Shown one piece after another: positions 1-64,000 of a stretch of 64,000 nt of DNA. This DNA is from Clostridiales bacterium. Its GTDB lineage: Bacteria > Bacillota > Clostridia > Christensenellales > Borkfalkiaceae. Both the position numbers and the translations under genes were made by a program. Location: contig SVIW01000001.1 in NCBI GenBank assembly GCA_015069295.1, positions 225,503-289,502 of the forward strand. Direction: 5' to 3'. Under the pieces are notes generated by a model. The model was not told the origin of the DNA, searched no databases, and saw nothing but the letters and a program-made list of their open reading frames with translations. Numbering within the stretch: the stretch's first letter is position 1; every line of letters begins with the position of its first letter.

Positions 1-586
1 TGATATTCCACCAAGCGTTGCTCGTCAACGTACTTGCAGGATTTAACGCAATCTTAAACTGCGATTGATTTTCTCCGTACGAGCTGTTAACAATCGAAAC
101 TGTATCCGTTACGTCCGTTTGCTTTGCTATCGAGCCTGCGTTATACGCAAAGTTTACGTCTTCGCTAATCGTAGACATCGTACCGCTTTCGTTCAGCATA
201 GCAAATCCCGCTTTCAACGTGATTGTGTATTTCGTACCCGAAAACGCGTGTAATACCGTTACGTAGATACCGCCCGAAGTCGATTCTACGAATACGGGAC
301 GGCACTGATCGCTGTTTCCAAGCCAACCCGAACCCGCACCCAAAGGATACGTGTTGTTCGTTCTGTTATCGTCCGAAAGCGTACGGATGTTTTCGCCGTT
401 GATATAAATATAGTTCATTATATCCACGCCGTTGTTCGCTGCTATTAAACTCGAACCGTTGATATTCCACCAAGCGTTGCTCGTCAACGTACTTGCAGGA
501 TTTAACGCAATCTTAAACTGCGATTGATTTTCTCCGTACGAGCTGTTAACAATCGAAACTGTATCCGTTACGTCCGTTTGCTTTGC
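1..586. repeat. Exact 127-bp direct repeat (1-127 and 460-586)
   Basis: Bases 1-127 are identical to 460-586, a period of 459 bp (153 codons). The copy at 1 may extend beyond the left edge. The repeat lies inside the secreted protein gene and encodes part of two successive domain units. Exact identity, against clear divergence elsewhere in the same units, points to recent duplication or gene conversion. Confidence 0.9.
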
Positions 587-1162
587 AAAAGCACCATTCG
601 CAAACTTAAACGTAACATCGTCGGATACGGTCGCCGTATTCCCATCCGAATTTACCAAACTGAAACCTTTTTTAATAACGAGATTAAACGTAGTCGTCGA
701 ATAGTCCGTATCAATACGTACCACGATACCATTTCCACTCGTCGTTTCCACGAAAACAGGCGCACAGGAACCGCCGTTTGCCAGCCAACCGCTTGCCCCA
801 GCGTGATTGGTCGTCCCGTTCGAATTCTTCGTCACTGCCGTTCTTGCAGATTCGCCGTTGACGTAGATATACTCCATAATATCTACACCGCCGTTTGCAG
901 CTTGATAATTGCTGTAACTAAAATTCCATACGCCTGTTACATTCGTACCGGAATTAATTTTTACCAATATACAAGCTTCATCAGAGCCCGACCAGGACGA
1001 TTCGTATGAAGCGTCAATCGTGTCCGTTACGTCTACCGTATCTGCCTTTGCGACCGTAGTTCCCTTGTCCGCTGGCAGGGAAAACCATACGCCGAAAATG
1101 CAGCATACCAGCGTTACGAGCAGCAAAAGCTTTATCCATAAAGATTTGCTTTTTTGATACAT
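1..1162 (-). CDS. Secreted repeat-bearing surface protein, C-terminus beyond left edge
   Basis: An open frame runs from an ATG at 1162 to the window edge (387 codons, no stop). AAGGAGGAAG lies just upstream, overlapping the end of the fucosidase gene. The N-terminus (MYQKSKSLWIKLLLLV...) is a signal peptide, probably cleaved near VAKA/DT. The rest is beta-rich and consists of units of about 153 residues, each with an IYVNGE/IYINGE motif, then VFVE(T/S)TSG, then a closing VIKKGF or TLKAGF with a SDDVTF/SEDVNF strand. The second and third units start with an identical stretch at DNA level. It is the last visible gene of the glycan operon. I do not recognise the family; a surface glycan-binding or adhesive role is an inference from context. 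The same closing motif recurs in the proteins at 8166, 40322 and 52351. Confidence 0.75.
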   Translation of the reverse strand, partial: MYQKSKSLWIKLLLLVTLVCCIFGVWFSLPADKGTTVAKADTVDVTDTIDASYESSWSGSDEACILVKINSGTNVTGVWNFSYSNYQAANGGVDIMEYIYVNGESARTAVTKNSNGTTNHAGASGWLANGGSCAPVFVETTSGNGIVVRIDTDYSTTTFNLVIKKGFSLVNSDGNTATVSDDVTFKFANGAFAKQTDVTDTVSIVNSSYGENQSQFKIALNPASTLTSNAWWNINGSSLIAANNGVDIMNYIYINGENIRTLSDDNRTNNTYPLGAGSGWLGNSDQCRPVFVESTSGGIYVTVLHAFSGTKYTITLKAGFAMLNESGTMSTISEDVNFAYNAGSIAKQTDVTDTVSIVNSSYGENQSQFKIALNPASTLTSNAWWNI

Positions 1163-1178
1163 ATTTTCTTCCTCCTTT

Positions 1179-2129
1179 TCAATCTTTTTTTAACGATTTT
1201 AAAACGTCAACGCTGGGGGCAGGTATGCGACCAAGCGGGTCGGGCCCCACGTTCAATAGATAATTGATACCCTTTGCATTGAGTTCGTTTTTGATTTTTA
1301 AAACGGTTTCGGCGCTCTTCCAGTTTTGGTCGTACGCCTTATACCCCCAAGTATCGTTGAGAGTCGCGGGGACTTCGTACAACATTCCGTTGCCCTCCGC
1401 GTCCGTTTCGTTGTCGTTTGACGAGCCGTAATCCCCCATTCCGTTCCCAATCCTCGAATTGATTAAACAATTCGGTTGATACTTCTTGACGAGGTTATAA
1501 AGCTCTATCGATTGCTCTTTCGTAATATCCTGCGGCGTATCGAACCAAATCAGGTCGATATCCCCGTAGTTCGTCAAAAGCTCGGTTACCTGCGGAATCG
1601 TCTTTTTCCTAAAACAAATTTCAAAGTCCTTTTTCGTGTCGGGGAAATCCCAGAAATTCGTCCAAGGCTTGCCTTGGCTCGTTTCTTCCGTTTCGCTGTA
1701 CCCGCCGCCGTGCTCTTCGTGCCAGTCGAGCTCTTGCGAATAATAAATTCCGAACTTCAAGCCCTTTTTACGGCACGCCACCGACAGTTCTTTGATGATA
1801 TCCCGCTTAAAGGGAGTGTGCATTACGTTATAATCGTCCACCTTCGAATCGAACAGGGCAAACCCCTCGTGGTGTTTGGTTGTTACGACGATATATTGCA
1901 TACCAGCCGATACGGCAAGATCGCACCATTCGTCCGCGTCGAAGAAGACGGGGTTAAACGCCTGCATTAGCTTTTCGTATTCTTTAATGGGAATTTGGAA
2001 ACAAGATTGCGCCCATTCGGCAATCATATCCATGCGTTTGCCTTTCCACTCTCCTGCGAGCAAGGAATACAAACCGAAATGAATCATCATACCGAACTTT
2101 GCGTCTTTAAACCATTGTTTGTTGTCCAT
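1179..2129 (-). CDS. GH29 alpha-L-fucosidase
   Basis: This 316-aa protein has no signal peptide, so it probably acts in the cytoplasm on imported fucosylated oligosaccharides, hydrolysing terminal alpha-L-fucose. GH29 hallmarks are visible: KFGMMIHFGLYS near residues 11-22, TTKHHEGFALFDS at 83-95, and IDLIWFDTP at 191-199, where Asp197 sits at the usual nucleophile position. It is shorter than enzymes carrying a C-terminal beta-sandwich, so it looks like a catalytic-domain-only form. The start is supported by AAGGAGGA. It lies 9 bp after the MalG-type permease gene, so uptake and cleavage are co-expressed. The exact linkage preference cannot be read from the sequence. Confidence 0.9.
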   Translation of the reverse strand: MDNKQWFKDAKFGMMIHFGLYSLLAGEWKGKRMDMIAEWAQSCFQIPIKEYEKLMQAFNPVFFDADEWCDLAVSAGMQYIVVTTKHHEGFALFDSKVDDYNVMHTPFKRDIIKELSVACRKKGLKFGIYYSQELDWHEEHGGGYSETEETSQGKPWTNFWDFPDTKKDFEICFRKKTIPQVTELLTNYGDIDLIWFDTPQDITKEQSIELYNLVKKYQPNCLINSRIGNGMGDYGSSNDNETDAEGNGMLYEVPATLNDTWGYKAYDQNWKSAETVLKIKNELNAKGINYLLNVGPDPLGRIPAPSVDVLKSLKKD

Positions 2130-2138
2130 ATATCCTCC

Positions 2139-3014
2139 TTAGCCCTTCACACCGACGGAAGAAATACCTTCCATAATCGATTTTTGGAAGAACGCAAACA
2201 TAATCAAACAAGGAAGCATAACGATTACACCAACTGCGGCTTGGGTATTTGCCTTCGTTGTTTCCGCGGTGCTGGCGTTCATATATTTGAAATAGAGTGC
2301 CAAGGAAAGCGTCCATTTATCTTCCGCACCGGACTTGGTACCAACGTAGGTCAAAGGACCTTGGAAATCGTTCCACGTACCGATAAAGGTCGTTACCGCA
2401 AGATAGATCAAAATGGGCTTAATCATCGGCAAAACGACCCGCAGATATACTTGAAAGCTGTTTGCGCCGTCCAACTTCGCCGCTTCGCAATAGGAATTGG
2501 GAATCCCGCGCATGAACTGACGGACGAGGAAAATGTTCATCGTACCGCCGCCCATCCACAAAGGCACCCACAAGGGGAACAGCGTACCGTCCCAGCTGAT
2601 TTGTCTATAAATAATCGTAAGCGGAATAGACAATACCGTCCCTGGAAGAAGCACAACCGCCATAACCATCGCAAAAACCGCGTCTCTACCGAAGAAATTG
2701 AGTTTCGTCAACGCATACGCCGTCAAGGACGAGGCAAAGCACACGCCGATAATCGTCATCCCCGAAACGAATAACGTATTGAGGATATACTGCAAATAAT
2801 CTGCCGATTGGAAAAATTCTAAATACGTAGCAAGGTTAAGCCCCGTAGGCCACAAGGCTCTATACGTAATATCGTCGTCCGGCATTATCGAAGTAATCAA
2901 TAACACGTATACGGGGAAAAGGAAAATACAAGATACGAGCACCAAGAAAAAGTATTTGGTGCAAACAAAGGCGATTTTACGCGCTTTTTCATTAGAACGC
3001 TTGGTTTCTTCCAT
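2139..3014 (-). CDS. Carbohydrate ABC transporter permease, MalG type
   Basis: This 291-aa inner-membrane subunit belongs to the CUT1 sugar importers (binding-protein-dependent transport inner membrane component). It has about six hydrophobic segments, the first at residues 15-40. The cytoplasmic EAA loop that docks the ATPase is visible as EAAKLDGANSFQVYLRVVLP in the second half. It follows the MalF-type gene by 3 bp and has a clear AGGAGGTG site. No ATPase gene is seen in the window, so a shared MsmK/UgpC-type ATPase elsewhere is likely. The substrate is probably an oligosaccharide released by the operon's glycosidases; this is inferred from context. Confidence 0.93.
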   Translation of the reverse strand: MEETKRSNEKARKIAFVCTKYFFLVLVSCIFLFPVYVLLITSIMPDDDITYRALWPTGLNLATYLEFFQSADYLQYILNTLFVSGMTIIGVCFASSLTAYALTKLNFFGRDAVFAMVMAVVLLPGTVLSIPLTIIYRQISWDGTLFPLWVPLWMGGGTMNIFLVRQFMRGIPNSYCEAAKLDGANSFQVYLRVVLPMIKPILIYLAVTTFIGTWNDFQGPLTYVGTKSGAEDKWTLSLALYFKYMNASTAETTKANTQAAVGVIVMLPCLIMFAFFQKSIMEGISSVGVKG

Positions 3015-3017
3015 CGC

Positions 3018-3986
3018 TTACACCTCCTCTCCGTAATACACCCACTTTTTACTCGTTTTAAAGAGTATCAATGTCATAAGCGCGATGATGACGAACAATA
3101 TCCAGGAAAGCGCGCAGGCTTTGCTCATACCGTTTTCGATTGTACCGAACGCAAGGTCGTATATGTAAACGACGATAAAACGCAAATTAGACGTTTGGAA
3201 CCTATCGTACAAAGGTTTTACGTTGGTAAACGCCTGAATACCGCCGATCATACTGGTTACGATAACGTAGAACATCATCGCCGTGGACATCGGGATCGTA
3301 ATTTTGAAGGTTTTTTGGAAATAATTCGCCCCGTCGAGGTCTGCTGATTCGTACATTTCCGCAGGGATGTTTTGCATCTGCGAAAGCCACATAATCGCCG
3401 TACCGCCCCAACTGAATACGTTGACGAACAATAGCGTTATTAAAACGGAGTCTTCCGCCTCGTACCAAGTGTACGCCGGCAAGCCAACCGCTTCTAATAT
3501 AGTATTGAGATACCCGCCGTCCGTTCTGGTCATATTCGCCCACAGCATCGTACCTGCAACGGCAGGAATCAGATTGGGCAAGTAATACAGAATACGGAAA
3601 GACTTAATCCCTTTCGTCTTTTGATTGAGGAAAAGCGCCACGATATACGAGCCGAGAATCTGCAACGCCAAGCTGACGATGGTAAACGCAAACGTAATAC
3701 CGATAGACGTCAAAAAGTTGTCCAAACCGTATGCGGAACCCGATTTGAAGAAGTAGGAAAAGTTGTCAAAACTAAACCCACCTTCTTTCGCCGAACCGCG
3801 AAGTTCGGGATTGTAATAACCGCGGAAAGAATAGATAAGCGACGTTACCATAGGGATAATCGTAAAGCAAACGATACCTATCAGCACGGGGACTACGTAG
3901 AGCCAGCACGGCACGTTTTTCTTTAAAAACCGCGCCGCCTTGCCCTTTTCTTTTCCTTCCGGCAATGAAGCAATTTCTTTGTTCAT
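3018..3986 (-). CDS. Carbohydrate ABC transporter permease, MalF type
   Basis: This 322-aa membrane protein is the partner of the MalG-type subunit. A charged N-terminus of about 25 residues is followed by a first membrane segment (WLYVVPVLIGIVCFTIIP) and about five more. The EAA loop reads ESADLDGANYFQKTFKITIP. The start follows AAAAGGAG. It is encoded between the binding protein and the second permease, the standard CUT1 order, and completes the importer except for the ATPase. Confidence 0.93.
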   Translation of the reverse strand: MNKEIASLPEGKEKGKAARFLKKNVPCWLYVVPVLIGIVCFTIIPMVTSLIYSFRGYYNPELRGSAKEGGFSFDNFSYFFKSGSAYGLDNFLTSIGITFAFTIVSLALQILGSYIVALFLNQKTKGIKSFRILYYLPNLIPAVAGTMLWANMTRTDGGYLNTILEAVGLPAYTWYEAEDSVLITLLFVNVFSWGGTAIMWLSQMQNIPAEMYESADLDGANYFQKTFKITIPMSTAMMFYVIVTSMIGGIQAFTNVKPLYDRFQTSNLRFIVVYIYDLAFGTIENGMSKACALSWILFVIIALMTLILFKTSKKWVYYGEEV

Positions 3987-4034
3987 TGTTTTTTTCTCCT
4001 TTTGTTAGGATTAGGGTAAGATTTTTATTACGTA

Positions 4035-5648
4035 TTAACGAAGATTGCCTTTCGGGTTTGCCGCGTTATAATTGTCGTTCGTTTCTTTGATTAACTCCGT
4101 AAGCGAACCTTTAGAATACGTTTTCATTTTGAATTTACGGAAGAACGTGGCAACCGTATCTCTAAACTTGATTCTGTAATTGCTCTTATAAATATTGTAC
4201 CAATTTTGTACCAAGTCGTCCCCAGTAGCCCAAGCGTCGTGGTCCATACCTGCAAACGTAGAAATACTTCTCCAAGCGGGCGTACCGCCGTCCTTGGTCT
4301 CGGTATACAAGGATTTTAAGATAGGAATATTGTTACCCGTTGCGCCCGCAATTTCCTGTCCTTCTTCGGTGATAACGAACTTGAGGAAATCCCAGCACAA
4401 ATCGTCGTAGGTCTTCTTCACACCTTTTACCTCAATCGTCTTGCCGTGATAGATGCTGTTGATTGCATACCCAGAGCAACCCGCTGCGATGGCGTCCGTG
4501 GGAATCTGAATTGCCTGCAAGGGAGCTTTGTTATATTTGTTACAATACTCCTTGTGAATAACGCTGAGATTCTTCTCCGCTGCGATAAGGGCAGGTCTGG
4601 ATACTACCTTCATCAGCGTATCGCCGTCTTTAAAGTTGGTGTCTGCCTCCCCTGCATAATAGAGATTGTTTTGCGCGTACAAATATCCGTGCAATTCTTC
4701 CAATGCGTCCTTATGCGCCGAAAGATTTAACGTACCGTCGCTGGCGATAATATTGTCAACGCCCATTGCGTTGAGAATCGTTACGTAAGAAGGTTCCCAA
4801 TCGAGCTTCAAGTCGAGCACGGTCTTGTTTTGCCATTGCGCCTTTACCTTTTGCCCTTTCGTACCCAAAGACTCCGCATAGGAAACAACGTATTGAATTC
4901 TATCCGCAATCGTCTTGGAGAAGGTGAAAAGGTCGGTCAATTCGTCCCAATCTTTGTCTTCAACGATGTCGTTTAATCTTACGGTCGTGGAAACGTAATC
5001 GGTAGGCATTGCAGACGCTCCCGTCTTGGACTTATAATAGGTTTCGTATTGCGTATCCAGCATTTCAAGCAACGCCGTGTTGCACAAAATCGTAGGCTTG
5101 TTATAATCTCTGGGCGCAAAATAGATACCGTACTGCGAATGTTCGTAATATTCTTCCAACCCGTCGGAAGTATCCAAATCGTCGCTTCTAAACTCCCCTT
5201 TATAATTTTTGGTGGGCTTGAATTTACCGTTGATTGCCGCCGTATCGAGCATAGACTCGTAATAGAGGCTGTAATCGGTTTCCGCAGAGCGTTCATAGAA
5301 AGGACGAAGATCGGTGAAGTATTGTTCCCATCTTGCGTGGTACGAATCGGACGTCCAAATGATATTGGGAGAGTTTGCCTCGTCCTGCGATACGCCGTTC
5401 ATAAAGACTTCGAAATCCTGACCAGTAAAGGTTTCCAATTCGATCTGGACGTCGGGATTTTTCTTTTCGTACGCAGCGATCAATTTTTCAAGGACCACCT
5501 GTTCGCCTTCATCCGATTGACAAGCGATCGTAATTTTGTATTCGTCCATTACGACGTTATCGGGAATTTCCCCGCTGCCGCAACCCGAAAACGCAAAAAT
5601 TGAAGCCGCCGTCAATGCACCCATCATTACATAGCTAAATTTTCTCAT
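4035..5648 (-). CDS. Sugar ABC transporter substrate-binding lipoprotein
   Basis: This 537-aa protein is an extracellular solute-binding protein (family 1 fold). A signal peptide ends in a lipobox FSGC with Cys23, so it is anchored to the outer face of the membrane. Typical features are IACQSDEGEQVVLEKLIAAY near the N-terminus and IIWTSDSYHARW after it. It feeds the two permeases encoded directly downstream. The start has AATAAGGAG at good spacing. At 537 aa it is at the long end for the family, as is common for CUT1 binding proteins taking larger oligosaccharides. The ligand is unknown. Confidence 0.92.
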   Translation of the reverse strand: MRKFSYVMMGALTAASIFAFSGCGSGEIPDNVVMDEYKITIACQSDEGEQVVLEKLIAAYEKKNPDVQIELETFTGQDFEVFMNGVSQDEANSPNIIWTSDSYHARWEQYFTDLRPFYERSAETDYSLYYESMLDTAAINGKFKPTKNYKGEFRSDDLDTSDGLEEYYEHSQYGIYFAPRDYNKPTILCNTALLEMLDTQYETYYKSKTGASAMPTDYVSTTVRLNDIVEDKDWDELTDLFTFSKTIADRIQYVVSYAESLGTKGQKVKAQWQNKTVLDLKLDWEPSYVTILNAMGVDNIIASDGTLNLSAHKDALEELHGYLYAQNNLYYAGEADTNFKDGDTLMKVVSRPALIAAEKNLSVIHKEYCNKYNKAPLQAIQIPTDAIAAGCSGYAINSIYHGKTIEVKGVKKTYDDLCWDFLKFVITEEGQEIAGATGNNIPILKSLYTETKDGGTPAWRSISTFAGMDHDAWATGDDLVQNWYNIYKSNYRIKFRDTVATFFRKFKMKTYSKGSLTELIKETNDNYNAANPKGNLR

Positions 5649-5673
5649 TTTATTTCTCCTTATTCTATATTTT

Positions 5674-8169
5674 TTATTTTACTTCTACGGTAACCGAGCT
5701 AAGCGGTACGCTTACCGTAACTTTGCCGTTTTTAAGAACGTAGTTCGAGGTCTGTCTTCCGTTGACGTAAACCTTAGGACTGTTCCCGTTTGCTTTCAAC
5801 GTAACCTGTACTTCAATACCCGTTGCGTTCCCTCTAACCGAGTCGATGCGGACGGAATTTTCAAAAATCGTCAAATCGTATTTTACCTTGTTATAGGAAA
5901 GGTTTTCCATCCCCCAATAACTTAACTGACTGGGCAAGGAAGGCTCGATCTTCAAGGTGTTGCCGTTTGCCGTATCGATACCGAAGAACCCGTAAGGAAT
6001 TGCGGAAACCATCAGGAACGATTCGAGGAATTCCCCGTCGATACCCATGACCCCGTTCGGGCCTATATCCCTTTCGTTCGTACCCATAATACCGTTTTGC
6101 AACGCGTAATAATCGCCTTTTCCGTCCCCGTTTGCATCCCACTGTTCGTTTTCATAATAATCCCAGTAGAAACGGTTGGGGTTTTTGTTGTAATTTTTAC
6201 TGGATACGTAGTAATCGTAGATGTCCATATACCAGTCTTTAATGTTCATCAGACGGCTAAACGCGTCGTCTGCGCCGTAGGTTTCCATACGCGCCATCAA
6301 ATCGAAGAAGCTGGTATACATAATTGCGCCGCCGTTTTGTACCTGCGTTTTCCCATATACACAGTCGGAGTTTTGATAGGAACCGTTAAAAATGGAAAGG
6401 TCGTTTTGATTTTTAGCACTATACGTATTTACGCGAGGCGCAAATTCGAAGAAATAAATATCCTTGCCCTGCGAACCGTATTGATCGGCTGCAACCGTAC
6501 GTTTCCCACTGATCCAATCCATAATCGATTTCGCCTGCGCGTCGGTTGCTACGCCGTAATAGATAGCTTCCATATTCCAAACGGTATGTCCAAAGTCGCA
6601 CCATTTTTCATCCACGTCGCTATACCCACTTACAAAACGCCCGTTCGTCGGATCCCAGAACCCCGTCTTATCCGCGTTGTTGATAGGTTGACGGAGCGCC
6701 GCCAAGACGTCGTTTGCGATTTGTTTTAAAGAGGACGCCGTATAGATATAATCCCGCGTACCCTTATTAAAGTTTCTATCCGCCGTTTTTATCGTCGCCT
6801 CGTTCTTATCCACGCTGACACCGTTGCGAAGGAGAATATCTTCCAAATACGCCAAATCGACGAGCGCTTTATAGAAATATACGTTAGTATGGAAATCAAA
6901 CTTCGTCATAAACGAAATATCCCAATAGCCGTTTGCTAAGGTCATCGCAACCCGTTCGTATTTATCGAAAGAACTCTTATCCGAATCATGTCCAACGAGA
7001 TAGGATTGATCGTTTAAATGTCTTTCCTCGTCGTACATTTCCATATAGAAATTCATCGCCTTACGCGCTTTGGTGATATTTTGTTTTACGTACTCGATAT
7101 CCCCCGTATAATCGTAATCCTGACGAAGGGAGGAAATGAAAATCGAGTTATTATTAACGTGTCGCGTATCGAAGGTCGAACGCACGTAGCTAAGTCCGAA
7201 ATTACCGTCTAACGTCTTGCCTTCTTTTGCCTTAATTTCTACGCGAATCTGGTTGATCCAGCTGTTGAGTTCTTTGTCCGAATTCCACGTTTCTTCCGCA
7301 TACATAGGAAGGAAAATAATATGTTCGTAGGAAGGCGTATAATCGTAAGAAATAAACGCTTTTTCGTTCACGGAAACGCTATACCATACGTTGGGGTCTT
7401 CCGTCGTATACGATACGATAACGTCTTCGATATTGTCGTTATCTTTGGTATACATTCGCAAATCAATTTCTAAAAGCGGACTGTAATACGCCAGCGTATA
7501 ATCGTTGATTGGGGAAGTGAATTCGATGCTGCTTACCCCTTCCACGTCCGTTTGATACAAACCGTTCGTCAATTCGGCATCGTTAGAATAATACGTACCG
7601 TCTTTACTATATCGGCTCGTCCACTCTCTTTCCGTGGAAAGCCCGTTGAAATCCCAGCTTGTACTCAAATCCACGTTAAACGAAGTGGGGAAGGGCCAAC
7701 CCATACGATGCTCGCCCGAATTGGTGTGGGATAACGGGTCGCGTACCGTATCCGTTTCCTGCCAGACGTATCCGTAATCATCCACGGGGATATTGCTTAA
7801 AATCTTTCTAATCCCCGCAATACGGTCCGTCTCGTAAGCGTCGTAGCTATTGAACCAATAGTAGGACATCGAATTCCATTCCTGCCAGAAAAACTGCTTG
7901 GCGGTGACGCCTGCGGTAACACTGTTTACCTTTTGATCTAAGCCGTTTTCAACGTATCCAGAGTGTCTTTTAAAATAATCGTTTAAGAAAGTGTCCAATT
8001 CTTTGTTCGAGCTTTTAAACTGCAACAATTCATCGCTCGTCTTCGAATACTTATATTCGGACGCCGTGGGGGATTCCGTGTTTTCCGTATCCCCACAAGC
8101 GGTTGCAAAGACAACCGTAGACGACAAAGCCATACAAAGCATAAACTTCATTTTTTTCGTAAGTCTCAT
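5674..8169 (-). CDS. Six-hairpin glycosidase-like lipoprotein
   Basis: The start was set at the ATG at 8169 (831 aa) because it gives a lipoprotein signal ending FATACGD and has AAGGAGGAAG upstream. The ATG overlaps the upstream stop as ATGA (8166-8169), a sign of translational coupling; a longer frame to 8259 lacks these. The first ~300 residues are beta-rich. Residues ~320-740 resemble an (alpha/alpha)6 toroid (KWCDFGHTVWNMEAIYYG, QNGGAIMYTSFFDLMAR), and a C-terminal beta-sandwich (PKVYVNGRQTSNYVLKNG) follows, the layout of GH65/78/94-like enzymes. I cannot assign a GH family or the acid/base residues. An exo-acting extracellular glycosidase for the locus substrate is the likely role. Confidence 0.7.
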   Translation of the reverse strand: MRLTKKMKFMLCMALSSTVVFATACGDTENTESPTASEYKYSKTSDELLQFKSSNKELDTFLNDYFKRHSGYVENGLDQKVNSVTAGVTAKQFFWQEWNSMSYYWFNSYDAYETDRIAGIRKILSNIPVDDYGYVWQETDTVRDPLSHTNSGEHRMGWPFPTSFNVDLSTSWDFNGLSTEREWTSRYSKDGTYYSNDAELTNGLYQTDVEGVSSIEFTSPINDYTLAYYSPLLEIDLRMYTKDNDNIEDVIVSYTTEDPNVWYSVSVNEKAFISYDYTPSYEHIIFLPMYAEETWNSDKELNSWINQIRVEIKAKEGKTLDGNFGLSYVRSTFDTRHVNNNSIFISSLRQDYDYTGDIEYVKQNITKARKAMNFYMEMYDEERHLNDQSYLVGHDSDKSSFDKYERVAMTLANGYWDISFMTKFDFHTNVYFYKALVDLAYLEDILLRNGVSVDKNEATIKTADRNFNKGTRDYIYTASSLKQIANDVLAALRQPINNADKTGFWDPTNGRFVSGYSDVDEKWCDFGHTVWNMEAIYYGVATDAQAKSIMDWISGKRTVAADQYGSQGKDIYFFEFAPRVNTYSAKNQNDLSIFNGSYQNSDCVYGKTQVQNGGAIMYTSFFDLMARMETYGADDAFSRLMNIKDWYMDIYDYYVSSKNYNKNPNRFYWDYYENEQWDANGDGKGDYYALQNGIMGTNERDIGPNGVMGIDGEFLESFLMVSAIPYGFFGIDTANGNTLKIEPSLPSQLSYWGMENLSYNKVKYDLTIFENSVRIDSVRGNATGIEVQVTLKANGNSPKVYVNGRQTSNYVLKNGKVTVSVPLSSVTVEVK

Positions 8170-10559
8170 ACTTCTTCCTCCTTCTTTCTCGCAAGCAACG
8201 CGGTAAGCCCTATCAAAGTAACCGCCCCCATTGCACCAATGCCAAGATAGGACGAACACCCCTCTTCCTTTTCTTCCGTAGGGGTTTTTACGATATCTTC
8301 TTTTACCGTAAAGCTAAAGGTTTTATCGCCGTCATACGTAATCGTATACGTCTTTTTGCCGTCTTTTTCTTTGCAGTCAATCTTATAGCCTTGCGCGCCT
8401 ACTACGGCGACACTTGCCTTAGATACAGCCGTCTGTACGACGATTTCCTGACCGTCTTTTACTTCGCAGCCGTCAAAGTAAACGTGCAACGCATTGCCAA
8501 GAATTTGTTCGTAGAATACGCCGCCTTTCATTTCAAAGGTTTGCGTTTTTTCCACTCTTCTGCCCGTCATAAACTTCAACCCCGAAAGGACCTCTATCGT
8601 GATCCCTTCGCCTTCCATTGCAAAATCGTAAAGACGGTTATAGGTTCCTTTGGACGCCGATTCGATACAAATATCCAACCTGTTCATCTCTAAGGCTCTA
8701 CCGTAATGCACCTGAATATTCGTAAGCGCTCTTGCGTCAAGCGCGTGCCACTCACCGACCGTAAAGCCGTTAAGGCGAATATTGTCAAGCAGCGAAGATT
8801 TATAACCGCCTGCAATAAAGATTTCCGCGCTGCCTTCATCGTAATGGATTATGTCTTTTACGTCCTCGTCTGCTCTCCAATCCTCTCTTTCACAAGCGTG
8901 GTTATACCCCGAAGCCGTTATGGGGGTATTAAAGTAGACGACAAACTCCAAATTCCCCGTTTCTTCTACGTAATTAAACAAGACTCTTTCGACTTCAACA
9001 CTCTTATATTCTTTTATAAGCTCGCTATCCAACAAATTTTCCCCTGTGTATAAATGGCAGGTATAGGATTTTTCTAAAATCTCGCCGTTCGGGAAAGCCA
9101 AGCCTTCCAAAACGCTCATATTGTTGCCGGTAAAATTGTATTGAGGATTTTTAATCTGCGCCGCACCCGTATACGATTTAGGAATCGAAACGTTGATTTG
9201 ATAAATCCCTCTCGAGGGGTACCACTGCGCAACCACGTCTTTGTTTTCCGCAAGAAGTTTGGACAAGGGATAGCCGTTTATCTCTACCTTCGAGGTATCC
9301 AATTCCGCATTTTCAATAGGACCGAATTTATTAAAACGGAAGGTGAGGTCGTACACGTCGCCGTTTTCCACGACCATAAAGGAATCCTCGCTGACCAAAT
9401 CCCCGCCCTCTTCGTATTCGAGGTTAAAGGAAACGAAGAAGAACGTATCTCTGATAATTTCCCCGTTTGGGTCGTATAAAATTTCGCCGTCCCTATACTG
9501 GGGCTGACAATCGTCTACAAACTTAAATACGATGGCATCGACGAGGTTGTCATCGCCCACGTACAACGCCGTGTTTAATTGAAGATAGGTAAATTTCCCC
9601 CCGCCGACGGTAAACGCTTCTAAAGCAGAGCCCAACGACTCTTCCGTAATCGAATCGGCGTTATACGTCAAAACGTCGATTTGATGATTGATATACACCC
9701 GCAAGTTCAAACGGTTAAATTCGTCGGGGTTGATGGGATTGACAAAGTTTAACACCATCAAATTACCCGCTTCGGTATTCGAAACGGAAACGAGCGCCGT
9801 ATTGCCTTCTAATTTCTCGCCCTGTATTTCGTGTTCCGCAAAGAAATTCGTATGCGAGTTCAAAGAAACCGCCGTATGCCCTTTATACGAAGTTTGCAAG
9901 AAACGATTGAAATAATCTTTACTGCCGTTATATTCAACGCCCTCTTCATAGCCGCCGAAATATTCCCGCCAAGCGCCGCTACGCTTTTCAAACTTCGCGT
10001 CCTCTTGGATTTCGATACAGGAAAATTCTCCCGTGCCCAAATACGAATATTCGATTGTGGGCAACTGGCATCCCGCCTTAATTTCAATCACTTCAATCGA
10101 AGATAAAACGTTGGGGTCAAAATCCAAGGAAATCGTATTGACGCGCTGTCTTTTGTTTGCAATTACCTTATAATCATGCGTTTTTGAAAACTCGGCAAGC
10201 GTTTCCCCGTCTACGTAAATATAGTCTTCGAGATTATATTCGCTAAGATTTTGATCAAGGGGAATATTGCACAAATTATTCGCGGAAAAATCAACGTTCG
10301 TGCGATCGGTAACCTCTTCGGCATTCAACCAATTCTTATTTTTGTTCCAATCTTCCGTCGTCATATACGGATTACCGCTTAAACACATAACGAAAGAATT
10401 GCCGTTATCCAAGCCCTCGTTGTTGATTTCCGTAACGGTTGCGCTGTGTTCAGCCGTAGCCTCTACGTCCGCAGAAACGTTCGCCGATTGCAAACAAACC
10501 GCCGACATCGCACAAATCCCCGCCGAAATTCCCAATATCCACTTAAGCACCGATTTCAA
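8166..10559 (-). CDS. Large secreted surface protein with C-terminal sorting-like tail
   Basis: This is a 797-aa protein with a TTG start, chosen because AAGGAGGAG sits 6 nt upstream. It has a signal peptide (MKSVLKWILGISAGICAMSA..., cleavage near VSA/DVE). The body is beta-rich, with several modules of the type IYVDGETLAEF ... EVIEIKAGCQLP ... QEDAKFEKR, like those in the secreted proteins at 1, 40322 and 52351. The C-terminus is EEKEEGCSS, then about 20 hydrophobic residues, then ARKKEEEV: a Cys-containing tail shared with three other proteins in the window. No known enzymatic motif is seen. Its place in the operon suggests glycan binding or presentation at the surface, which is an inference. 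Confidence 0.7.
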   Translation of the reverse strand: MKSVLKWILGISAGICAMSAVCLQSANVSADVEATAEHSATVTEINNEGLDNGNSFVMCLSGNPYMTTEDWNKNKNWLNAEEVTDRTNVDFSANNLCNIPLDQNLSEYNLEDYIYVDGETLAEFSKTHDYKVIANKRQRVNTISLDFDPNVLSSIEVIEIKAGCQLPTIEYSYLGTGEFSCIEIQEDAKFEKRSGAWREYFGGYEEGVEYNGSKDYFNRFLQTSYKGHTAVSLNSHTNFFAEHEIQGEKLEGNTALVSVSNTEAGNLMVLNFVNPINPDEFNRLNLRVYINHQIDVLTYNADSITEESLGSALEAFTVGGGKFTYLQLNTALYVGDDNLVDAIVFKFVDDCQPQYRDGEILYDPNGEIIRDTFFFVSFNLEYEEGGDLVSEDSFMVVENGDVYDLTFRFNKFGPIENAELDTSKVEINGYPLSKLLAENKDVVAQWYPSRGIYQINVSIPKSYTGAAQIKNPQYNFTGNNMSVLEGLAFPNGEILEKSYTCHLYTGENLLDSELIKEYKSVEVERVLFNYVEETGNLEFVVYFNTPITASGYNHACEREDWRADEDVKDIIHYDEGSAEIFIAGGYKSSLLDNIRLNGFTVGEWHALDARALTNIQVHYGRALEMNRLDICIESASKGTYNRLYDFAMEGEGITIEVLSGLKFMTGRRVEKTQTFEMKGGVFYEQILGNALHVYFDGCEVKDGQEIVVQTAVSKASVAVVGAQGYKIDCKEKDGKKTYTITYDGDKTFSFTVKEDIVKTPTEEKEEGCSSYLGIGAMGAVTLIGLTALLARKKEEEV

Positions 10560-10586
10560 CTGTTTCTCCTCCTTATTTTTTTTCTT

Positions 10587-11879
10587 TTAATTTCTATACT
10601 CTTTTATTTCGATAAGCTTTCCGCCCTCCAATCTCGACTGCTCTGCGGCCAACGCCATATAATGGCTTTCAATCGAACCCTCGATTGACGATCTCGCGTT
10701 TAACTTATCCGTAAAATAAATACTATACAAATAGTCGAACATGCGCCAATCGCTGCCGCCGTGTCCGCCTGCGCCTTGTCCACCCAAGTCGTCCACCAGT
10801 TCGCTAATCTTCCAAACCTTCGGCGCTTCCATAAAGCGACGAAGAATTATCTTGTCTTCGATTTCGTACAATTCCAATTCCCCTTCCGTGCCAAAGAAGC
10901 GGAAATCACGACCGCCGCGCGCGGTGAACCCTTCCATTTTCAAGGTTGCCGTTACGCCGTTTTCAAATTGCATAATCGTCGTTTGATTATCCACGACGTT
11001 GTTATCGCAGGCAAATACGCATTTTCCGTAGTTCGTTTCGCGAAGAGATTTTTCTAACGCCTCTTCCGTAATCGGCAAAGTATCCGTAATCAAATTGTAC
11101 GGGAAGGTATCTACTTTTCCGCCCCCGAGCCAGCCGTCGATATAAATTCTGTACGCGCTGTATTTGCAATCCATCTTGTACTTGCAATCGAGGCATCTGT
11201 CCGCCGCCCCTTCGGGTTTATTTTCCGCCTTGAAATAGGAAAGCGCACCCATGGACGAAACGGAGCGGCAACGGCTGTCAATAAAATACTGTATCAAATC
11301 AAGGTCATGACAGCATTTTTGCATAATCATCGGCGTCGTTTGTTCACGATTGCGCCAATTTCCGCGCACGAAGGAATGCGCTTGATGCCAAAAGCATACG
11401 TTTTCCGTCTGATCCATTGAAATCAAACGCCCAATTGCACCGCTATCTAACAGGGATTTTAATTTACTGATCATAACGTTATAACGAAGCACGTGGCAAA
11501 CGAGCACCATTCTACCCGTTTCTTTCGCTTTTTTCGCAAGCATTCTCAATTCGTTTACGTCGTCGGAAATAGGCTTTTCCAACACAAGGTCATACCCCAA
11601 ATCCAACGCTTTCATTGCTTGGCGAACGTGCATACGATCCATCGTCGCAATCAACAATACGTCGCTGCGCTTTTTCTCGAAAAACACTTCTTCGTCCATA
11701 AAACGATTCTCCTCGGCTACCGAAAAAATCTTTCCGTATTTCTCCAAACGAACTTCGCTGACGTCGCAAAGGCTGACGATTTCAAATTTGTCTTTCGAGT
11801 CGGATATGTATCGTCCATACGCTTCCGCGCCACGCGCCCCTACCCCGATTATTGAAATAGTAATTATCTTCTTTTCCAT
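10587..11879 (-). CDS. Gfo/Idh/MocA family oxidoreductase
   Basis: This 430-aa NAD(P)-dependent oxidoreductase starts at the ATG at 11879 (AGGAGA upstream); the longer frame to 11951 overlaps the preceding gene and is rejected. It has an N-terminal Rossmann fold (ISIIGVGARGAEAYG), the family EKP motif (LVLEKPISDD) with the catalytic-type lysine, and a CCHDLDL segment near the active site. A C-x2-C-x5-C cluster (CLDCKYKMDC) may bind metal or be structural. It is paralogous to the C-terminal part of the fusion at 61817-63958, sharing the EKP, HVLRY, CCHDLDL and Cys-cluster segments. It probably oxidises or epimerises a sugar released by the operon; the substrate is not known. Confidence 0.88.
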   Translation of the reverse strand: MEKKIITISIIGVGARGAEAYGRYISDSKDKFEIVSLCDVSEVRLEKYGKIFSVAEENRFMDEEVFFEKKRSDVLLIATMDRMHVRQAMKALDLGYDLVLEKPISDDVNELRMLAKKAKETGRMVLVCHVLRYNVMISKLKSLLDSGAIGRLISMDQTENVCFWHQAHSFVRGNWRNREQTTPMIMQKCCHDLDLIQYFIDSRCRSVSSMGALSYFKAENKPEGAADRCLDCKYKMDCKYSAYRIYIDGWLGGGKVDTFPYNLITDTLPITEEALEKSLRETNYGKCVFACDNNVVDNQTTIMQFENGVTATLKMEGFTARGGRDFRFFGTEGELELYEIEDKIILRRFMEAPKVWKISELVDDLGGQGAGGHGGSDWRMFDYLYSIYFTDKLNARSSIEGSIESHYMALAAEQSRLEGGKLIEIKEYRN

Positions 11880-11893
11880 ACTTATCTCCTGCG

Positions 11894-13954
11894 TTATAAT
11901 TCTATCTTCACCACCGAGAAAGGGTCGAGCGTTATCGTTTTCTCCCCGCACTCGATTGTTTTAGGTTCTTTGTTGTAATTGACAAAAATCTGCATCTTCC
12001 TGCCGTCTAATTCGTACGCGGCAGTCAAAACTTCTTCCGCCGTATACGACCGAGCGTACAAATCGTTGCGATAGGTTATCTCGCCTGTCGTATACCTAGT
12101 CGTCTTTACTCGATTCCCAAAGCACATTATATCGCGATTTTCCATATAAAAATCACGCAGATTCTTCAAGAACGTTAGTACGTCCTCTTCCACGGGCAAG
12201 TCCCCCAAATCTCTTTGACCCCAATAGGATTGAATGTATCCTTTGGGATTTAACACCAAGGTTGGCATATCCCCTGCCGCAAACGAATACGCTACTCGAT
12301 ACAAATAACTAGCGGCAGGCAAAAGGTTGCAAACTTGATTGCCCATAAAGTTGTGCACGAATTCGTGATAGAGGTACGAGTATAAGGGTACCGCTTTGCC
12401 GATAAAGTGCGTCAATTCAAAACGGTTGTCCGAGAAGAGCAGGTTTTGAATAAACGGCTCGCTTGCAGCAGATTCACAACCCAACAAGGTCTTTTCGGCT
12501 TTAGCGTTCCAGTCGTCCAACAGAGCTTTCATTTCCGTCGTCATCCAATCCCCAACGCAAGGCGGATGATTATGTTCGTTCGAATAACAGAACAACTGGC
12601 TGCCGCCGTGGTTTTGGTCTAAGATTTGCACGTAATCGAGTTTTTTATCGAATAACGGCTGATACGCTTCGTCCAAAATCTCTCTGCCCTTGTCCGAAGC
12701 AACGCAAATATCGTAGCCGCTTCTCTGTCCCTCGCATACCGTGCTGCGGAGAACTTTCCCGTCTCGCCCTGCGCAAAACGCTCTGAAAATTTCTTTGTCT
12801 TTGAGTATTTCCTTGCAATCGTACGAAGGTAAAACGTTGCTTTGTTCCGTAAACGAAAATCCCGAACAGTACACCCCAAGCAAATGCCCCTTTTCTTTTA
12901 AGGCGTGGAAAAGCTTGTCAAATTCCTCTTCGCCTCCAAAGGGAGGAAAAACGTAGGGAGGAGCCCAAGGCGCCGTACCTTCCCAGTGCATTAAAAGCAC
13001 CATAATTCTCGCGCCCGTCGCCTTAGAAAATTTATCGACGTAGGGCAAAATATTGATATAGGGAAACAGCTCGTTCTCCGTCATTTCGTCCATATCGTGA
13101 TACCCTCTTACGGGGTAGGTCAAAATGATAGGAAAATCGGTATACCAGTCAGGCAATTTATCGTTATTCTTTACTTTTTTCAGCCCTTTGGGTAAGTGCT
13201 CGTAAAACCAGTTTTTATAAATCTCCGCGCCGTCCTGCCAATCGCCCTCAAAAAAGCGGTAAACCATATCGAAGTCGGTCGAAAAATCTTCGCCGTAGCT
13301 TTTGCCCGAATACAAACGGATTTCCGTTTGTATATTTTTCGCCTCGTCAATGGCGTAATAATCGATTTCCTTAGGTCCGCGCAATTCGTCGTGCGCCCCG
13401 ATATACAATCCGCCGTTTCCGCAAAGATACGCCATAAATTGCGAACAGAGCATACCAGGGAACAGTCCACAGCAAGTAACCGTGGGATATTTCGGTTCTA
13501 AATGTTTCAAATGCGAAGTCGAACGTAAATCGTCGTTTTCTACAAGCGCACCCTCGTTATACGGGAAAAGCATACGCCCAATACCGCCGTTTTTGATAAA
13601 CGGCTTCAAAATTAACGGCAAAGGCTCGATATGTTCAACGATTTTATCCGTAGCGTTTTTCACGGAAAAACGGACATTGATTCCGTTTTTTTCTTCAAAA
13701 ACAAACACGGTCACCGCAACGTCTTCTAAAAAACCCGAATAGGTAGCGGTCGTCCCCTTTGCTCCCTCGTTTACCTGCACCTTGCGCGCATCACGCGAAA
13801 ACAAATCGATGGTTTTCCCCGTTTTATCCGTCAAACGCAAAGAAAAAATATCGGTGGGTTTTGCCCCAATTTCCCTTCCGTCAAACACGACGGAAGAAAT
13901 CAAACCTTTTTGGAAATCAAAACCAATTCCTTGTCTATTCTTTTCCAAAGCCAT
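11894..13954 (-). CDS. DUF6259-type glycoside hydrolase-like protein
   Basis: This 686-aa protein is the first gene of the operon. I chose the ATG at 13954 over 13972 because AAGGAG lies 8 nt upstream. No signal peptide is visible, so it is probably cytoplasmic. Residues ~1-220 form a beta-sandwich (FDGREIGAKPTDIFSLRL), ~250-560 look like a TIM barrel (RIMVLLMHWEGTAPWAPPY, LDYVQILDQNHGG, LLGCESAASEPF), and a C-terminal beta domain follows. This arrangement matches the DUF6259 group related to retaining alpha-glycosidase superfamilies. Acidic residues in LDQNHGG and GCESAASE are candidate catalytic positions, but this is unproven. The assignment rests on recalled family patterns. Confidence 0.7.
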   Translation of the reverse strand: MALEKNRQGIGFDFQKGLISSVVFDGREIGAKPTDIFSLRLTDKTGKTIDLFSRDARKVQVNEGAKGTTATYSGFLEDVAVTVFVFEEKNGINVRFSVKNATDKIVEHIEPLPLILKPFIKNGGIGRMLFPYNEGALVENDDLRSTSHLKHLEPKYPTVTCCGLFPGMLCSQFMAYLCGNGGLYIGAHDELRGPKEIDYYAIDEAKNIQTEIRLYSGKSYGEDFSTDFDMVYRFFEGDWQDGAEIYKNWFYEHLPKGLKKVKNNDKLPDWYTDFPIILTYPVRGYHDMDEMTENELFPYINILPYVDKFSKATGARIMVLLMHWEGTAPWAPPYVFPPFGGEEEFDKLFHALKEKGHLLGVYCSGFSFTEQSNVLPSYDCKEILKDKEIFRAFCAGRDGKVLRSTVCEGQRSGYDICVASDKGREILDEAYQPLFDKKLDYVQILDQNHGGSQLFCYSNEHNHPPCVGDWMTTEMKALLDDWNAKAEKTLLGCESAASEPFIQNLLFSDNRFELTHFIGKAVPLYSYLYHEFVHNFMGNQVCNLLPAASYLYRVAYSFAAGDMPTLVLNPKGYIQSYWGQRDLGDLPVEEDVLTFLKNLRDFYMENRDIMCFGNRVKTTRYTTGEITYRNDLYARSYTAEEVLTAAYELDGRKMQIFVNYNKEPKTIECGEKTITLDPFSVVKIEL

Positions 13955-13990
13955 AACGTCACTCCTTGTCATCGCAAAATCAAATACTAT

Positions 13991-14033
13991 CCTTTGTTAG
14001 TTGCGGGCAACTAACAAAGGGGCTAGCCCCTTT
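13991..14033 (-). promoter_or_regulatory. Leader hairpin plus CTAG-centred palindrome
   Basis: In the 5' leader of the operon, a perfect 13-bp hairpin (13991-14003 with 14008-14020, loop CGGG) directly adjoins the palindrome AAAGGGGCTAGCCCCTTT (14016-14033). The two cannot both form fully because they share bases. No U-run follows, so it is not a simple terminator. The same layout occurs in the leader at 45276-45309. It could affect mRNA stability or bind a regulator. Confidence 0.6.
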
Positions 14034-14084
14034 CCATTTTTGAAACAGCATACACCCTGCCATTTTTTATTGATTACACTACAA

Positions 14085-14113
14085 ATTTTACTATATTTGT
14101 TTTTCTCAGTCAA
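14085..14113 (-). promoter_or_regulatory. Sigma-A promoter of the glycan operon
   Basis: On the minus strand TTGACT (14108-14113) and TAAAAT (14085-14090) are separated by 17 bp. The predicted transcript begins near 14078, giving a leader of about 120 nt before the ATG at 13954. The ACTGGT motif lies 12 bp upstream of the -35 box. Confidence 0.75.
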
Positions 14114-14125
14114 CACTTGCGCAGA

Positions 14126-14143
14126 AAAACTGGTTTAACTGGT
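14126..14143. promoter_or_regulatory. ACTGGT direct-repeat operator, copy 1
   Basis: The sequence reads AAAACTGGTTTAACTGGT: two AACTGGT half-sites on a 9-bp period. It is 12 bp upstream of the operon's -35 box. Two further copies lie at 14237-14254 and 16747-16764, all by promoters and none found inside genes. Binding by the adjacent GntR/LacI-type regulator is inferred from position. Confidence 0.65.
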
Positions 14144-14236
14144 ACAAATATAGTTGGTAAATTTGGAAAATTTTTATATTAAATTTCTATTACACATTAT
14201 ATATAAACGAATATAAAAAGAAAAACGTAAAGGGTG

Positions 14237-14254
14237 AAAACTGGTACAACTGGT
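14237..14254. promoter_or_regulatory. ACTGGT direct-repeat operator, copy 2
   Basis: The sequence reads AAAACTGGTACAACTGGT, 22 bp upstream of the -35 box of the regulator gene. Together with copy 1 it brackets the divergent intergenic region, which would suit autoregulation and control of the operon, possibly with looping between the sites (about 110 bp apart). Confidence 0.65.
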
Positions 14255-14276
14255 TCAATTATCACGATAAAAAGAA

Positions 14277-14305
14277 TTGACAAACGTACGCACATCCACT
14301 ATAAT
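14277..14305 (+). promoter_or_regulatory. Consensus promoter of the GntR/LacI-type regulator
   Basis: TTGACA (14277-14282) and TATAAT (14300-14305) are separated by exactly 17 bp, a perfect sigma-A consensus. The predicted start near 14312 leaves a short leader that holds AAAGGAGGAAGG before the ATG at 14330. Confidence 0.88.
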
Positions 14306-14329
14306 ACTAATAAACAAAGGAGGAAGGTT

Positions 14330-15430
14330 ATGAGTGCAGCAAGCCCACAAAAGCAAATCACGAATTTTTTAATGGAAATCATAAAACAAGCTTCTTTTGA
14401 AGCAAATTATAAGATGCCCAGCGAACGAATGTTAGCGACCAAGTTTGCGACCAGTCGGCGTTCTATCCGTTTGGCGTATCAAAAACTAATCGACCAAGGA
14501 TTGCTTGTCAATATCCACGGCAAGGGGTATTTTACCACCGAAAAAACCAAAACCTCTATCGCGACGGATTTGCGTTCCAAAAAGAAAATTTATTTTATCG
14601 TACCCGCCATTCGTACCAGCTTTGCGCAAGACATACTCTACGGCATCACCGATTTTTGCGACGAGCATATGCTGGACGTTTCGATAAAATTATCCAAAAG
14701 CAACCCAGCAAAAGAGGCACAGTACATTCACTCGGCGTTTTCCTCGGACGTTAAGGGCGTTATCCTTTTCCCAACGGACAACGAACTCGTTAACCACGAA
14801 TTGTTGCAGTTGTCTGCAAAACGTTACCCCATCGCCATTATCGACAGATACTTTAAAAACATCAACTCCTCTTTCGTTTCCACGGACAACTATAACGCTA
14901 TGATTGAAGCGGTAAAATTTTTACACGCCAAAAAGTACAAACGTCTCCTTTATTTAACCTCCCCCTCGTCGCTTGCAACGTCGGTAGAAGAACGTTTGAA
15001 CGGATACCTGGCTGGCATCTCCAAGTATTTCGGTCAAAAAGACAAGCAAAGCGTTTTAACCTCGAAAATGTTTAGTTCGCAAGAAATTTACAACGACGTA
15101 ACCGCCTATTTGAAGGCAAATCCCGAAACGGAAGTTATCATTACCAACGGTTCGCGAACGATTACCGACGCCGTTATTTCGGCTGCGAACGCCCTAAATC
15201 TTTCCATTCCCAAAGACATAAAATTGATGCTTTTTGATAACGATTTTTCCTCTACGGAAGCCAAACTTATCCGTCCCTACGTTATCCAGCAAGACGCTTA
15301 TCAAATCGGGTATCGCTCGGCGGCAACTTTGTATAATCAGCTCTACGGCGATTTACACACGGAAATCATTCGACTGCCTGTCAAAATCTTAGATTTTACC
15401 GAAGAAATACCACAAAAAATTCGCCAATAA
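14330..15430 (+). CDS. GntR-type HTH regulator with LacI/PBP1 sugar-sensing domain
   Basis: This 366-aa transcription factor starts at the ATG at 14330, preceded by AAAGGAGGAAGG; the longer upstream frame crosses the promoter and is rejected. Residues ~8-70 form a GntR winged helix (KMPSERMLATKFATSRRSIR, then LLVNIHGKGYF). Residues ~80-360 form a periplasmic-binding-protein-like effector domain (IYFIVPAIRTSFAQDILYG, VKGVILFPTD, VSTDNYNAM). This is the AraR-like architecture, in which a sugar ligand releases DNA. It is divergent from the glycan operon, and ACTGGT motifs flank its own and the operon's promoter. The likely role is local control of the locus; the effector is probably a sugar from the locus glycan. 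Confidence 0.9.
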   Translation: MSAASPQKQITNFLMEIIKQASFEANYKMPSERMLATKFATSRRSIRLAYQKLIDQGLLVNIHGKGYFTTEKTKTSIATDLRSKKKIYFIVPAIRTSFAQDILYGITDFCDEHMLDVSIKLSKSNPAKEAQYIHSAFSSDVKGVILFPTDNELVNHELLQLSAKRYPIAIIDRYFKNINSSFVSTDNYNAMIEAVKFLHAKKYKRLLYLTSPSSLATSVEERLNGYLAGISKYFGQKDKQSVLTSKMFSSQEIYNDVTAYLKANPETEVIITNGSRTITDAVISAANALNLSIPKDIKLMLFDNDFSSTEAKLIRPYVIQQDAYQIGYRSAATLYNQLYGDLHTEIIRLPVKILDFTEEIPQKIRQ

Positions 15431-15447
15431 ATTTCTTTGAAAAGAAA

Positions 15448-15492
15448 AAAAAAGAAAAAGACGCATACACGTCCGCGTCTTTTTCTTTTTTT
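15448..15492. terminator. Bidirectional terminator between regulator and phosphatase genes
   Basis: A long stem, AAAAAGAAAAAGACGC pairing with GCGTCTTTTTCTTTTT across a loop of about 10 nt, has a U-run on both strands. The flanking genes converge on it. Confidence 0.85.
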
Positions 15493-15548
15493 ATATTGAT
15501 TTATTGCGATTCTTTTAATATCGTAAATTTTGTCATTTTTTACAAAAT

Positions 15549-16679
15549 CTACGTTTCCAACATTATCGCACAGATACTCTCGATTTCCGTTTGCGTTACC
15601 CCAATTGTCAACATATAATTTTCCGTCTTTTCTGCCAAGGTTTCCCCTTCGTACGTCTTTAATTTTGCCAAAAACTGTCTAAACGCCGCACCGTAACCCT
15701 CCTCGCCTTCTTCCAAATGACTGCGAATCCCCCATTTTGAAAAGCTGGTAAACTCGAAATCTTGTATCAGCAATTCTTCGGGTACGCCAAGTAGCGCGTT
15801 GACGAGGAAGATAACCGTACCCGTACGGTCAGCCCCCGCCGTGCAATGCACGTACATAGGATAATTTTCTTCGTTTGCCATCATCGAAAAGACTTCTTTA
15901 TAATTTTCCGTCAAGCTAAACGCGCCCATATACCCCGTTATCATCACATATTTCAACTCCGCTCCCGGAATGGGACTTTCTTTCTTATACCCAGACTCTT
16001 CGCCGTAACCGCGGATATCCAAATCCGTTTTGATTCCAAACGGCTCCAATTCTTTCTTCGTTGCCTCTCTAAGATAACCGGGTATTTCGCTGCCACGCAG
16101 CATCAATCCCTGCCTTGTCTTTTTCCCGCTCTCCGTTACGTAGCCGCCCACGTCGCGAGTGTTATAGATATCCTCAAATTGCAAGGTACGGGGTCCGATC
16201 GCTGTCGTCTTAAAACTTTCTTCTTTCGTTATACTCCCGCCGTTTTCCGTCGTAACGGTAACCGACCAATCGTATTTCGTATCCTTGTACAAATTAAATA
16301 GTTCATACTCTCGGATTCGTTCCCCCAACACCACTTCCGTCTTTTCCTCTTTGCTACAACCGCTTTCGCCATAGCAAAGAATAAACCCCGTCGCATCCGA
16401 AGCGTTGTATTCCCAGGACAAAACGATTCCTTGCGCTTGATTCTCCGTTTCGAAATAATAGTCTGCAACGTCCGTACCGTACGGCTGCAATAACCACTCT
16501 TTTATGCGGTCTTGATAAGGATATACTTCGCCGCGCCCCTCGATAATCGTAAGTGTGCCTTGGGGATGCGTCGTAGTGTTTTCGGTGCCGTTTCCCGCCT
16601 CGTTTTCACTCTCACCACACGCAGCAAAAGCGCCGCAAGAAAACGCAAAACAAAGCAAAACGCAAACCAGTTTCTTCAT
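15549..16679 (-). CDS. Secreted lipoprotein tyrosine phosphatase
   Basis: This 376-aa protein starts at the ATG at 16679 (GGAGG upstream) and has a lipoprotein signal ending GAFAACGE. A fibronectin-like beta region (~residues 75-160: ILCYGESGCSK ... YDWSVTVTTENGG) precedes a Y_phosphatase3-type domain. That domain begins with NTRDVGGYVTESGKKTRQGL and has the active-site loop HCTAGADRTGTV, matching HCx5R with nucleophile Cys and Arg. It should dephosphorylate tyrosine or phosphoinositide-like substrates outside the cell. An ACTGGT operator sits next to its promoter, so it may belong to the glycan regulon. The substrate is unknown. Confidence 0.88.
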   Translation of the reverse strand: MKKLVCVLLCFAFSCGAFAACGESENEAGNGTENTTTHPQGTLTIIEGRGEVYPYQDRIKEWLLQPYGTDVADYYFETENQAQGIVLSWEYNASDATGFILCYGESGCSKEEKTEVVLGERIREYELFNLYKDTKYDWSVTVTTENGGSITKEESFKTTAIGPRTLQFEDIYNTRDVGGYVTESGKKTRQGLMLRGSEIPGYLREATKKELEPFGIKTDLDIRGYGEESGYKKESPIPGAELKYVMITGYMGAFSLTENYKEVFSMMANEENYPMYVHCTAGADRTGTVIFLVNALLGVPEELLIQDFEFTSFSKWGIRSHLEEGEEGYGAAFRQFLAKLKTYEGETLAEKTENYMLTIGVTQTEIESICAIMLET

Positions 16680-16703
16680 CGTAGCCTCCAAGTCTTTTTT
16701 TTG

Positions 16704-16732
16704 ATTATATATTGGATTGCTCTTTTTGTCAA
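16704..16732 (-). promoter_or_regulatory. Consensus promoter of the phosphatase gene
   Basis: On the minus strand TTGACA (16727-16732) and TATAAT (16704-16709) are separated by exactly 17 bp. The transcript would begin near 16697, 18 nt before the ATG. The ACTGGT motif is 14 bp upstream of the -35 box. Confidence 0.88.
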
Positions 16733-16746
16733 GACAAAACCATTTA

Positions 16747-16764
16747 AAACTGGTGCAACTGGTT
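16747..16764. promoter_or_regulatory. ACTGGT direct-repeat operator, copy 3
   Basis: The sequence AAAACTGGTGCAACTGGT differs from copy 2 at one base (A to G in the spacer). It lies just upstream of the phosphatase promoter and links that gene to the glycan operon by shared control, if the inferred regulator binds it. Confidence 0.65.
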
Positions 16765-16783
16765 TGTTTAGCGACCCTACTTC

Positions 16784-17029
16784 CGCGCTTTCGAGCGACC
16801 CGCCTATACACCAAAAAAAGAGATGCCCAAACGGACGTCTCTTTTTTTGGCGCAGAAGGCAATATTATTCGCTTTGCTCATAGCGTCGTCGCTCGTCTTC
16901 CTTAAAAAAACAAACCACCGACCTTCTCGCTCCTCGCGCGAACCCGCGGCAATTCGCGTTTTCGAGCGGCCCGCCTACACGCAAAAAGAGACGCCCAAAC
17001 GGACGTCTCTTTTTTTGGCGCAGAAGGCG
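16784..17029. repeat. Direct repeat of the tRNA-Ser 3' end and terminator
   Basis: Bases 16784-16860 align with 16955-17029 with few differences and a small indel. Each copy carries a TTTCGAGCG stretch, the tRNA terminator hairpin and GGCGCAGAAGGC, the 3' end of tRNA-Ser. After that point the left copy diverges (AATATTATTCG) while the right continues into the intact tRNA. The left copy is therefore a remnant of a duplicated tRNA end. Confidence 0.85.
16983..17014 (-). terminator. Terminator of tRNA-Ser
   Basis: Arms AAAAAGAGACG (16983-16993) and CGTCTCTTTTT (17004-17014) form an 11-bp stem just downstream of the tRNA CCA end on the minus strand. A near copy lies at 16813-16848. Confidence 0.8.
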
Positions 17030-17107
17030 GGATTCGAACCCGCGCTACGGTTTTCCCATACTACTCCCTTAGCAGGGGAGCCCCTTGAGCCTCTTGGGTA
17101 CTTCTGC
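17016..17107 (-). tRNA. tRNA-Ser (GCU anticodon)
   Basis: On the minus strand the acceptor GCAGAAG pairs with CTTCTGC. The D arm is CCC/GGG, the anticodon stem CTCCC/GGGAG encloses loop CTGCTAA with anticodon GCT, a long class II variable arm follows, and the T arm is GCGGG-TTCGAAT-CCCGC. Discriminator G and an encoded CCA (17016-17018) end it. It decodes AGC/AGU serine codons. Confidence 0.97.
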
Positions 17108-17260
17108 ACGGCTCTGTTGTCAAAAGCTATACTACTATACCATATTTTTTAAGGCTTGTCAAAGATTTTTGCGTGAAAAAACAAAAAAATTAGAGAGATT
17201 TTTTACTTTCAAAAATTTTTAAGAGTAAAAACTTTTTAGACGGAATATATCGACAAATAC

Positions 17261-17289
17261 TTGCATTTCTTTATAGAATGGTTTATAAT
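17261..17289 (+). promoter_or_regulatory. nagB promoter
   Basis: TTGCAT (17261-17266) and TATAAT (17284-17289) are separated by 17 bp. The region from the tRNA to here (17108-17260) is AT-rich with no gene. Confidence 0.8.
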
Positions 17290-17326
17290 AAAACCGTTAT
17301 TAAAAATTATTGCGAGGTTTTTTCTT

Positions 17327-18049
17327 ATGAAAGTTATCATCACCGAAAATTACGATGAAATGAGCAAAAAAGCAGCCGAAATTATGATTGAACTCGTTAA
17401 AAACAACCCTAACGCGATTTTGGGTTTGGCTACGGGTTCTAGCCCTATCGGTATGTATCAATATATGGCGAAAGATTGCCAAAACGGCGGCGCTTCGTAT
17501 AAAAACGTTTCTACCGTAAACTTGGACGAATACGTCGGTTTGACGGCGGACCACGACCAAAGCTATGCGTACTTTATGCGCACCAACCTTTTCGACCATA
17601 TCGATATCGACCAAAAGAACACCAACCTGCCCTGCGGCAGCGCGCCCGATGCACAAAAGGAGTGCGACCGTTATAACGCGCTTTTGGAAACGATGAAACA
17701 GGACGTACAGGTTTTGGGGCTCGGCTCGAACGGACACATCGGGTTTAACGAACCCAACACCCCCTTCGATTCGCTTACCCACCTTGTTGACCTTACCGAA
17801 AACACCATCAAAGACAACTCCCGTTTGTTTGCTTCGATTGACGAAGTTCCCCGTCAGGCGTTGTCGATGGGTATCAAGAACATTATGCAGGCGAAATCGA
17901 TTTTAATGGTCGTATCGGGCAAGAACAAAGCCGAAGCCGTACGCGGTATGGTAAAAGGCGAAATCACTCCCGCTCTGCCCGCTTCCGTCCTGCAACTTCA
18001 CCCGTTCGTAACGATTATCTGCGATAAGGACGCGGCAAGCCTGTTATAA
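17327..18049 (+). CDS. nagB: Glucosamine-6-phosphate deaminase
   Basis: This 240-aa cytoplasmic enzyme converts glucosamine 6-phosphate to fructose 6-phosphate and ammonia, the step that brings amino sugars into glycolysis. Family motifs are LGLATGSSPIGMY (residues ~36-48), NLDEYVGL with the catalytic-type Asp, and LGLGSNGHIGFNEP. The start at 17327 is chosen because it begins at the conserved MKVIITENYDEM; the upstream frame lies in the promoter. The ribosome site is weak (GCGAGG). The length fits the short Bacillota form (about 240 aa) rather than the longer enterobacterial one. It stands alone, with its own promoter and terminator. Confidence 0.96.
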   Translation: MKVIITENYDEMSKKAAEIMIELVKNNPNAILGLATGSSPIGMYQYMAKDCQNGGASYKNVSTVNLDEYVGLTADHDQSYAYFMRTNLFDHIDIDQKNTNLPCGSAPDAQKECDRYNALLETMKQDVQVLGLGSNGHIGFNEPNTPFDSLTHLVDLTENTIKDNSRLFASIDEVPRQALSMGIKNIMQAKSILMVVSGKNKAEAVRGMVKGEITPALPASVLQLHPFVTIICDKDAASLL

Positions 18050-18075
18050 TCTCCCCTCGTTTTTCTTGAAAAATC

Positions 18076-18108
18076 TATCCGCGGCAGTCTTGTCCGCGGA
18101 TTTTTTTG
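18076..18108 (+). terminator. nagB terminator
   Basis: ATCCGCGG pairs with CCGCGGAT around a nine-base loop and is followed by a run of seven T. Confidence 0.9.
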
Positions 18109-18169
18109 TGTTTTTTAGATGAAAACGTGCGCAAATGAAAAATTATAATTCGTTTTATAAATAAAACGG

Positions 18170-18198
18170 TTGCTTTTTTATCGTTTTTATGATACAAT
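18170..18198 (+). promoter_or_regulatory. Promoter of the lipoprotein gene trio
   Basis: TTGCTT (18170-18175) and TACAAT (18193-18198) are separated by 17 bp. The leader to 18283 holds AAGGAGG. Three genes follow with short gaps and no terminator until 23312. Confidence 0.75.
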
Positions 18199-18282
18199 GG
18201 CTATGCGTAAACTGTGGTATTATGCGTTTTTATAAAAACAAGAAAAATTTAAGGAAGGATAAATTATCCTAAGGAGGCTATT

Positions 18283-18687
18283 ATGAAAGTATTTAAGAAA
18301 CTTGCGGGGCTTTGCCTTGCGCTGACCCTTTGCAGCGGTATTTGTGCGTTTGCGGCTTGTGGTGAAAGCGATCCCGCAGACGATTCGACCCCTCACTCGT
18401 CCACGCCCGCAACCAAAGAAGGCTACAAGTTCAAAATCGTTGACAAGGACGGCAACCCCGTACAAGGTTATAAAGTACAGCTTTGTATCAATACCTGCAC
18501 TTTCAGCGACGCAACGGACGCAAACGGCGAAGTAACCTACGGCGGCGACGAAGGCGAAGGCGCATACGAAATTCACGTATTCACCGCGCACCCCAACGAC
18601 GGCGGCGTTAGCGTAAACTTTGACGGTCCCACGACCACCCCCACCGCATATAGCGACAACGTTATCGTGTTGACTTTGGCAGAATAA
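18283..18687 (+). CDS. Small lipoprotein with carboxypeptidase-regulatory-like fold
   Basis: This 134-aa protein has a lipoprotein signal ending CAFAACGE (Cys27) and then a Ser/Thr/Pro-rich linker. Residues ~45-130 (FKIVDKDGNPVQGYKVQLC ... DATDANGEVTYGGDEGEGAYEIHV) resemble the prealbumin/carboxypeptidase-regulatory beta-sandwich found in surface and cell-wall proteins. It has AAGGAGG and is the first gene of a three-gene lipoprotein operon. A similar module occurs near the N-terminus of the next protein. The function is unknown. Confidence 0.8.
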   Translation: MKVFKKLAGLCLALTLCSGICAFAACGESDPADDSTPHSSTPATKEGYKFKIVDKDGNPVQGYKVQLCINTCTFSDATDANGEVTYGGDEGEGAYEIHVFTAHPNDGGVSVNFDGPTTTPTAYSDNVIVLTLAE

Positions 18688-18721
18688 TTTAAGAAAAAAA
18701 CCATATTTGAGGTAATACTTT

Positions 18722-21514
18722 ATGAAACTTTTTAAAAAGCTTGCTCTTTTAACCGCGTCGGCGTTGCTGTGCGTTGGTTTGGGCGTTGCGGCGGCGGCTT
18801 GCGGCGAGGATCCCCAGCCGGAGCCCACTCCGTCTCCTTCCACCGTTATTCCCCCGGAACCTACCGATTATAGCTATTGCGTACGCGTAGCAAACGCGGG
18901 CGGATTCGGTTTTAAGGGCGTTACGGTAAAGCTGATGGACGGCGAAGAAGTCGTTGCGCAGGACACGACTCCCAAATCGGGCAGAGTATATTTTACCGAT
19001 ATTGCAGCCGACGAATACGAAGTCGTTTTGGAAAATCTTCCCAACGGCTATATCCCCGCGCGCAGCTATAAGACGATTGCGCTTGAAGGCACGCAGGTAG
19101 AAGCGGAAATTACTCCCATTGGCGTTTTAGACGGCGAAGCTCCTGCAAACACTCGTTACGAGCTCGGCAGCGTTATGTACGATTTCACCGTACGCACCTC
19201 GGATAATACCGAATATACCCTTTCGGATATCCTTGGCGAAAAAGAATTGCTGGTTATCAACTTCTGGGCGACGTGGTGCGGGCCTTGTAAACAAGAATTC
19301 CCCGCGTTAAACAACGCTATCATCGAATACGGCGAAGACGTCGAATGTCTTGCCATCTCCACCACCGACGACAACGCTTCCGTTGCCGCTTACAAAAACA
19401 GCTCGGGGCTTTTGCTGAATATGGCGAAAGCGGGCGAAGGCAACCTTGCCACGCTCTTTGGCGCAGGCGGCAGCATTCCGCAGACGATTATGATTGACCG
19501 CTACGGCGTCGTCGTATTCAACCACGTCGGCTCGATGACCTCGAAAAGCGACTGGACGGTGCGCTTTGATAAATTCCTCGGCGACGACTATCAGCCCTAC
19601 GTATGGGAAAAAGCAAAAGAATTACCCGGCCCCGGCGATGGTGAGAACCCCAATCCCGGCAACGAGCTTGTAAAACCCAACGTGGCGACCCCCTCTGCTT
19701 CCGCATTGAAATCGGCGTTTGACGAAGCGGGCGATTTTAGCTTCCGTTGGCAGGAAAAGGGCGTAGAAGAAGGCGACGAGGACTACGACGAATACAACTG
19801 GCCTTGGCTAATTAAAGAAGACGCGGACGGGAAGTACATCCAAGCTTCCAACCAAAAAATCAACAATTCTTGGGCGCTCTTCTTTGCCGACTTTAACGCG
19901 GCGGAAGGCGACGTGATTGCTTTCGAGTATATGATTGGCGCAGAACAGCAAGTAACGGGCGGCGATTTCTTCTGCTTATTGCTTGACGGCGTGAAGGTAA
20001 AGCAAATTTCGGGGTACCACCTCGACGGTTGGACGACCTGCTACGCATACGTCTTTAAGGATTACGAAGCAGGCGAACACACCTTGACCTTTGCCTTCCA
20101 AAAAGACGGTTCGGACGCGAGCCACGACGATATCGTATGTCTTAGAAACCTGCGCGTTTTGGATATCGACGATATTCCCGCAAGCGCAGGCACAGACGCG
20201 CACGTCTACAGAGACGCTGCAAACGTTTTAAATACCGAAGAAAACGCGACGGCGCAATTTAAAGAATATGCAGACGTCGTGTATAACGAAAAAGACGGTT
20301 ATTATCACGTAGGAACGGAAGACGGTCCCCTCTTGCTTGTAAACGTTTGGTATGCCTCGAAATGGTGCTCGGCAACTAGTCTTTGGATGTTGGCATACAA
20401 CGGGTATTGCGTTGCCAACGGCTTTAACCTCTCCGAAGCGGTAGAACAAATTGCTTGGGCGGCAAACCAGCCCACAGGCAGACTTTGGGGTTATGCAACC
20501 GTTACGCAAGAAATTAAAGAAATCTTGCAAATGATTACGATGAACGTAACCGAATACCAAAACTGGAACGGTCCTTCCCACGATAAAGAATGGTTAGAAC
20601 TTTGTTGCTATTACGAGAACTACGCAGACGAAGCCTTTGAGGACCCGATGCGCGGTATTACCTTCGAGGGTGCAATTAAAATGCACGAAGGCAACAATAC
20701 CGTCGAAGTACTTTTCGAAATGAAACCTCGTGGATTTAAATACAAGTTCACCCCGACGGAAAGCGCAGTATATCACGTCTATTCGACGGGTACCCTTGAC
20801 ACGATGTGCTGGTTGGCAAACGAAAACCAAGAATTGATTGGCGAATTTGCCTATAAAACCTTCAACAGCACACAAATCATCGACGGTGTAGAATATCCCG
20901 ACCTGAACTTTGAATTCTATTGGTATATGGAAGCAAACACGACCTATTATTTGCTTTGTACCACCTACGACGATAAAGCGGCAGTATACAACGTAACCAT
21001 TGAAAACAAAGGCGAAACCGTGCAACAGTTTACTCCGATGGCAACCAGCTATTCGCAAAATATGTCCTCGGGCACCTTATTCGTTAAAGACGCAATGGAC
21101 TATATGTACAGCGAAGAAGACGGCTATTATCACGTAAAGAACGCAGACGGCAGTATGGGTAGCGTTATCTATCTCGCAACCCACTACACCACCTATCTCG
21201 ACAGCAATTATTCGTTGACGTATATCCTCGAATCGATGCGCGTTGACGACGAATCCGCCGAATATTATCCTTGGGACAGACCGGTAGAAGAACGTATTTT
21301 CTACGTCAACGGCACCGACTATACCGATTTGATTGACACCTACGTATATATGGCAGGGCAGGTCAGCGGCGAATTGTACGGCTTTACTCCCTTGACCCAA
21401 GAATTGTTCAAAGCAATCGATAACGTCGTTCGTTATTCCGCACACTACGACGGCATTGCAAACTCGTGGCAAATGATGTGCTTCTATTATAAAGACTTCT
21501 CGTACAGAGCATAA
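18722..21514 (+). CDS. Multidomain lipoprotein with TlpA-type thioredoxin domain
   Basis: This is a 930-aa lipoprotein (VAAAACGE, Cys27). Residues ~50-130 form a carboxypeptidase-regulatory-like module. Residues ~150-300 form a TlpA/ResA redoxin with FWATWCGPCK (Cys186, Cys189) and the cis-Pro segment GGSIPQTIMIDRYG. Residues ~325-490 form a beta-rich module that could be carbohydrate-binding. Then come two units of an unrecognised module (EKDGYYHV ... VTQEI ... LCCYYENY and EEDGYYHV ... LTQEL ... MCFYYKDF). It should reduce or exchange disulfides outside the cell, perhaps in surface proteins. The gene begins 34 bp after the previous stop. The NapH-like/TlpA pair at 23365-24964 is a plausible electron source. 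Confidence 0.85.
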   Translation: MKLFKKLALLTASALLCVGLGVAAAACGEDPQPEPTPSPSTVIPPEPTDYSYCVRVANAGGFGFKGVTVKLMDGEEVVAQDTTPKSGRVYFTDIAADEYEVVLENLPNGYIPARSYKTIALEGTQVEAEITPIGVLDGEAPANTRYELGSVMYDFTVRTSDNTEYTLSDILGEKELLVINFWATWCGPCKQEFPALNNAIIEYGEDVECLAISTTDDNASVAAYKNSSGLLLNMAKAGEGNLATLFGAGGSIPQTIMIDRYGVVVFNHVGSMTSKSDWTVRFDKFLGDDYQPYVWEKAKELPGPGDGENPNPGNELVKPNVATPSASALKSAFDEAGDFSFRWQEKGVEEGDEDYDEYNWPWLIKEDADGKYIQASNQKINNSWALFFADFNAAEGDVIAFEYMIGAEQQVTGGDFFCLLLDGVKVKQISGYHLDGWTTCYAYVFKDYEAGEHTLTFAFQKDGSDASHDDIVCLRNLRVLDIDDIPASAGTDAHVYRDAANVLNTEENATAQFKEYADVVYNEKDGYYHVGTEDGPLLLVNVWYASKWCSATSLWMLAYNGYCVANGFNLSEAVEQIAWAANQPTGRLWGYATVTQEIKEILQMITMNVTEYQNWNGPSHDKEWLELCCYYENYADEAFEDPMRGITFEGAIKMHEGNNTVEVLFEMKPRGFKYKFTPTESAVYHVYSTGTLDTMCWLANENQELIGEFAYKTFNSTQIIDGVEYPDLNFEFYWYMEANTTYYLLCTTYDDKAAVYNVTIENKGETVQQFTPMATSYSQNMSSGTLFVKDAMDYMYSEEDGYYHVKNADGSMGSVIYLATHYTTYLDSNYSLTYILESMRVDDESAEYYPWDRPVEERIFYVNGTDYTDLIDTYVYMAGQVSGELYGFTPLTQELFKAIDNVVRYSAHYDGIANSWQMMCFYYKDFSYRA

Positions 21515-21528
21515 ACGGAGAAACGACT

Positions 21529-23301
21529 ATGTTACGCTTGAAAAAGAATTTAACAGTTTTTCTCTCCTCTATCTTACTTCTCTCCGCATTGCCCCTTTCG
21601 GCTTGCGGCGAGGAGGAAGAGCACGTCCACAACTGGGGAGCTTGGGAAACGGTAACGGAAGCAACTTGCGTTACGAGCGGCGAAAAAAAGCGGGTTTGTA
21701 AAGACGATCCCTCGCACGTGGAGACGGCTACGATTCCCGTAGACGCAACCGCACACGAATGGATGGACGGCGACGTCATCAAGCAAGGCTCTTGCACCGA
21801 ACTTGGACAGCAAGCCTTCGTTTGTATGCTTGACCCCACCCATACCACCGTGAAAGAACTCTATATTCACGATTGGGAAGATTGGGAGCTGGTATCGGCT
21901 GCTACTTGCACCGAAAAAGGCGAAAAACACCGCGATTGTAAACAATGCGACGCGGAAGAAACGGCTAAGTTTTCGGCGATTGGGCACGACTACACCAACG
22001 GCGTTTGCAAGACTTGCAATAAAACCGCCGTACTGCCCGCAGAAAAGAAAGACCCCGCTTTTTTGAACCCTGAAACAGCAACGAGCATCAAGGGCAAAGG
22101 CGAACCTTTCGACCGTTATCAAATGAAAGAAGGGTACTTTGAAGTAGAAATCGGCAACAGCGGTTACGTCTTTATGTCCTTCTCCGTCTCGTCTGCAGGT
22201 CAATACGCCCTTTATACTTTGAATACACCGAACGTTTCGTTAAAACAGCACGACGCTAGCGCGCACTATATCCCTACGGACGAAGAGGGAAATTATCTCG
22301 GAAACGAAGCCACGAAGCTGGACAACGGAAATCTTCTGTCCACCGTCTCGTGCACCAGAAAATATTATAATAACGAATGGAGAGCCACTTTCTCTTTTAC
22401 GGGCGAAGTAGGCACTCGTATCCGTTTCCGTTTCGCGCGTATTGCAGACCCCGCTTGGGAGCCCTCTAACGTATACCAAAAAGTGTACGCGAAAGAGCTG
22501 AAAGAAAAAGCGACGGTACCCCAGGGTACAATCCTCAAGGACGTAGATTTTAGCACCAGCTATTTCTATGACGAGTCGGTTGGCTATTACCGTATGGGCA
22601 CGAAAGAAATGCCCGGTGAAATTATCTATGCGGCAATCACGGCGCAAGCCCCCCGCCTTTTCGAAGGCTGTACGTTTGCTACGTTTGCCGAAGTTAGTAA
22701 TTCTTACGCGTTACATTGCGGTAAGACGGTCGAAGGCAATTTCCTCTTAAAGGATTATTCGTGGTTTATCTCCAACTACGGCGGCGTGGGTACGTTTGAA
22801 GGCGACAACGTATTCGTTCCCGAAAATCCCGACCCCAACGCAGTATGTTATGAAAACTACGTAAACAAAGACGGCTTACACCCCGTAACGCAGGAGTTGT
22901 ACGAGTTCTTGGTCAATTATACCAAACTCAACCGTCCCGTCAGTATGCTTGAGGCCTCTGCTACTTCGTTGGAAAATGCTTGGCTTTCGGCTTGTTTCTA
23001 TTACAGCTCTGCGGTTCCTGGTACGGAAGACAACCCCTACCTCATCACGGAAGAAACCACGTCGATTACGACGAAACTTCACAGCTACGTATACTATTGC
23101 TTAACCGCGCCTACGGACGGCGACGTAACCTACGTCTTGACCTCGACCAGCGATAACGCTTCCGTCGGGATCGGCACGGACGTATTTAAAGGCAAAGAAT
23201 TGACGACGATTACCGTAAAAGCAGGACAAACGGTTGTCTTGCGCGTCGGTACGGCAAACGGCAATAAGGAAACGTTCGATTTGATTTGTAAAATCTCATA
23301 A
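21529..23301 (+). CDS. Cys-rich repeat lipoprotein
   Basis: This 590-aa lipoprotein has a signal ending LPLSACGE. Residues ~28-165 hold three repeats of the form HxWxxWE...ATCTxxGEKxxxCKxC with paired Cys and His (HNWGAWETVTEATC, HDWEDWELVSAATC), a zinc-ribbon-like or disulfide repeat seen in secreted gut Clostridia proteins. Residues ~335-490 carry one copy of the module found twice in the preceding protein (ESVGYYRMG ... PVTQELYEF ... LSACFYYSS). A beta-rich tail (ITTKLHSYVYYCLTAPTDGDV) follows. It lies 14 bp after the thioredoxin lipoprotein and is probably co-translated with it. The Cys pairs are plausible substrates of that thioredoxin; this is an inference. Confidence 0.8.
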   Translation: MLRLKKNLTVFLSSILLLSALPLSACGEEEEHVHNWGAWETVTEATCVTSGEKKRVCKDDPSHVETATIPVDATAHEWMDGDVIKQGSCTELGQQAFVCMLDPTHTTVKELYIHDWEDWELVSAATCTEKGEKHRDCKQCDAEETAKFSAIGHDYTNGVCKTCNKTAVLPAEKKDPAFLNPETATSIKGKGEPFDRYQMKEGYFEVEIGNSGYVFMSFSVSSAGQYALYTLNTPNVSLKQHDASAHYIPTDEEGNYLGNEATKLDNGNLLSTVSCTRKYYNNEWRATFSFTGEVGTRIRFRFARIADPAWEPSNVYQKVYAKELKEKATVPQGTILKDVDFSTSYFYDESVGYYRMGTKEMPGEIIYAAITAQAPRLFEGCTFATFAEVSNSYALHCGKTVEGNFLLKDYSWFISNYGGVGTFEGDNVFVPENPDPNAVCYENYVNKDGLHPVTQELYEFLVNYTKLNRPVSMLEASATSLENAWLSACFYYSSAVPGTEDNPYLITEETTSITTKLHSYVYYCLTAPTDGDVTYVLTSTSDNASVGIGTDVFKGKELTTITVKAGQTVVLRVGTANGNKETFDLICKIS

Positions 23302-23311
23302 TCAAAAACAA

Positions 23312-23354
23312 ACAAAAAAAATTCCCAAAGCGTTATGCTTCGGGAATTTTTTTA
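23312..23354. terminator. Bidirectional terminator
   Basis: AAAAATTCCC-A-AAGC pairs with GCTT-C-GGGAATTTTT around a short GTTAT loop, with U-runs on both strands. It separates the convergent lipoprotein operon and the NapH/TlpA pair. Confidence 0.9.
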
Positions 23355-23364
23355 TACACATTTT

Positions 23365-23955
23365 TTAATATTTTAACAACGGAACGATAATATTTTCCAG
23401 CTCTTCGTAGGACATTTTGCCTTCCCTGCTTTCAATAATTTTACCCTCTCTATCCAAAATCACAGTTGCGGGCAAATCTCCGCTGGTAAAGCCCAGTTTC
23501 TTGTACAAATCGTTTGTTTCCGTATCGTAATATCCAAACAGGATATCGAAATTCTTCCAATCCTTGCTTTCTTCGTTGGTGTTAATCCATTCACGCAATC
23601 CTTCGTATCCAAGCGATCTCTCGCCGTTTAACGCAATGATCGTTACGTCCTCGGCATAATCCTTTTGGAACTCGTCAAAGTGCGGCAATTCGGCCTTACA
23701 AGGCCCACACCACGTCGCCCAGAAATTAATAACCACAAACTTTCCGCGCTCCGCCTCCAACGCAAACTCCTCGTCCGTCGCCTCGTGCGAGCCCTTCGAT
23801 TCGTTATCGTACAAACGAACGGAAAACGTCGGGCAAACGTCGCCGATTTTTACCCCCGACACCAACGCCTTGTCGATAAAGTTATAATACACAAGCACGC
23901 CGAGCATCACTACCGCTGCCACGGCGATGATAATAATTCTTTTCACCTTACTCAT
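23365..23955 (-). CDS. Membrane-tethered TlpA/ResA-type thioredoxin
   Basis: This 196-aa protein has one N-terminal membrane anchor (IIIIAVAAVVMLGVLVYY) and an extracytoplasmic redoxin domain. The active site is FWATWCGPCKAELPHF (Cys83, Cys86), and the cis-Pro region is GDLPATVILDREGK. It probably keeps partner proteins reduced outside the membrane. The start overlaps the end of the NapH-like gene by 8 bp, with GAGGAGGTG upstream, so the two are translationally coupled. Confidence 0.92.
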   Translation of the reverse strand: MSKVKRIIIIAVAAVVMLGVLVYYNFIDKALVSGVKIGDVCPTFSVRLYDNESKGSHEATDEEFALEAERGKFVVINFWATWCGPCKAELPHFDEFQKDYAEDVTIIALNGERSLGYEGLREWINTNEESKDWKNFDILFGYYDTETNDLYKKLGFTSGDLPATVILDREGKIIESREGKMSYEELENIIVPLLKY

Positions 23956-24964
23956 CGCGCACCTCCTCTTGCGGAGCTGCTACATCCGTTTTTACCTCTA
24001 CGGGTAATGCAGGCTCTTCTTTCGCAGGCTGTACGGGTTTTAACATTGCGGTCAAGGGCTTTAATTCTTCCCCTGCCGTCGGCGCCTGCGTTTCGTTGCC
24101 GCGCACAAAAAGTTTCGAACCCTTCCAAGAAATCGCCTTGGCGGGACAAACGGAGATACACGCGCCGCAATGGATACATTCGTGATCGCCGACCTTTTTA
24201 ATATCCATTTTGCAAGCGCTGATACACAAACCGCAATCGGTACATTTGTTTTTATCGAGTTTCACCCCAAGCAACGCAATGCGGCAGAAGAAACCGTAGA
24301 ACGCGCCGAGCGGGCAGAAGAAACGACAGAAGAAACGGAACACGAAAATCCCCGCTACGATGAAGAGCACCAATAAGGTAAATTTCCACGTAAACAAGGG
24401 ACCGAGCATTCCCAATCTACCCCGCGTTTCCTCGTTAAACAGCGAGATTACGCCGCCTTCTAACGTACCCGCCGGACAGATATATTCGCAAAATCCGGGT
24501 ACGGCGTACATCAACGGCAACACTACGACCAATACGATTAAGATTATGTATTTCAAATAGGACAGCACGTAGGTCGCTCTGCTTTTACGGAGCTTCGGGG
24601 TTTTGATTTTGTAAAGGAGTTCTTGCCCAAGCCCAATCGGACATAAAAACCCGCAAATCGTGCGCCCAAGCAGCAAGCCAAACAAGACGATCGTACCGAA
24701 TATATAGGCAAGCATACTCGTATTCGAAGCGTACAAAGCGTTTTGCAACGCGCCCAAAGGACAGGACGCCGCCGCGCCGGGACAGGAATAGCAGTTCAGC
24801 CCCGGAACGCAGACGTTTTTCACAGGGCCTTTATAAATTTGACCGTTGAAAAAGCCCTTGATATTGGCGTTATAGAGCAGCGCCGCATATAACTGAATAA
24901 TACGGCGTTTGGAAGGCTTGTGATTGACAAACCATCTTTTAATTTTTCCAAAAAATTTCTTCAT
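23948..24964 (-). CDS. NapH-like membrane polyferredoxin (4Fe-4S)
   Basis: This 338-aa integral membrane iron-sulfur protein has about four membrane segments. It carries the NapH/CcoG-type CxxxCP motifs between them (CGFLCPIGLGQ, CEYICPAGTLEGG, FFCRFFCPLGAFYG) and an N-terminal Cys-rich loop (CYSCPGAAASCPLGAL). Two classical ferredoxin motifs follow near residues 240-285 (CTDCGLCISACKMDI, CIHCGACISVCPAKAI). The C-terminus is an acidic, Pro-rich tail. Such proteins pass electrons across or along the membrane. Coupling to a TlpA thioredoxin gene suggests that cytoplasmic reducing power is moved to extracytoplasmic thiols. Start support is AAAGGAT. Confidence 0.88.
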   Translation of the reverse strand: MKKFFGKIKRWFVNHKPSKRRIIQLYAALLYNANIKGFFNGQIYKGPVKNVCVPGLNCYSCPGAAASCPLGALQNALYASNTSMLAYIFGTIVLFGLLLGRTICGFLCPIGLGQELLYKIKTPKLRKSRATYVLSYLKYIILIVLVVVLPLMYAVPGFCEYICPAGTLEGGVISLFNEETRGRLGMLGPLFTWKFTLLVLFIVAGIFVFRFFCRFFCPLGAFYGFFCRIALLGVKLDKNKCTDCGLCISACKMDIKKVGDHECIHCGACISVCPAKAISWKGSKLFVRGNETQAPTAGEELKPLTAMLKPVQPAKEEPALPVEVKTDVAAPQEEVRDE

Positions 24965-24990
24965 AAAAATCCTTTTGATTTACCTATTCG

Positions 24991-25440
24991 TAGAAACGGG
25001 TTAGATACGAGCAGCAACGTTCCGTTGCATCGAGTCTTTTCTATCACTCCACCGACCTGCGATGTTACCTATCGGTTACACGAAACTGTGGAGAAGGGTT
25101 GCAGGCAACGTTCCGTTGCATCCAGTCTTGTCTATCCTTCCGTCGTCCTGCGATGTTACCGAGTAGTTACACGAAACGGGTTAGATACGAGCAGCAACGT
25201 TCCGTTGCATCGAGTCTTATCTATCTCTCCACCGCCCTGCGGTGTTACCACTCAGCCCCACGAAACTGTGGAGAAGGGTTGCAGGCAACGTTCCGTTGCA
25301 TCCAGTCTTGTCTATCGTTCCGTCGTCCTACGATGTTACCGAGTAGTTACACGAAACGGGTTAGATACGAGCAAGACAAGAAGAAGTGAGTACCCCGACA
25401 GGAGTTTACTGGGCATACGTAACCACTCGGTTACACGAAA
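24991..25440. repeat. 180-bp tandem repeat array with internal hairpins
   Basis: Period 180 bp: GAAACGGGTTAGATACGAGC recurs at 24993, 25173 and 25353, and CTGTGGAGAAGGGTTGCAG at 25086, 25266 and 25441. Each unit consists of two related ~90-bp halves starting at (A)CGAAAC. Each full half contains the perfect hairpin GCAACG-TTC-CGTTGC, giving four copies. The array fills the gap between two minus-strand genes. An open frame through it exists only because 180 is a multiple of three. No gene is supported. Confidence 0.9.
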
Positions 25441-25475
25441 CTGTGGAGAAGGGTTGCAGATTAGAACAAAACACG

Positions 25476-25537
25476 CGGTTCTGCCCGATAGGCGCATACG
25501 CCTGTATGTAACTGAGGGCAGGTTCCGTTTTTGTTTT
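25476..25537 (+). terminator. Terminator-like hairpin at the end of the repeat array
   Basis: CGGTTCTGCCC (25476-25486) pairs imperfectly with GGGCAGGTTCCG (25516-25527). It encloses the hairpin AGGCG-CATA-CGCCT and is followed by TTTTTGTTTT. It would end a plus-strand transcript through the repeats, opposite to both neighbouring genes. No plus-strand promoter was found upstream. Confidence 0.5.
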
Positions 25538-25594
25538 AAGATGCGTCCTTATACGCAGTTTCTTCGCCGAAATGCGACGTATATAAGCCGTTTC

Positions 25595-26611
25595 TTACCC
25601 CAAGCCGATGCACTGCGTGCATATCTTCTCCGCCTTCTCCCAAAGATTTAACATACCGCCGTTGCTTGCGCCTATCACGATCAACACCACGGCTCCGACG
25701 AACACCAAAGCGCGCGCCGTCCAAAGCGCGGTGGGCGTAATGCGGGAAAGTTTTTTTCTTCTCTCTTCTCTGCGGGCTTGTCTTACTCGCGTCTCGCTTA
25801 CCTTTTGGCAAACGCTTTCATAATGCGCCTGCTCTTTCTCTTGCCGTTTTAAACAAGCCTCGATACAGGGCTGTAACTTATCCAAACGCCCTTTTTGCGC
25901 ACAAGCCGCCACCGTTTCCGCCACGGCTTTTACCGTCGCGTCTTTTTGCAAATCCTCTTCCGTCTTCCCAAGGCGTTTCGCCTCTTTCTGCACCCTTGCG
26001 TTTTCCGCAATATGCGCTTTCAATACCGCAGCCTGTCTGCTCTTTCGATACGCCGTACATTCCAACGCGGCGATTGCCAGCAAGATACAGGAGAAAACCC
26101 AAGGCAAAATCTTCACCAAACGTTCCGCCGTGCCGTTATGCTGGGAGAAAAACTCCGATTCGAATACAGACGAATACGAGGTTTTGGATAAATAAAAACG
26201 ACATACGACGATCGTAAAGACGAACGCCAAAGAAAAGAGCACCCATAAAACGATAGAAATCGCTTTGGCTTTGTTAATGTCAGCCACGCATCTGCCATCG
26301 TCTTTCAAGCGAGCACGCAAACGTTTTACAACCAAAGTATCGTCTTTATATTGGAGCGGCTTTTCTTTTTCTTTTGGGAAAATAAACGAAAATAAAATAT
26401 TCCCTGCCAAAGCAATCACCCAAGCCCAAACGAAGGGCGCGATTTCCTTAAAATGCGTAGAAATATTTTCAAGGGTATACGGTTTGTTTATCGGCGAACG
26501 GTAAATCGACCAAACCTGCATTATAAATAACGCGCCGACAAGCAGCGTCAAAATCCCAAATAACACGCCGTAGCATTTATGAAAGGTTGCCCTCTTCTTT
26601 CCACAGCCCAT
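25595..26611 (-). CDS. Membrane protein of unknown function
   Basis: This 338-aa protein starts at the ATG at 26611, with AAAGGAGG five nt upstream; the longer frame is rejected because it runs into the promoter. It has five predicted membrane segments: four in the first ~190 residues (for example VLFGILTLLVGALFIM and FVWAWVIALAGNILFSFIF) and one near the C-terminus (ALVFVGAVVLIVIGA). In between is a charged helical stretch rich in Lys, Glu and Gln (~200-290) that should be cytoplasmic and may form a coiled coil. I recognise no family. It is transcribed alone from a perfect consensus promoter. Confidence 0.75.
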   Translation of the reverse strand: MGCGKKRATFHKCYGVLFGILTLLVGALFIMQVWSIYRSPINKPYTLENISTHFKEIAPFVWAWVIALAGNILFSFIFPKEKEKPLQYKDDTLVVKRLRARLKDDGRCVADINKAKAISIVLWVLFSLAFVFTIVVCRFYLSKTSYSSVFESEFFSQHNGTAERLVKILPWVFSCILLAIAALECTAYRKSRQAAVLKAHIAENARVQKEAKRLGKTEEDLQKDATVKAVAETVAACAQKGRLDKLQPCIEACLKRQEKEQAHYESVCQKVSETRVRQARREERRKKLSRITPTALWTARALVFVGAVVLIVIGASNGGMLNLWEKAEKICTQCIGLG

Positions 26612-26630
26612 AGCTGCCTCCTTTTTCTTT

Positions 26631-26704
26631 TGGGCGAAAGAGTCTATTCGCCCATTTAAACTTTCACAGTATAACATTATATAGAACTACGGCGGTTTTG
26701 TCAA
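26631..26704 (-). promoter_or_regulatory. Consensus promoter and leader hairpin of the membrane protein gene
   Basis: TTGACA (26699-26704) and TATAAT (26676-26681) are separated by 17 bp on the minus strand. In the leader, TGGGCGAA (26631-26638) and TTCGCCCA (26647-26654) form a perfect 8-bp hairpin a few nt before the AAAGGAGG site. Confidence 0.85.
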
Positions 26705-26785
26705 GTAAAACGCGCTTTTTTATAAAAAGGAAAAAAACGGTTTTATGAAAAACAGATAAAAATAGACAAACCACCCCGTTTTTTC

Positions 26786-26858
26786 TTGTCATTTTCTTTA
26801 ATATATAGTATAATTATTTTGTATGGTTTAAAAGGGAGTCTGTGCCTTTTCTCCATAC
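26786..26858 (+). promoter_or_regulatory. Promoter with hairpin at the transcript 5' end
   Basis: TTGTCA (26786-26791) and TATAAT (26809-26814) are separated by 17 bp. The predicted start (~26821) coincides with a hairpin: GTATGG (26821-26826) pairs with CCATAC (26853-26858) and encloses AAAAGG/CCTTTT. A 5'-terminal stem of this kind usually protects mRNA from decay. Confidence 0.75.
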
Positions 26859-26894
26859 CCACATCTCGAAAATCTATAATTATACGGAGTTATT

Positions 26895-29800
26895 ATGAGA
26901 AAATACTTAATTGCATTTTTGCTCTCCCTCTCCTGTGCGTGCGCAATGGCGGCAACGGCGTGCGGTGAATCCGACCCGACAGACAGCTCTACGAGCACTC
27001 CCAGCACGACCCCTTCTCCTATTTATAAGGGTACGCGCACGGTAGAATTTGAAGAAGGCGAAGGTTTCCGTTACGTTACCGACGTTGTCAGCGGTTCGCA
27101 AGTCGAAGCGGGTACGAACGTAGAATTCACCATCGACCTTGGCGCGTTCTATTCGGAAAGCAACCCCACGGTCTACGTCAACGACAAAGCCGTAGCGCAC
27201 GACGGCAACGGCAACTATTCGATCCCCGTCGAAGATAAAGACCTTGTCATTAAGGTCGACAACATACGCAAAGACGTAGCCAACCTTTACGGGACGGGTA
27301 CGATGGACGACCCTTTCCTGATTTATAAGGCGGCAGACCTCGTGTATATGGCAGATCAAATCAACGCAGGGAAACAGTCCTACGTGCAAGGCGCTTACGT
27401 TTTGATGAACGATATCGACTGCAAAGGCGAAGAATTAAAAGTAATCGGCGATCTTTCGACGGATAGCTCCTATTTTAGCGGTTGTTTCTCCTGCTATATC
27501 GACGAAAACAGCCAAAGACAGAGATTTACTATCTCCAATTTCAAAATCAATTCGCAAAACGCAAACTACGTTGGGCTTTTCGGCGCAGTCCAAACCGACT
27601 TGACGGTACAAAGCAGCGGTTTGTTCTACGGTATCCGTCTTGATAACTTCGTTATCGAAGCGGGTATCAGCCAAAATCAAGGCGATTCGGATATGCTTTG
27701 CGTAGGCTCGCTCGTTGGTTACGGCGCAGGCGCAAACCTCATCCTTTGCGAGGCGACGAACGGCACGATCAATATGAGCGGTAATTCGGGCAACTTCTCT
27801 TTTGCCGGCGGTTTGATGGGATATCAGCAGGCGTATTATTATGAAGAATACGACCAGTATTTCTCCTCGGAAATTGCCCACTCGAAGGCGGACGTCGATA
27901 TCGTAGTACAATCGGGCGTAACGATGTACGCGGGCGGTATTTCGGGGTATCTTACCACTAACTATCCCCTCGTATCCACCCCCTCTATCCACAACTCGAT
28001 TTCCACGGGTGAAATCGCGGGCGCGCTTCGCGGCGGCGGTATCGCAGGCGGGCTTGGGCAGTACGCGGTTGTTTCCAACTGCTACGCTGCGGGGGATATC
28101 TATGCAGAATGCTCCACCTCGCAATTTGCTTCTGCGGACGAGTATTATATCGCGGCGGCAGGCGGGCTTGTCGGTTGGGCAGAAAACGATTCGATTGTCC
28201 ACGACAGCGCATTCTTCGGCACGACGGCGGCTTACGCGGCAAAAGGCGATGACTATGCGTATGCAAATCCTTTCGTAGGAACGGGTTACGACGCGCAATA
28301 CGTTTCCCCTACCTCGCAAAAATATCTCGTTATCGACTGTTTGGAAAACGTATCCCTTGACAATGTAAACGCTTTTACACAGCAACTCGGTTGGGGGGAT
28401 TACGATTGGGTTTTCGAAGCCAACAAACTTCCTGAAATTAACGACGAAGACCTTGCAACGCAGGTTTCTAAATCGATGACGATTTGTTACGTTGCCCCCG
28501 CTTTGACCGGCAGCGATAAATCGGTGAAGGTAAAAGGCGCAAGCAGCTTAAGACGCACCTATTTCGACACCTCTATCGAATCGTCGAATATGTACACCTC
28601 GTTCGGCTCTTTCTTGGCAGGCAATGGCAATGGTTTACAGTCCTATTATCAGGCAGATAACGGTTTCGTTTCCTTCGGGTATTTCTTCGACGAAGCTTGC
28701 ACGCAGCGCGTTCCCTATTCGTATTTCCCTGAAAAAGACGTTACGCTCTACGTCGGGTTCTCCGATTTAACCCCCGTCGTTGGCACGTACTACGTTGAAA
28801 ACAGCTCGGAAAAAGGCTATATCCAGCTGAGAAACGACGGTATCGCAAGATACACCGACGGCGCATCTGAACAAGAAGCGTACTATTCCTACGACGGTCA
28901 AAATATTTTCATCGACGGCGCACGTTTGGTTAGATTCTTCAACGGCGCGATCGTAGAAAGCGACGATACCTCGAAATATTACGACGCAAACTTCGATTTG
29001 TACCGTTATCAGTATTATAACTTCGCAGGCAGCGTAGAAGACGGCACGCTTTCCTTGTACGACGGCATCTACTTCACTAAGGACGCTCCCCTTACGGCAA
29101 ACGTAAGTGGCAGCCCCGCCCTTTCCAACGATTACCACGGCACGTGGGTTATGACGGCAAACCTTGACAGCGAATTGACCGTACAAAATAACGGCGTTCG
29201 TTTGAACGGCAAATCCGCCGATATCGTTTGGGAAGAAAGCGGTTTCTCCTTCGTTATCGACGGCGAAAACTATTATGCAAGCTTTAATTCCGACGGTTTC
29301 TTAGAACTCGTTTACAACGCTACGACCTATACCTATTATCGCGAAGGCAGCCACGTCGGCACTTGGACGAACGATGTGTTCAGCCTTGCTTTGGAAGGCA
29401 TTAACAAAGACGGCAAGGGCTTGGCAACCTTGACCTATGCAGACGGTATGGTATACGATTTGGTATACGAATCGACCCCCGTTCGCGGTTACCTTGCTCT
29501 CTACTTCCCCCACGCTACCTATTGGAAAGACGCGTTGTTTGGCTACTTTACCTTTAACGCTTACAGCCACGTGCTTTCGACGGTTCTCACCGACGCAAGC
29601 TCCGCAACCGGTTATACGCCGTATAGCTTATCCACCCTCGACGATCTTCACGGCGAATGGATCACCAACGCTACGGGCTTGGCAGGCGCACAGCTTTCCT
29701 TCAACGGTAAAGGTCTTTACGACGGTCAAGGCTTCGTAACCATCGTTATCGGCAATAACGAAACGAAAGTCAGCTATTCGCTGAACAGCCAGCAAGTCGG

Positions 29801-30953
29801 CTCGTTTACCTACAACGGCAACGAATACGCAGTTTCCTACGATTATATCGAAGGCGTCGTGGTCGTCAATACCACCGAAACGTTACTTCGTAAAGACAGT
29901 CTTGCTAGTGAAATCTTCGTAGACGAAAACGGCAACGAATACGTCTTCGACGGCAAATCCCCTCTCGGCAAAGCGAATTTCTCCGTCAACGGCGAACCCT
30001 CGGCGTATACCTACGGCGCAGACGGCGATAATTATCTGCTTTACGATAATGCAAACGAAGTCGGCAGTCTAGTAAGAAGCGGCAACCGTTACGTCCTCAC
30101 CTTAAACGGCGAGTCCTCGAATTTGTATATCCAAAACGAATTTATGGGCGAATGGGCAATGAGCGGTTTGTTTACCACCTTCTTCATCGGTCCTACCGAT
30201 CTTAACGGCGTTATCCAAGGCAATTTTATGGGCAGACCCATCCAGTTGACGGAATACGATTATCGCATCCTCACCTTCACTTATACTGAAATCAACAACC
30301 AACCCCACACCTATTACGTATACGTTCTCGACGATGAAAACGCTATCGGTGGCAAATCGCTCGTCTTGACCGAATCGGCTTCCCTCGTTGGCGGCGAACA
30401 AACCGTATGCACCAAGAAACACGAACTTTCCGGCACTTTCAAGCAAGCAACGGGCAGTATGACCCTTACCTTTGACGGCGTAAAATCCGTCTATGCGTAC
30501 GGCGTTGCACAGCAATCCTTTATGGGTATGAATACGCTGTACAATTACGTAATTAAGGAAACGGGCGTTATTATGTGGTCGCAAGAAGTGCTTTCGGGCA
30601 AGATTTACTATTACAGCGTCAAGCTGACCAATCTTACCGAAACTCCGAACGCAGCAAGCAATCCCAACGCTTGGATTCGTGAAGACGGCGCGGTGGTTAT
30701 CCGTGAAGAAGCAGACAGCCTCTTCCTTACCGAAATCAAAGACGAACAAGGCAACGAGTACCTCTTCGCTGCCAAAGGCGAATTGCATCAAGACGGCGAA
30801 TTGAAGTACACCTACGATTCGGAAAGCATTTCCTACAACAACAGCAACGGTACGATTGAAATCGTCCTTACCGACGTAGAAACCAACGTTTCTTATCGCT
30901 GCACGATTAGCCAATCCGATTACACCATCACCTTTGGCGAAGTCGTTTCCTAA
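26895..30953 (+). CDS. Giant repeat lipoprotein (GLUG-like and GTW/GEW modules)
   Basis: This is a 1352-aa lipoprotein (signal ending AATACGE) with a Ser/Thr/Pro linker. Residues ~130-520 look like a beta-helix with GLUG-type turns (NANYVGLFGAVQ, VGSLVGYGAGA, AGGLMGYQQ, AGGISGYL, GGGIAGGLGQY, AAGGLVGWA). From ~620 onward there are several lipocalin-like or beta-sandwich units beginning with HGTW, VGTW, HGEW or MGEW and containing a short LRKD/LVLTE end. Such proteins are usually adhesins or glycan binders. It is monocistronic, with its own promoter and a strong terminator. No enzymatic motif is visible. Confidence 0.8.
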   Translation: MRKYLIAFLLSLSCACAMAATACGESDPTDSSTSTPSTTPSPIYKGTRTVEFEEGEGFRYVTDVVSGSQVEAGTNVEFTIDLGAFYSESNPTVYVNDKAVAHDGNGNYSIPVEDKDLVIKVDNIRKDVANLYGTGTMDDPFLIYKAADLVYMADQINAGKQSYVQGAYVLMNDIDCKGEELKVIGDLSTDSSYFSGCFSCYIDENSQRQRFTISNFKINSQNANYVGLFGAVQTDLTVQSSGLFYGIRLDNFVIEAGISQNQGDSDMLCVGSLVGYGAGANLILCEATNGTINMSGNSGNFSFAGGLMGYQQAYYYEEYDQYFSSEIAHSKADVDIVVQSGVTMYAGGISGYLTTNYPLVSTPSIHNSISTGEIAGALRGGGIAGGLGQYAVVSNCYAAGDIYAECSTSQFASADEYYIAAAGGLVGWAENDSIVHDSAFFGTTAAYAAKGDDYAYANPFVGTGYDAQYVSPTSQKYLVIDCLENVSLDNVNAFTQQLGWGDYDWVFEANKLPEINDEDLATQVSKSMTICYVAPALTGSDKSVKVKGASSLRRTYFDTSIESSNMYTSFGSFLAGNGNGLQSYYQADNGFVSFGYFFDEACTQRVPYSYFPEKDVTLYVGFSDLTPVVGTYYVENSSEKGYIQLRNDGIARYTDGASEQEAYYSYDGQNIFIDGARLVRFFNGAIVESDDTSKYYDANFDLYRYQYYNFAGSVEDGTLSLYDGIYFTKDAPLTANVSGSPALSNDYHGTWVMTANLDSELTVQNNGVRLNGKSADIVWEESGFSFVIDGENYYASFNSDGFLELVYNATTYTYYREGSHVGTWTNDVFSLALEGINKDGKGLATLTYADGMVYDLVYESTPVRGYLALYFPHATYWKDALFGYFTFNAYSHVLSTVLTDASSATGYTPYSLSTLDDLHGEWITNATGLAGAQLSFNGKGLYDGQGFVTIVIGNNETKVSYSLNSQQVGSFTYNGNEYAVSYDYIEGVVVVNTTETLLRKDSLASEIFVDENGNEYVFDGKSPLGKANFSVNGEPSAYTYGADGDNYLLYDNANEVGSLVRSGNRYVLTLNGESSNLYIQNEFMGEWAMSGLFTTFFIGPTDLNGVIQGNFMGRPIQLTEYDYRILTFTYTEINNQPHTYYVYVLDDENAIGGKSLVLTESASLVGGEQTVCTKKHELSGTFKQATGSMTLTFDGVKSVYAYGVAQQSFMGMNTLYNYVIKETGVIMWSQEVLSGKIYYYSVKLTNLTETPNAASNPNAWIREDGAVVIREEADSLFLTEIKDEQGNEYLFAAKGELHQDGELKYTYDSESISYNNSNGTIEIVLTDVETNVSYRCTISQSDYTITFGEVVS

Positions 30954-30978
30954 CAATCGTTTTAAACGGTTTTAAACC

Positions 30979-31020
30979 ACGTAAAAACACCCGACAAATA
31001 CTTGTCGGGTGTTTTTACGT
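30979..31020. terminator. Strong bidirectional terminator
   Basis: A perfect 19-bp stem (30979-30997 with 31002-31020) has an ATAC loop and A/U-rich outer arms. It ends the giant lipoprotein gene and also the convergent SLOG gene. Confidence 0.95.
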
Positions 31021-31052
31021 ACACTTTATTCTCGCTTGTTTTTAGGCGGTTT

Positions 31053-31577
31053 TTAGGACTTTAATTCGCATTCTCCCACCTTTAAATTGATGATTTCTTT
31101 CCCCTTTCTTTTTGCGTATTCGTAGGCGACCTCCGTGCCGCTTTTGGGCTGATAATAGGTCAAATTTCTCCGCGAATACTTCCTTTCTTTCGGCTTGTAA
31201 TTTTCGTCGTAGTAAAATACGCAATACTCGCTTGCCTTTATCATTTCTTGGTTCCGCTCTACGTACGCCGCCCTTCCTGCCTTTTCTACCCCTTCGGGCA
31301 GATACGTGTCCTCGTAAGATTTGAGAAGATACTTCGTATACTGCTCGCCAAGCTCCGTATAGTACGTTCGCACGTAAACCCGCCTTATCTGCGGATATTC
31401 TTCCCGCAGTTTCGTAACCACCTCGTGGCATAAATCGTCGAACAGGCTCTTGCTCCCAAACAGAAATCGACTTACGCCCTTTTCCGTGATCAGCCGTCGC
31501 ACCACGTCTTTCAAGCGTTCTCTTAGTTCAGGCGTTCCTTCAACGTTTCTGTGCCCGATAAAACAGCAAGTCTTCAT
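31053..31577 (-). CDS. SLOG-family (DUF1273/YpsA-like) protein
   Basis: This 174-aa protein begins MKTCCFIGHRNVEG, the typical start of the Rossmann-like SLOG group thought to bind nucleotides or ligands. Further support is RFLFGSKSLFDDLCHEVV and the C-terminal SGTEVAYEYAKRKGKEIINL. I chose the ATG at 31577, with GAGGG about 10 nt upstream, over a TTG at 31613 that would lie in a hairpin. It is probably cytoplasmic. A terminator-like hairpin stands directly before its ribosome site, and a possible structured RNA lies further upstream. The function is unknown; SLOG proteins occur in stress, conjugation and ligand-signalling contexts. Confidence 0.85.
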   Translation of the reverse strand: MKTCCFIGHRNVEGTPELRERLKDVVRRLITEKGVSRFLFGSKSLFDDLCHEVVTKLREEYPQIRRVYVRTYYTELGEQYTKYLLKSYEDTYLPEGVEKAGRAAYVERNQEMIKASEYCVFYYDENYKPKERKYSRRNLTYYQPKSGTEVAYEYAKRKGKEIINLKVGECELKS

Positions 31578-31597
31578 CTCCGCATTACCCTCTAAAA

Positions 31598-31629
31598 TAA
31601 AAAAGTGCGCCAACCGAAGTCAACGCACT
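31598..31629 (-). terminator. Terminator-like hairpin before the SLOG start
   Basis: AGTGCG (31624-31629) pairs with CGCACT (31604-31609) on the minus strand and is followed by TTTTTTATTTT, then the ribosome site and ATG of the SLOG gene. It could end the upstream small transcript or act as an attenuator. Confidence 0.6.
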
Positions 31630-31670
31630 AAAAACGCAAACTCCGATTTGTCGGCACACAAAACTAAAAG

Positions 31671-31808
31671 ACAAAAATAGGCGAACCCATACTTTGTAGT
31701 AGTGGAATTTGCATTTTTAACAAATTTCTCTACAAAAGTATGAGAATAAAAAGGGTAGACTATGCCCTTTGCCTATCTTCTTATCTTTTCGTCATTTAAT
31801 TGTGTGCC
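31671..31808 (-). ncRNA. Candidate three-way-junction structured RNA
   Basis: On the minus strand, downstream of a good promoter, three stems can form. P1 is ATAGGC/GCCTAT (31771-31776 with 31677-31682). P2 is AAAGGG/CCCTTT (31765-31770 with 31750-31755), abutting P1 directly. P3 is CATACTTTTGTAG with CTACAAAGTATG (31730-31742 with 31688-31699), with a further inner AATTTG/CAAATT helix. P1 is followed by TTTTTGTCTTTT. No open frame fits. It matches no RNA family I know. It could be an independent small RNA or a leader of the SLOG gene. Confidence 0.5.
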
Positions 31809-31814
31809 ATTTAT

Positions 31815-31843
31815 AGTATAGCACAAATTTTTGATATTATCAA
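31815..31843 (-). promoter_or_regulatory. Promoter upstream of the candidate RNA
   Basis: TTGATA (31838-31843) and TATACT (31815-31820) are separated by 17 bp on the minus strand. The start near 31808 lies about 30 nt before P1 of the candidate RNA. Confidence 0.7.
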
Positions 31844-31939
31844 TCAGTTTCACGCAAATAAAAGGAAAAATTTAAAACGGGCTATTTGCCGCGGTTGTCC
31901 TACCGAGCGGCAAGCTGAACGGTTTAACGAGGTTGTTTT

Positions 31940-32015
31940 CGTAGGGGAGGATAGCATCCTCCCGCCGTTACCCCAAGGCAACGAAATAAACGGGAGGCTA
32001 ATAGCCTCCCCTACG
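31940..32015. repeat. Palindromic MITE/REP-like element
   Basis: Outer inverted repeats CGTAGGGGAGG (31940-31950) and CCTCCCCTACG (32005-32015) enclose two hairpins of GGGAGG/CCTCCC type. Together they form a 76-bp element between genes. Elements of this GTAGGGG type are common intergenic repeats in gut Clostridia. The rest of 31850-32060 holds nothing else I can support. Confidence 0.7.
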
Positions 32016-32067
32016 GGTTGGAAATTGAGAATTGAAAGTTCGAAATGGGGTTGGTGTACAATAAAAA

Positions 32068-32162
32068 ACGCCCCGTTTGTCAAATCAAACAAGCGGGGCG
32101 GGCTGTTTTTAGACAAAAAGAAAGCTAGCGTGCAGGATTTTTGCACACTTGCTTTCTTTTTT
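32068..32162. terminator. Two adjacent hairpin terminators
   Basis: The first hairpin is CGCCCCGTTTG with CAAAC-AA-GCGGGGCG (about 32069-32100), followed on the plus strand by GGCTGTTTTT. The second is AAAAAGAAAGC-GTGCA with TGCAC-GCTTTCTTTTTT (about 32115-32162), with U-runs on both strands; it ends the zinc-ribbon gene transcript on the minus strand. Confidence 0.8.
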
Positions 32163-32174
32163 AGCACTTAAAAT

Positions 32175-32402
32175 TTAGTCGGTAACGGTTTCCGTTGCAA
32201 CGCCGCCTACGTTATCCTTGTTAACGTTTACGTACGCTTCGACAACCGTCTGACGGCTGAGGTCTTTTACCATCTTTTCGCCAACGCGGATACGGAACAT
32301 ATTGTTGCAAACGGGGCAGATAAACGCATAGTTACCTGCGGTTACGTTCAACGACGCGCTGCATTGGGGACAATTTACAACGTAGTTTTTTACTTCACTC
32401 AT
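32175..32402 (-). CDS. Small zinc-ribbon protein
   Basis: This 75-aa cytoplasmic protein has two Cys pairs, CPQC (residues 11-14) and CPVC (29-32), separated by 14 residues, forming one zinc ribbon. A short acidic tail (VGGVATETVTD) follows. The start has AGGAG. It lies 53 bp downstream of the giant subtilase gene on the same strand with no terminator between, so it may be on the same mRNA. The function is unknown; a nucleic-acid or protein-binding role would be typical. Confidence 0.8.
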   Translation of the reverse strand: MSEVKNYVVNCPQCSASLNVTAGNYAFICPVCNNMFRIRVGEKMVKDLSRQTVVEAYVNVNKDNVGGVATETVTD

Positions 32403-32455
32403 AATAGTACTCCTACTTTAATTTTTTTTGTTTTTATTATTTATAGCGTTGGAAC

Positions 32456-35400
32456 TCAGTCTTCTTTCTTCTTTCTGAGAAGAAACGCCATAGATACCAT
32501 AAGAATGGTGGGTGCAATCACCGAAACAACCGAACCGCAACCGCCCTCTTTCTCTTCCGAAGAGCTGCCGCCTTTGTCGGGGTCGGGGTTCACTGGTTCA
32601 GGGTCTTTATTTTCCTCTTTCGCCGCTACCTGTACGTCTACCGTCAACGTCAAATCGCCGTATTCGAGCTGTACGTATCTGTTGTAGACCGTCAGTTCGA
32701 CGTCGTATCTGGGAAGGAGATCCAAGTCAGACGCGTCGATTTCTTCCGTCGAATAATCGTCGTACGTAACGATTGCGCGCAAGCCCGTCTTATCGAAGCG
32801 TTCGCCTGCCGTATACGCAGTTTTATGCGTGGACGAGGGCGCAACTTCGATTTCTTTTGCTACGCTTTCAATGCCAAAATGCACTTTTACTTCACGCAAT
32901 GCGCCTTCAACTTCGGCAAGCTTTTCTACGTGTTCTTCGGTGATATAGGTCTTCTGGTCCGCATTTTTCATTACGTTGTTATAATGCAAACGCGCCGTCT
33001 TTACCGTTTCGGAGAATTCGCGCAAGGTTTCTTGATTCATACCCGATCCCGCCTGCGTCCACGAAAGAATCGTTTCGCCATCGTACATCGCTTCAATCAA
33101 GTTGATACATTCGCGCGTGTCGTCTTCCATCGCAATACCCGTTTGAAGTTTCGTTCCGAAATACAAACGGTAGATATAACTGTCGTATCCCTTACCGTTG
33201 GAAGGATAATTGATTTTCAGCGTACTGGTTTCCTTTACGTAGTCGGTAAAGTTGAATAAATACGTCTCGAAGTTCGCGTAATAATAGCCTCTATAATAAG
33301 GTCTTGACGTGTTGGATTTGATTTGGTCGGAAATTTCTTGACGGTATACCGATTCTAAGGTAGGCGCGTCAATCGATTCGAAGGTGTATTCGGTAACGCC
33401 GCTCGCAAAGAACGCCGAATCGCCAATCAATTTTACGCTGTAGGGCAATACGACTTTGTTCAACGCTTTTGCGTTCAATCCGTAGAACGCATAGGCAAGA
33501 ACGGACGTCGTTCCGTCTTTTATCTTATACGTACGCGCGCCGAGTTCGCCTTCGCCAACCAAAGCGCTGGGATATGCCGTCAGTTCGTACAAGCCCGCCG
33601 CTTTATCGATATAGCGGTAAAGAACGTTGTTTTCCACGAAGAAGTTCGCGTTGTTTTCCGCTACGGTAATGCTTACCAAGCTGCCCGCCGAACCGAATAC
33701 GCCGTAACCGATTTCTTTCACCGTCTCAGGCAAAGCAATCGAGCTCATAGCGCCGTTCAAGAACGCGTAATTGCCAATCTGTTCTACGACGGGCATCGAT
33801 ACGGAAGTATACAAGCCTTCCCCTCTATCTCCCGTGCGTTCCACCTGCGTACCGAACGCCATCGTACCGATTTCTTTCGCAGAATCGAGGTCAAGCGCGG
33901 TCAACGCGGTGTTATAGAAAGACATATCGCCAAAGATTTGGACGTTTTCGAGGTTGATTTCACTCAAATTACGGCAGCCGTAGAATGCGTACGCGCCGAT
34001 TTCCTTAACGCTTTCCGGTAATACGACGGACGTAATATTGTTGCAATCGGAGAAAGTACCCTCGCCGATGGTTTCGATTGCCGTACCCGTAAAGGTAACC
34101 TTTGCCACCGCCGAACGGTAGAAGGTATACGTACCAATCGTCGCAGCGTTTTCCCCGAAGGTTACTTCGTTTAACACGCCCGTGTTATAGAAGACGTTCC
34201 AGCCCATCGTTTTTACGGAAGGCAATACCGCCGAGGTCAACGCCGAACAGTTCTCGAATACCGAGTTGCCGAGCGTCGTAACCGTTTCGGAAAGAACGAG
34301 CGTAACCAAGGATCTGCAATTTGCAAACGCGTTGTTGCCAATCGTAACTACGCCGTCGCCCGTAAACGATTTAATCGGGGTGTTCGTAAACGCGTAATCG
34401 CCGATTTCCAGCACGCTGCTAGGCAACTTCGCCTCCGTCAACGCAGAGTTTCTAAACGCGCCCTCTGCAATAGAACCAAGTCCGTTGCCAAAGACGATTT
34501 CCGTCAACGCCGAACCGCTAAACGCGTACTTTCCTATCGTATGCACGCCGTCGTGTAATACGACCTTTTTCACCGACGTATTATTGGCGAACGCGTATGC
34601 AAAAATTTCGTTTACGCTGTCGGGCAACGTAAAGTTTTCCGCTACCGTAGCGTTTGCGTAAAGGAGTTTCTTGCCGTCCGCGGTATAGATAACGCCGTTT
34701 TCTTCTTTATAGTTCTGCGAACCGCTTGCTACCGTAACGGTCAAACCGCTAAACGGAGCACCGTTTAATTGCAAGTCGTCAAAATCGATACCGTCGTCAA
34801 GAACGATTTGCGTAATCGAAGTGCCCGCAAACACGTTGCTGCCCAAAACTTCCAAGCCCTTCAAGGTGCTGAAATCAATAGCGGAAAGCTGCGTGTTGGC
34901 AAACGCTCTGTCGCCGATGAAACGAACGGTTTCTCCGCCGAAATCCACAGTAAAGCCGTCTGCCGAGCGGCCGCAGTTTTCAAACGCGCTTGCACCGATG
35001 TCAAAGCGCAAGCCTTCTACGCCGTTCGAATCGAGCACGACGCCCGAAAGGTTCGTACAGTTTCTAAACGCACCCGTACCGATCTTCGGGGTATGCAGGG
35101 TGATAACGCCGCTAAGCGAAGTGCAGCCTGCAAACATATAATCGCCGATCGCCGTAAATCTGCCCGTCTTTACCGAAGTGATGTTGTTACAGCCCTCGAA
35201 GACGTATTGTCCGCTCATATGCAAGCCGGAAAGGTCAACCTCACCCGTCAATGCGGTATTGGCAAACGCTCTGTGGTGCATCGTACCGATTTTCTTCATA
35301 TCGACGACCTGCGTCAACGAAGTACAGTTTGCGAAGGCTTCTTGGGCGATCGTAACCGTCTTAACGTTGGAGAAGTCTACCTTTTCCAAAGCGGTACAGC

Positions 35401-38400
35401 CCTTAAAGGCGTATTCGTAAATCATCTTCAAATCGGAGAAGTCGATGTTGTAGTTTTCCCCGTGCTCGCCAACGCGGTGTTCCACCGAAGTAAAGTATAC
35501 TTCTCTAAGTGCCGTTGCGTCGAGGAAGGCGTTTTCGTTGATGTCGATAACCGAAGAAGGAATGATGATAATTTCTACGTTGTCGTTTTCTTTAAACGCT
35601 TCCGTACCGATATACCAAATATTCATATCCGTCGGGATACGCAATACTTTTTCTTTCGTTCCGTCGCCGTCCACGTCGATTTCTTCGTTCCAACCGATAC
35701 CGTTGTATTTGGTCAAGGTATAGTTGCTGACGGTAAATTCGTTGAGAACTTTCAGTGTAACGCTGGTGTAGACTCTCGTTTCTTTCCAAACGCCGTTTAC
35801 GTATTCTTCCACCGTTGCGGAAATGACCGCCGAGCCCTTCTTCAAGGTATGCACTACGCCGTTTTCGTCGACGGTCGCCACCGCCTCGTTGTTGGATTTC
35901 CAAGCGATACGGAGGTTTTCCATCGGATGGAACCAAGGCTCTTTTTCTACCGTAAGCGGAATTTCTTTGCCCGCGTATACCTCTACCGTACCTTTTGCTT
36001 TTTCAAGCGCCATCAGGTAGTTTTCGATAATCCCGAAGGAAATCGAGGTAGGCAATTCGGACAGATACGTTTCTTTATCGGTTACGGTAACGTTGATGGT
36101 CTTCGTAACCCCCTTATGGTTGGTTACGGTGATACGTTCGCTACCCGCCTTCAACCCGACGATTTCGCCGTTTTTAACCTGCGCGCAATCGGGGTTGCCG
36201 ACTACTTTCCACGTAAAGTTCGATTCGTCTGCGCTGCCCGTATAGTTTGCGCCGAAATCAAGTTCAACCTTGTGCGTCTGATAGATATCCAAAGTGATGT
36301 TATCGCCGTTTGCGATGCTGAAATCATCGGGCATAACGCCGACGTTTGCCATATGGATATCCAGCTCGTACAAGCAGCTGTTTACGGCGTAGTCGTCGAT
36401 TTGCAAATACAGCTTATCGCCGTATTTTTCATAGATGTCCGTAATTTCGATAGAAACGGTCGTCGTACCGTTTTTGTTTGCGTTACGTACGGGAGCGGGA
36501 TAATCGGTTGCAAGCTGCAAGGTTATCTCGTTGTTCTTGTCGTACGTAGGATAGCAAAGCAAGACTGCCTGTGCGTAGTGGTTATCGAAAACGTCTACGT
36601 CGAGGTAGATACGCTGTTTCCACTTGTCGCCGTCTTTATACGAATAATAACGCACGCGCGCGTCTTCCAAAACGGGAGCTTCGTAATCGACCGTGAAGGT
36701 AAATTCGAAGGAGTCCTCTTCTCTCGCTTCCGCCCCGTCCTCGTCTTCGGGCTTTTCTTGGAAGAAATCAAATTCTAAGCGGTACAAACCGTTGGCAACC
36801 AAACCTTCCAATTCGGGGAAGAGTTCCAATTCGACGTTCGCAGGTACCGCTGCGCCGCCGCCTGCGTACGCTTTCCCGACGCGATAGATTTTATCTTCCA
36901 TAATCAACTCGCCCGTGGCAACGTTGTAGAGCTTGTATTTAACGAGTTTTGCGTTACGCAAAAGCCCTGCGTACAACGCTTTGATCGAGGTCGAACTGAG
37001 ATAGTTTTCGTCGTTCCCTTCGCCGTAATATTCGTTATAGCGGGAAACGGAGCACTTGTCTTCGTCTACGTACATCGGATCCGCATCCTCGGGAAGAAGA
37101 TATACGTAACCGCCCATAGGCAAAATGTATTTTTCGTTGTAATAGGAGTTATAAGGAAGAGTTTCCCAAACGCTTGCTTTTAATTTCTGGTCGTCTTCCA
37201 CCGACGCGTCCTGCGCGCTTTCCGCAACTTCAAACGCCGATACGTCCAGCATAGGCGCTTGGTTCCAATCGCCGAAGAAGGCAAGGAAAGGAATGTTCAA
37301 GTCGCACTGTACGTCGTCGGAAGAGAGAAGGGACAAGAAACCTTCTACGTACATACCGTTTTCAAAACGGTCTTTGATATAATTGATTTCCGATTGATGC
37401 AAGCTCAAGGTTACGGAAATTTCCAAGGACTCGCCTTGTTTTACCGTAATTTCGTCGCCGTCTTCATACGTCTTCCCGTCAATCGTCCATACCGCCGTCG
37501 CCTTGTCGAGCATATGCGCCTGTTCGGCTACGGTAATTTTATCTTTGGACGTCGATTCGGTCATTGCCGCGTGTTTTAACGTAAAGGTCAAATCCTCGCG
37601 GTCGCTGAAGTTCTTGACGAAGAAACGCATATTGTATACGCCCATTTCGTCGGGATCGTCGCCAAGTTCTAACTTCGGACGATAATCGCAGTCGGCGTTG
37701 TCCGTATACAGATACGCCTGCGTACCTTTGATAACGTTGCCGTCTCCGTCCTTTTTCGCAATGACGTTTTCCAATTTCGCAACGCCTGCGCCCTGCTTTC
37801 TTGGCGAGTACAAATATCCGTCTTGGTCGTATACAAGACCTGCCGTGCTCATCGTAAGCTGCATTACGCGACGGTTTAATTCGATGCCGTTGGTGATGCC
37901 GAGGTCGTTTTTCACGTAGTTTCTAACGAGCGCGATAAAGCCTGCCATATTCGGCGTTGCCATCGACGTACCGCTCTGTTCGCCGTAACCGCCGGGAACG
38001 GCAGAGGTAATTTCGCCACCGTGCGCCGTGATTTCGGGTTTAATTTTTAAATCGTGCGTAGGACCCCAAGAGGAGAATTCACTCATAAAAGGACCTGCCG
38101 TATAAGACGAGCTTAACGTAATCGTACCGAGTTTATCTCTGCCTGCGCCCTCTACCATCGCAAGACCTGCGTTATTGTTGATGGAGATTGCAGGGATCGG
38201 ATCGTCGATTTCACCGAGGTTCATACGAATCGTACCCGATACGTTGTTGTAGATGATGATACCGATTGCACCCATCTTCATCGCAACCTCTACCTTGTCT
38301 TGGAAGGTAGATTCGCCACGGGATACGAGCGCGATACGGTTCAAGCTGTTGCCGTTGGAATCCTTGAAAAGTTTTTCCACGTTATAGTAGTCCGAACCCA

Positions 38401-39949
38401 AGCCTTTCCCGCCGACTACGACGTATTCGAATTCCGTTTGTCCGTTATATTTCGCCGCCAAATCCGCAACGAAGTCGTAGGGGTTGCCGTCGATGTCGCG
38501 GGACTGTTCGAAAAATACCGTCTTTTCTTCCGTCGCGCCTGCGTTGGCAACAAGGTAAGGCGCCTGCTGCCCGTTGATACTTGCAACGGACAACGCCGCC
38601 GCAAAGGTCGAAGGCGAGCCTACCGTACTCGAATCGGGGTTAGAGGCAAGGTTGGTACCGTAGACGCCACCGTATCCGGCACTGTAATCGTTACTTGCCG
38701 CACAGATAAGACTGATACCCGAAGCTTGGATACGCTGATATACTTCGTTCAGCATTTCCCCTTCGTCGTCCCCGTCGTTGGTGGTCGTGAACCCGCAAGA
38801 AGTACCCAGCGACATATTGATAACGTCAACGCCGAGTTTTACACAGTCGTCGAGCGCCGCAATAATATCTTCCGCCACCGCACCTCCAAGGTCAGGATCG
38901 TCCAAATCGTCGGTGAACACCTTACAAATCATCAACTGCGCGTCGGGCGCTACGCCGATAAATTCTTCCGATTGCGGAATACCGTCTTTGTCGGTGTAAC
39001 CGCTGGGGTCGTAACCGCCGATAATACCCGCTACGTGCGTACCGTGGTTGGAGTACGAGGGGTATACGTCGGGATCGTCGTCCGCATAGTCGTATGCAAA
39101 CGGCACTTTCGCGCTGAGATATACGTCCGCAGAGGACAGCTCGCCCGAGCGAACTTCCGCCGAAAGGTCAAAATCGGGATTGTTCAATACGTCTTTTACG
39201 TATTGCTCGTTCCAAGCCACCTTCGCGTCCTTGTTTTTAAAGCTTTGGAATGCGTTGTGGGTATAATCAAGCCCGGTATCGAGAACGGCTACGACCGTAC
39301 CTTCGCCGTACATAGAAGCGTATTCGGACGAGTCGTAAATACCCGTTGCATATACGTCCGTTTCGTTGTAGATAACCCCGCCGTTACTAGTTGCCGTAGC
39401 GGTTTCGGGTTCGGAATAAGAAGTCGTAATAAACACGCCGTCTACCCCGTCCATCTTCTTAATGGTAGAAACGTACTTGGTATCGATTTCAATCGCTATA
39501 CCGTTTAATACGGTGTCGTATCTGCCCTCTACCTTATAGGAAATCCCGTTCTTTGCCAACTGACGAAGGAAGGCAGCCTGCTCGGCTTGGATAGCCGCCT
39601 GCGCGCGGTTGCCGTCCCAAGTAGACAAATACTCTTTCACCGCCTCGCCCTTTGCGCGTTCTGCAACGGGTTTGCCGTCCAAGGTAACGATAACCGTACG
39701 CGTTTCGTATACGGGTTTACTTACTTCCTTAACGCTGGAATTGAAATTTTCCTGCATAATTTTTGACGTATCGTATTTCCCCGTAACGTTCTTAAAGGAA
39801 ACATCCGAATCCGTCGTCGCCGTTTGCGTCGTTTTCGCAGCCGCAGCCGAAACCTCCGCGCCCGTGCGCAAGGTATGCTCAACTACGAGCGTCGACGCCA
39901 TCATAAGCGACAAAATCCCGCAAGTAATCCTCTTCACTGATTTCTTCAT
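32456..39949 (-). CDS. Giant cell-surface subtilase with BspA-like leucine-rich repeats
   Basis: This ~2497-aa protein starts at the ATG at 39949, after TAGGAGG. It has a signal peptide, then an inhibitor-like propeptide (~75-180, YETRTVIVTLDGKPV). An S8 catalytic domain follows with Asp224 (VLDTGLDYTH), His302 (NHGTHVAG) and Ser662 (GTSMATPNMAG), all intact, and a PA insert near 500-600 (RIALVSRGESTFQDK). C5a-peptidase-like Fn3 regions follow, then Big_2-like domains (~1280-1440), then many BspA-type LRR units (~1470-2240, for example VTIGNNAFANCRSL), then a Big_3-like domain. The end is EKEGGCGS, a hydrophobic stretch and RKKKED. It is likely a surface protease acting on host or dietary proteins. 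It resembles lactocepin/C5a peptidase in the first half. Confidence 0.92.
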   Translation of the reverse strand: MKKSVKRITCGILSLMMASTLVVEHTLRTGAEVSAAAAKTTQTATTDSDVSFKNVTGKYDTSKIMQENFNSSVKEVSKPVYETRTVIVTLDGKPVAERAKGEAVKEYLSTWDGNRAQAAIQAEQAAFLRQLAKNGISYKVEGRYDTVLNGIAIEIDTKYVSTIKKMDGVDGVFITTSYSEPETATATSNGGVIYNETDVYATGIYDSSEYASMYGEGTVVAVLDTGLDYTHNAFQSFKNKDAKVAWNEQYVKDVLNNPDFDLSAEVRSGELSSADVYLSAKVPFAYDYADDDPDVYPSYSNHGTHVAGIIGGYDPSGYTDKDGIPQSEEFIGVAPDAQLMICKVFTDDLDDPDLGGAVAEDIIAALDDCVKLGVDVINMSLGTSCGFTTTNDGDDEGEMLNEVYQRIQASGISLICAASNDYSAGYGGVYGTNLASNPDSSTVGSPSTFAAALSVASINGQQAPYLVANAGATEEKTVFFEQSRDIDGNPYDFVADLAAKYNGQTEFEYVVVGGKGLGSDYYNVEKLFKDSNGNSLNRIALVSRGESTFQDKVEVAMKMGAIGIIIYNNVSGTIRMNLGEIDDPIPAISINNNAGLAMVEGAGRDKLGTITLSSSYTAGPFMSEFSSWGPTHDLKIKPEITAHGGEITSAVPGGYGEQSGTSMATPNMAGFIALVRNYVKNDLGITNGIELNRRVMQLTMSTAGLVYDQDGYLYSPRKQGAGVAKLENVIAKKDGDGNVIKGTQAYLYTDNADCDYRPKLELGDDPDEMGVYNMRFFVKNFSDREDLTFTLKHAAMTESTSKDKITVAEQAHMLDKATAVWTIDGKTYEDGDEITVKQGESLEISVTLSLHQSEINYIKDRFENGMYVEGFLSLLSSDDVQCDLNIPFLAFFGDWNQAPMLDVSAFEVAESAQDASVEDDQKLKASVWETLPYNSYYNEKYILPMGGYVYLLPEDADPMYVDEDKCSVSRYNEYYGEGNDENYLSSTSIKALYAGLLRNAKLVKYKLYNVATGELIMEDKIYRVGKAYAGGGAAVPANVELELFPELEGLVANGLYRLEFDFFQEKPEDEDGAEAREEDSFEFTFTVDYEAPVLEDARVRYYSYKDGDKWKQRIYLDVDVFDNHYAQAVLLCYPTYDKNNEITLQLATDYPAPVRNANKNGTTTVSIEITDIYEKYGDKLYLQIDDYAVNSCLYELDIHMANVGVMPDDFSIANGDNITLDIYQTHKVELDFGANYTGSADESNFTWKVVGNPDCAQVKNGEIVGLKAGSERITVTNHKGVTKTINVTVTDKETYLSELPTSISFGIIENYLMALEKAKGTVEVYAGKEIPLTVEKEPWFHPMENLRIAWKSNNEAVATVDENGVVHTLKKGSAVISATVEEYVNGVWKETRVYTSVTLKVLNEFTVSNYTLTKYNGIGWNEEIDVDGDGTKEKVLRIPTDMNIWYIGTEAFKENDNVEIIIIPSSVIDINENAFLDATALREVYFTSVEHRVGEHGENYNIDFSDLKMIYEYAFKGCTALEKVDFSNVKTVTIAQEAFANCTSLTQVVDMKKIGTMHHRAFANTALTGEVDLSGLHMSGQYVFEGCNNITSVKTGRFTAIGDYMFAGCTSLSGVITLHTPKIGTGAFRNCTNLSGVVLDSNGVEGLRFDIGASAFENCGRSADGFTVDFGGETVRFIGDRAFANTQLSAIDFSTLKGLEVLGSNVFAGTSITQIVLDDGIDFDDLQLNGAPFSGLTVTVASGSQNYKEENGVIYTADGKKLLYANATVAENFTLPDSVNEIFAYAFANNTSVKKVVLHDGVHTIGKYAFSGSALTEIVFGNGLGSIAEGAFRNSALTEAKLPSSVLEIGDYAFTNTPIKSFTGDGVVTIGNNAFANCRSLVTLVLSETVTTLGNSVFENCSALTSAVLPSVKTMGWNVFYNTGVLNEVTFGENAATIGTYTFYRSAVAKVTFTGTAIETIGEGTFSDCNNITSVVLPESVKEIGAYAFYGCRNLSEINLENVQIFGDMSFYNTALTALDLDSAKEIGTMAFGTQVERTGDRGEGLYTSVSMPVVEQIGNYAFLNGAMSSIALPETVKEIGYGVFGSAGSLVSITVAENNANFFVENNVLYRYIDKAAGLYELTAYPSALVGEGELGARTYKIKDGTTSVLAYAFYGLNAKALNKVVLPYSVKLIGDSAFFASGVTEYTFESIDAPTLESVYRQEISDQIKSNTSRPYYRGYYYANFETYLFNFTDYVKETSTLKINYPSNGKGYDSYIYRLYFGTKLQTGIAMEDDTRECINLIEAMYDGETILSWTQAGSGMNQETLREFSETVKTARLHYNNVMKNADQKTYITEEHVEKLAEVEGALREVKVHFGIESVAKEIEVAPSSTHKTAYTAGERFDKTGLRAIVTYDDYSTEEIDASDLDLLPRYDVELTVYNRYVQLEYGDLTLTVDVQVAAKEENKDPEPVNPDPDKGGSSSEEKEGGCGSVVSVIAPTILMVSMAFLLRKKKED

Positions 39950-40040
39950 ATAGCCTCCTAAGCCTTGTAGGCTTTTCACTTCTGTTGTAGGGTAAATTTT
40001 ATAAAATCCACACAATAACCCTATTTTTCCATTCTGTTAT

Positions 40041-40069
40041 ATTTTATAACAAAATTGATTTTTTGTCAA
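40041..40069 (-). promoter_or_regulatory. Promoter of the giant subtilase gene
   Basis: TTGACA (40064-40069) and TAAAAT (40041-40046) are separated by 17 bp on the minus strand. The leader to 39949 is about 85 nt. Confidence 0.8.
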
Positions 40070-40136
40070 GAAATTTTCCCTCTTTCCGCACATCCTATAG
40101 AAAAAAAGTGTGAAATTTTTATAAATGAATATTTTG

Positions 40137-40245
40137 CCCGCCCTTTGGGGATTTCTTACTGGTCATTGCGAGGCGTTAGCCGTGGCAATCTCTGCCCGCC
40201 CTTTTGGGATTTCCTCGTCGCTTTTGCTCCTCGCAATGACGGGAG
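40137..40245. repeat. REP-like intergenic repeat
   Basis: GTCATTGCGAGGCGTTAGCC near 40163 and CCTCGCAATGAC near 40232 form terminal inverted repeats. Inside are two copies of the stretch CCCGCCCTTT(T)GGGATTTC. This GTCATTGCGAGG type of repeat is widespread between genes in gut bacteria. A weaker relative may exist near 52200-52265. No gene lies in 39950-40321. Confidence 0.65.
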
Positions 40246-40272
40246 AACGTCGCGGTTTTACTCTATGAAAAC

Positions 40273-40300
40273 AGTCCTTGCAGAAAAATCTGCAAGGACT
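40273..40300 (-). terminator. Terminator of the 1577-aa surface protein gene
   Basis: A perfect 12-bp stem AGTCCTTGCAGA/TCTGCAAGGACT with a four-base loop lies 21 bp after the stop, followed on the minus strand by GTTTTC. Confidence 0.85.
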
Positions 40301-40321
40301 GCTAACTTTATTCACTTGTTT

Positions 40322-43300
40322 TTACGAAACCGTCCAGGTCCAAACTGCCCCGTGTCCGTCCGCCGTACAGGTCGCCGTCAAAGTATTCGTCGTTACGTAA
40401 TAGTAGTAATATCCGTCGTCTTTTCTCATATACAATCTCGTACCCGCTTCAATCACCAAAACGTCGTCTTTTGCATAACTCCATTCAGACAATTCTACAA
40501 TCTTGTTACCGTTACCGTGATAACGCCATACACCGGTATACGCCGAGCCGTTGACCGTTACCGTTCCTTCGGAAAGCATAACATTCGTTGCCCCGTTAAA
40601 CAATTCTTCGTTTAAATGTATACGAATCGTATGCGTTGTGGCAACCCCTTCATTATAGTCAGAATGGCTGACAACGTTTTTGATCTTGTTCCAGTCCAGA
40701 TCGCCCGCTTTGGTCGGATTTACAATCCAAGCCGAACCCGTCCAAACCCCAACGACGTCCTCGGTAAATTCGAGCGCGTACGCAAGGTTCGCGTGGTTAA
40801 ATACCGTACCCGCCTTGATAACAAACTCGTCGCCTACCGAAAGATTTGCCGTATCGAAACGGATTTCAAGTTTATCGTGGTTGTCCCCGAAATAGTTGTA
40901 AGGCTTATCAGCCCAAACACCAATCAACTCTCCACCGATTGTTACCGTAACTTTACCGTTGATAGTCATTCCATAGTTGTTAACTCCCAAAAGTTCAGCA
41001 ATTTTACTATCTTGGCTCTCATTCAACTTGATTCGCACACCCGAAGGGTCTCCCTCGTTCGAAATACTAATAATCGACTCTGCCGTCAATTTAATCGACT
41101 GTTTCGTGGTAACTGCAACCGTCATATTCGCGTTTACGTTTACCGTATACGTGCCATCGTAGTTGTTCACCGCATTGGTAACGCCTACGATTGCATAGCC
41201 GTCGTTTGCAGTAATCGCTACGGTATACACGCCTTCGTCTACCGTAATTGTCGCACCGCTCGTAACGCTTACACCGCCAATCGACGCCGTTGCGTCGCCA
41301 AGCGAATAGGTAACCGACCAAACGTTAATCGTCTTAATCGTTACCGTTACGTTTTCGGTAACCGTCAAAGTATACGTACCGTCGCCGTTTGCAACTGCGC
41401 CTTCCACGGATACGAGTCTACAACCATTTTCAAGTGCAACCGAGAAGGTATATTCGCCGCCGTTCTCCACGTAAACGGTCGAACCGTTTGCAACCGCGCC
41501 GTTTTCGACCGTAACGCCGTTAGGAACATTGAAGGTAACCGCGCATACCGAAGCAGTGGAAACGGTCGTAATTTCAATTACGGTATCGCCCGTAAGAGTA
41601 ATGGTATAGGCGTGGTTTGCATTCGTCGCCAGCTCGTCGCCGTTGACGGTAATCTTCGAAATCGCGTAACCGTCGTCGGGCGTAAGCGTGAAGGAATACC
41701 CGCCCTGCAACGCAGTCGTCGCACCGTTCGCCGTTACGTGGTTTCCGTTAAAGGTTACCGCTACGCGCAAATCGCCTACAACCCACGCACCGTTTACGTA
41801 GGTATAAACGAGCTCTTCCGTAATCGTCTTATAACCGATACTGGTATTCGATTCAGGAAGCCCGTAAATAATCTTCGTTCCTGCGGGAATACGCAATACG
41901 TCGCCGTTTGCAGAGCCCGCAAATCCCGTTCCGCGCAAGCCAAAGATTGAAGTATACTCGCCGTTTGTGTCCACCCCGGAATTATAGTGTTCAGAGTTTC
42001 CGCCGTACCAGAACCCCGTTTCCAGCCGCAAAACGCTACCGTTGGCTTTTTCAAGAACTACGTCCCCGTAAACCCCCGTTACTTTATAATGCGTTTCCAT
42101 AATATTGCCGGGCACGAACATACGGATTTCATTGTCCCCATCATTTCTAACCGCGCTAAAATTCGCCGACGTCAAATCGCCCAAGTCGTTGTTTGCGACA
42201 AACCAATTATTGCTCATATATACCGCGCAAATGGCCTCAGGGAATACGATTCTTCCTTGCGTCGTCCACCATTCGGAACCCGCAGGAATATACAAGTAAT
42301 CGCCTGCACTTTCGCCAAATTCGCCGCCGAGAATACCGAGCAGGTTGTTCGCACTACCGTACGTAAACGCCGTTTCCGCCGCCATCGTAACCCCGTTGAT
42401 AATAGGCAAGCCTTTATCTTCGTTAATAACCGCCCATCCGTAATGCGAACCGATTATACCACCGCCGATTCTGATACGAAGTTCTTTTACACCCGACTCG
42501 TTGTTGTAGTTTTGTACAAGTATAACGTCTTCAGGCAAAATCTCCATTACGTTTTCCAACGCCCACAGCGTTTGCGTCTGATCTTTTCCAAGGAATACAA
42601 ACTTGATTTCTTCTTCAAACTCGTGGCAAACGTTGCCCATCCAAATACGCGTACCTTTCTTAATGACAAGCGTATCTTCAAAAGGCGTTGTACCGTAACG
42701 CAATCCCTCGCCGCGAAGTTCGAGAATCTTATGGGTAGATCCGTGATAATGCATACCCGTCCAAAGCTGTCCGTTCAAGTAGATACCCGTGCCGGCTTTC
42801 GTTTCTACGATAAGACCCCCAGTAAGCTCGTTAAAGAGCGAAACGTCCAAATTAAGACGGATATACTCGACTCCATCTTCCAAATAATTGTAGACTCTGG
42901 TGAAATTCGACCCGGAAATCGTTTCCGGCTCTGCCGTACCATCGCTGTTCATAACCCAATGAACACCGTTATAGTACATATTCAAATCTTCCGTCAGCGT
43001 GTAATAGTATTGCCCCATCCAGAAACGGGTACCGCCGCTGATAAAGATCTTATCGCCCGCCTCTTTACCCGAAACGTTTTCCAATGCAAGAATCTGATAT
43101 GCGCCGTCGTTCGTATCCTGCCCGAAATAATAACGGAAATATTTCAGTTCTTGTTCCGTTCCGTCCGCCGCCGTATAGATTGCCTTACCGTATACGCCGT
43201 TTTCGTCGGGCATAAGTTCCATTACGCAGTCTACGAGATGTTTACCGACCAATTCGGGCATCCAAGTTTCCCGAACACCGTCTTCGTTCGCGTCGTACAA

Positions 43301-45055
43301 GCCCCATTGCGTAGTCGTATTGATACGGATTTCACCTTCTCCCGTACTCGTTACGAAATTCGTTCCTTGCGAACCAAATTCGTTCAAGGAAATCGTACCT
43401 GCGGAACGCCCAGAAACCCAACGAACGGATTCCCCGTCGGGCAGGTACGCGTACATTCTGTCTACGAAGATATAATACCCGCCGTTTTGTACGAGTTTGG
43501 TACCAGCCGCAGCAAACAACTCTTCACCCGTGTGGTGGCCGTAAGCGTTCAATTCGAGAATCGTATGCTCCCCATCGTTCCAATAGTAATACCCGTTTTC
43601 AACCTGTTCCACACCCGTTTTACCGCAGCGAATAAATACGGGATAAGGCATATCGGCAGGCAAATTGCCCTCGCCTTGTTCAAAATGGAAATCACCGTTG
43701 ATTAAAAGGTTCTTACGGAAGGTAACGCGAATCGTTTGATGGTCGGTCTTATCTCCGTCACCGTTTCTATCTTCTTGATAGTTTTCAACCGATTTGATAT
43801 CCGAGTTATACAAGTAGCCAAGGAAGACTTCGTAAGATTCCGCCGCCTCCGTCTTGCTGTATTCGAAGGTATAATCTTTTGCAAGTTTATACATCACGCC
43901 GTCGTAATAGAACATAGAGGTACTTTCTATCGTTAACGTATCGCCGGAGTTAAAAGAGCTGTCGTCCACCACAAAAACAAGGCGGGTATAATAAGTCTGT
44001 TCGTTTACGACGTACACTTTGTTGATACCGCTGTACGTACCTTCGCCAACATACGTCACGTCGATCGCTTTACCGTCCAGCACCGCGCCGTCTGCGAATT
44101 TCCCGATCGGCAGCGTTGCGTAAATTTTAATACCGCCCGACGTGCATTCCGCGCCCGTGAGGGTGAACGTGTTTGCCGTCGTAGACGTAAGCGTGATATT
44201 CTGCGAGGTCGCGTACGTCATTTCCTGCGTAACGTCGATTTCTTCGCTGGAATCTTCGTTATACCACGTGTTAAAATCGCCCGTGGGTGCTTTTTTAGGC
44301 GCATCGCCCCACCAAACTTCTTCCGTCGTTGTCGCACCAGCTACGTCGTAGGTAACGTTGTAGATGGGTATGTATTCTTTAATTTTGCCTAAGGCGTCCT
44401 TATTTCTCTCCTCGTTGCCCCAAGAAAACGCTCCGCTTTCCGTATCCTTATACGCGAGCTTTGCAACGCTCGCCATACTTCTTTCAGATACTTCCGTGGA
44501 CGCAAGCAACGTTTCCTTTCCGTTCTCGTCAACCGAGCAGATAATACCGCGGAAGGAAAGCGAAGTCGTATAATGATTTTGCGGCAAACCGTATACGTAA
44601 GCAACCGATTCGGCGTTGCCCGCTTTATCTTGGAACCAATACTCCGTCGTATCCAATTTCATAACGCTAGGCGTTTCCTTGGTCAAGTCCGCGCCCGAAA
44701 GTTTGGACGTGGGAATGACGAGAGTATACGTTTTAATCCCTTCTGCCATTTTGAACGAACCGTTTCTTTCGTTTCTCACGGAAGAATCGGGAATCAACGC
44801 GTCTCCGTTCAAAACGCTGTCCATCGGCATTTCGACGTGGAAACGAATCCCCTTTCTCGTCGTGTCATTATAATTGCCCTCGTCGTCCAATTCGTAAATT
44901 CGCACGGAAGACCCGTCCGTCTTATATCCAGCCAAAGTCGTTTCCGCCGACGCGTCTATCGACGATACGGAAGAGAAAAGCACGCCGCAAAAAACAGCCG
45001 CCAAGCCCGCTATGCAGGTGGAAAGAAAAATTCTTATTTTTTTATATCTTTTCAT
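40322..45055 (-). CDS. Large secreted protein with repeated beta modules
   Basis: This is about 1577 aa. Two in-frame ATGs exist (45061, 45055); AAGGAGG is optimally spaced for 45055. It has a signal peptide (cleavage near DASA/ETT). From ~360 onward there are at least six units of the form DxLxIxAGTxxx ... EDLxxxYxNGxWV (for example DKIFISGGTRFWMG, DTLVIKKGTRIWMG, GDEFVIKAGTVFNH, DVLVIEAGTRLYMR). Around 1120-1330 three Ig-like units of the type GYAIxxV...DGTYTLTVTENVTVTI intervene. It has no lipobox and no sorting tail, so it is probably released or held non-covalently. A 48-aa peptide gene precedes it. A glycan-binding or adhesive role is inferred only. Confidence 0.75.
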   Translation of the reverse strand: MKRYKKIRIFLSTCIAGLAAVFCGVLFSSVSSIDASAETTLAGYKTDGSSVRIYELDDEGNYNDTTRKGIRFHVEMPMDSVLNGDALIPDSSVRNERNGSFKMAEGIKTYTLVIPTSKLSGADLTKETPSVMKLDTTEYWFQDKAGNAESVAYVYGLPQNHYTTSLSFRGIICSVDENGKETLLASTEVSERSMASVAKLAYKDTESGAFSWGNEERNKDALGKIKEYIPIYNVTYDVAGATTTEEVWWGDAPKKAPTGDFNTWYNEDSSEEIDVTQEMTYATSQNITLTSTTANTFTLTGAECTSGGIKIYATLPIGKFADGAVLDGKAIDVTYVGEGTYSGINKVYVVNEQTYYTRLVFVVDDSSFNSGDTLTIESTSMFYYDGVMYKLAKDYTFEYSKTEAAESYEVFLGYLYNSDIKSVENYQEDRNGDGDKTDHQTIRVTFRKNLLINGDFHFEQGEGNLPADMPYPVFIRCGKTGVEQVENGYYYWNDGEHTILELNAYGHHTGEELFAAAGTKLVQNGGYYIFVDRMYAYLPDGESVRWVSGRSAGTISLNEFGSQGTNFVTSTGEGEIRINTTTQWGLYDANEDGVRETWMPELVGKHLVDCVMELMPDENGVYGKAIYTAADGTEQELKYFRYYFGQDTNDGAYQILALENVSGKEAGDKIFISGGTRFWMGQYYYTLTEDLNMYYNGVHWVMNSDGTAEPETISGSNFTRVYNYLEDGVEYIRLNLDVSLFNELTGGLIVETKAGTGIYLNGQLWTGMHYHGSTHKILELRGEGLRYGTTPFEDTLVIKKGTRIWMGNVCHEFEEEIKFVFLGKDQTQTLWALENVMEILPEDVILVQNYNNESGVKELRIRIGGGIIGSHYGWAVINEDKGLPIINGVTMAAETAFTYGSANNLLGILGGEFGESAGDYLYIPAGSEWWTTQGRIVFPEAICAVYMSNNWFVANNDLGDLTSANFSAVRNDGDNEIRMFVPGNIMETHYKVTGVYGDVVLEKANGSVLRLETGFWYGGNSEHYNSGVDTNGEYTSIFGLRGTGFAGSANGDVLRIPAGTKIIYGLPESNTSIGYKTITEELVYTYVNGAWVVGDLRVAVTFNGNHVTANGATTALQGGYSFTLTPDDGYAISKITVNGDELATNANHAYTITLTGDTVIEITTVSTASVCAVTFNVPNGVTVENGAVANGSTVYVENGGEYTFSVALENGCRLVSVEGAVANGDGTYTLTVTENVTVTIKTINVWSVTYSLGDATASIGGVSVTSGATITVDEGVYTVAITANDGYAIVGVTNAVNNYDGTYTVNVNANMTVAVTTKQSIKLTAESIISISNEGDPSGVRIKLNESQDSKIAELLGVNNYGMTINGKVTVTIGGELIGVWADKPYNYFGDNHDKLEIRFDTANLSVGDEFVIKAGTVFNHANLAYALEFTEDVVGVWTGSAWIVNPTKAGDLDWNKIKNVVSHSDYNEGVATTHTIRIHLNEELFNGATNVMLSEGTVTVNGSAYTGVWRYHGNGNKIVELSEWSYAKDDVLVIEAGTRLYMRKDDGYYYYYVTTNTLTATCTADGHGAVWTWTVS

Positions 45056-45067
45056 CTTCATACCTCC

Positions 45068-45214
45068 TTACTGTCCCCAGTCCCCGGGCCATTCGTCGCC
45101 AACGTCCGTGCTTGCCGTAAGTACGTCCTTTTCCGCAAAAACGAGCACGCGGAGAAGAGGCGCTTCGTATACGGACGAGCTCTTTTTCTCCAACATTTCT
45201 TCTGTCTTACTCAT
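45068..45214 (-). CDS. 48-aa peptide upstream of the surface protein
   Basis: The start is the ATG at 45214 with AAAGGAG upstream; the longer frame to 45262 has no such site. The sequence is hydrophilic (MSKTEEMLEKKSSSVYEAPL), then LLRVLVFAEKDVLTAS, then an acidic, Trp-containing end (VGDEWPGDWGQ). It resembles the short proteins with a YxAPxxxVxxxxxxDVxTAS pattern that are common in Clostridia and Bacteroidota and have no known role. Its stop lies 12 bp before the next start, so it is likely co-translated with the surface protein. Confidence 0.65.
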   Translation of the reverse strand: MSKTEEMLEKKSSSVYEAPLLRVLVFAEKDVLTASTDVGDEWPGDWGQ

Positions 45215-45275
45215 AGCCTTACTCCTTTTTTGACTATAACCTATCCATAAAAAATTTTTCACAATTAAATCTTTT

Positions 45276-45309
45276 GTTTGGCGGCAACGCCAAACAGCCC
45301 CTAGGGGCT
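45276..45309 (-). promoter_or_regulatory. Leader hairpin plus CTAG-centred palindrome
   Basis: GTTTGGCG/CGCCAAAC (45276-45283 with 45288-45295) directly adjoins the palindrome AGCCCCTAGGGGCT (45296-45309). It lies in the leader of the peptide/surface protein transcript. The layout matches 13991-14033 although the hairpin sequence differs. Confidence 0.55.
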
Positions 45310-45407
45310 TTCTTCTCGCGCTCGAAAGGATTTGAAAATACCTTAATCCTTATCGCAAGACCTTATAAAAACGCTACAATATATTATACTGCCAGTATTC
45401 CAGCTTT

Positions 45408-45449
45408 ATTATAGCACCTTAAATATATATTAGCAAGCTTTTTTGTCAA
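45408..45449 (-). promoter_or_regulatory. Promoter region for the peptide and surface protein
   Basis: Two overlapping candidates lie on the minus strand: TTGCTA (45431-45436) with TATAAT (45408-45413), spacer 17; and TTGACA (45444-45449) with TATATT (45422-45427), spacer 16. Either gives a leader of about 190-210 nt. The region 45215-45500 contains no gene. Confidence 0.6.
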
Positions 45450-45500
45450 GTTTTCGTTAATTTTTAAATAAAAAAACGAATTATGTGAATCGAAAAAAGA

Positions 45501-45534
45501 AATAACACGAGAAGCCGCAGCTTTTCGTGTTATT
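45501..45534 (-). terminator. Terminator of the uxa operon
   Basis: AATAACACGA-G-AAGC pairs with GCTT-T-TCGTGTTATT around CGCA, followed on the minus strand by TCTTTTTTCG. It lies 33 bp after the uxaC stop. Confidence 0.9.
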
Positions 45535-45566
45535 TTCGCCTAATATTTTTGTTTTAATTATTTTAA

Positions 45567-46946
45567 TTAATTTACACCCAAATAGCTTACTGCATTACGA
45601 TAACAAACGTCCTTAATGACTTCACCGACAAGCTTTTCGTTTGCGGTCATTTCGCCGCGCTCCATCATTCCACCCAAATAATTGCAAAGAATACGACGGA
45701 AATAGTGATGGCGAGGATAGGAAAGCAGAGAACGGCTGTCCGTCAGCATTCCCACGAACGCGCCGATATGCCCCGTTGCGGTAAGGTCCTCCAAATGCTT
45801 TTCCATTCCCACTTTGTTATCCAAAAACCACCAAGCGGGTCCGTATTGGATTTTCCCTCTTGCCTCGTCGCTTTGGAAACAGCCGATTAAGGTCATAATT
45901 TCCGCGTTCATTTTCGGATTGAGGTTAAACACAATCGTTTTGGGAAGCGCACCTTCCGTTTGCAAACGATCGAAAAGGCGGGAAAGATTTTTGATGCTGT
46001 TGTCTTCCGCGATGCTGTCATACCCCGTATCCAAACCGAGTTTTTCTAACATCACCGCGTTATTGTTGCGCATCGCGCCGATATGCAGCTCGGTTGCAAT
46101 CGAATACTTTGCGTACAGCTTAAAGAGGAAATAGGTAAGATAGCCTTTGAAAACTTCGCTTTCCGCTTCCGTTACGTTTTCGCCCGCTCTACGCTTTGCA
46201 AACACCCTCGCCGCCTCCGCCTTTTCCGCTACGGGGTAAACGCATTGCAAAGCGACGTCCGCCGCCGTCGTGCCGACTTTGATAAATTCTTGCAAACGTT
46301 CTTCTATTTTACTCTCCAAAACGTCCAAATCCGCCACGTCACCAAGCTTTGCAATAAAGTCGTTATATTGCGCCGCTTCGACGTTCATAATTTTGTCCGC
46401 GCGGAACGCAGGGATTACTTTAAATTTATATCCCTTTTTTGCAATCGCGGGGAACGTGGAAAGGTCGTCAAAGATTTCGTTCGTCGTGAAAAGGTGGGTA
46501 ACGAAAGAGCTTTCAATCAGTTTTTGCGGGGTGATGTTGTTGAGTTTGATATACTCGTTACACCAATCCCAAATAAGTTCTGCGTTTCCCTCGTTGATTT
46601 CCAGTTCACAGTTGAAAAATTCTTTCAATTCCACCTGCGACCAATGGTACAAGGGATTGCCGAACGCCGTACCCAGTACGCGGCAATAGGTTAAAAACTT
46701 TTCCTTGTTGCTCGCACTGCCCGTGATGTATTCTTCGTTCACGCCGTAGTTGCGCATCAAACGCCATTTGTAATGATCGCCTGCAAGCCAAATTTGAAAC
46801 ACGTCGTCAAAGGGCTTGTTTTCCAAAATCTGCTTTTCGGGCAAATGACAGTGATAATCGAATATCGGCATATCCTTTGCATAGGAAAAATACAGTTTTT
46901 CCGCCGTTTTGTTCGTCAGTAAAAAGTTGTCTTTAATATAACTCAT
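45567..46946 (-). CDS. uxaC: Glucuronate/galacturonate isomerase
   Basis: This 459-aa cytoplasmic enzyme isomerises D-galacturonate to D-tagaturonate (and D-glucuronate to D-fructuronate). It has the amidohydrolase-like HxH metal motif in FDYHCHLPEKQI (residues ~29-40), the family segments FQIWLAGDHYKWRLMRNYGV and LHIGAMRNNNAVM, and the C-terminal TDSRSLLSYPRHHYFRRILCNYLG. The length matches the family (about 460-470). The start overlaps the uxaA stop by 4 bp (ATGA). It is third in the uxaB-uxaA-uxaC operon. Confidence 0.97.
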   Translation of the reverse strand: MSYIKDNFLLTNKTAEKLYFSYAKDMPIFDYHCHLPEKQILENKPFDDVFQIWLAGDHYKWRLMRNYGVNEEYITGSASNKEKFLTYCRVLGTAFGNPLYHWSQVELKEFFNCELEINEGNAELIWDWCNEYIKLNNITPQKLIESSFVTHLFTTNEIFDDLSTFPAIAKKGYKFKVIPAFRADKIMNVEAAQYNDFIAKLGDVADLDVLESKIEERLQEFIKVGTTAADVALQCVYPVAEKAEAARVFAKRRAGENVTEAESEVFKGYLTYFLFKLYAKYSIATELHIGAMRNNNAVMLEKLGLDTGYDSIAEDNSIKNLSRLFDRLQTEGALPKTIVFNLNPKMNAEIMTLIGCFQSDEARGKIQYGPAWWFLDNKVGMEKHLEDLTATGHIGAFVGMLTDSRSLLSYPRHHYFRRILCNYLGGMMERGEMTANEKLVGEVIKDVCYRNAVSYLGVN

Positions 46947-48343
46947 AAGGTAACCCCCGTTTTATAAAATGCGATTTCTCGCACGTCTTCGCTTTTGCAT
47001 TTATATTCGCCGTCCACCGTCTTTTTCAATAGCTCGAACAGCCCCTCTTCGTCCATTCCGTAGGCGTTAAAATCAATCCAATTATTTTTGAACGCGGAAA
47101 TTTTGTCGTTCGAGGCGATTTTCATCGTCGGCACGAAAGTAGAAAACGGAGTCCCTCTGCCCGTGGTAAACAGTACGATTTGACACCCGCTTGCCGCCAA
47201 CGCCGTTGCGGCGATAAGGTCGTTACCCGGCGCGTTCAACGCGGACACGCCCCCCACCTTTACCTGTTCGCCGTACGCAAGCACGTCCACGATTTGACTG
47301 CTGCCCGCCTTTTCCACGCAACCCAAGGATTTCTCTTCTAAGGTCGTTATTCCGCCCTTCTTGTTACCGGGCGAGGGGTTTTCGTAGACGGGGAAGCCTT
47401 GCGAGGTATAATACGCCTTGAAATCCTCGATCATCTTCTTATATTTTTCAAACGTTTGCACGTCCTTACACTTGTTCATAAGCCGTTGTTCCGCGCCGAA
47501 CATTTCGGGGACTTCCGTTAAGATTGCGCTGCCGCCAAGCCCCACGATTTTGTCGGAAATTCTCCCCACGAGCGGGTTTGCCGTCAACCCCGAATACCCG
47601 TCGCTCCCACCGCATTTTAAGCCGATGCAAAGCTGAGAAAAATCAACGTCTTCCCGTTTTAATTCTTTTGCTTTTTGAGCAAAACCGCGCAAAATTTCCA
47701 TACCGTACGCGTGCTCGTCTTCTACCTCTTGGCAATTAAAATAGGCGATGTTTTCCCGCTTATAGGGCGCGAGATATTCTTTTATCCCTTCCAAAGCGTT
47801 GTTTTCACAGCCCAACCCCACGAATAAAACGAAGCTTGCGTTCGGGTTTAACGCAACGGAACAAAGCAGCTTTTTAATATTTTCGTTATCCTCGCCAAGC
47901 TGACTGCAACCGAACTGATGGGTGAGCGCAAAAATGCCGTCAATACTCCCTTCCACGTACGCTTGCGCCTCTTTTGCAAGCCGCATACAGACGTTGTTGA
48001 CGCAACCTACGGTCGGGATAATATAGATTTCATTGCGAATCCCCGCTCTGCCGTGTTTGCGCTTAAAACCGCGGAAAAACGCCTGGGATTTCTTCGGGAT
48101 TTCCGCGTTAAACTCGTACCTGTATGCCACGTCTTCGTCTAAATGCGATTTTACGTTGTGCGTATGCACCCAATCGCCCGCCGCAATATCTTGGGTAGCT
48201 CTGCCGATAATTTCGCCGTATTTAACGACGTATTCCCCCTGTGAGATCTCCCGCAAAGCGAATTTGTGTCCCGCCGCTATTTTTTCGTCGCCGTCCAAAG
48301 CCACGCCTACGTTGTCTTTCTCGTTAATAATAATCGTTTTCAT
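46943..48343 (-). CDS. uxaA: Altronate dehydratase
   Basis: This 466-aa protein holds the small N-terminal SAF-like domain (residues 1-90, with DWVHTHNVKSHL) and the large catalytic UxaA domain in one chain. The latter shows GIRNEIYIIPTVGCVNN, LTHQFGCSQLGEDN, GLKCGGSDGYSGLTANP and FTTGRGTPFSTFVPTMKI, with Cys and His residues for the iron site. It dehydrates D-altronate to 2-keto-3-deoxy-D-gluconate. Galactarate dehydratases are relatives, but the neighbours uxaB and uxaC support altronate. It lies 3 bp after uxaB. Confidence 0.95.
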   Translation of the reverse strand: MKTIIINEKDNVGVALDGDEKIAAGHKFALREISQGEYVVKYGEIIGRATQDIAAGDWVHTHNVKSHLDEDVAYRYEFNAEIPKKSQAFFRGFKRKHGRAGIRNEIYIIPTVGCVNNVCMRLAKEAQAYVEGSIDGIFALTHQFGCSQLGEDNENIKKLLCSVALNPNASFVLFVGLGCENNALEGIKEYLAPYKRENIAYFNCQEVEDEHAYGMEILRGFAQKAKELKREDVDFSQLCIGLKCGGSDGYSGLTANPLVGRISDKIVGLGGSAILTEVPEMFGAEQRLMNKCKDVQTFEKYKKMIEDFKAYYTSQGFPVYENPSPGNKKGGITTLEEKSLGCVEKAGSSQIVDVLAYGEQVKVGGVSALNAPGNDLIAATALAASGCQIVLFTTGRGTPFSTFVPTMKIASNDKISAFKNNWIDFNAYGMDEEGLFELLKKTVDGEYKCKSEDVREIAFYKTGVTL

Positions 48344-48346
48344 CGT

Positions 48347-49720
48347 TTATAACAAACTCTTCCCCTCGTTTAAAAGTCGGATATTTTCCTCTACGCTATC
48401 CGCAAAGCTTTCGTACGCCGTCAAATCCTCGCCCCAGACCTTTTCGTCCTGCATAAAGCCGCGCACGCTACCGCCCTGCGCAAAATACCGCAAGTAGGGC
48501 AAATCGTCCATCAGTTCGATTTCGCGGCTGGGCAGGGACACGAAGAACTTTCCGCCCCGTTCCACCACGGACGAATAGAGCTTCATAAGATAGGAAAAGC
48601 CCTTCGTCATATTGGGCGCAATTTTCTTATGGCGCGTATAATAGTCTTTAAAGCTGGGCAAATTTCTCGCCGCCCATTTGGAGATGCTGTTCAAGGAAAT
48701 ACTCGTCAACAGATGGTTGAGATAGGGGTTGGAGAATCTATCCAACACGCTGTCAGCAAATACCTGGGTAGCCGCTACGTCGTCGGAAACGAAGGGCGTA
48801 ATCTCCTCTTCCAAGGTATCGAGCAAGAATTTAGAAAGCCGACTATCCTGCATACAGTCGTACACGGTTACCGCGCCTTCCCAAAGCCCTGCCGGCACGA
48901 GATTGGTATGACTGCCGTTTAATACGCGCACCTTTCTCTTTTTATAATAGCCGATATTTTCCGTCAAAACGACCTCGATATTGTGCACGCCTTCCTTTAC
49001 GTATTTTGCAATATCCCCTTTCTTTTCGACCGCCCAAAGCCCGAACGGTTCGCCCACGGAAACAAGCTCGTCCTTTTTGCCAATCAAAGTTTCTAGGTGC
49101 GCGCGCGTTTCCTCGTCGCGGGGATACCCCGACACGATTCTATCCACCAAAGTATTGCAATAAAAGTTTTGTTTATCGTTCCATTCTTTAAACCCTTTGG
49201 GTAAATTCCAAAGAGCAATATATTTATCTACGCAGCCTTTCAACGCCGTTGCGTTGTTGTCGATCAGCTCGACGGGCAACAGATACACTCCGTTAAGCCC
49301 CGCCGTGAAACGCGCGTATAAGAATTTCGTCAATTTTGCAGGATAGGTAATTTCTTCAAACCCGTCTATGCTATCCTTTTCATTAAAGCAAATCCCCGCT
49401 TCCGTGGTATTGGACACAATCAGCTTTACCGACTCGTCTTTCGCCAAATCGTAATACGCTGCTTGGTTTGCAAACGGGTCGATCACCGAACCGAGCACGT
49501 CAATCCTTTTCACCGTTTCTACCGCTTTGCCGTTTTCCATACCGCGAAGCACCACGTGGTAAACGTTGTTTTGCTTTTCAAAGCGCTCTAGCGTACCAAA
49601 CGTAATGGGTTTTACTATATGCACCTCGTAATTACCGCCCTCTTCGTTTAAGGTATCAAAATAGGCGTCCACAAAGGTACGCAAAAAATTCCCCTCGCCA
49701 AACTGTACGATTTTAATCAT
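48347..49720 (-). CDS. uxaB: Tagaturonate reductase
   Basis: This 457-aa NADH-dependent dehydrogenase of the polyol-specific long-chain family reduces D-tagaturonate to D-altronate. It has an N-terminal Rossmann fold (IVQFGEGNFLRTFVDAY), VSNTTEAGI, and the catalytic-region segment RVLNGSHTNLVPAG that is typical of the family (Lys in KKRKVRVLNGSH, Asn, His). The start at 49720 (AGAGGTG upstream) is preferred to 49777, which overlaps the promoter. It is the first gene of the operon, divergent from an AraC regulator. Confidence 0.95.
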   Translation of the reverse strand: MIKIVQFGEGNFLRTFVDAYFDTLNEEGGNYEVHIVKPITFGTLERFEKQNNVYHVVLRGMENGKAVETVKRIDVLGSVIDPFANQAAYYDLAKDESVKLIVSNTTEAGICFNEKDSIDGFEEITYPAKLTKFLYARFTAGLNGVYLLPVELIDNNATALKGCVDKYIALWNLPKGFKEWNDKQNFYCNTLVDRIVSGYPRDEETRAHLETLIGKKDELVSVGEPFGLWAVEKKGDIAKYVKEGVHNIEVVLTENIGYYKKRKVRVLNGSHTNLVPAGLWEGAVTVYDCMQDSRLSKFLLDTLEEEITPFVSDDVAATQVFADSVLDRFSNPYLNHLLTSISLNSISKWAARNLPSFKDYYTRHKKIAPNMTKGFSYLMKLYSSVVERGGKFFVSLPSREIELMDDLPYLRYFAQGGSVRGFMQDEKVWGEDLTAYESFADSVEENIRLLNEGKSLL

Positions 49721-49748
49721 AACAACACCTCTTGTCGTTTTTTCTTTT

Positions 49749-49777
49749 ATTATATCACGAATATACTTGACAATCAA
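49749..49777 (-). promoter_or_regulatory. uxa operon promoter
   Basis: TTGATT (49772-49777) and TATAAT (49749-49754) are separated by 17 bp on the minus strand. It overlaps the oppositely directed araC promoter at 49767-49795, so the two compete for RNA polymerase. Confidence 0.8.
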
Positions 49778-49795
49778 TATAAAAAATGCTAATAT
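49767..49795 (+). promoter_or_regulatory. Promoter of the divergent AraC regulator
   Basis: TTGACA (49767-49772) and TAATAT (49790-49795) are separated by 17 bp. The -35 shares bases with the -35 of the uxa promoter. Confidence 0.8.
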
Positions 49796-49835
49796 TTTAT
49801 TAAATTACATAGATATTATAATTTTAGGAAGATTT

Positions 49836-50627
49836 ATGGCTTTTATCGAGTTTGAAAAATCGGTCAAGAAAAACGATTGGTCGATGAACGATTTACATTC
49901 GCATTCCCATTATGAAATTTATTTTTTAAGCAAGGGTTCGCGGCATTTTTTTCTGTCGAACGCGCTGTATAAACTAACGGCGCCCGTACTGCTAGTCATT
50001 CCGCCCCACGTGATGCATAAAACGGAAGGCGGACCGTTCGAACGGTTTAACCTCAACGTCGGCGGTGGGGATTTGGATTCTTTTCAAAAAGAAAGTTTAG
50101 AAAAGAACGCCCTGCGGCTCGTTTCGCTTAACCCGGAAGAAGCCAAGGCGTTGACCCAACTTTTTGAAGAGGTTGAAAAGACGGACAAGCGCGACAAACA
50201 CGCGGGGCAAATTTTACGCGCTTATTTTTCTTATTTCTGCGTGCTGTTATACAATCTGCATTCCGTTAAGCTACCCGATAAAAAAACGGAAAACAATATG
50301 CCCCCGCTCGTTTTAAAAATCGTCGATTACTTAAACGGGCATTACGACGAGAAAATAACTTTGGAGGAATTGGCGCAAAACTTTTTCGTTTCCAAAGCGA
50401 CCCTGCTGTACAATTTTAAAAAGTATACGAACTGTTCTCCCATCGACTTTTTAATAAACGTACGCCTAACCAAAGCCAAAGAATTGCTGACAAACACCAA
50501 AAAAAGCGTGCAGGAAATTTCGGAGATGTGCGGTTTTTCTTCCGCTAATTATTTTGGTTTGCTTTTTAAACAAAAGGAAAAACTCTCCCCCGCAGGCTAT
50601 CGAAAACTACAACAGCAAAAAATATAA
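49836..50627 (+). CDS. AraC-family regulator of the uronate locus
   Basis: This 263-aa protein has an N-terminal cupin (residues ~10-90: MNDLHSHSHYEIYFLSKG, LLVIPPHVMHKTEGG), which usually binds a sugar, and a C-terminal double HTH (~165-260: ITLEELAQNFFVSKATLLYNF, SVQEISEMCGFSSANYFGLLF). The start at 49836 follows TAGGAAG; the longer frame overlaps the promoter. Its position opposite uxaB suggests that it controls the uxa operon and perhaps the GH28 gene, with galacturonate or an intermediate as effector. That pairing is inferred. Confidence 0.92.
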   Translation: MAFIEFEKSVKKNDWSMNDLHSHSHYEIYFLSKGSRHFFLSNALYKLTAPVLLVIPPHVMHKTEGGPFERFNLNVGGGDLDSFQKESLEKNALRLVSLNPEEAKALTQLFEEVEKTDKRDKHAGQILRAYFSYFCVLLYNLHSVKLPDKKTENNMPPLVLKIVDYLNGHYDEKITLEELAQNFFVSKATLLYNFKKYTNCSPIDFLINVRLTKAKELLTNTKKSVQEISEMCGFSSANYFGLLFKQKEKLSPAGYRKLQQQKI

Positions 50628-50656
50628 AACACAGCCGCAAAAATGCGGCTGTGTTT
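50627..50656. terminator. Bidirectional terminator
   Basis: A perfect 13-bp stem AAACACAGCCGCA/TGCGGCTGTGTTT with an AAAA loop lies at the end of the AraC gene (it begins at the stop codon). It also serves the convergent GH28 gene. Confidence 0.95.
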
Positions 50657-50680
50657 CTTTTCATCTCGTACCTGCCCCCG

Positions 50681-52072
50681 TTATTTTATCAAAAGATTGT
50701 TTACGTTTTCAAAAACGAAATCTTCTCTGACGTCAGGTTTATCCGTTTTAATCGTTACGTTATCCAAGGTCAAGCCCTCGATATGACGGAAGAAAATCCC
50801 TTTCGCCGGCAAAAATCTTCCGTAGGTATTTACCTCGGGATAGGGCTTGGGTTCTTCAGGCACGACGGGGTCAAACTCTTGTACGCCCCCGTCTAAATGC
50901 AAATGCACGTTTCTAAGCGTAATATTTTCCAAAGGATAGCCCTTCAAACCGCAGACGTTGCAGGTGATTTGCCAAGGCTCTTCCCCCGTTGCGTTGGTCG
51001 AATCGTTGGTATAGCCAAAAACCCCCATACGCCAAGGATATTGCAAGGTATCGTTTTTCACAAAGCTGTCGTAATTCCACGCGACGATTTCATACGGCTC
51101 GTAAGGCCCTTCCGCCACAAGGTTTTCAATCAGCACGTTTTTAATGGCGCCGATTTCTCTGCCCGCAGGCCCGCGCATACGCTTCCCGATATGGATAAAC
51201 AAGGGAGCGCCTACGTTGCGCATCGTAATATCCCGCAAAGTGATTCCATCAAAAACCGCCCCGTCTACGCTTTCAATGGCAATCCCCGTGATACGCGTTT
51301 CACGGATATCTATCTTTTCAACGAGAATATCTTCAAACCCGCCGTTCGTTTCCGTGCCGAATTTAATGGCAGTGCAGCGGCTTTTTAAACGACAGTTTTT
51401 AACGTGTATGTTTTTACAAATATCCAAGCGATTGAGCGTATACGAGCTTTTAAACACAATAGCGTCGTCGCCAGCCTCTACGTCGCAATCGTAAATGCGG
51501 ACGTTCTTGGAATTGTCGGGGCTGATACCGTCTATGTATACGCGCATCGAAATACCGTGCACGTCCACGTTTTCACAGCCTGCAAAGTAAACGGCAAGGT
51601 CAGTAACGTGGTCGATACGGGAAATGGAAATTTCTACGTTCTTACATTCTTTTAAAGCAATACATTTCGGACCTCTATGCACGATATCCCGCACGTTGTC
51701 CTCGTCCCAAACCGAACGCATATCCACCCGTCCTTCCCCGACAATAGCGATATTTTCGCAGTTTCTGCCCACGAACATCGAACAGTCGAAATAGCTGTGC
51801 GATTGGTCTTGATAGAGCGGGTATTCGATTTTCTCCTGCGGCGCATAATCGTAAAAATTAAGACTGCCTAAAATGCACGCGCCTTTCTCTACGCGGATAC
51901 GCACGTTGCTTTTTAAAAATACGGTTGCCAAAACGTAGTCCCCGCAAGGCACGAGCACCTCGCCGCCACCCGCTTTATTACACTCGTCTATTGCGCGTTG
52001 AAACGCAGCCGTATCCAAAGTTACCCCATCGGCAAGCGCGCCGTAATTTTTTACGTTAAAAATAGTATTCAT
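50681..52072 (-). CDS. GH28 polygalacturonase-like enzyme
   Basis: This ~463-aa right-handed beta-helix glycosidase begins FNVKNYGALADGVTLDTAAF, the standard GH28 N-terminus. The catalytic-region pattern is visible as ISPDNSKNVRIYDCDVEAGDDAIVFKS (conserved Asp and Asp-Asp), with RCTAIKFGTETNGG after it. No signal peptide is seen, so it is probably cytoplasmic and acts on imported oligogalacturonides or related pectic fragments. The start is uncertain: 52072 fits the family, but the ribosome site is weak, and 52084 is possible. It has its own consensus promoter. The neighbouring uxa operon would use the released galacturonate. Confidence 0.9.
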   Translation of the reverse strand: MNTIFNVKNYGALADGVTLDTAAFQRAIDECNKAGGGEVLVPCGDYVLATVFLKSNVRIRVEKGACILGSLNFYDYAPQEKIEYPLYQDQSHSYFDCSMFVGRNCENIAIVGEGRVDMRSVWDEDNVRDIVHRGPKCIALKECKNVEISISRIDHVTDLAVYFAGCENVDVHGISMRVYIDGISPDNSKNVRIYDCDVEAGDDAIVFKSSYTLNRLDICKNIHVKNCRLKSRCTAIKFGTETNGGFEDILVEKIDIRETRITGIAIESVDGAVFDGITLRDITMRNVGAPLFIHIGKRMRGPAGREIGAIKNVLIENLVAEGPYEPYEIVAWNYDSFVKNDTLQYPWRMGVFGYTNDSTNATGEEPWQITCNVCGLKGYPLENITLRNVHLHLDGGVQEFDPVVPEEPKPYPEVNTYGRFLPAKGIFFRHIEGLTLDNVTIKTDKPDVREDFVFENVNNLLIK

Positions 52073-52100
52073 ATCCCTAACCATCCTTTTTGTTGATAAG

Positions 52101-52129
52101 ATTATAACACAGCTTGCTTGCCTTGTCAA
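52101..52129 (-). promoter_or_regulatory. Consensus promoter of the GH28 gene
   Basis: TTGACA (52124-52129) and TATAAT (52101-52106) are separated by exactly 17 bp on the minus strand. The leader is only about 20-25 nt. The region 52130-52285 shows only a degenerate REP-like stretch. Confidence 0.88.
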
Positions 52130-52285
52130 CCCTCTTTTCTGTCAAAATTTCACGGATATTCGGCTTGTTATTCCTTATGAAAGCAGAGGGTTCTCTTTGG
52201 GTGGTTTCAAGATTACCACAAGGTTTTGCCCTTCGTAATGACAAAAAGATTTCCACGCCCCTTGCAACGACGAAAAACACGAAAA

Positions 52286-52318
52286 AATCCCCTGTAAGGA
52301 ATTTCCTTACAGGGGATT
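52286..52318. terminator. Terminator of the 1028-aa surface protein gene
   Basis: AATCCCCTGTAAGGAA/TTCCTTACAGGGGATT form a near-perfect long palindrome with U-runs on both sides, 33 bp after the surface protein stop. Confidence 0.9.
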
Positions 52319-52350
52319 GCTTTTTTAAAGCGTTTTTCTATTCTTAAAAA

Positions 52351-55300
52351 TTAGTCTTCTTTCTTCTTTTTAAGAACGACTACTGCCGCGCCGAGCATAG
52401 CAACCGCTGCGCTTACGCCGCCGATAACGCTACCGCAACCGCCTTCTTCTTCAGCAGGTTCAGCGGGGATTGCCGTGTAAACCGCTTCAACCGTTACGTC
52501 GCCGCCGTTAAGTTCGTACGTAGCCCAAGCGCCCGTGTAACCGTCTTTTGCAGGAACTTCGGGAACGGTGATTTCTTTGTCGTCTACCGTATAGGTATCA
52601 GAGCCAACCGTTTCGCCGTCTGCAACGAAGGTTACCGTGTATTCAACCGCCGTGTAAACCGCGTTAACGGTTACGTCGCCCGTCGTCAATTCGTAAGCAG
52701 CCCAAGCAGCCGTATAATGTTCTTTTGCAGGAACTTCGGGAACGGTGATTTCTTTGTCGTCTACCGTATAGGTATCGGAGCCAACCGTTTCGCCGTCTGC
52801 AACGAAGGTTACCGTGTATTCGATAATCGTCCATACGGGTTCAACCTGCAAATCAGCAAGCGTTACGTCTTCAACCGTCTTATTCCAAGCCACCGAATAG
52901 CCTTCCATTGCCAAGTCCGCGGGAACTTCGGGGAAGACGACTTCGTCAATCGTTTCTACCGTGAAGGTAATAGGAGCTGCCAAAAGCATACCCGTTCTGG
53001 GATGATTGAAGCTGATCGTGTATTCAACAGCCGTGTACACTGCGTTAACCGTTACGTCGCCGCCGTTCAATTCGTAAGTAGCCCAAGCAGCCGTGTAATG
53101 ATCTTTTGCAGGAATTTCGGGAACGGTGATATCCTTATCTTCTACCGTGTAGGTATCCGTACCAACCGTTTCGTTATCTGCTACGAACGTTACCGTGTAG
53201 GTGATTGCCGTGTAAACCGCGTTAACCGTAATACCGCCAACAACCAATTCGTAAGCTTCCCAAGCGCCCGTATAATGCGCCTTTTCAGGTACTGCGGGAG
53301 CCGCGATTTCTTCATCTTCTACGGTGTATTCAACCGTGTCGACCGTTTGTCCGTCTGCAACGAAGGTCGCCGTATATTTGATTGCCGTCCATACGGGTTC
53401 AACCTGCAAATCTGCAAGCGTTACGTCTTCAACCGTCTTATTCCAAGCAACCGTATAGCCTTCCATTGCCAATTCTTCGGGAACTGCAGGGAATTCTACG
53501 CTGTCAATCGTTTCTACCGTAAACTTGATAGGCGCTGCCAAAAGCATACCCGTTCTGGGATGGTTGAAGCTAATCGTGTATTCGATTGCTTCTTTTGCAT
53601 AGGATTTCGTCAATACGAGACCTTCATACGCAACGTCTTCGTCAAAGTTCCAAAGCGCACCGTTAGCCGTCTTCCAGCCTTCCAAGGTATAGCGATAGCC
53701 GCCTTCTTCATACGAATCTTCTGCCGTGGGCTTTTGAAGTTTCGAACCAAGCATAACCGTCTTTTCTTCGCCGTCAACCGTTACCGTGCCTGCTACTACG
53801 GGTACGTTTTCCAAAAGGATATCTTTCGATACGGTACCTGCAACCCCTTTGCTTGCAATACCGACCGTAAAGCCCGCGCCGATTTTAACGGTAAGGGTTT
53901 CCATTTCAAAGTGAGGAATCAAAGCAGCGTCGATGTACAGTTCCATCGTGTTGCGAACGCCGCCGGTCTTCTCCGCGTCTACGATATGCAAAAGAATCCC
54001 TCTACCCCCAAATACGTCGAAGGGCCACATCGGCGTTTTGCCTTCCGTGTCCGCATACAATTCTGCGTTCAGTTCTTGCCCGATTGCCGAAATCTCGTCG
54101 ATCGTCATATATTCGCCGCCAACGTCAATCGAAATGAAACTGCGTGCAATTTCGTATTCGCCGCCATAGTTATAATCCCATTCGTTGATGTAGTTGCCAA
54201 CGTGAGGGAATTCGAGCCCGTTGGGCAAGGTAAAGGAAATCGTAATAACGTCTCTGTATTCAGCAACGTTCCCCTCTGCGTCTTTGATGGGAGCTTGCGT
54301 GAGGGCAGAATGTACGTTCGTAACTTCTTCAATCAACTCATCGTTATTTACAAACGTATTGCCAAGTCTCTTAAAGACAACGTCTTCTTCTACTACGTAG
54401 CATTTGTCCGTAGTAGTATAGCAAGGAATTTGACAACCTGCTTTGATAACGATTTCTTGTGCAGCGTTGATTTTATCTGCATTGAACTGCGAAGGGGTAC
54501 GGAAGGAGCATACGTCTGCACCGTGCAAACCCGTGAAATAGCATTCCGTGGTCTGAGAGTTATCCGTAACGCAATACGAAGCCAAGCTTACGCCGTCAAC
54601 GTAGATGTTATCATAAAGCTTTAACGCGTCTGCATAGTCTTTATCCGCTTTATTTTCACCAGCCACGTAGTCGTGTCCTTCAAGGGCGAGACCAAACCAG
54701 TTTCTCGTTTCGTTCGTGCCATACCACTTCACACCCGTAACGTTTACGGGAACTTCTTCCAAATCAGCAACGACCGCACCGAACAAGTTTCCAGTGAAGG
54801 AGTTGTTGGGCTTAATTTTTAATTCAACGTCCTTGCTAAGATAATATTCTTGCTCGCTCGTTACTTTGCCTGCCACTTCTTCCAACGCTTCGGTGGAGAA
54901 GTCCTTTTTAATAACGATGCTCGTTACTTCGTTTGCAGGCAAATAATCGGTGGGAATATAAATATCCAAGCATTTTGCCGACAAAGAAGGGTGATGCAAA
55001 ATTTTCACGAAAATCGGCGCGTAGTTTACAGGGTCGTTGCCAAGCTCGTTGCACAAGCTCGTAACGTGTTCTCTTTCGCCCGCTTCCACAGCCGCCTTAT
55101 ATTCTGCCACGTGCTGCGCTACCGATTTGCCGTTGACGTAAATCCATTCTAAAACGGCAGTCTCGCTGTTCTTCATCAAAAAGTTGCCGAATTCCCAAGC
55201 GTTAGCATCGCCTGCGGTAAGCGCGATACGGTATAAAGGGGTATCCGCAAAATCGCCTACTGCGCCCCAGTTGAGTACCGATACGGACGAAGCCATATCA

Positions 55301-55437
55301 ATTGCGGGGTTTTCTGCCGAAGCGGTAATTGCCGCAGGTTCGCTGACGGTGTCAATCGCTGCGATTGCGCCTGCGCCTGCGCCGACGAACATCGTAGCCA
55401 AAGCCAACGTCAACAGAGTTTTTTTGTTTCTCTTCAT
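52351..55437 (-). CDS. Surface protein with InlB/Flg_new-type repeats and Cys-containing tail
   Basis: This is a 1028-aa protein with a signal peptide (cleavage near ASA/ENP) and AAGGAGG at the start. Residues ~50-560 carry beta modules of the type LEWIYVNGKS, YDNIYVDGVS, QEIVIKAGCQIPCY and EEDVVFKRLG, related to those in the proteins at 1, 8166 and 40322. Residues ~600-985 hold six Listeria-Bacteroides-type repeats in two flavours: YTISFNHPRTGMLLAAP (two copies) and YTVTFVADGETVGSDTYTV (four copies). The end is EEEGGCGS, a hydrophobic stretch and KKKKED. It is monocistronic. It is probably a wall- or membrane-associated adhesin or glycan binder for the pectin locus. Confidence 0.82.
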   Translation of the reverse strand: MKRNKKTLLTLALATMFVGAGAGAIAAIDTVSEPAAITASAENPAIDMASSVSVLNWGAVGDFADTPLYRIALTAGDANAWEFGNFLMKNSETAVLEWIYVNGKSVAQHVAEYKAAVEAGEREHVTSLCNELGNDPVNYAPIFVKILHHPSLSAKCLDIYIPTDYLPANEVTSIVIKKDFSTEALEEVAGKVTSEQEYYLSKDVELKIKPNNSFTGNLFGAVVADLEEVPVNVTGVKWYGTNETRNWFGLALEGHDYVAGENKADKDYADALKLYDNIYVDGVSLASYCVTDNSQTTECYFTGLHGADVCSFRTPSQFNADKINAAQEIVIKAGCQIPCYTTTDKCYVVEEDVVFKRLGNTFVNNDELIEEVTNVHSALTQAPIKDAEGNVAEYRDVITISFTLPNGLEFPHVGNYINEWDYNYGGEYEIARSFISIDVGGEYMTIDEISAIGQELNAELYADTEGKTPMWPFDVFGGRGILLHIVDAEKTGGVRNTMELYIDAALIPHFEMETLTVKIGAGFTVGIASKGVAGTVSKDILLENVPVVAGTVTVDGEEKTVMLGSKLQKPTAEDSYEEGGYRYTLEGWKTANGALWNFDEDVAYEGLVLTKSYAKEAIEYTISFNHPRTGMLLAAPIKFTVETIDSVEFPAVPEELAMEGYTVAWNKTVEDVTLADLQVEPVWTAIKYTATFVADGQTVDTVEYTVEDEEIAAPAVPEKAHYTGAWEAYELVVGGITVNAVYTAITYTVTFVADNETVGTDTYTVEDKDITVPEIPAKDHYTAAWATYELNGGDVTVNAVYTAVEYTISFNHPRTGMLLAAPITFTVETIDEVVFPEVPADLAMEGYSVAWNKTVEDVTLADLQVEPVWTIIEYTVTFVADGETVGSDTYTVDDKEITVPEVPAKEHYTAAWAAYELTTGDVTVNAVYTAVEYTVTFVADGETVGSDTYTVDDKEITVPEVPAKDGYTGAWATYELNGGDVTVEAVYTAIPAEPAEEEGGCGSVIGGVSAAVAMLGAAVVVLKKKKED
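52490..53590. repeat. Nested tandem repeats within the surface protein gene
   Basis: Near-identical ~100-bp stretches recur with a 177-bp period (for example 52561 and 52738, with one mismatch noticed). A larger unit recurs with a 558-bp period (for example CCCGTTCTGG at 52991 and 53549). They encode the InlB-type units and make the gene prone to length change by recombination. Confidence 0.8.
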
Positions 55438-55535
55438 TTTCTGCCTCCTTGCTGAAAATTATTGTTTTTTGTTTTTTATTATAAAGGGTTTTAGGGGACG
55501 TACTGCCCCCAACCTTTATATATTCTTACATAAAT

Positions 55536-55564
55536 ATTTTACCTTTGTTTGTACAAGCTGTCAA
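55536..55564 (-). promoter_or_regulatory. Promoter of the 1028-aa surface protein gene
   Basis: TTGACA (55559-55564) and TAAAAT (55536-55541) are separated by 17 bp on the minus strand. The leader is about 90 nt and ends in AAGGAGGC. Confidence 0.85.
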
Positions 55565-55594
55565 TAGCATATTTTCCGTTGTTTGTGTCAAATA

Positions 55595-56878
55595 TTACGA
55601 TTTTTTGCTTTTGGTTACGAACAAAGCCGCCCCTACTGCCAATGCGACGCCCATCGCCGAGAACAAGGCGTTACCGCCGCAGCCGCTTTCCGTTTTCGAG
55701 GTTTCCAAAACAGGGTTTTTCTCGACAACGGGGGCTTGCAGAGTTTTTAAAAGGGTTTGCGCGTATACGCGGGAAAGATAATCGTTGGCGTGATTGACGT
55801 TGTTACCCGTCATATCCGCGTAACGTTTTCTTTCTAAAAGCGACGCGTGCATTTCCGTCATATTCACGACGGCTACGCCCTCTCGCTCTACCGATTCTTT
55901 CATACCGCGGACAAAGGATTCTTGCGTGCCGTAAAACCCGTTCGCCTCCGCGTTGGGAAGCATCGTTGCCACCGCCAAGATATCGACTTGCGGGAATTTT
56001 GCTTGTATCGAATCGATAATCGTATTGATATTATAGACAAAGCTCGTGATGTTTTTCGACCCGTCGTTCATACCGAACGCAACGATTGCCAAATCAATAT
56101 TATCGTGTTTTGCCACGACGCTGTCGATTGTTTCTACACCCCAAGTGCTGTCCTTTCCGCCAACGGAATGGTTATGTACGTTGACGTTTTGTAAACCGTA
56201 GTTCTTTTTCAAGCCCTCGGCAAACAATTCGCTGTACGTAGGCATATACGGCGAAACGCCCGTAAAGCCCGACGCGTTGCCGCCCACGGAAATCGAATCC
56301 CCAAATACGAGCAGATCCAGCGTATTGCCTTTCGTCAACTTCTCGCGGACGTTGCCAAGCAAACCGCCTTTCCCTTCGGGGATATAGCCGCTATACTTTG
56401 CTTCGTGCGAATAGGTAATCACGATTTGGCGTTCGTGAAACCAACTGCCTTCGTGAAAGGTAATATACCCGCCGCCCGTGCGGGGCATCGTTGCCGCGCT
56501 TGCAACCGTGGGGTACATTTCTTCGTGGGAGAGCAAGGAAATTGCACCGTCGGGATAAACCCAAAGCTTTCCTGCCTGCACGAAATAATCGACGCCCTCT
56601 ACGTACGTTTCCGTCAACTCGGCGTTTTGCACCTTGATGACGTCCTTGATGGGATACAAGGTCTGTATCGGTAAGGGCTCGCCGCTTTCTCCCGCTACGG
56701 GGAGGGCGGATTCTTGATAAGAAACCGTCCCCTCCCATACGGGTTTTAACATTTCGTCTAAGGAATAGAGGGTGTCCGCGCTATCCGCTTGTACGGGTTT
56801 TGCTGCGTTTACTCCGCAGCACGCACCGCATACGCACGCAGCGCAAAGAACTGTTTGAAAAAGCTTTCCAATTCTCAT
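55595..56878 (-). CDS. SGNH/GDSL hydrolase with C-terminal sorting-like tail
   Basis: This is a 427-aa secreted protein with a signal peptide (cleavage near VNA/AKP). An N-terminal beta region (~40-185) precedes an SGNH domain: block I LLVFGDSISVGG with Ser195, block III AFGMNDGS with Asn271, and a His at 363 in NNVNHANDY with Asp355 nearby. It is an esterase, possibly a deacetylase of pectin or another acetylated glycan. The C-terminus is ESGCGGNALFSAMG, a hydrophobic stretch and KSKKS, a variant of the tail on the proteins at 8166, 32456 and 52351. GAGG precedes the start. It is the last gene of the operon that starts at 63958. Confidence 0.88.
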   Translation of the reverse strand: MRIGKLFQTVLCAACVCGACCGVNAAKPVQADSADTLYSLDEMLKPVWEGTVSYQESALPVAGESGEPLPIQTLYPIKDVIKVQNAELTETYVEGVDYFVQAGKLWVYPDGAISLLSHEEMYPTVASAATMPRTGGGYITFHEGSWFHERQIVITYSHEAKYSGYIPEGKGGLLGNVREKLTKGNTLDLLVFGDSISVGGNASGFTGVSPYMPTYSELFAEGLKKNYGLQNVNVHNHSVGGKDSTWGVETIDSVVAKHDNIDLAIVAFGMNDGSKNITSFVYNINTIIDSIQAKFPQVDILAVATMLPNAEANGFYGTQESFVRGMKESVEREGVAVVNMTEMHASLLERKRYADMTGNNVNHANDYLSRVYAQTLLKTLQAPVVEKNPVLETSKTESGCGGNALFSAMGVALAVGAALFVTKSKKS

Positions 56879-56900
56879 AGACGTTTCCTCGTTTTAACGA

Positions 56901-59900
56901 TTAGATAATGCTGAATGCACGGATATACATACCGTCGGCAAGGGTCAATCTGAACATTGCAACTGCCCAGTTCGCCGCATTTTCCGCCGTTACACCGTTC
57001 AGGTTGGTAATATCGATTTCCAAAGCCACCCATTCACCTTCGCTCATACCCGACTGTACGGTATAGTCTTTCGAACCGCCCGTACCCGTTTCAGCAATCG
57101 CGCCTTTCCAACCATCTTCCAACGTGGACGTGATACCAAAACCTGCGTTGATCGTAGTTGCCGAGCCTCTGTTTTGATAAATTACGACCATCTTGGTCTT
57201 GCCTTCCAAGCTAATGCTGCCTTCGCCGCCTTTGCCCCAAGCGTACTGTGCGCCGAGGTAAACGCGGGTATCCCCTTGCGCTGCCTTAAAGGACTTCGAG
57301 TTTGCATCGTAAGCGCCGTTCTTCCATTCTGCCATAAGCGCGTTGAGCGCTGCTTCGTCCGTGAAGTCGAAAGATACGCTGGAATCAAGGCTGAACGTAA
57401 TCGAGTTAAGCACGATTTCGCCTGCGCCCACAAAGCTTACCGCAACGTTCGTAACGTTGCCGCTTGCCGTCAAGGGAAGGGTCGTTACCCCCGAAGCTAC
57501 GTCGAAGGTATAGGTTTGCACTGCGCCGCCGATCGTCAAGGATACTTTCACCGCCGTTACGCCGTCTGCCTGCGTATAGCCAAGGTTCATACTCTTATAA
57601 CCGAGCATCGAGAAGCCCGTAATATCCTTATTGAAGGATGCACCGTCAGCAACGACGAACTTCGTACCAAGGTTATCCATATCGTAGATTGCGGTAAGGG
57701 TTTCGTCGTTTTCAACGCCGAACGCGTATCTGTCGTTGAAGTTGAAGCCAACCAACTCTTCTGCCTTAAACGGTTCGAAAGAAATGCTTTCGATAAGAAT
57801 TGCATTGTCGATACCCAAGCTATCGAAAGAGAGCGACAAGGAAACGAGCGTCCCTTCGTAGTTGTCTTTTCCGAACATATTATAGCTGTAGGTTACAAAT
57901 TCGCTCATACGTGCGTCGATAAGCGCAACGTAATCGGTCGAACCGTTTGCCGTCGTGTAGGTAATCGTCAAGTTCGTACCGTAGCCGAGATTCTTCAAAC
58001 GAAGATTTAAGGTCGTCAGCTCGTCAAGGTCGATAACCTTGCCATCCTGCGGAGTAAGGGTGAAGATTGCGCCCTTTGCGCCGTATGCAGCCGACATCAA
58101 AAGCCCGTTCGTCTTATGATACAAGGTTACGTTTTCGCTTTCCGTAACGCAAGCGTTATCCTTGGGGAAAATCCAACCGTCAACCGCCGTTTGCGAACCT
58201 GCCGCCGCCTCGAGGTCTTCCGCACTATCGTTTACTTGCAAATCTTTGATAGCCTGCGTGTCGCCGTAGTTGCGGTCGTAGTTTTCGATTTCAACACCCT
58301 CAATCGACTTAATCAAAACTTCGTTCGAAAGGTCGTCAGGAGAGGTATTCAAATACGAGAACTGCACGCGAAGCTTCACAAGATATTGCGCTTGACCCCA
58401 AATGGAAACGCCGTTAATTGCCGCCGTAGTAAGGTCGAAATCTTTTGTAATCCATTCGTCGTCTTCGCTCATATTCTTTTCGAGCGGACCAAAGGTATAC
58501 GTAAACGAACAAGTTTCGCCGTAAGCGTTCGATACGAGAGGAGTGCCGTTCTTATCCGCTACGATGAAGTAGAAACGAACGGAGTTTGCTTTACCGAGAT
58601 ATTTGAAGGTCATACGAAGTTTGTGCGAAGCCGAAATATCCAACAGCTCGCCCTCGTAAGCCATAAACGGATCGCCTACTTTTGCAGCGTAACCGAAATT
58701 AATCCTTGCATAATCGCCGTCTTCTACGTATTCCGATTCACCGACGATCGAACCGTCCAAGCCGCCGCCTGCGGGATATACGGGGAACGCGTTAGCAACG
58801 TCTTCTGCCGTAAAGTTCACCGCTACTTTCACGAAAATATCCGTGTCTGCCGTAACTTCGCTGCCTTCTACCACAGCCGTCGTATAGTCGGCGTCGGTGT
58901 AATAGCCGAGCACCTTATAATAGCTGTCTGCAACTACGTCGCTGCGAAGAGAAAGCTTGCCGCCTTCCGCAACGCTGTCTACCAAGACGGGTTCCGCGCT
59001 GCCTGCAACGTAATAGTTCACGCTGTAAACGTTGCCCCACTTTGCATACAAGGTAACGTTATCCGTTACGGTATCTTCTGCAAAGTTCCATTCCTGCGTC
59101 AATTCTGCGTCTTTATACCAACCGATAACCCCGACGTTGCCGTCTACCGCTACGCTGGGTTTGGTTACAAGACCGTCAAGGTCGATAAACTGCGAGGTAA
59201 CTTCCGCAGCGTTGCCAAGGTTTTCACCAAGGTCGAATTTTACTTCGCGTTGGTTAGGATCGTTATAGAAGATAACCGCACGAACGAAAATGGAATCGTA
59301 GCACTGGAAGATAATCGAGCTGAGCGCCGTATTTGCATTGATACCGCTATACTTGGAAAGGTTTACTTCCAAATGCGCCCATTCGCCGTCCTTCATATTC
59401 GTCTTCAAGCCGCTGAGAATACGATAGCCTGCTGCGCCGGTGTCGCCGGGTTGTACGATGGCGGTCTTCCAGCCTGCTTTGTTCATATCTACCGTACCAA
59501 GCCCGACGTTCATCGAAGTAACCGTACCCTTGTTTTGATAGATGATAATCATCTTCGCCTTACCGGTAAGGGGCATACTTTCGTCCCCGTCCGTTGCGCT
59601 GGGATAATATTTCCAAGTCGTCTTTTCTTCCGAATAGGTATATTTCGTTGCGGAAACCGCCGCTTCGAAGCTAACCAAATCCCCCCACGTTTTTGCTTTG
59701 ATAATCGAAGCGAGGGTGGAGTTCGAGAAGTCGAACGCGGAATCTTCGTCTACGCTGAAACGAATATCTTGAATGAAGATTTCGCCCGTGCCCGTGAAGG
59801 TAACTTTTACGTTGGAGATATACCCGCCGTCCGTCAAAGGCAGGGAAATGCTGCTTTCTTCAGGGGTTACCGCAAAGTCGTACGAGCTAACGACGCCGTC

Positions 59901-61799
59901 GATCGTCAACGCTACGTTTACGTTGGTAACACCAGCGTTTTCCATCGCGTAGTTCATCGTCATCGCCGCGTAACCGTAGTTGGTAAAGCAGGTGAAGTCT
60001 TGTTCAAACGAAGCGCCGCTTTCCAAAACGTTGAACTTCGTCATCTTTGCTTCCTTGACGTACTCAACGCCCAAATTATCGCTAGACGATACGCCGAAGG
60101 TGTTTTTATCGTTAAAGTTGAAACCGGGAATCTGCGTTGCTTCAAATTCGTCGAATACGACGCTTTCAATCAAAATTGCGTTATCCGTACCTACGCTTTC
60201 GTAGATGAAGGTCAACGTGGAAAGATAGCCGTTATAGTTGTCTGCGCCGTAGAAGTTAATCTTATATTCGGTAACTTGAGAATCGCGAGCGTTGATCGTA
60301 AAGTCGTAGGACGCCATACGACCGTCGTGGTTCTTATATTGCAATCTAAGCGTGGTTGCATAACCGAAGTTTCTCAAACGAATCTTCACCGTGGAATATT
60401 CGTTCAAGTCAATCAAATCTTCTTCATTCGTTACTATTTCATTGCCTTGGTCATCATAACCATATTCAGGCTTCACTGCGCTAAGCATCACTTTCGCGTT
60501 CGTTTCACGGAAGCCCGTCGTGAAGAGCAAGCCTTCTTTCTTGTTGTACAAGGTTACGTTGTCGGTAGTTGCGTTATCGGTAATCGTACCAAAGTCTTTG
60601 GGGAAAATCCAACCTCTAACCGATTCTTGCGCACCTGCAGCCGCTTCAAGGTCTTCCGCGCTGTCGTTTTCCTTCAACGCTTGAACTGCCGAGCTGTCCG
60701 CCGTCGTTACGTACGTATCGTCCTTAACGCCCTCAATCGATTTAATCAACAATACGTTCGAAAGATCGTTTTCGTCCTTCGATTCGTATTGAGACTGAAT
60801 ACCAAGGGTGGTAAAGTCGTATGCGTTGCCCCAAAGGGACGCACCGTTAAACATCGTTTCTTTCGCAAAGTCAAGCGTAATGGTTACCCATTCGTCGTCT
60901 TCGCTCATATTCATTTCCGTAGGCTTGTAATCGTAACGAACTGCCGCCGCTTCGCTGAAGAACTGCTTATCTACGGGAGCTTCGTCTTCATAACGAGCCA
61001 CGAAATAGAACTTCAAAACGTTTGCGCCGCCGAGGTTCTTAAAGGTAACCTTTACCTTCTGCGAAGAGGTAAGGTCTACCGTTACGTAACGCAACATTGC
61101 GCGAGGGTCAAGCGACGTCGAATAACCGAAGTTAATCTTTGCATAGTCGCCGTCTTCCACGTACTCGATTTCACCAGCCTTCGAGCCCATACCGCCCGCC
61201 GCTTCCATCGTGAAGCGGTTCGCGATAAATTTACCGTCGAAATAGAATTCGTCGCTGCGGTGGATATAGATCTTCATGTTTTCCGTTACGGGCGCACCTT
61301 CTACAATTTCTTCCGTATAGTCGGGGGAAGTGAAGAAGCCGTTGCTGCGATAACCGTCCGCAAGGTCGTGCATCAAACGAAGGGGCTTGCCCTCTTCGAT
61401 TTTGTCCGTATACATCGGGGTTTCGATTTCATTGCCCAAATAGTAGGTAATTTCGTATGTATTCGACCATTTTGCATACAGAGTCATACTCTTTTCTACC
61501 GTATCGGTAAGGAAGTTCCATTCGTCCGTATATTCAGGGTCTTCATACCAACCCGTAACCTTTGCGTTGTTGGGGTTTGCGCCCGTTACAACAACGATAG
61601 GTTTCATCAAGGTTTCGCCCTTTGCTACTTCTTGCGCCATAATGTTGTTGGTCTGCAAATCCGTGCAGGTATCAAACGTTACGGTGCACGTCGTAGAAGC
61701 GGGCGGCGTGCTAGGCTCTTCTTCGCCGCAAGCAACCATAACGGAAAGCCCGAATATAGTCGCCGCAATACCAAGCAGCCATTTTCTCCATCTTTTCAT
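56901..61799 (-). CDS. Giant lipoprotein of two homologous halves
   Basis: This is a 1632-aa lipoprotein (signal ending MVACGE) with AGGAGGC. It consists of two similar halves offset by about 810 residues. Each starts with an InlB/Flg_new-type repeat (WYEDPEYTDEWNF ... LYAKWSNTYEI; WYKDAELTQEWNF ... LYAKWGNVYSV). Each then has a beta-sandwich (EYVEDGDYAKINFGY / EYVEDGDYARINFGY), a second one with SIEGV, an NDSAEDLEAAAG linker found in both halves, and further carbohydrate-binding-like domains (WIFPKD, ILIESV, FNFND). It is co-transcribed with the AraC-oxidoreductase fusion (17 bp gap) and the SGNH hydrolase (22 bp gap). A surface polysaccharide-binding scaffold is the likely role. Confidence 0.82.
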   Translation of the reverse strand: MKRWRKWLLGIAATIFGLSVMVACGEEEPSTPPASTTCTVTFDTCTDLQTNNIMAQEVAKGETLMKPIVVVTGANPNNAKVTGWYEDPEYTDEWNFLTDTVEKSMTLYAKWSNTYEITYYLGNEIETPMYTDKIEEGKPLRLMHDLADGYRSNGFFTSPDYTEEIVEGAPVTENMKIYIHRSDEFYFDGKFIANRFTMEAAGGMGSKAGEIEYVEDGDYAKINFGYSTSLDPRAMLRYVTVDLTSSQKVKVTFKNLGGANVLKFYFVARYEDEAPVDKQFFSEAAAVRYDYKPTEMNMSEDDEWVTITLDFAKETMFNGASLWGNAYDFTTLGIQSQYESKDENDLSNVLLIKSIEGVKDDTYVTTADSSAVQALKENDSAEDLEAAAGAQESVRGWIFPKDFGTITDNATTDNVTLYNKKEGLLFTTGFRETNAKVMLSAVKPEYGYDDQGNEIVTNEEDLIDLNEYSTVKIRLRNFGYATTLRLQYKNHDGRMASYDFTINARDSQVTEYKINFYGADNYNGYLSTLTFIYESVGTDNAILIESVVFDEFEATQIPGFNFNDKNTFGVSSSDNLGVEYVKEAKMTKFNVLESGASFEQDFTCFTNYGYAAMTMNYAMENAGVTNVNVALTIDGVVSSYDFAVTPEESSISLPLTDGGYISNVKVTFTGTGEIFIQDIRFSVDEDSAFDFSNSTLASIIKAKTWGDLVSFEAAVSATKYTYSEEKTTWKYYPSATDGDESMPLTGKAKMIIIYQNKGTVTSMNVGLGTVDMNKAGWKTAIVQPGDTGAAGYRILSGLKTNMKDGEWAHLEVNLSKYSGINANTALSSIIFQCYDSIFVRAVIFYNDPNQREVKFDLGENLGNAAEVTSQFIDLDGLVTKPSVAVDGNVGVIGWYKDAELTQEWNFAEDTVTDNVTLYAKWGNVYSVNYYVAGSAEPVLVDSVAEGGKLSLRSDVVADSYYKVLGYYTDADYTTAVVEGSEVTADTDIFVKVAVNFTAEDVANAFPVYPAGGGLDGSIVGESEYVEDGDYARINFGYAAKVGDPFMAYEGELLDISASHKLRMTFKYLGKANSVRFYFIVADKNGTPLVSNAYGETCSFTYTFGPLEKNMSEDDEWITKDFDLTTAAINGVSIWGQAQYLVKLRVQFSYLNTSPDDLSNEVLIKSIEGVEIENYDRNYGDTQAIKDLQVNDSAEDLEAAAGSQTAVDGWIFPKDNACVTESENVTLYHKTNGLLMSAAYGAKGAIFTLTPQDGKVIDLDELTTLNLRLKNLGYGTNLTITYTTANGSTDYVALIDARMSEFVTYSYNMFGKDNYEGTLVSLSLSFDSLGIDNAILIESISFEPFKAEELVGFNFNDRYAFGVENDETLTAIYDMDNLGTKFVVADGASFNKDITGFSMLGYKSMNLGYTQADGVTAVKVSLTIGGAVQTYTFDVASGVTTLPLTASGNVTNVAVSFVGAGEIVLNSITFSLDSSVSFDFTDEAALNALMAEWKNGAYDANSKSFKAAQGDTRVYLGAQYAWGKGGEGSISLEGKTKMVVIYQNRGSATTINAGFGITSTLEDGWKGAIAETGTGGSKDYTVQSGMSEGEWVALEIDITNLNGVTAENAANWAVAMFRLTLADGMYIRAFSII

Positions 61800-61816
61800 C
61801 CTTTTGCCTCCTGATT

Positions 61817-63958
61817 TTATTTCTTCATATCGTCAATCTCGACGATCGTTTTTTCTTTTCTCGATTTTTCTGCCGCGAAAACGCAAAGGTGTCCGTTCAC
61901 CGAGTCTTCCAACTTGGTAATGGAAACCGAGCTTCTATCGCCGTTGTAGTACGCAACGAGGTCGTGCATAATCGCAAAGTCGCCGCCGTTGTGCCCGCCA
62001 AAGCGTGCGTTGCTGATAACTTCGTCTTTTACACTAACCTTTTCTTCCGTACCGCTAAACGAGCCGTCAACGTATCTACGAATAACGAATTCGTCTTTTT
62101 CCAACTGACCTTCCACTTCCCCTTTCGTGCCGACGATGTGCAGATATCTGCCCGCGCGGATTGCGCCGCCGGTAAGGGTAAAGGTGCAGTTCGAACCGTT
62201 TTTAAAGGAAACGATAACGTTCTGTCTGTCCACGAGGTCGCCGAGGTTGTCGTATGCACATTTGCCGTAGATATTCTTTTTCAAGAATTCCATCTTTTCC
62301 TCGTCCGTAATCTCGTCCAAAGGCTTGTTGAGGCTGTCCCAAGTCAAGAACGGCATTGCATTCATTTCCATATGCATCTTGATCGCCGAATAAGGACAAT
62401 CGCGTTCTACTTTACATTGATAACAATACTCGGTTGCGCCCTCGGGTTTCTTTTCTTTAACGAATTGCGCACGCGTACCGAAGCTGCAAACGCGTTCGGG
62501 TTCAGTTTCGTTATTCAGCCAGCACATAAGGTCGAGGTCGTGGCAGCATTTCGCCAAAAGGAAACCCGACCCGCAAGCCGCTTCGCTGTTCCATTTCCCG
62601 CGGGTATACGCGGTAAGATAATGCGCGATGCAAACGTGTTCGTTCATTTCCATCGTCATAATCTCGCCCAGTTCGCCGCTTTTAATTAACTTTTTCACCC
62701 TACTATAATACGGGGTGTAACGCAATACGTGTGTAACAAATACTTGACAGCCTTTTTCATCCGCAAGTCTTTTGATGTCCATCAATTGCTTCGCATTCGG
62801 CACGATAGGTTTTTCCATTGCCATATCATAGCCTGCGCTTAAAATCTGCATTGCCGTTTCGTAATGGATTTGGTCCATCGTTGCATTGATGACAAAATCG
62901 CAAACGACGTTCTTTTTCAAAAACGCATCGAAAGTGGTAAACAGTTGATCGTCGGAAAGCCCGTATCTCTTCTTGGCTTCCGACAATTTAAATTCGTTAG
63001 GATCTACGATTGCCGCAATCCCCAACTCCTCAGGACAATCCAGCGAATAATCGGCGTATACTTGACCGCGGTTGCCGTATCCAACGATAACCGCCCAACG
63101 TTTCTTATTTACCGTCTGTTCCTTCGGTTGTTCTACTATGCTTTTTTCCATTGCTTTATATTCTCCGTTCGTACCGTCCGTTTTATATTTTTTAAGCACT
63201 CTGTAATAGGTTTCCATACTGTTAAAACCGCAGCGTAAAACAATCTCTTTAAGCGTGTACTTCTTTTCCATCAGACTCTTGTTTTCCAAGACCTTTCTGA
63301 TACGGATACGATTGACGTACTCGTTTAAATTGATCCCCGCCATACGGTTGAACAGCGCGGAAAAATAATTTTCACTATAACCGAATTTTCTTGCCAAAAC
63401 CGGCAATTTTAAATCCTCACCATAATTTGTTGAAATATATTCGCTGACCTTGATGAAAAATTCCTTGTTCGAATTTTTCTCTTTCTTGCGAAGCAACGAA
63501 CTATTATACAAAATCCCCATCATCGAGTTGACGAAACCGCGTTTTTGCAGATTGTTGAAAGTAGGAAATCTTTCATACGAATCGGTAATAAGCTTCATCA
63601 GTTCCGCCATAACTTTACTGGTAGGATGCAGGAAATTGTTAAATTCCGTCTTATCGTCGATAATATGCGAAATATATTCTTTCCCGATTACCAAAATATA
63701 CGCGGCAGCGTTGCCGATATATTCGTAATGGTGCGAATCGTAACTGTTTACGAGGAAGATTTCCCCTTCCCCGATCTTTTGTATGCGATTGTTTACCATA
63801 CAGCGCATACACCCGCGATAGACCACCAAAACTTCCAGACTTTGGTGTACGTGCAAACCCGCAAAACGGTATTTTGCCGCCGCCATATCTGGAAAGTTTT
63901 GGAAGTAGATATAATCGGGCGCGTCTGCGCTCTGTTCATACCAATTGTCTTTTCTCAA
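61817..63958 (-). CDS. AraC-type regulator fused to Gfo/Idh/MocA oxidoreductase
   Basis: One uninterrupted 713-codon frame. Residues 1-~262 form an AraC regulator: cupin (GLHVHQSLEVLVVYRG, NSYDSHHYEY) and two HTH motifs (LKLPVLARKFGYSENYFSALF, TLKEIVLRCGFNSMETYYRVL). Residues ~270-713 form a full Gfo/Idh/MocA enzyme: Rossmann start AVIVGYGNRG, EKP motif (DMAMEKPIVPN), HVLRY, CCHDLDL, and a Cys cluster CYQCKVERDC like that of the paralogue at 10587-11879. The start is a TTG with GCGGGGAT upstream; an in-frame TAG lies before it. An internal ATG at 63151 (residue 270) with GGAG 11 nt upstream could also give a free enzyme. It heads the operon with the giant lipoprotein and the SGNH hydrolase. 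Confidence 0.9.
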   Translation of the reverse strand: MRKDNWYEQSADAPDYIYFQNFPDMAAAKYRFAGLHVHQSLEVLVVYRGCMRCMVNNRIQKIGEGEIFLVNSYDSHHYEYIGNAAAYILVIGKEYISHIIDDKTEFNNFLHPTSKVMAELMKLITDSYERFPTFNNLQKRGFVNSMMGILYNSSLLRKKEKNSNKEFFIKVSEYISTNYGEDLKLPVLARKFGYSENYFSALFNRMAGINLNEYVNRIRIRKVLENKSLMEKKYTLKEIVLRCGFNSMETYYRVLKKYKTDGTNGEYKAMEKSIVEQPKEQTVNKKRWAVIVGYGNRGQVYADYSLDCPEELGIAAIVDPNEFKLSEAKKRYGLSDDQLFTTFDAFLKKNVVCDFVINATMDQIHYETAMQILSAGYDMAMEKPIVPNAKQLMDIKRLADEKGCQVFVTHVLRYTPYYSRVKKLIKSGELGEIMTMEMNEHVCIAHYLTAYTRGKWNSEAACGSGFLLAKCCHDLDLMCWLNNETEPERVCSFGTRAQFVKEKKPEGATEYCYQCKVERDCPYSAIKMHMEMNAMPFLTWDSLNKPLDEITDEEKMEFLKKNIYGKCAYDNLGDLVDRQNVIVSFKNGSNCTFTLTGGAIRAGRYLHIVGTKGEVEGQLEKDEFVIRRYVDGSFSGTEEKVSVKDEVISNARFGGHNGGDFAIMHDLVAYYNGDRSSVSITKLEDSVNGHLCVFAAEKSRKEKTIVEIDDMKK

Positions 63959-64000
63959 AGTTTTATCCCCGCTGCAAAATCGCCACTACTGAAGAACTTC

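Follow-up and report, generated by a model that had tools for sequence, protein, structure and literature searches.

A conserved fusion of an AraC-type regulator and a Gfo/Idh/MocA oxidoreductase in a glycan-use locus of Borkfalkiaceae

The fused gene and its locus

The window analysed here, a 64,000-nucleotide stretch from the genome of a Clostridiales bacterium of the family Borkfalkiaceae, carries a single open reading frame of 713 codons on its minus strand (61817–63958) that starts with TTG and runs without an internal stop. It encodes an AraC-type cupin, a helix-turn-helix, a linker of about 35 residues and a complete Gfo/Idh/MocA oxidoreductase in this order. Four Pfam domains score above cut-off in the protein: AraC_binding (residues 29–123), HTH_18 (188–258), GFO_IDH_MocA (290–410) and GFO_IDH_MocA_C (422–708). 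Together with the same architecture at seven other loci, this confirms the claim of an earlier note that a regulator and an enzyme share one frame. The cupin with its HVHQSLE motif is encoded at 63590–63874, the AraC-type double helix-turn-helix (about residues 168–255) at 63194–63457 and the fast-evolving linker (about residues 254–288) at 63095–63199, the latter including a possible internal start, ATG at codon 270 (63149–63151) with GGAG upstream. The NAD-binding Rossmann domain (62729–63091) has the motifs GYGNRG and EKP (Lys383), and the C-terminal domains of the oxidoreductase (residues 418–708, 61835–62707) hold LLAKCCHD (His473), a cysteine cluster and GGHNGGD (His656); all these features are on the minus strand.

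The earlier note had placed the gene at the head of an operon, which is wrong: the fusion comes roughly fourth in the string of genes and is preceded, beyond the window edge, by genes for a 576-aa lipoprotein, an 846-aa PF00528 protein and a 295-aa PF00528 permease. The lipoprotein has no Pfam match and occupies the place of a solute-binding protein. The TTG of the fusion at 63958 shares bases with the permease stop (CTT TGA / TTG AGA). All seven fusions whose 5' end is intact have such an overlap of start and stop, which suggests translational coupling; it spans four bases (TTGA or ATGA) in five of them and a single base (TAATG) in the two copies of the clade B described below. Downstream, again on the minus strand, follow a 1632-aa lipoprotein with Listeria-Bacteroides repeats (56901–61799), an SGNH/GDSL esterase-like protein (55595–56878), a 1028-aa protein with List_Bact_rpt (52351–55437), a GH28 pectinase-type glycosidase (50681–52129), a Mannitol_dh family protein that is UxaB-like by context only (48347–49777), a UxaA-type altronate dehydratase (46943–48343) and a UxaC glucuronate isomerase (45567–46946). 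A Listeria-Bacteroides repeat protein also follows the fusion at the two other loci tested by Pfam, the second copy of the same genome and that of G262. The placement of the fusion among glycan-use genes is thus supported by the ABC-transporter genes upstream and by GH28, UxaA and UxaC downstream. The downstream set (GH28, UxaA, UxaB-like, UxaC) is one for pectin and galacturonate use, and the whole string of genes is a candidate for a single transcript.

Two further features of the window were noted. A 1232-codon open frame (58116–61814, plus strand) runs antisense to the gene of the 1632-aa lipoprotein and is probably a composition effect. The minus strand also encodes a 2519-aa subtilase with PA, Fn3-like, Big_2 and BspA-type leucine-rich repeats (32456–40015).

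Conservation and origin of the fusion

At least eight distinct loci in seven genomes of two genera hold both halves in a single open frame: two in the genome of the window and one each in G274, G262, G293, G301, G242, where a contig end removes the N-terminus, and G035, the only one of the eight from another genus. The earlier note had suggested looking for the two-domain architecture in related genomes; our count stems from searches of 301 family genomes, with at most three candidates scored per genome and only the matches listed counted, and of 57 genus genomes, of which six have the fusion. The second fusion of the genome (contig C14, 18203–20311; L047, 10201–12312) is 703 aa long and 48% identical to the window copy, and this is also the identity between the two clades into which the fusions fall, window-type and clade B. 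Contig ends interrupt a ninth copy, that of G131, which has the gene order of clade B: its AraC part runs off contig C63 and an enzyme part opens contig C205. Next to the second fusion, L047 carries a row of lipoproteins of about 550–560 aa with alike starts (positions 1–6247), two of which begin MKKKLCCLVLAGLSAFGMLGLSACG; the one tested has no Pfam match, and the row represents a local expansion.

Beyond the family, rows spanning both halves were only the genome's own two among 396 genomes of the order (E ≤ 1e-140) and again among 391 of the class (E ≤ 1e-90), and 398 phylum genomes gave no AraC-half match at E ≤ 1e-24 outside the own genome; thresholds of this kind could miss divergent or independent fusions. 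Two class rows have open frames above 600 aa (G713, 681; G717, 756), with matches that begin at position 267 or run across four stops. Several enzyme rows of the family search had long frames (G024, G072, G162, G068:C9, G068:C24, G171 and G021); the first four of these were inspected and are not fusions. A 659-aa AraC frame, L082, was likewise discarded as a candidate since its AraC part is C-terminal and an enzyme half is absent.

The earlier note had named a stop codon between the halves in close relatives as the mark of a sequencing error or of a recent fusion limited to this assembly. We checked for it and found none: the linkers of all eight loci are free of in-frame stops, while the other two frames contain 23 and 24. 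Linker length varies from 31 to 42 codons in whole-codon steps, and the chance that a base-shuffled linker has no stop is 0.017–0.133 for each. In the two closest pairs, G293/G301 and G274/G262, dN/dS is 0.018 and 0.023 for the helix-turn-helix, 0.064 and 0.061 for the enzyme half, 0.078 and 0.045 for the cupin and 0.104 and 0.285 for the linker. Synonymous sites of the other five pairs are near or at saturation; where ratios can be formed, they are 0.058–0.115 for the helix-turn-helix, 0.062–0.073 for the enzyme and 0.44–0.63 for the linker. The fusion is a true, conserved gene that is kept by selection. The occurrence at multiple loci and in multiple genomes and the stop-free linkers rule out a sequencing error or a recent stop loss. 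One might still ask whether an older, neutral stop loss or an assembly artefact without functional meaning could account for the fusion, given that AraC relatives end right after the last helix, with Gfo genes often close behind, and that one lost stop could fuse the two. Against eight loci in seven genomes, near-saturated synonymous sites in most pairs and linkers free of stops in every copy, we regard this as extremely improbable.

Both modules of the regulator half were compared among the copies. The double helix-turn-helix (PF12833) is found at E ≤ 0.001 in all eight fusions, so that this feature of the AraC/XylS family is present throughout. AraC_binding precedes it at the same threshold in five of the eight, the window protein (29–123) included. 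Judged by motif, the three fusions without this domain are the two clade B copies and the truncated G242. The HxHxxxE cupin motif is kept in all five window-type copies with an intact N-terminus. In the two clade B cupins (L047, 10201–12312; L055, 8456–10570) it is missing, which may point to a degenerate first sensor domain in these copies.

A tree of the AraC halves (54 non-duplicate sequences with matches of at least 60 bits) unites the eight fused rows with L116, the contig-cut G131 copy that is labelled solo, in one clade with support of 100/100. The enzyme halves (49 sequences, matches of at least 120 bits, duplicates removed) place eight fused and three free rows in one clade (99/97), and a 29-row tree of 25 of these 49 plus four added rows groups nine fused with five free rows (100/97). 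The best enzyme tree puts free copies among the fused ones, which requires two changes, but a single fused clade is not rejected (p-AU 0.309). We infer that the fusion arose once, before window-type and clade B copies split, and that separate enzyme copies came later, although the enzyme tree alone is insufficient to settle this. Independent fusions in the two clades are not favoured because the AraC halves form one clade; the best enzyme tree, however, needs its two changes. Unfused AraC and Gfo neighbours occur at no fewer than 11 distinct loci in the family and many AraC relatives there terminate right after the last helix, so the loss of one stop could have sufficed for the fusion.

The enzyme half, its residues and free relatives

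The solved proteins nearest to the enzyme half are all distant ones, namely FlSqgA (8qc2, E 1e-15 over 186 residues), YvaA, glucuronide-3-dehydrogenase (8tdi), DgpA and Gal80. DxxxH with its Asp marks a site of the inositol dehydrogenase type within the Gfo/Idh/MocA family. The window protein keeps His473 but has Ala469 instead of this Asp, and Ala or Gln occupies the position in all 37 aligned enzyme rows; in so broad a family, the missing Asp argues against such a site and not against the fold. According to excerpts of PMC10755693, the NAD-dependent glycosidase ArSqgA uses Lys107, His193, His321, Glu189 and Tyr136. On this numbering, Lys383 and His473 of the window protein correspond to Lys107 and His193 (alignment to FlSqgA, offset of 13 set by hand) and His656, from its motif only, to His321, while Glu189 and Tyr136 are replaced by Ala469 and Leu412. 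Thus, the fusion shares the Lys of EKP, the His of KCCH and the GGHxGG loop with the GH188 (SqgA, 8qc2) and GH109 NAD-dependent glycosidases, yet it is remote from them and, as far as the excerpts describe these enzymes, they are glycosidases without a regulator domain. Without the equivalents of Glu189 and Tyr136, the chemistry and the substrate of the enzyme half are unsure, and we rejected filing it as GH188.

PF01408 is present in all eight fusions. Among 49 homologues, 48 have the catalytic lysine and all have both histidines (alignment read by eye), the sole case of a replaced lysine being the second fusion of the own genome (L047, 10201–12312), where EEP stands for EKP and the Lys is a Glu. 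Of the residues that the earlier note proposed to compare, the DNA-binding domain is accordingly kept in every fusion and the EKP motif in seven of eight. Downstream of the second fusion, one gene and 2.6 kb away, lies a free sister enzyme with the EKP lysine; the lost lysine together with such an enzyme nearby would be expected if a fused half can be a sensor. Taken to all fused copies, this would make the enzyme half a pure ligand or NAD sensor and no enzyme, as in yeast Gal80. The EEP copy and remote Gal80 matches (3bts, E 7e-6; Gal80p_C-like in four of eight members, below cut-off in the one case with a given score) point in this direction. However, the equivalents of Lys383, His473 and His656 are kept in the other seven fusions and dN/dS of the enzyme half is about 0.06, and we consider this explanation quite unlikely. 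Window-type enzyme halves probably still act on a sugar via the 3-oxidation route, with a substrate deduced from the neighbouring genes.

The fusion could also do no more than tie the expression and amounts of its parts, the cupin sensing the sugar and the enzyme being just an enzyme, with a tether that has no regulatory meaning beyond co-production. The unfused neighbours common in the family, the cupin motif kept in window-type copies and a linker as long and variable as the one observed would all agree with this. Nevertheless, the frame has been kept with zero stops despite linker drift even though a restored stop would yield the common unfused arrangement, a copy without the catalytic lysine is still fused, and clade B has lost the cupin motif. 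We therefore see co-production as a serious but rather doubtful account.

Regarding the possible internal start, the ATG at 63151 with GGAG upstream, from which the earlier note proposed that both a fusion and a free enzyme are made, does exist. Of 158 other in-frame ATGs in the eight fusions, about 1% pair as strongly with the anti-SD sequence as this one does (−8.7). Linker ATGs with pairings of −8.7 to −9.3 are found in the window copy, G274 (interrupted helix) and the close relatives G293 and G301, and weaker ones in G262 (−4.1) and G242 (−6.4). A strong SD-like linker ATG is thus present in four of six window-type loci, and the two readable clade B copies lack a linker ATG. For scale, the fusions' own starts reach −3.8 to −7.1 and 13 other starts annotated by frame −5.9 to −11.5 (one mis-set start excluded). 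Among 500 codon-shuffled linkers each, the same value was attained by 18 (window), 18 (G274), 55 (G293), 74 (G301), 138 (G262) and 47 (G242, better of two). The genomes with clade B copies have a separate free enzyme gene (L003 in the own genome, L142 in G035 and L140 in G131). Counting against a two-product pattern, G242 has a window-type fusion plus a free enzyme (L143; C133, 3069–5283), and no fusion was seen in G087, where a close free enzyme lies near the end of a contig. The pattern is not significant by itself, and it is weakly and circumstantially suggestive of two products through internal initiation. The free enzyme L143 is 69% identical to the window enzyme half and lies directly behind a permease, the usual place of the fusion, without an AraC half.

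A candidate operator and the possible role of the fusion

Of the window-type copies, only the own locus and that of G301 have the stretch 5' of the transporter genes on their contig. There, both share TTATGACAMAA-N4-GGTAA-N3-ATRACMMCACA, followed by TGTGTTATAATGG, and the whole upstream regions align with a score of 92, compared to a maximum of 57 in 40 shuffles. In the own genome, TATGAC repeats at exactly 21 bp beside the transporter promoter, and the second half-site of G301 is GATAAC; 21 bp is also the half-site spacing of AraC in E. coli. Having been drawn up by eye from two sites, the pattern matches once in each of the two genomes by construction, with no second match in either. With up to three mismatches allowed, it is absent from 14 other genomes. 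Four of these have window-type fusions with an upstream region that lies beyond the contig, and two have clade B copies for which the region is available. All three clade B loci, the own one included, have their upstream region on the contig and show no match to the pattern, and the upstream regions of the own clade B locus and G131 align to those of the window type only as well as shuffled sequence does. The 21-bp repeat fits a local, single-target activator in the window-type clade, with a putative footprint deduced from two promoters.

Enzyme-regulator fusions, or trigger enzymes, are known as a kind, for example PutA, MocR/PdxR, NadR, BirA and Ada. The pairing with Gfo/Idh/MocA is not known among them. 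In these proteins, too, a DNA-binding module and an enzyme form a single chain and the enzyme state may report a metabolite level, but the enzymes are others and so, for the most part, are the DNA-binding folds. Yeast Gal80 binds NAD(P), is no enzyme and binds its activator non-covalently. Its Gfo/Idh/MocA fold (PDB 3bts) also serves transcription control, whereas the fusion here is covalent and its catalytic lysine is kept in seven of eight copies. AryK, Rsp and Btr (profile lengths 759, 701 and 531) have an N-terminal AraC half and a long second part too, but their matches to the window protein cover the AraC half only. The same pairing without fusion, with the two genes adjacent or at the same locus near ABC-transporter genes, is found in Borkfalkiaceae and in the nan operon of Ruminococcus gnavus. 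As described in excerpts of PMC4988440, the nan locus holds an AraC-family regulator, a Gfo/Idh/MocA enzyme, a solute-binding protein and two permeases; these are separate proteins, and the transporter genes come after the AraC gene. Our literature search found no publication on an AraC-Gfo/Idh/MocA fusion, although a variant spelling of the family name may have escaped it. The pairing, its conservation and the natural contrast in the catalytic lysine are therefore new to the literature searched, and other annotated cases are possible.

One feature of a trigger enzyme, a term used in PMC8152036, is seen here at the level of sequence: a DNA-binding and an enzyme module in one reading frame. Transcription control that depends on a ligand, along with catalytic activity, would be the other. 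We propose that the fusion is a bifunctional local activator of this type whose enzyme half reports an imported pectin sugar, a proposal that includes the single origin, the operator repeat and catalysis on a sugar and that we judge evenly balanced between right and wrong. The AraC half would bind the 21-bp-spaced repeat beside the transporter promoter and would activate the transporter genes and the gene of the fusion itself. The ligands of the enzyme half would be NAD(H) and a uronic-acid oligosaccharide taken up by the cell or a product thereof, and occupancy of this half, via the tether and together with the cupin signal, would set activation. In window-type copies the enzyme half would probably still be active on the sugar, oxidizing or reducing a glycoside at C3. 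The second copy of the own genome has lost the catalytic lysine and has a free sister enzyme nearby, in line with a fused half that can act as a sensor. Counting against the trigger-enzyme proposal, the intact cupin of window-type copies could do all the sensing. Both roles considered in the earlier note, gating of DNA binding by the enzyme half and recruitment of the enzyme to the locus by the regulator, are hypothetical. A related model is a Gal80-like switch in one chain, in which the NAD-bound enzyme half would set DNA binding by the AraC half and a fused form as sensor and a free form as enzyme would both be needed, the free one coming from the internal start in one clade and from a gene of its own in the other; the fused copy that has lost the lysine would already be a dedicated sensor. 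We find this model conceivable but unlikely.

Under the proposal of a trigger-enzyme-type activator, the enzyme half may tell the regulator when the imported sugar has arrived. If such gating is true, glycan-use genes would read the flux through a catabolic enzyme and not the sugar alone, and the fusion would be a simple system in which a common enzyme fold, as in yeast Gal80, turns into a signal domain. The two copies in one genome, with and without the catalytic lysine, make this step from enzyme to sensor directly testable.
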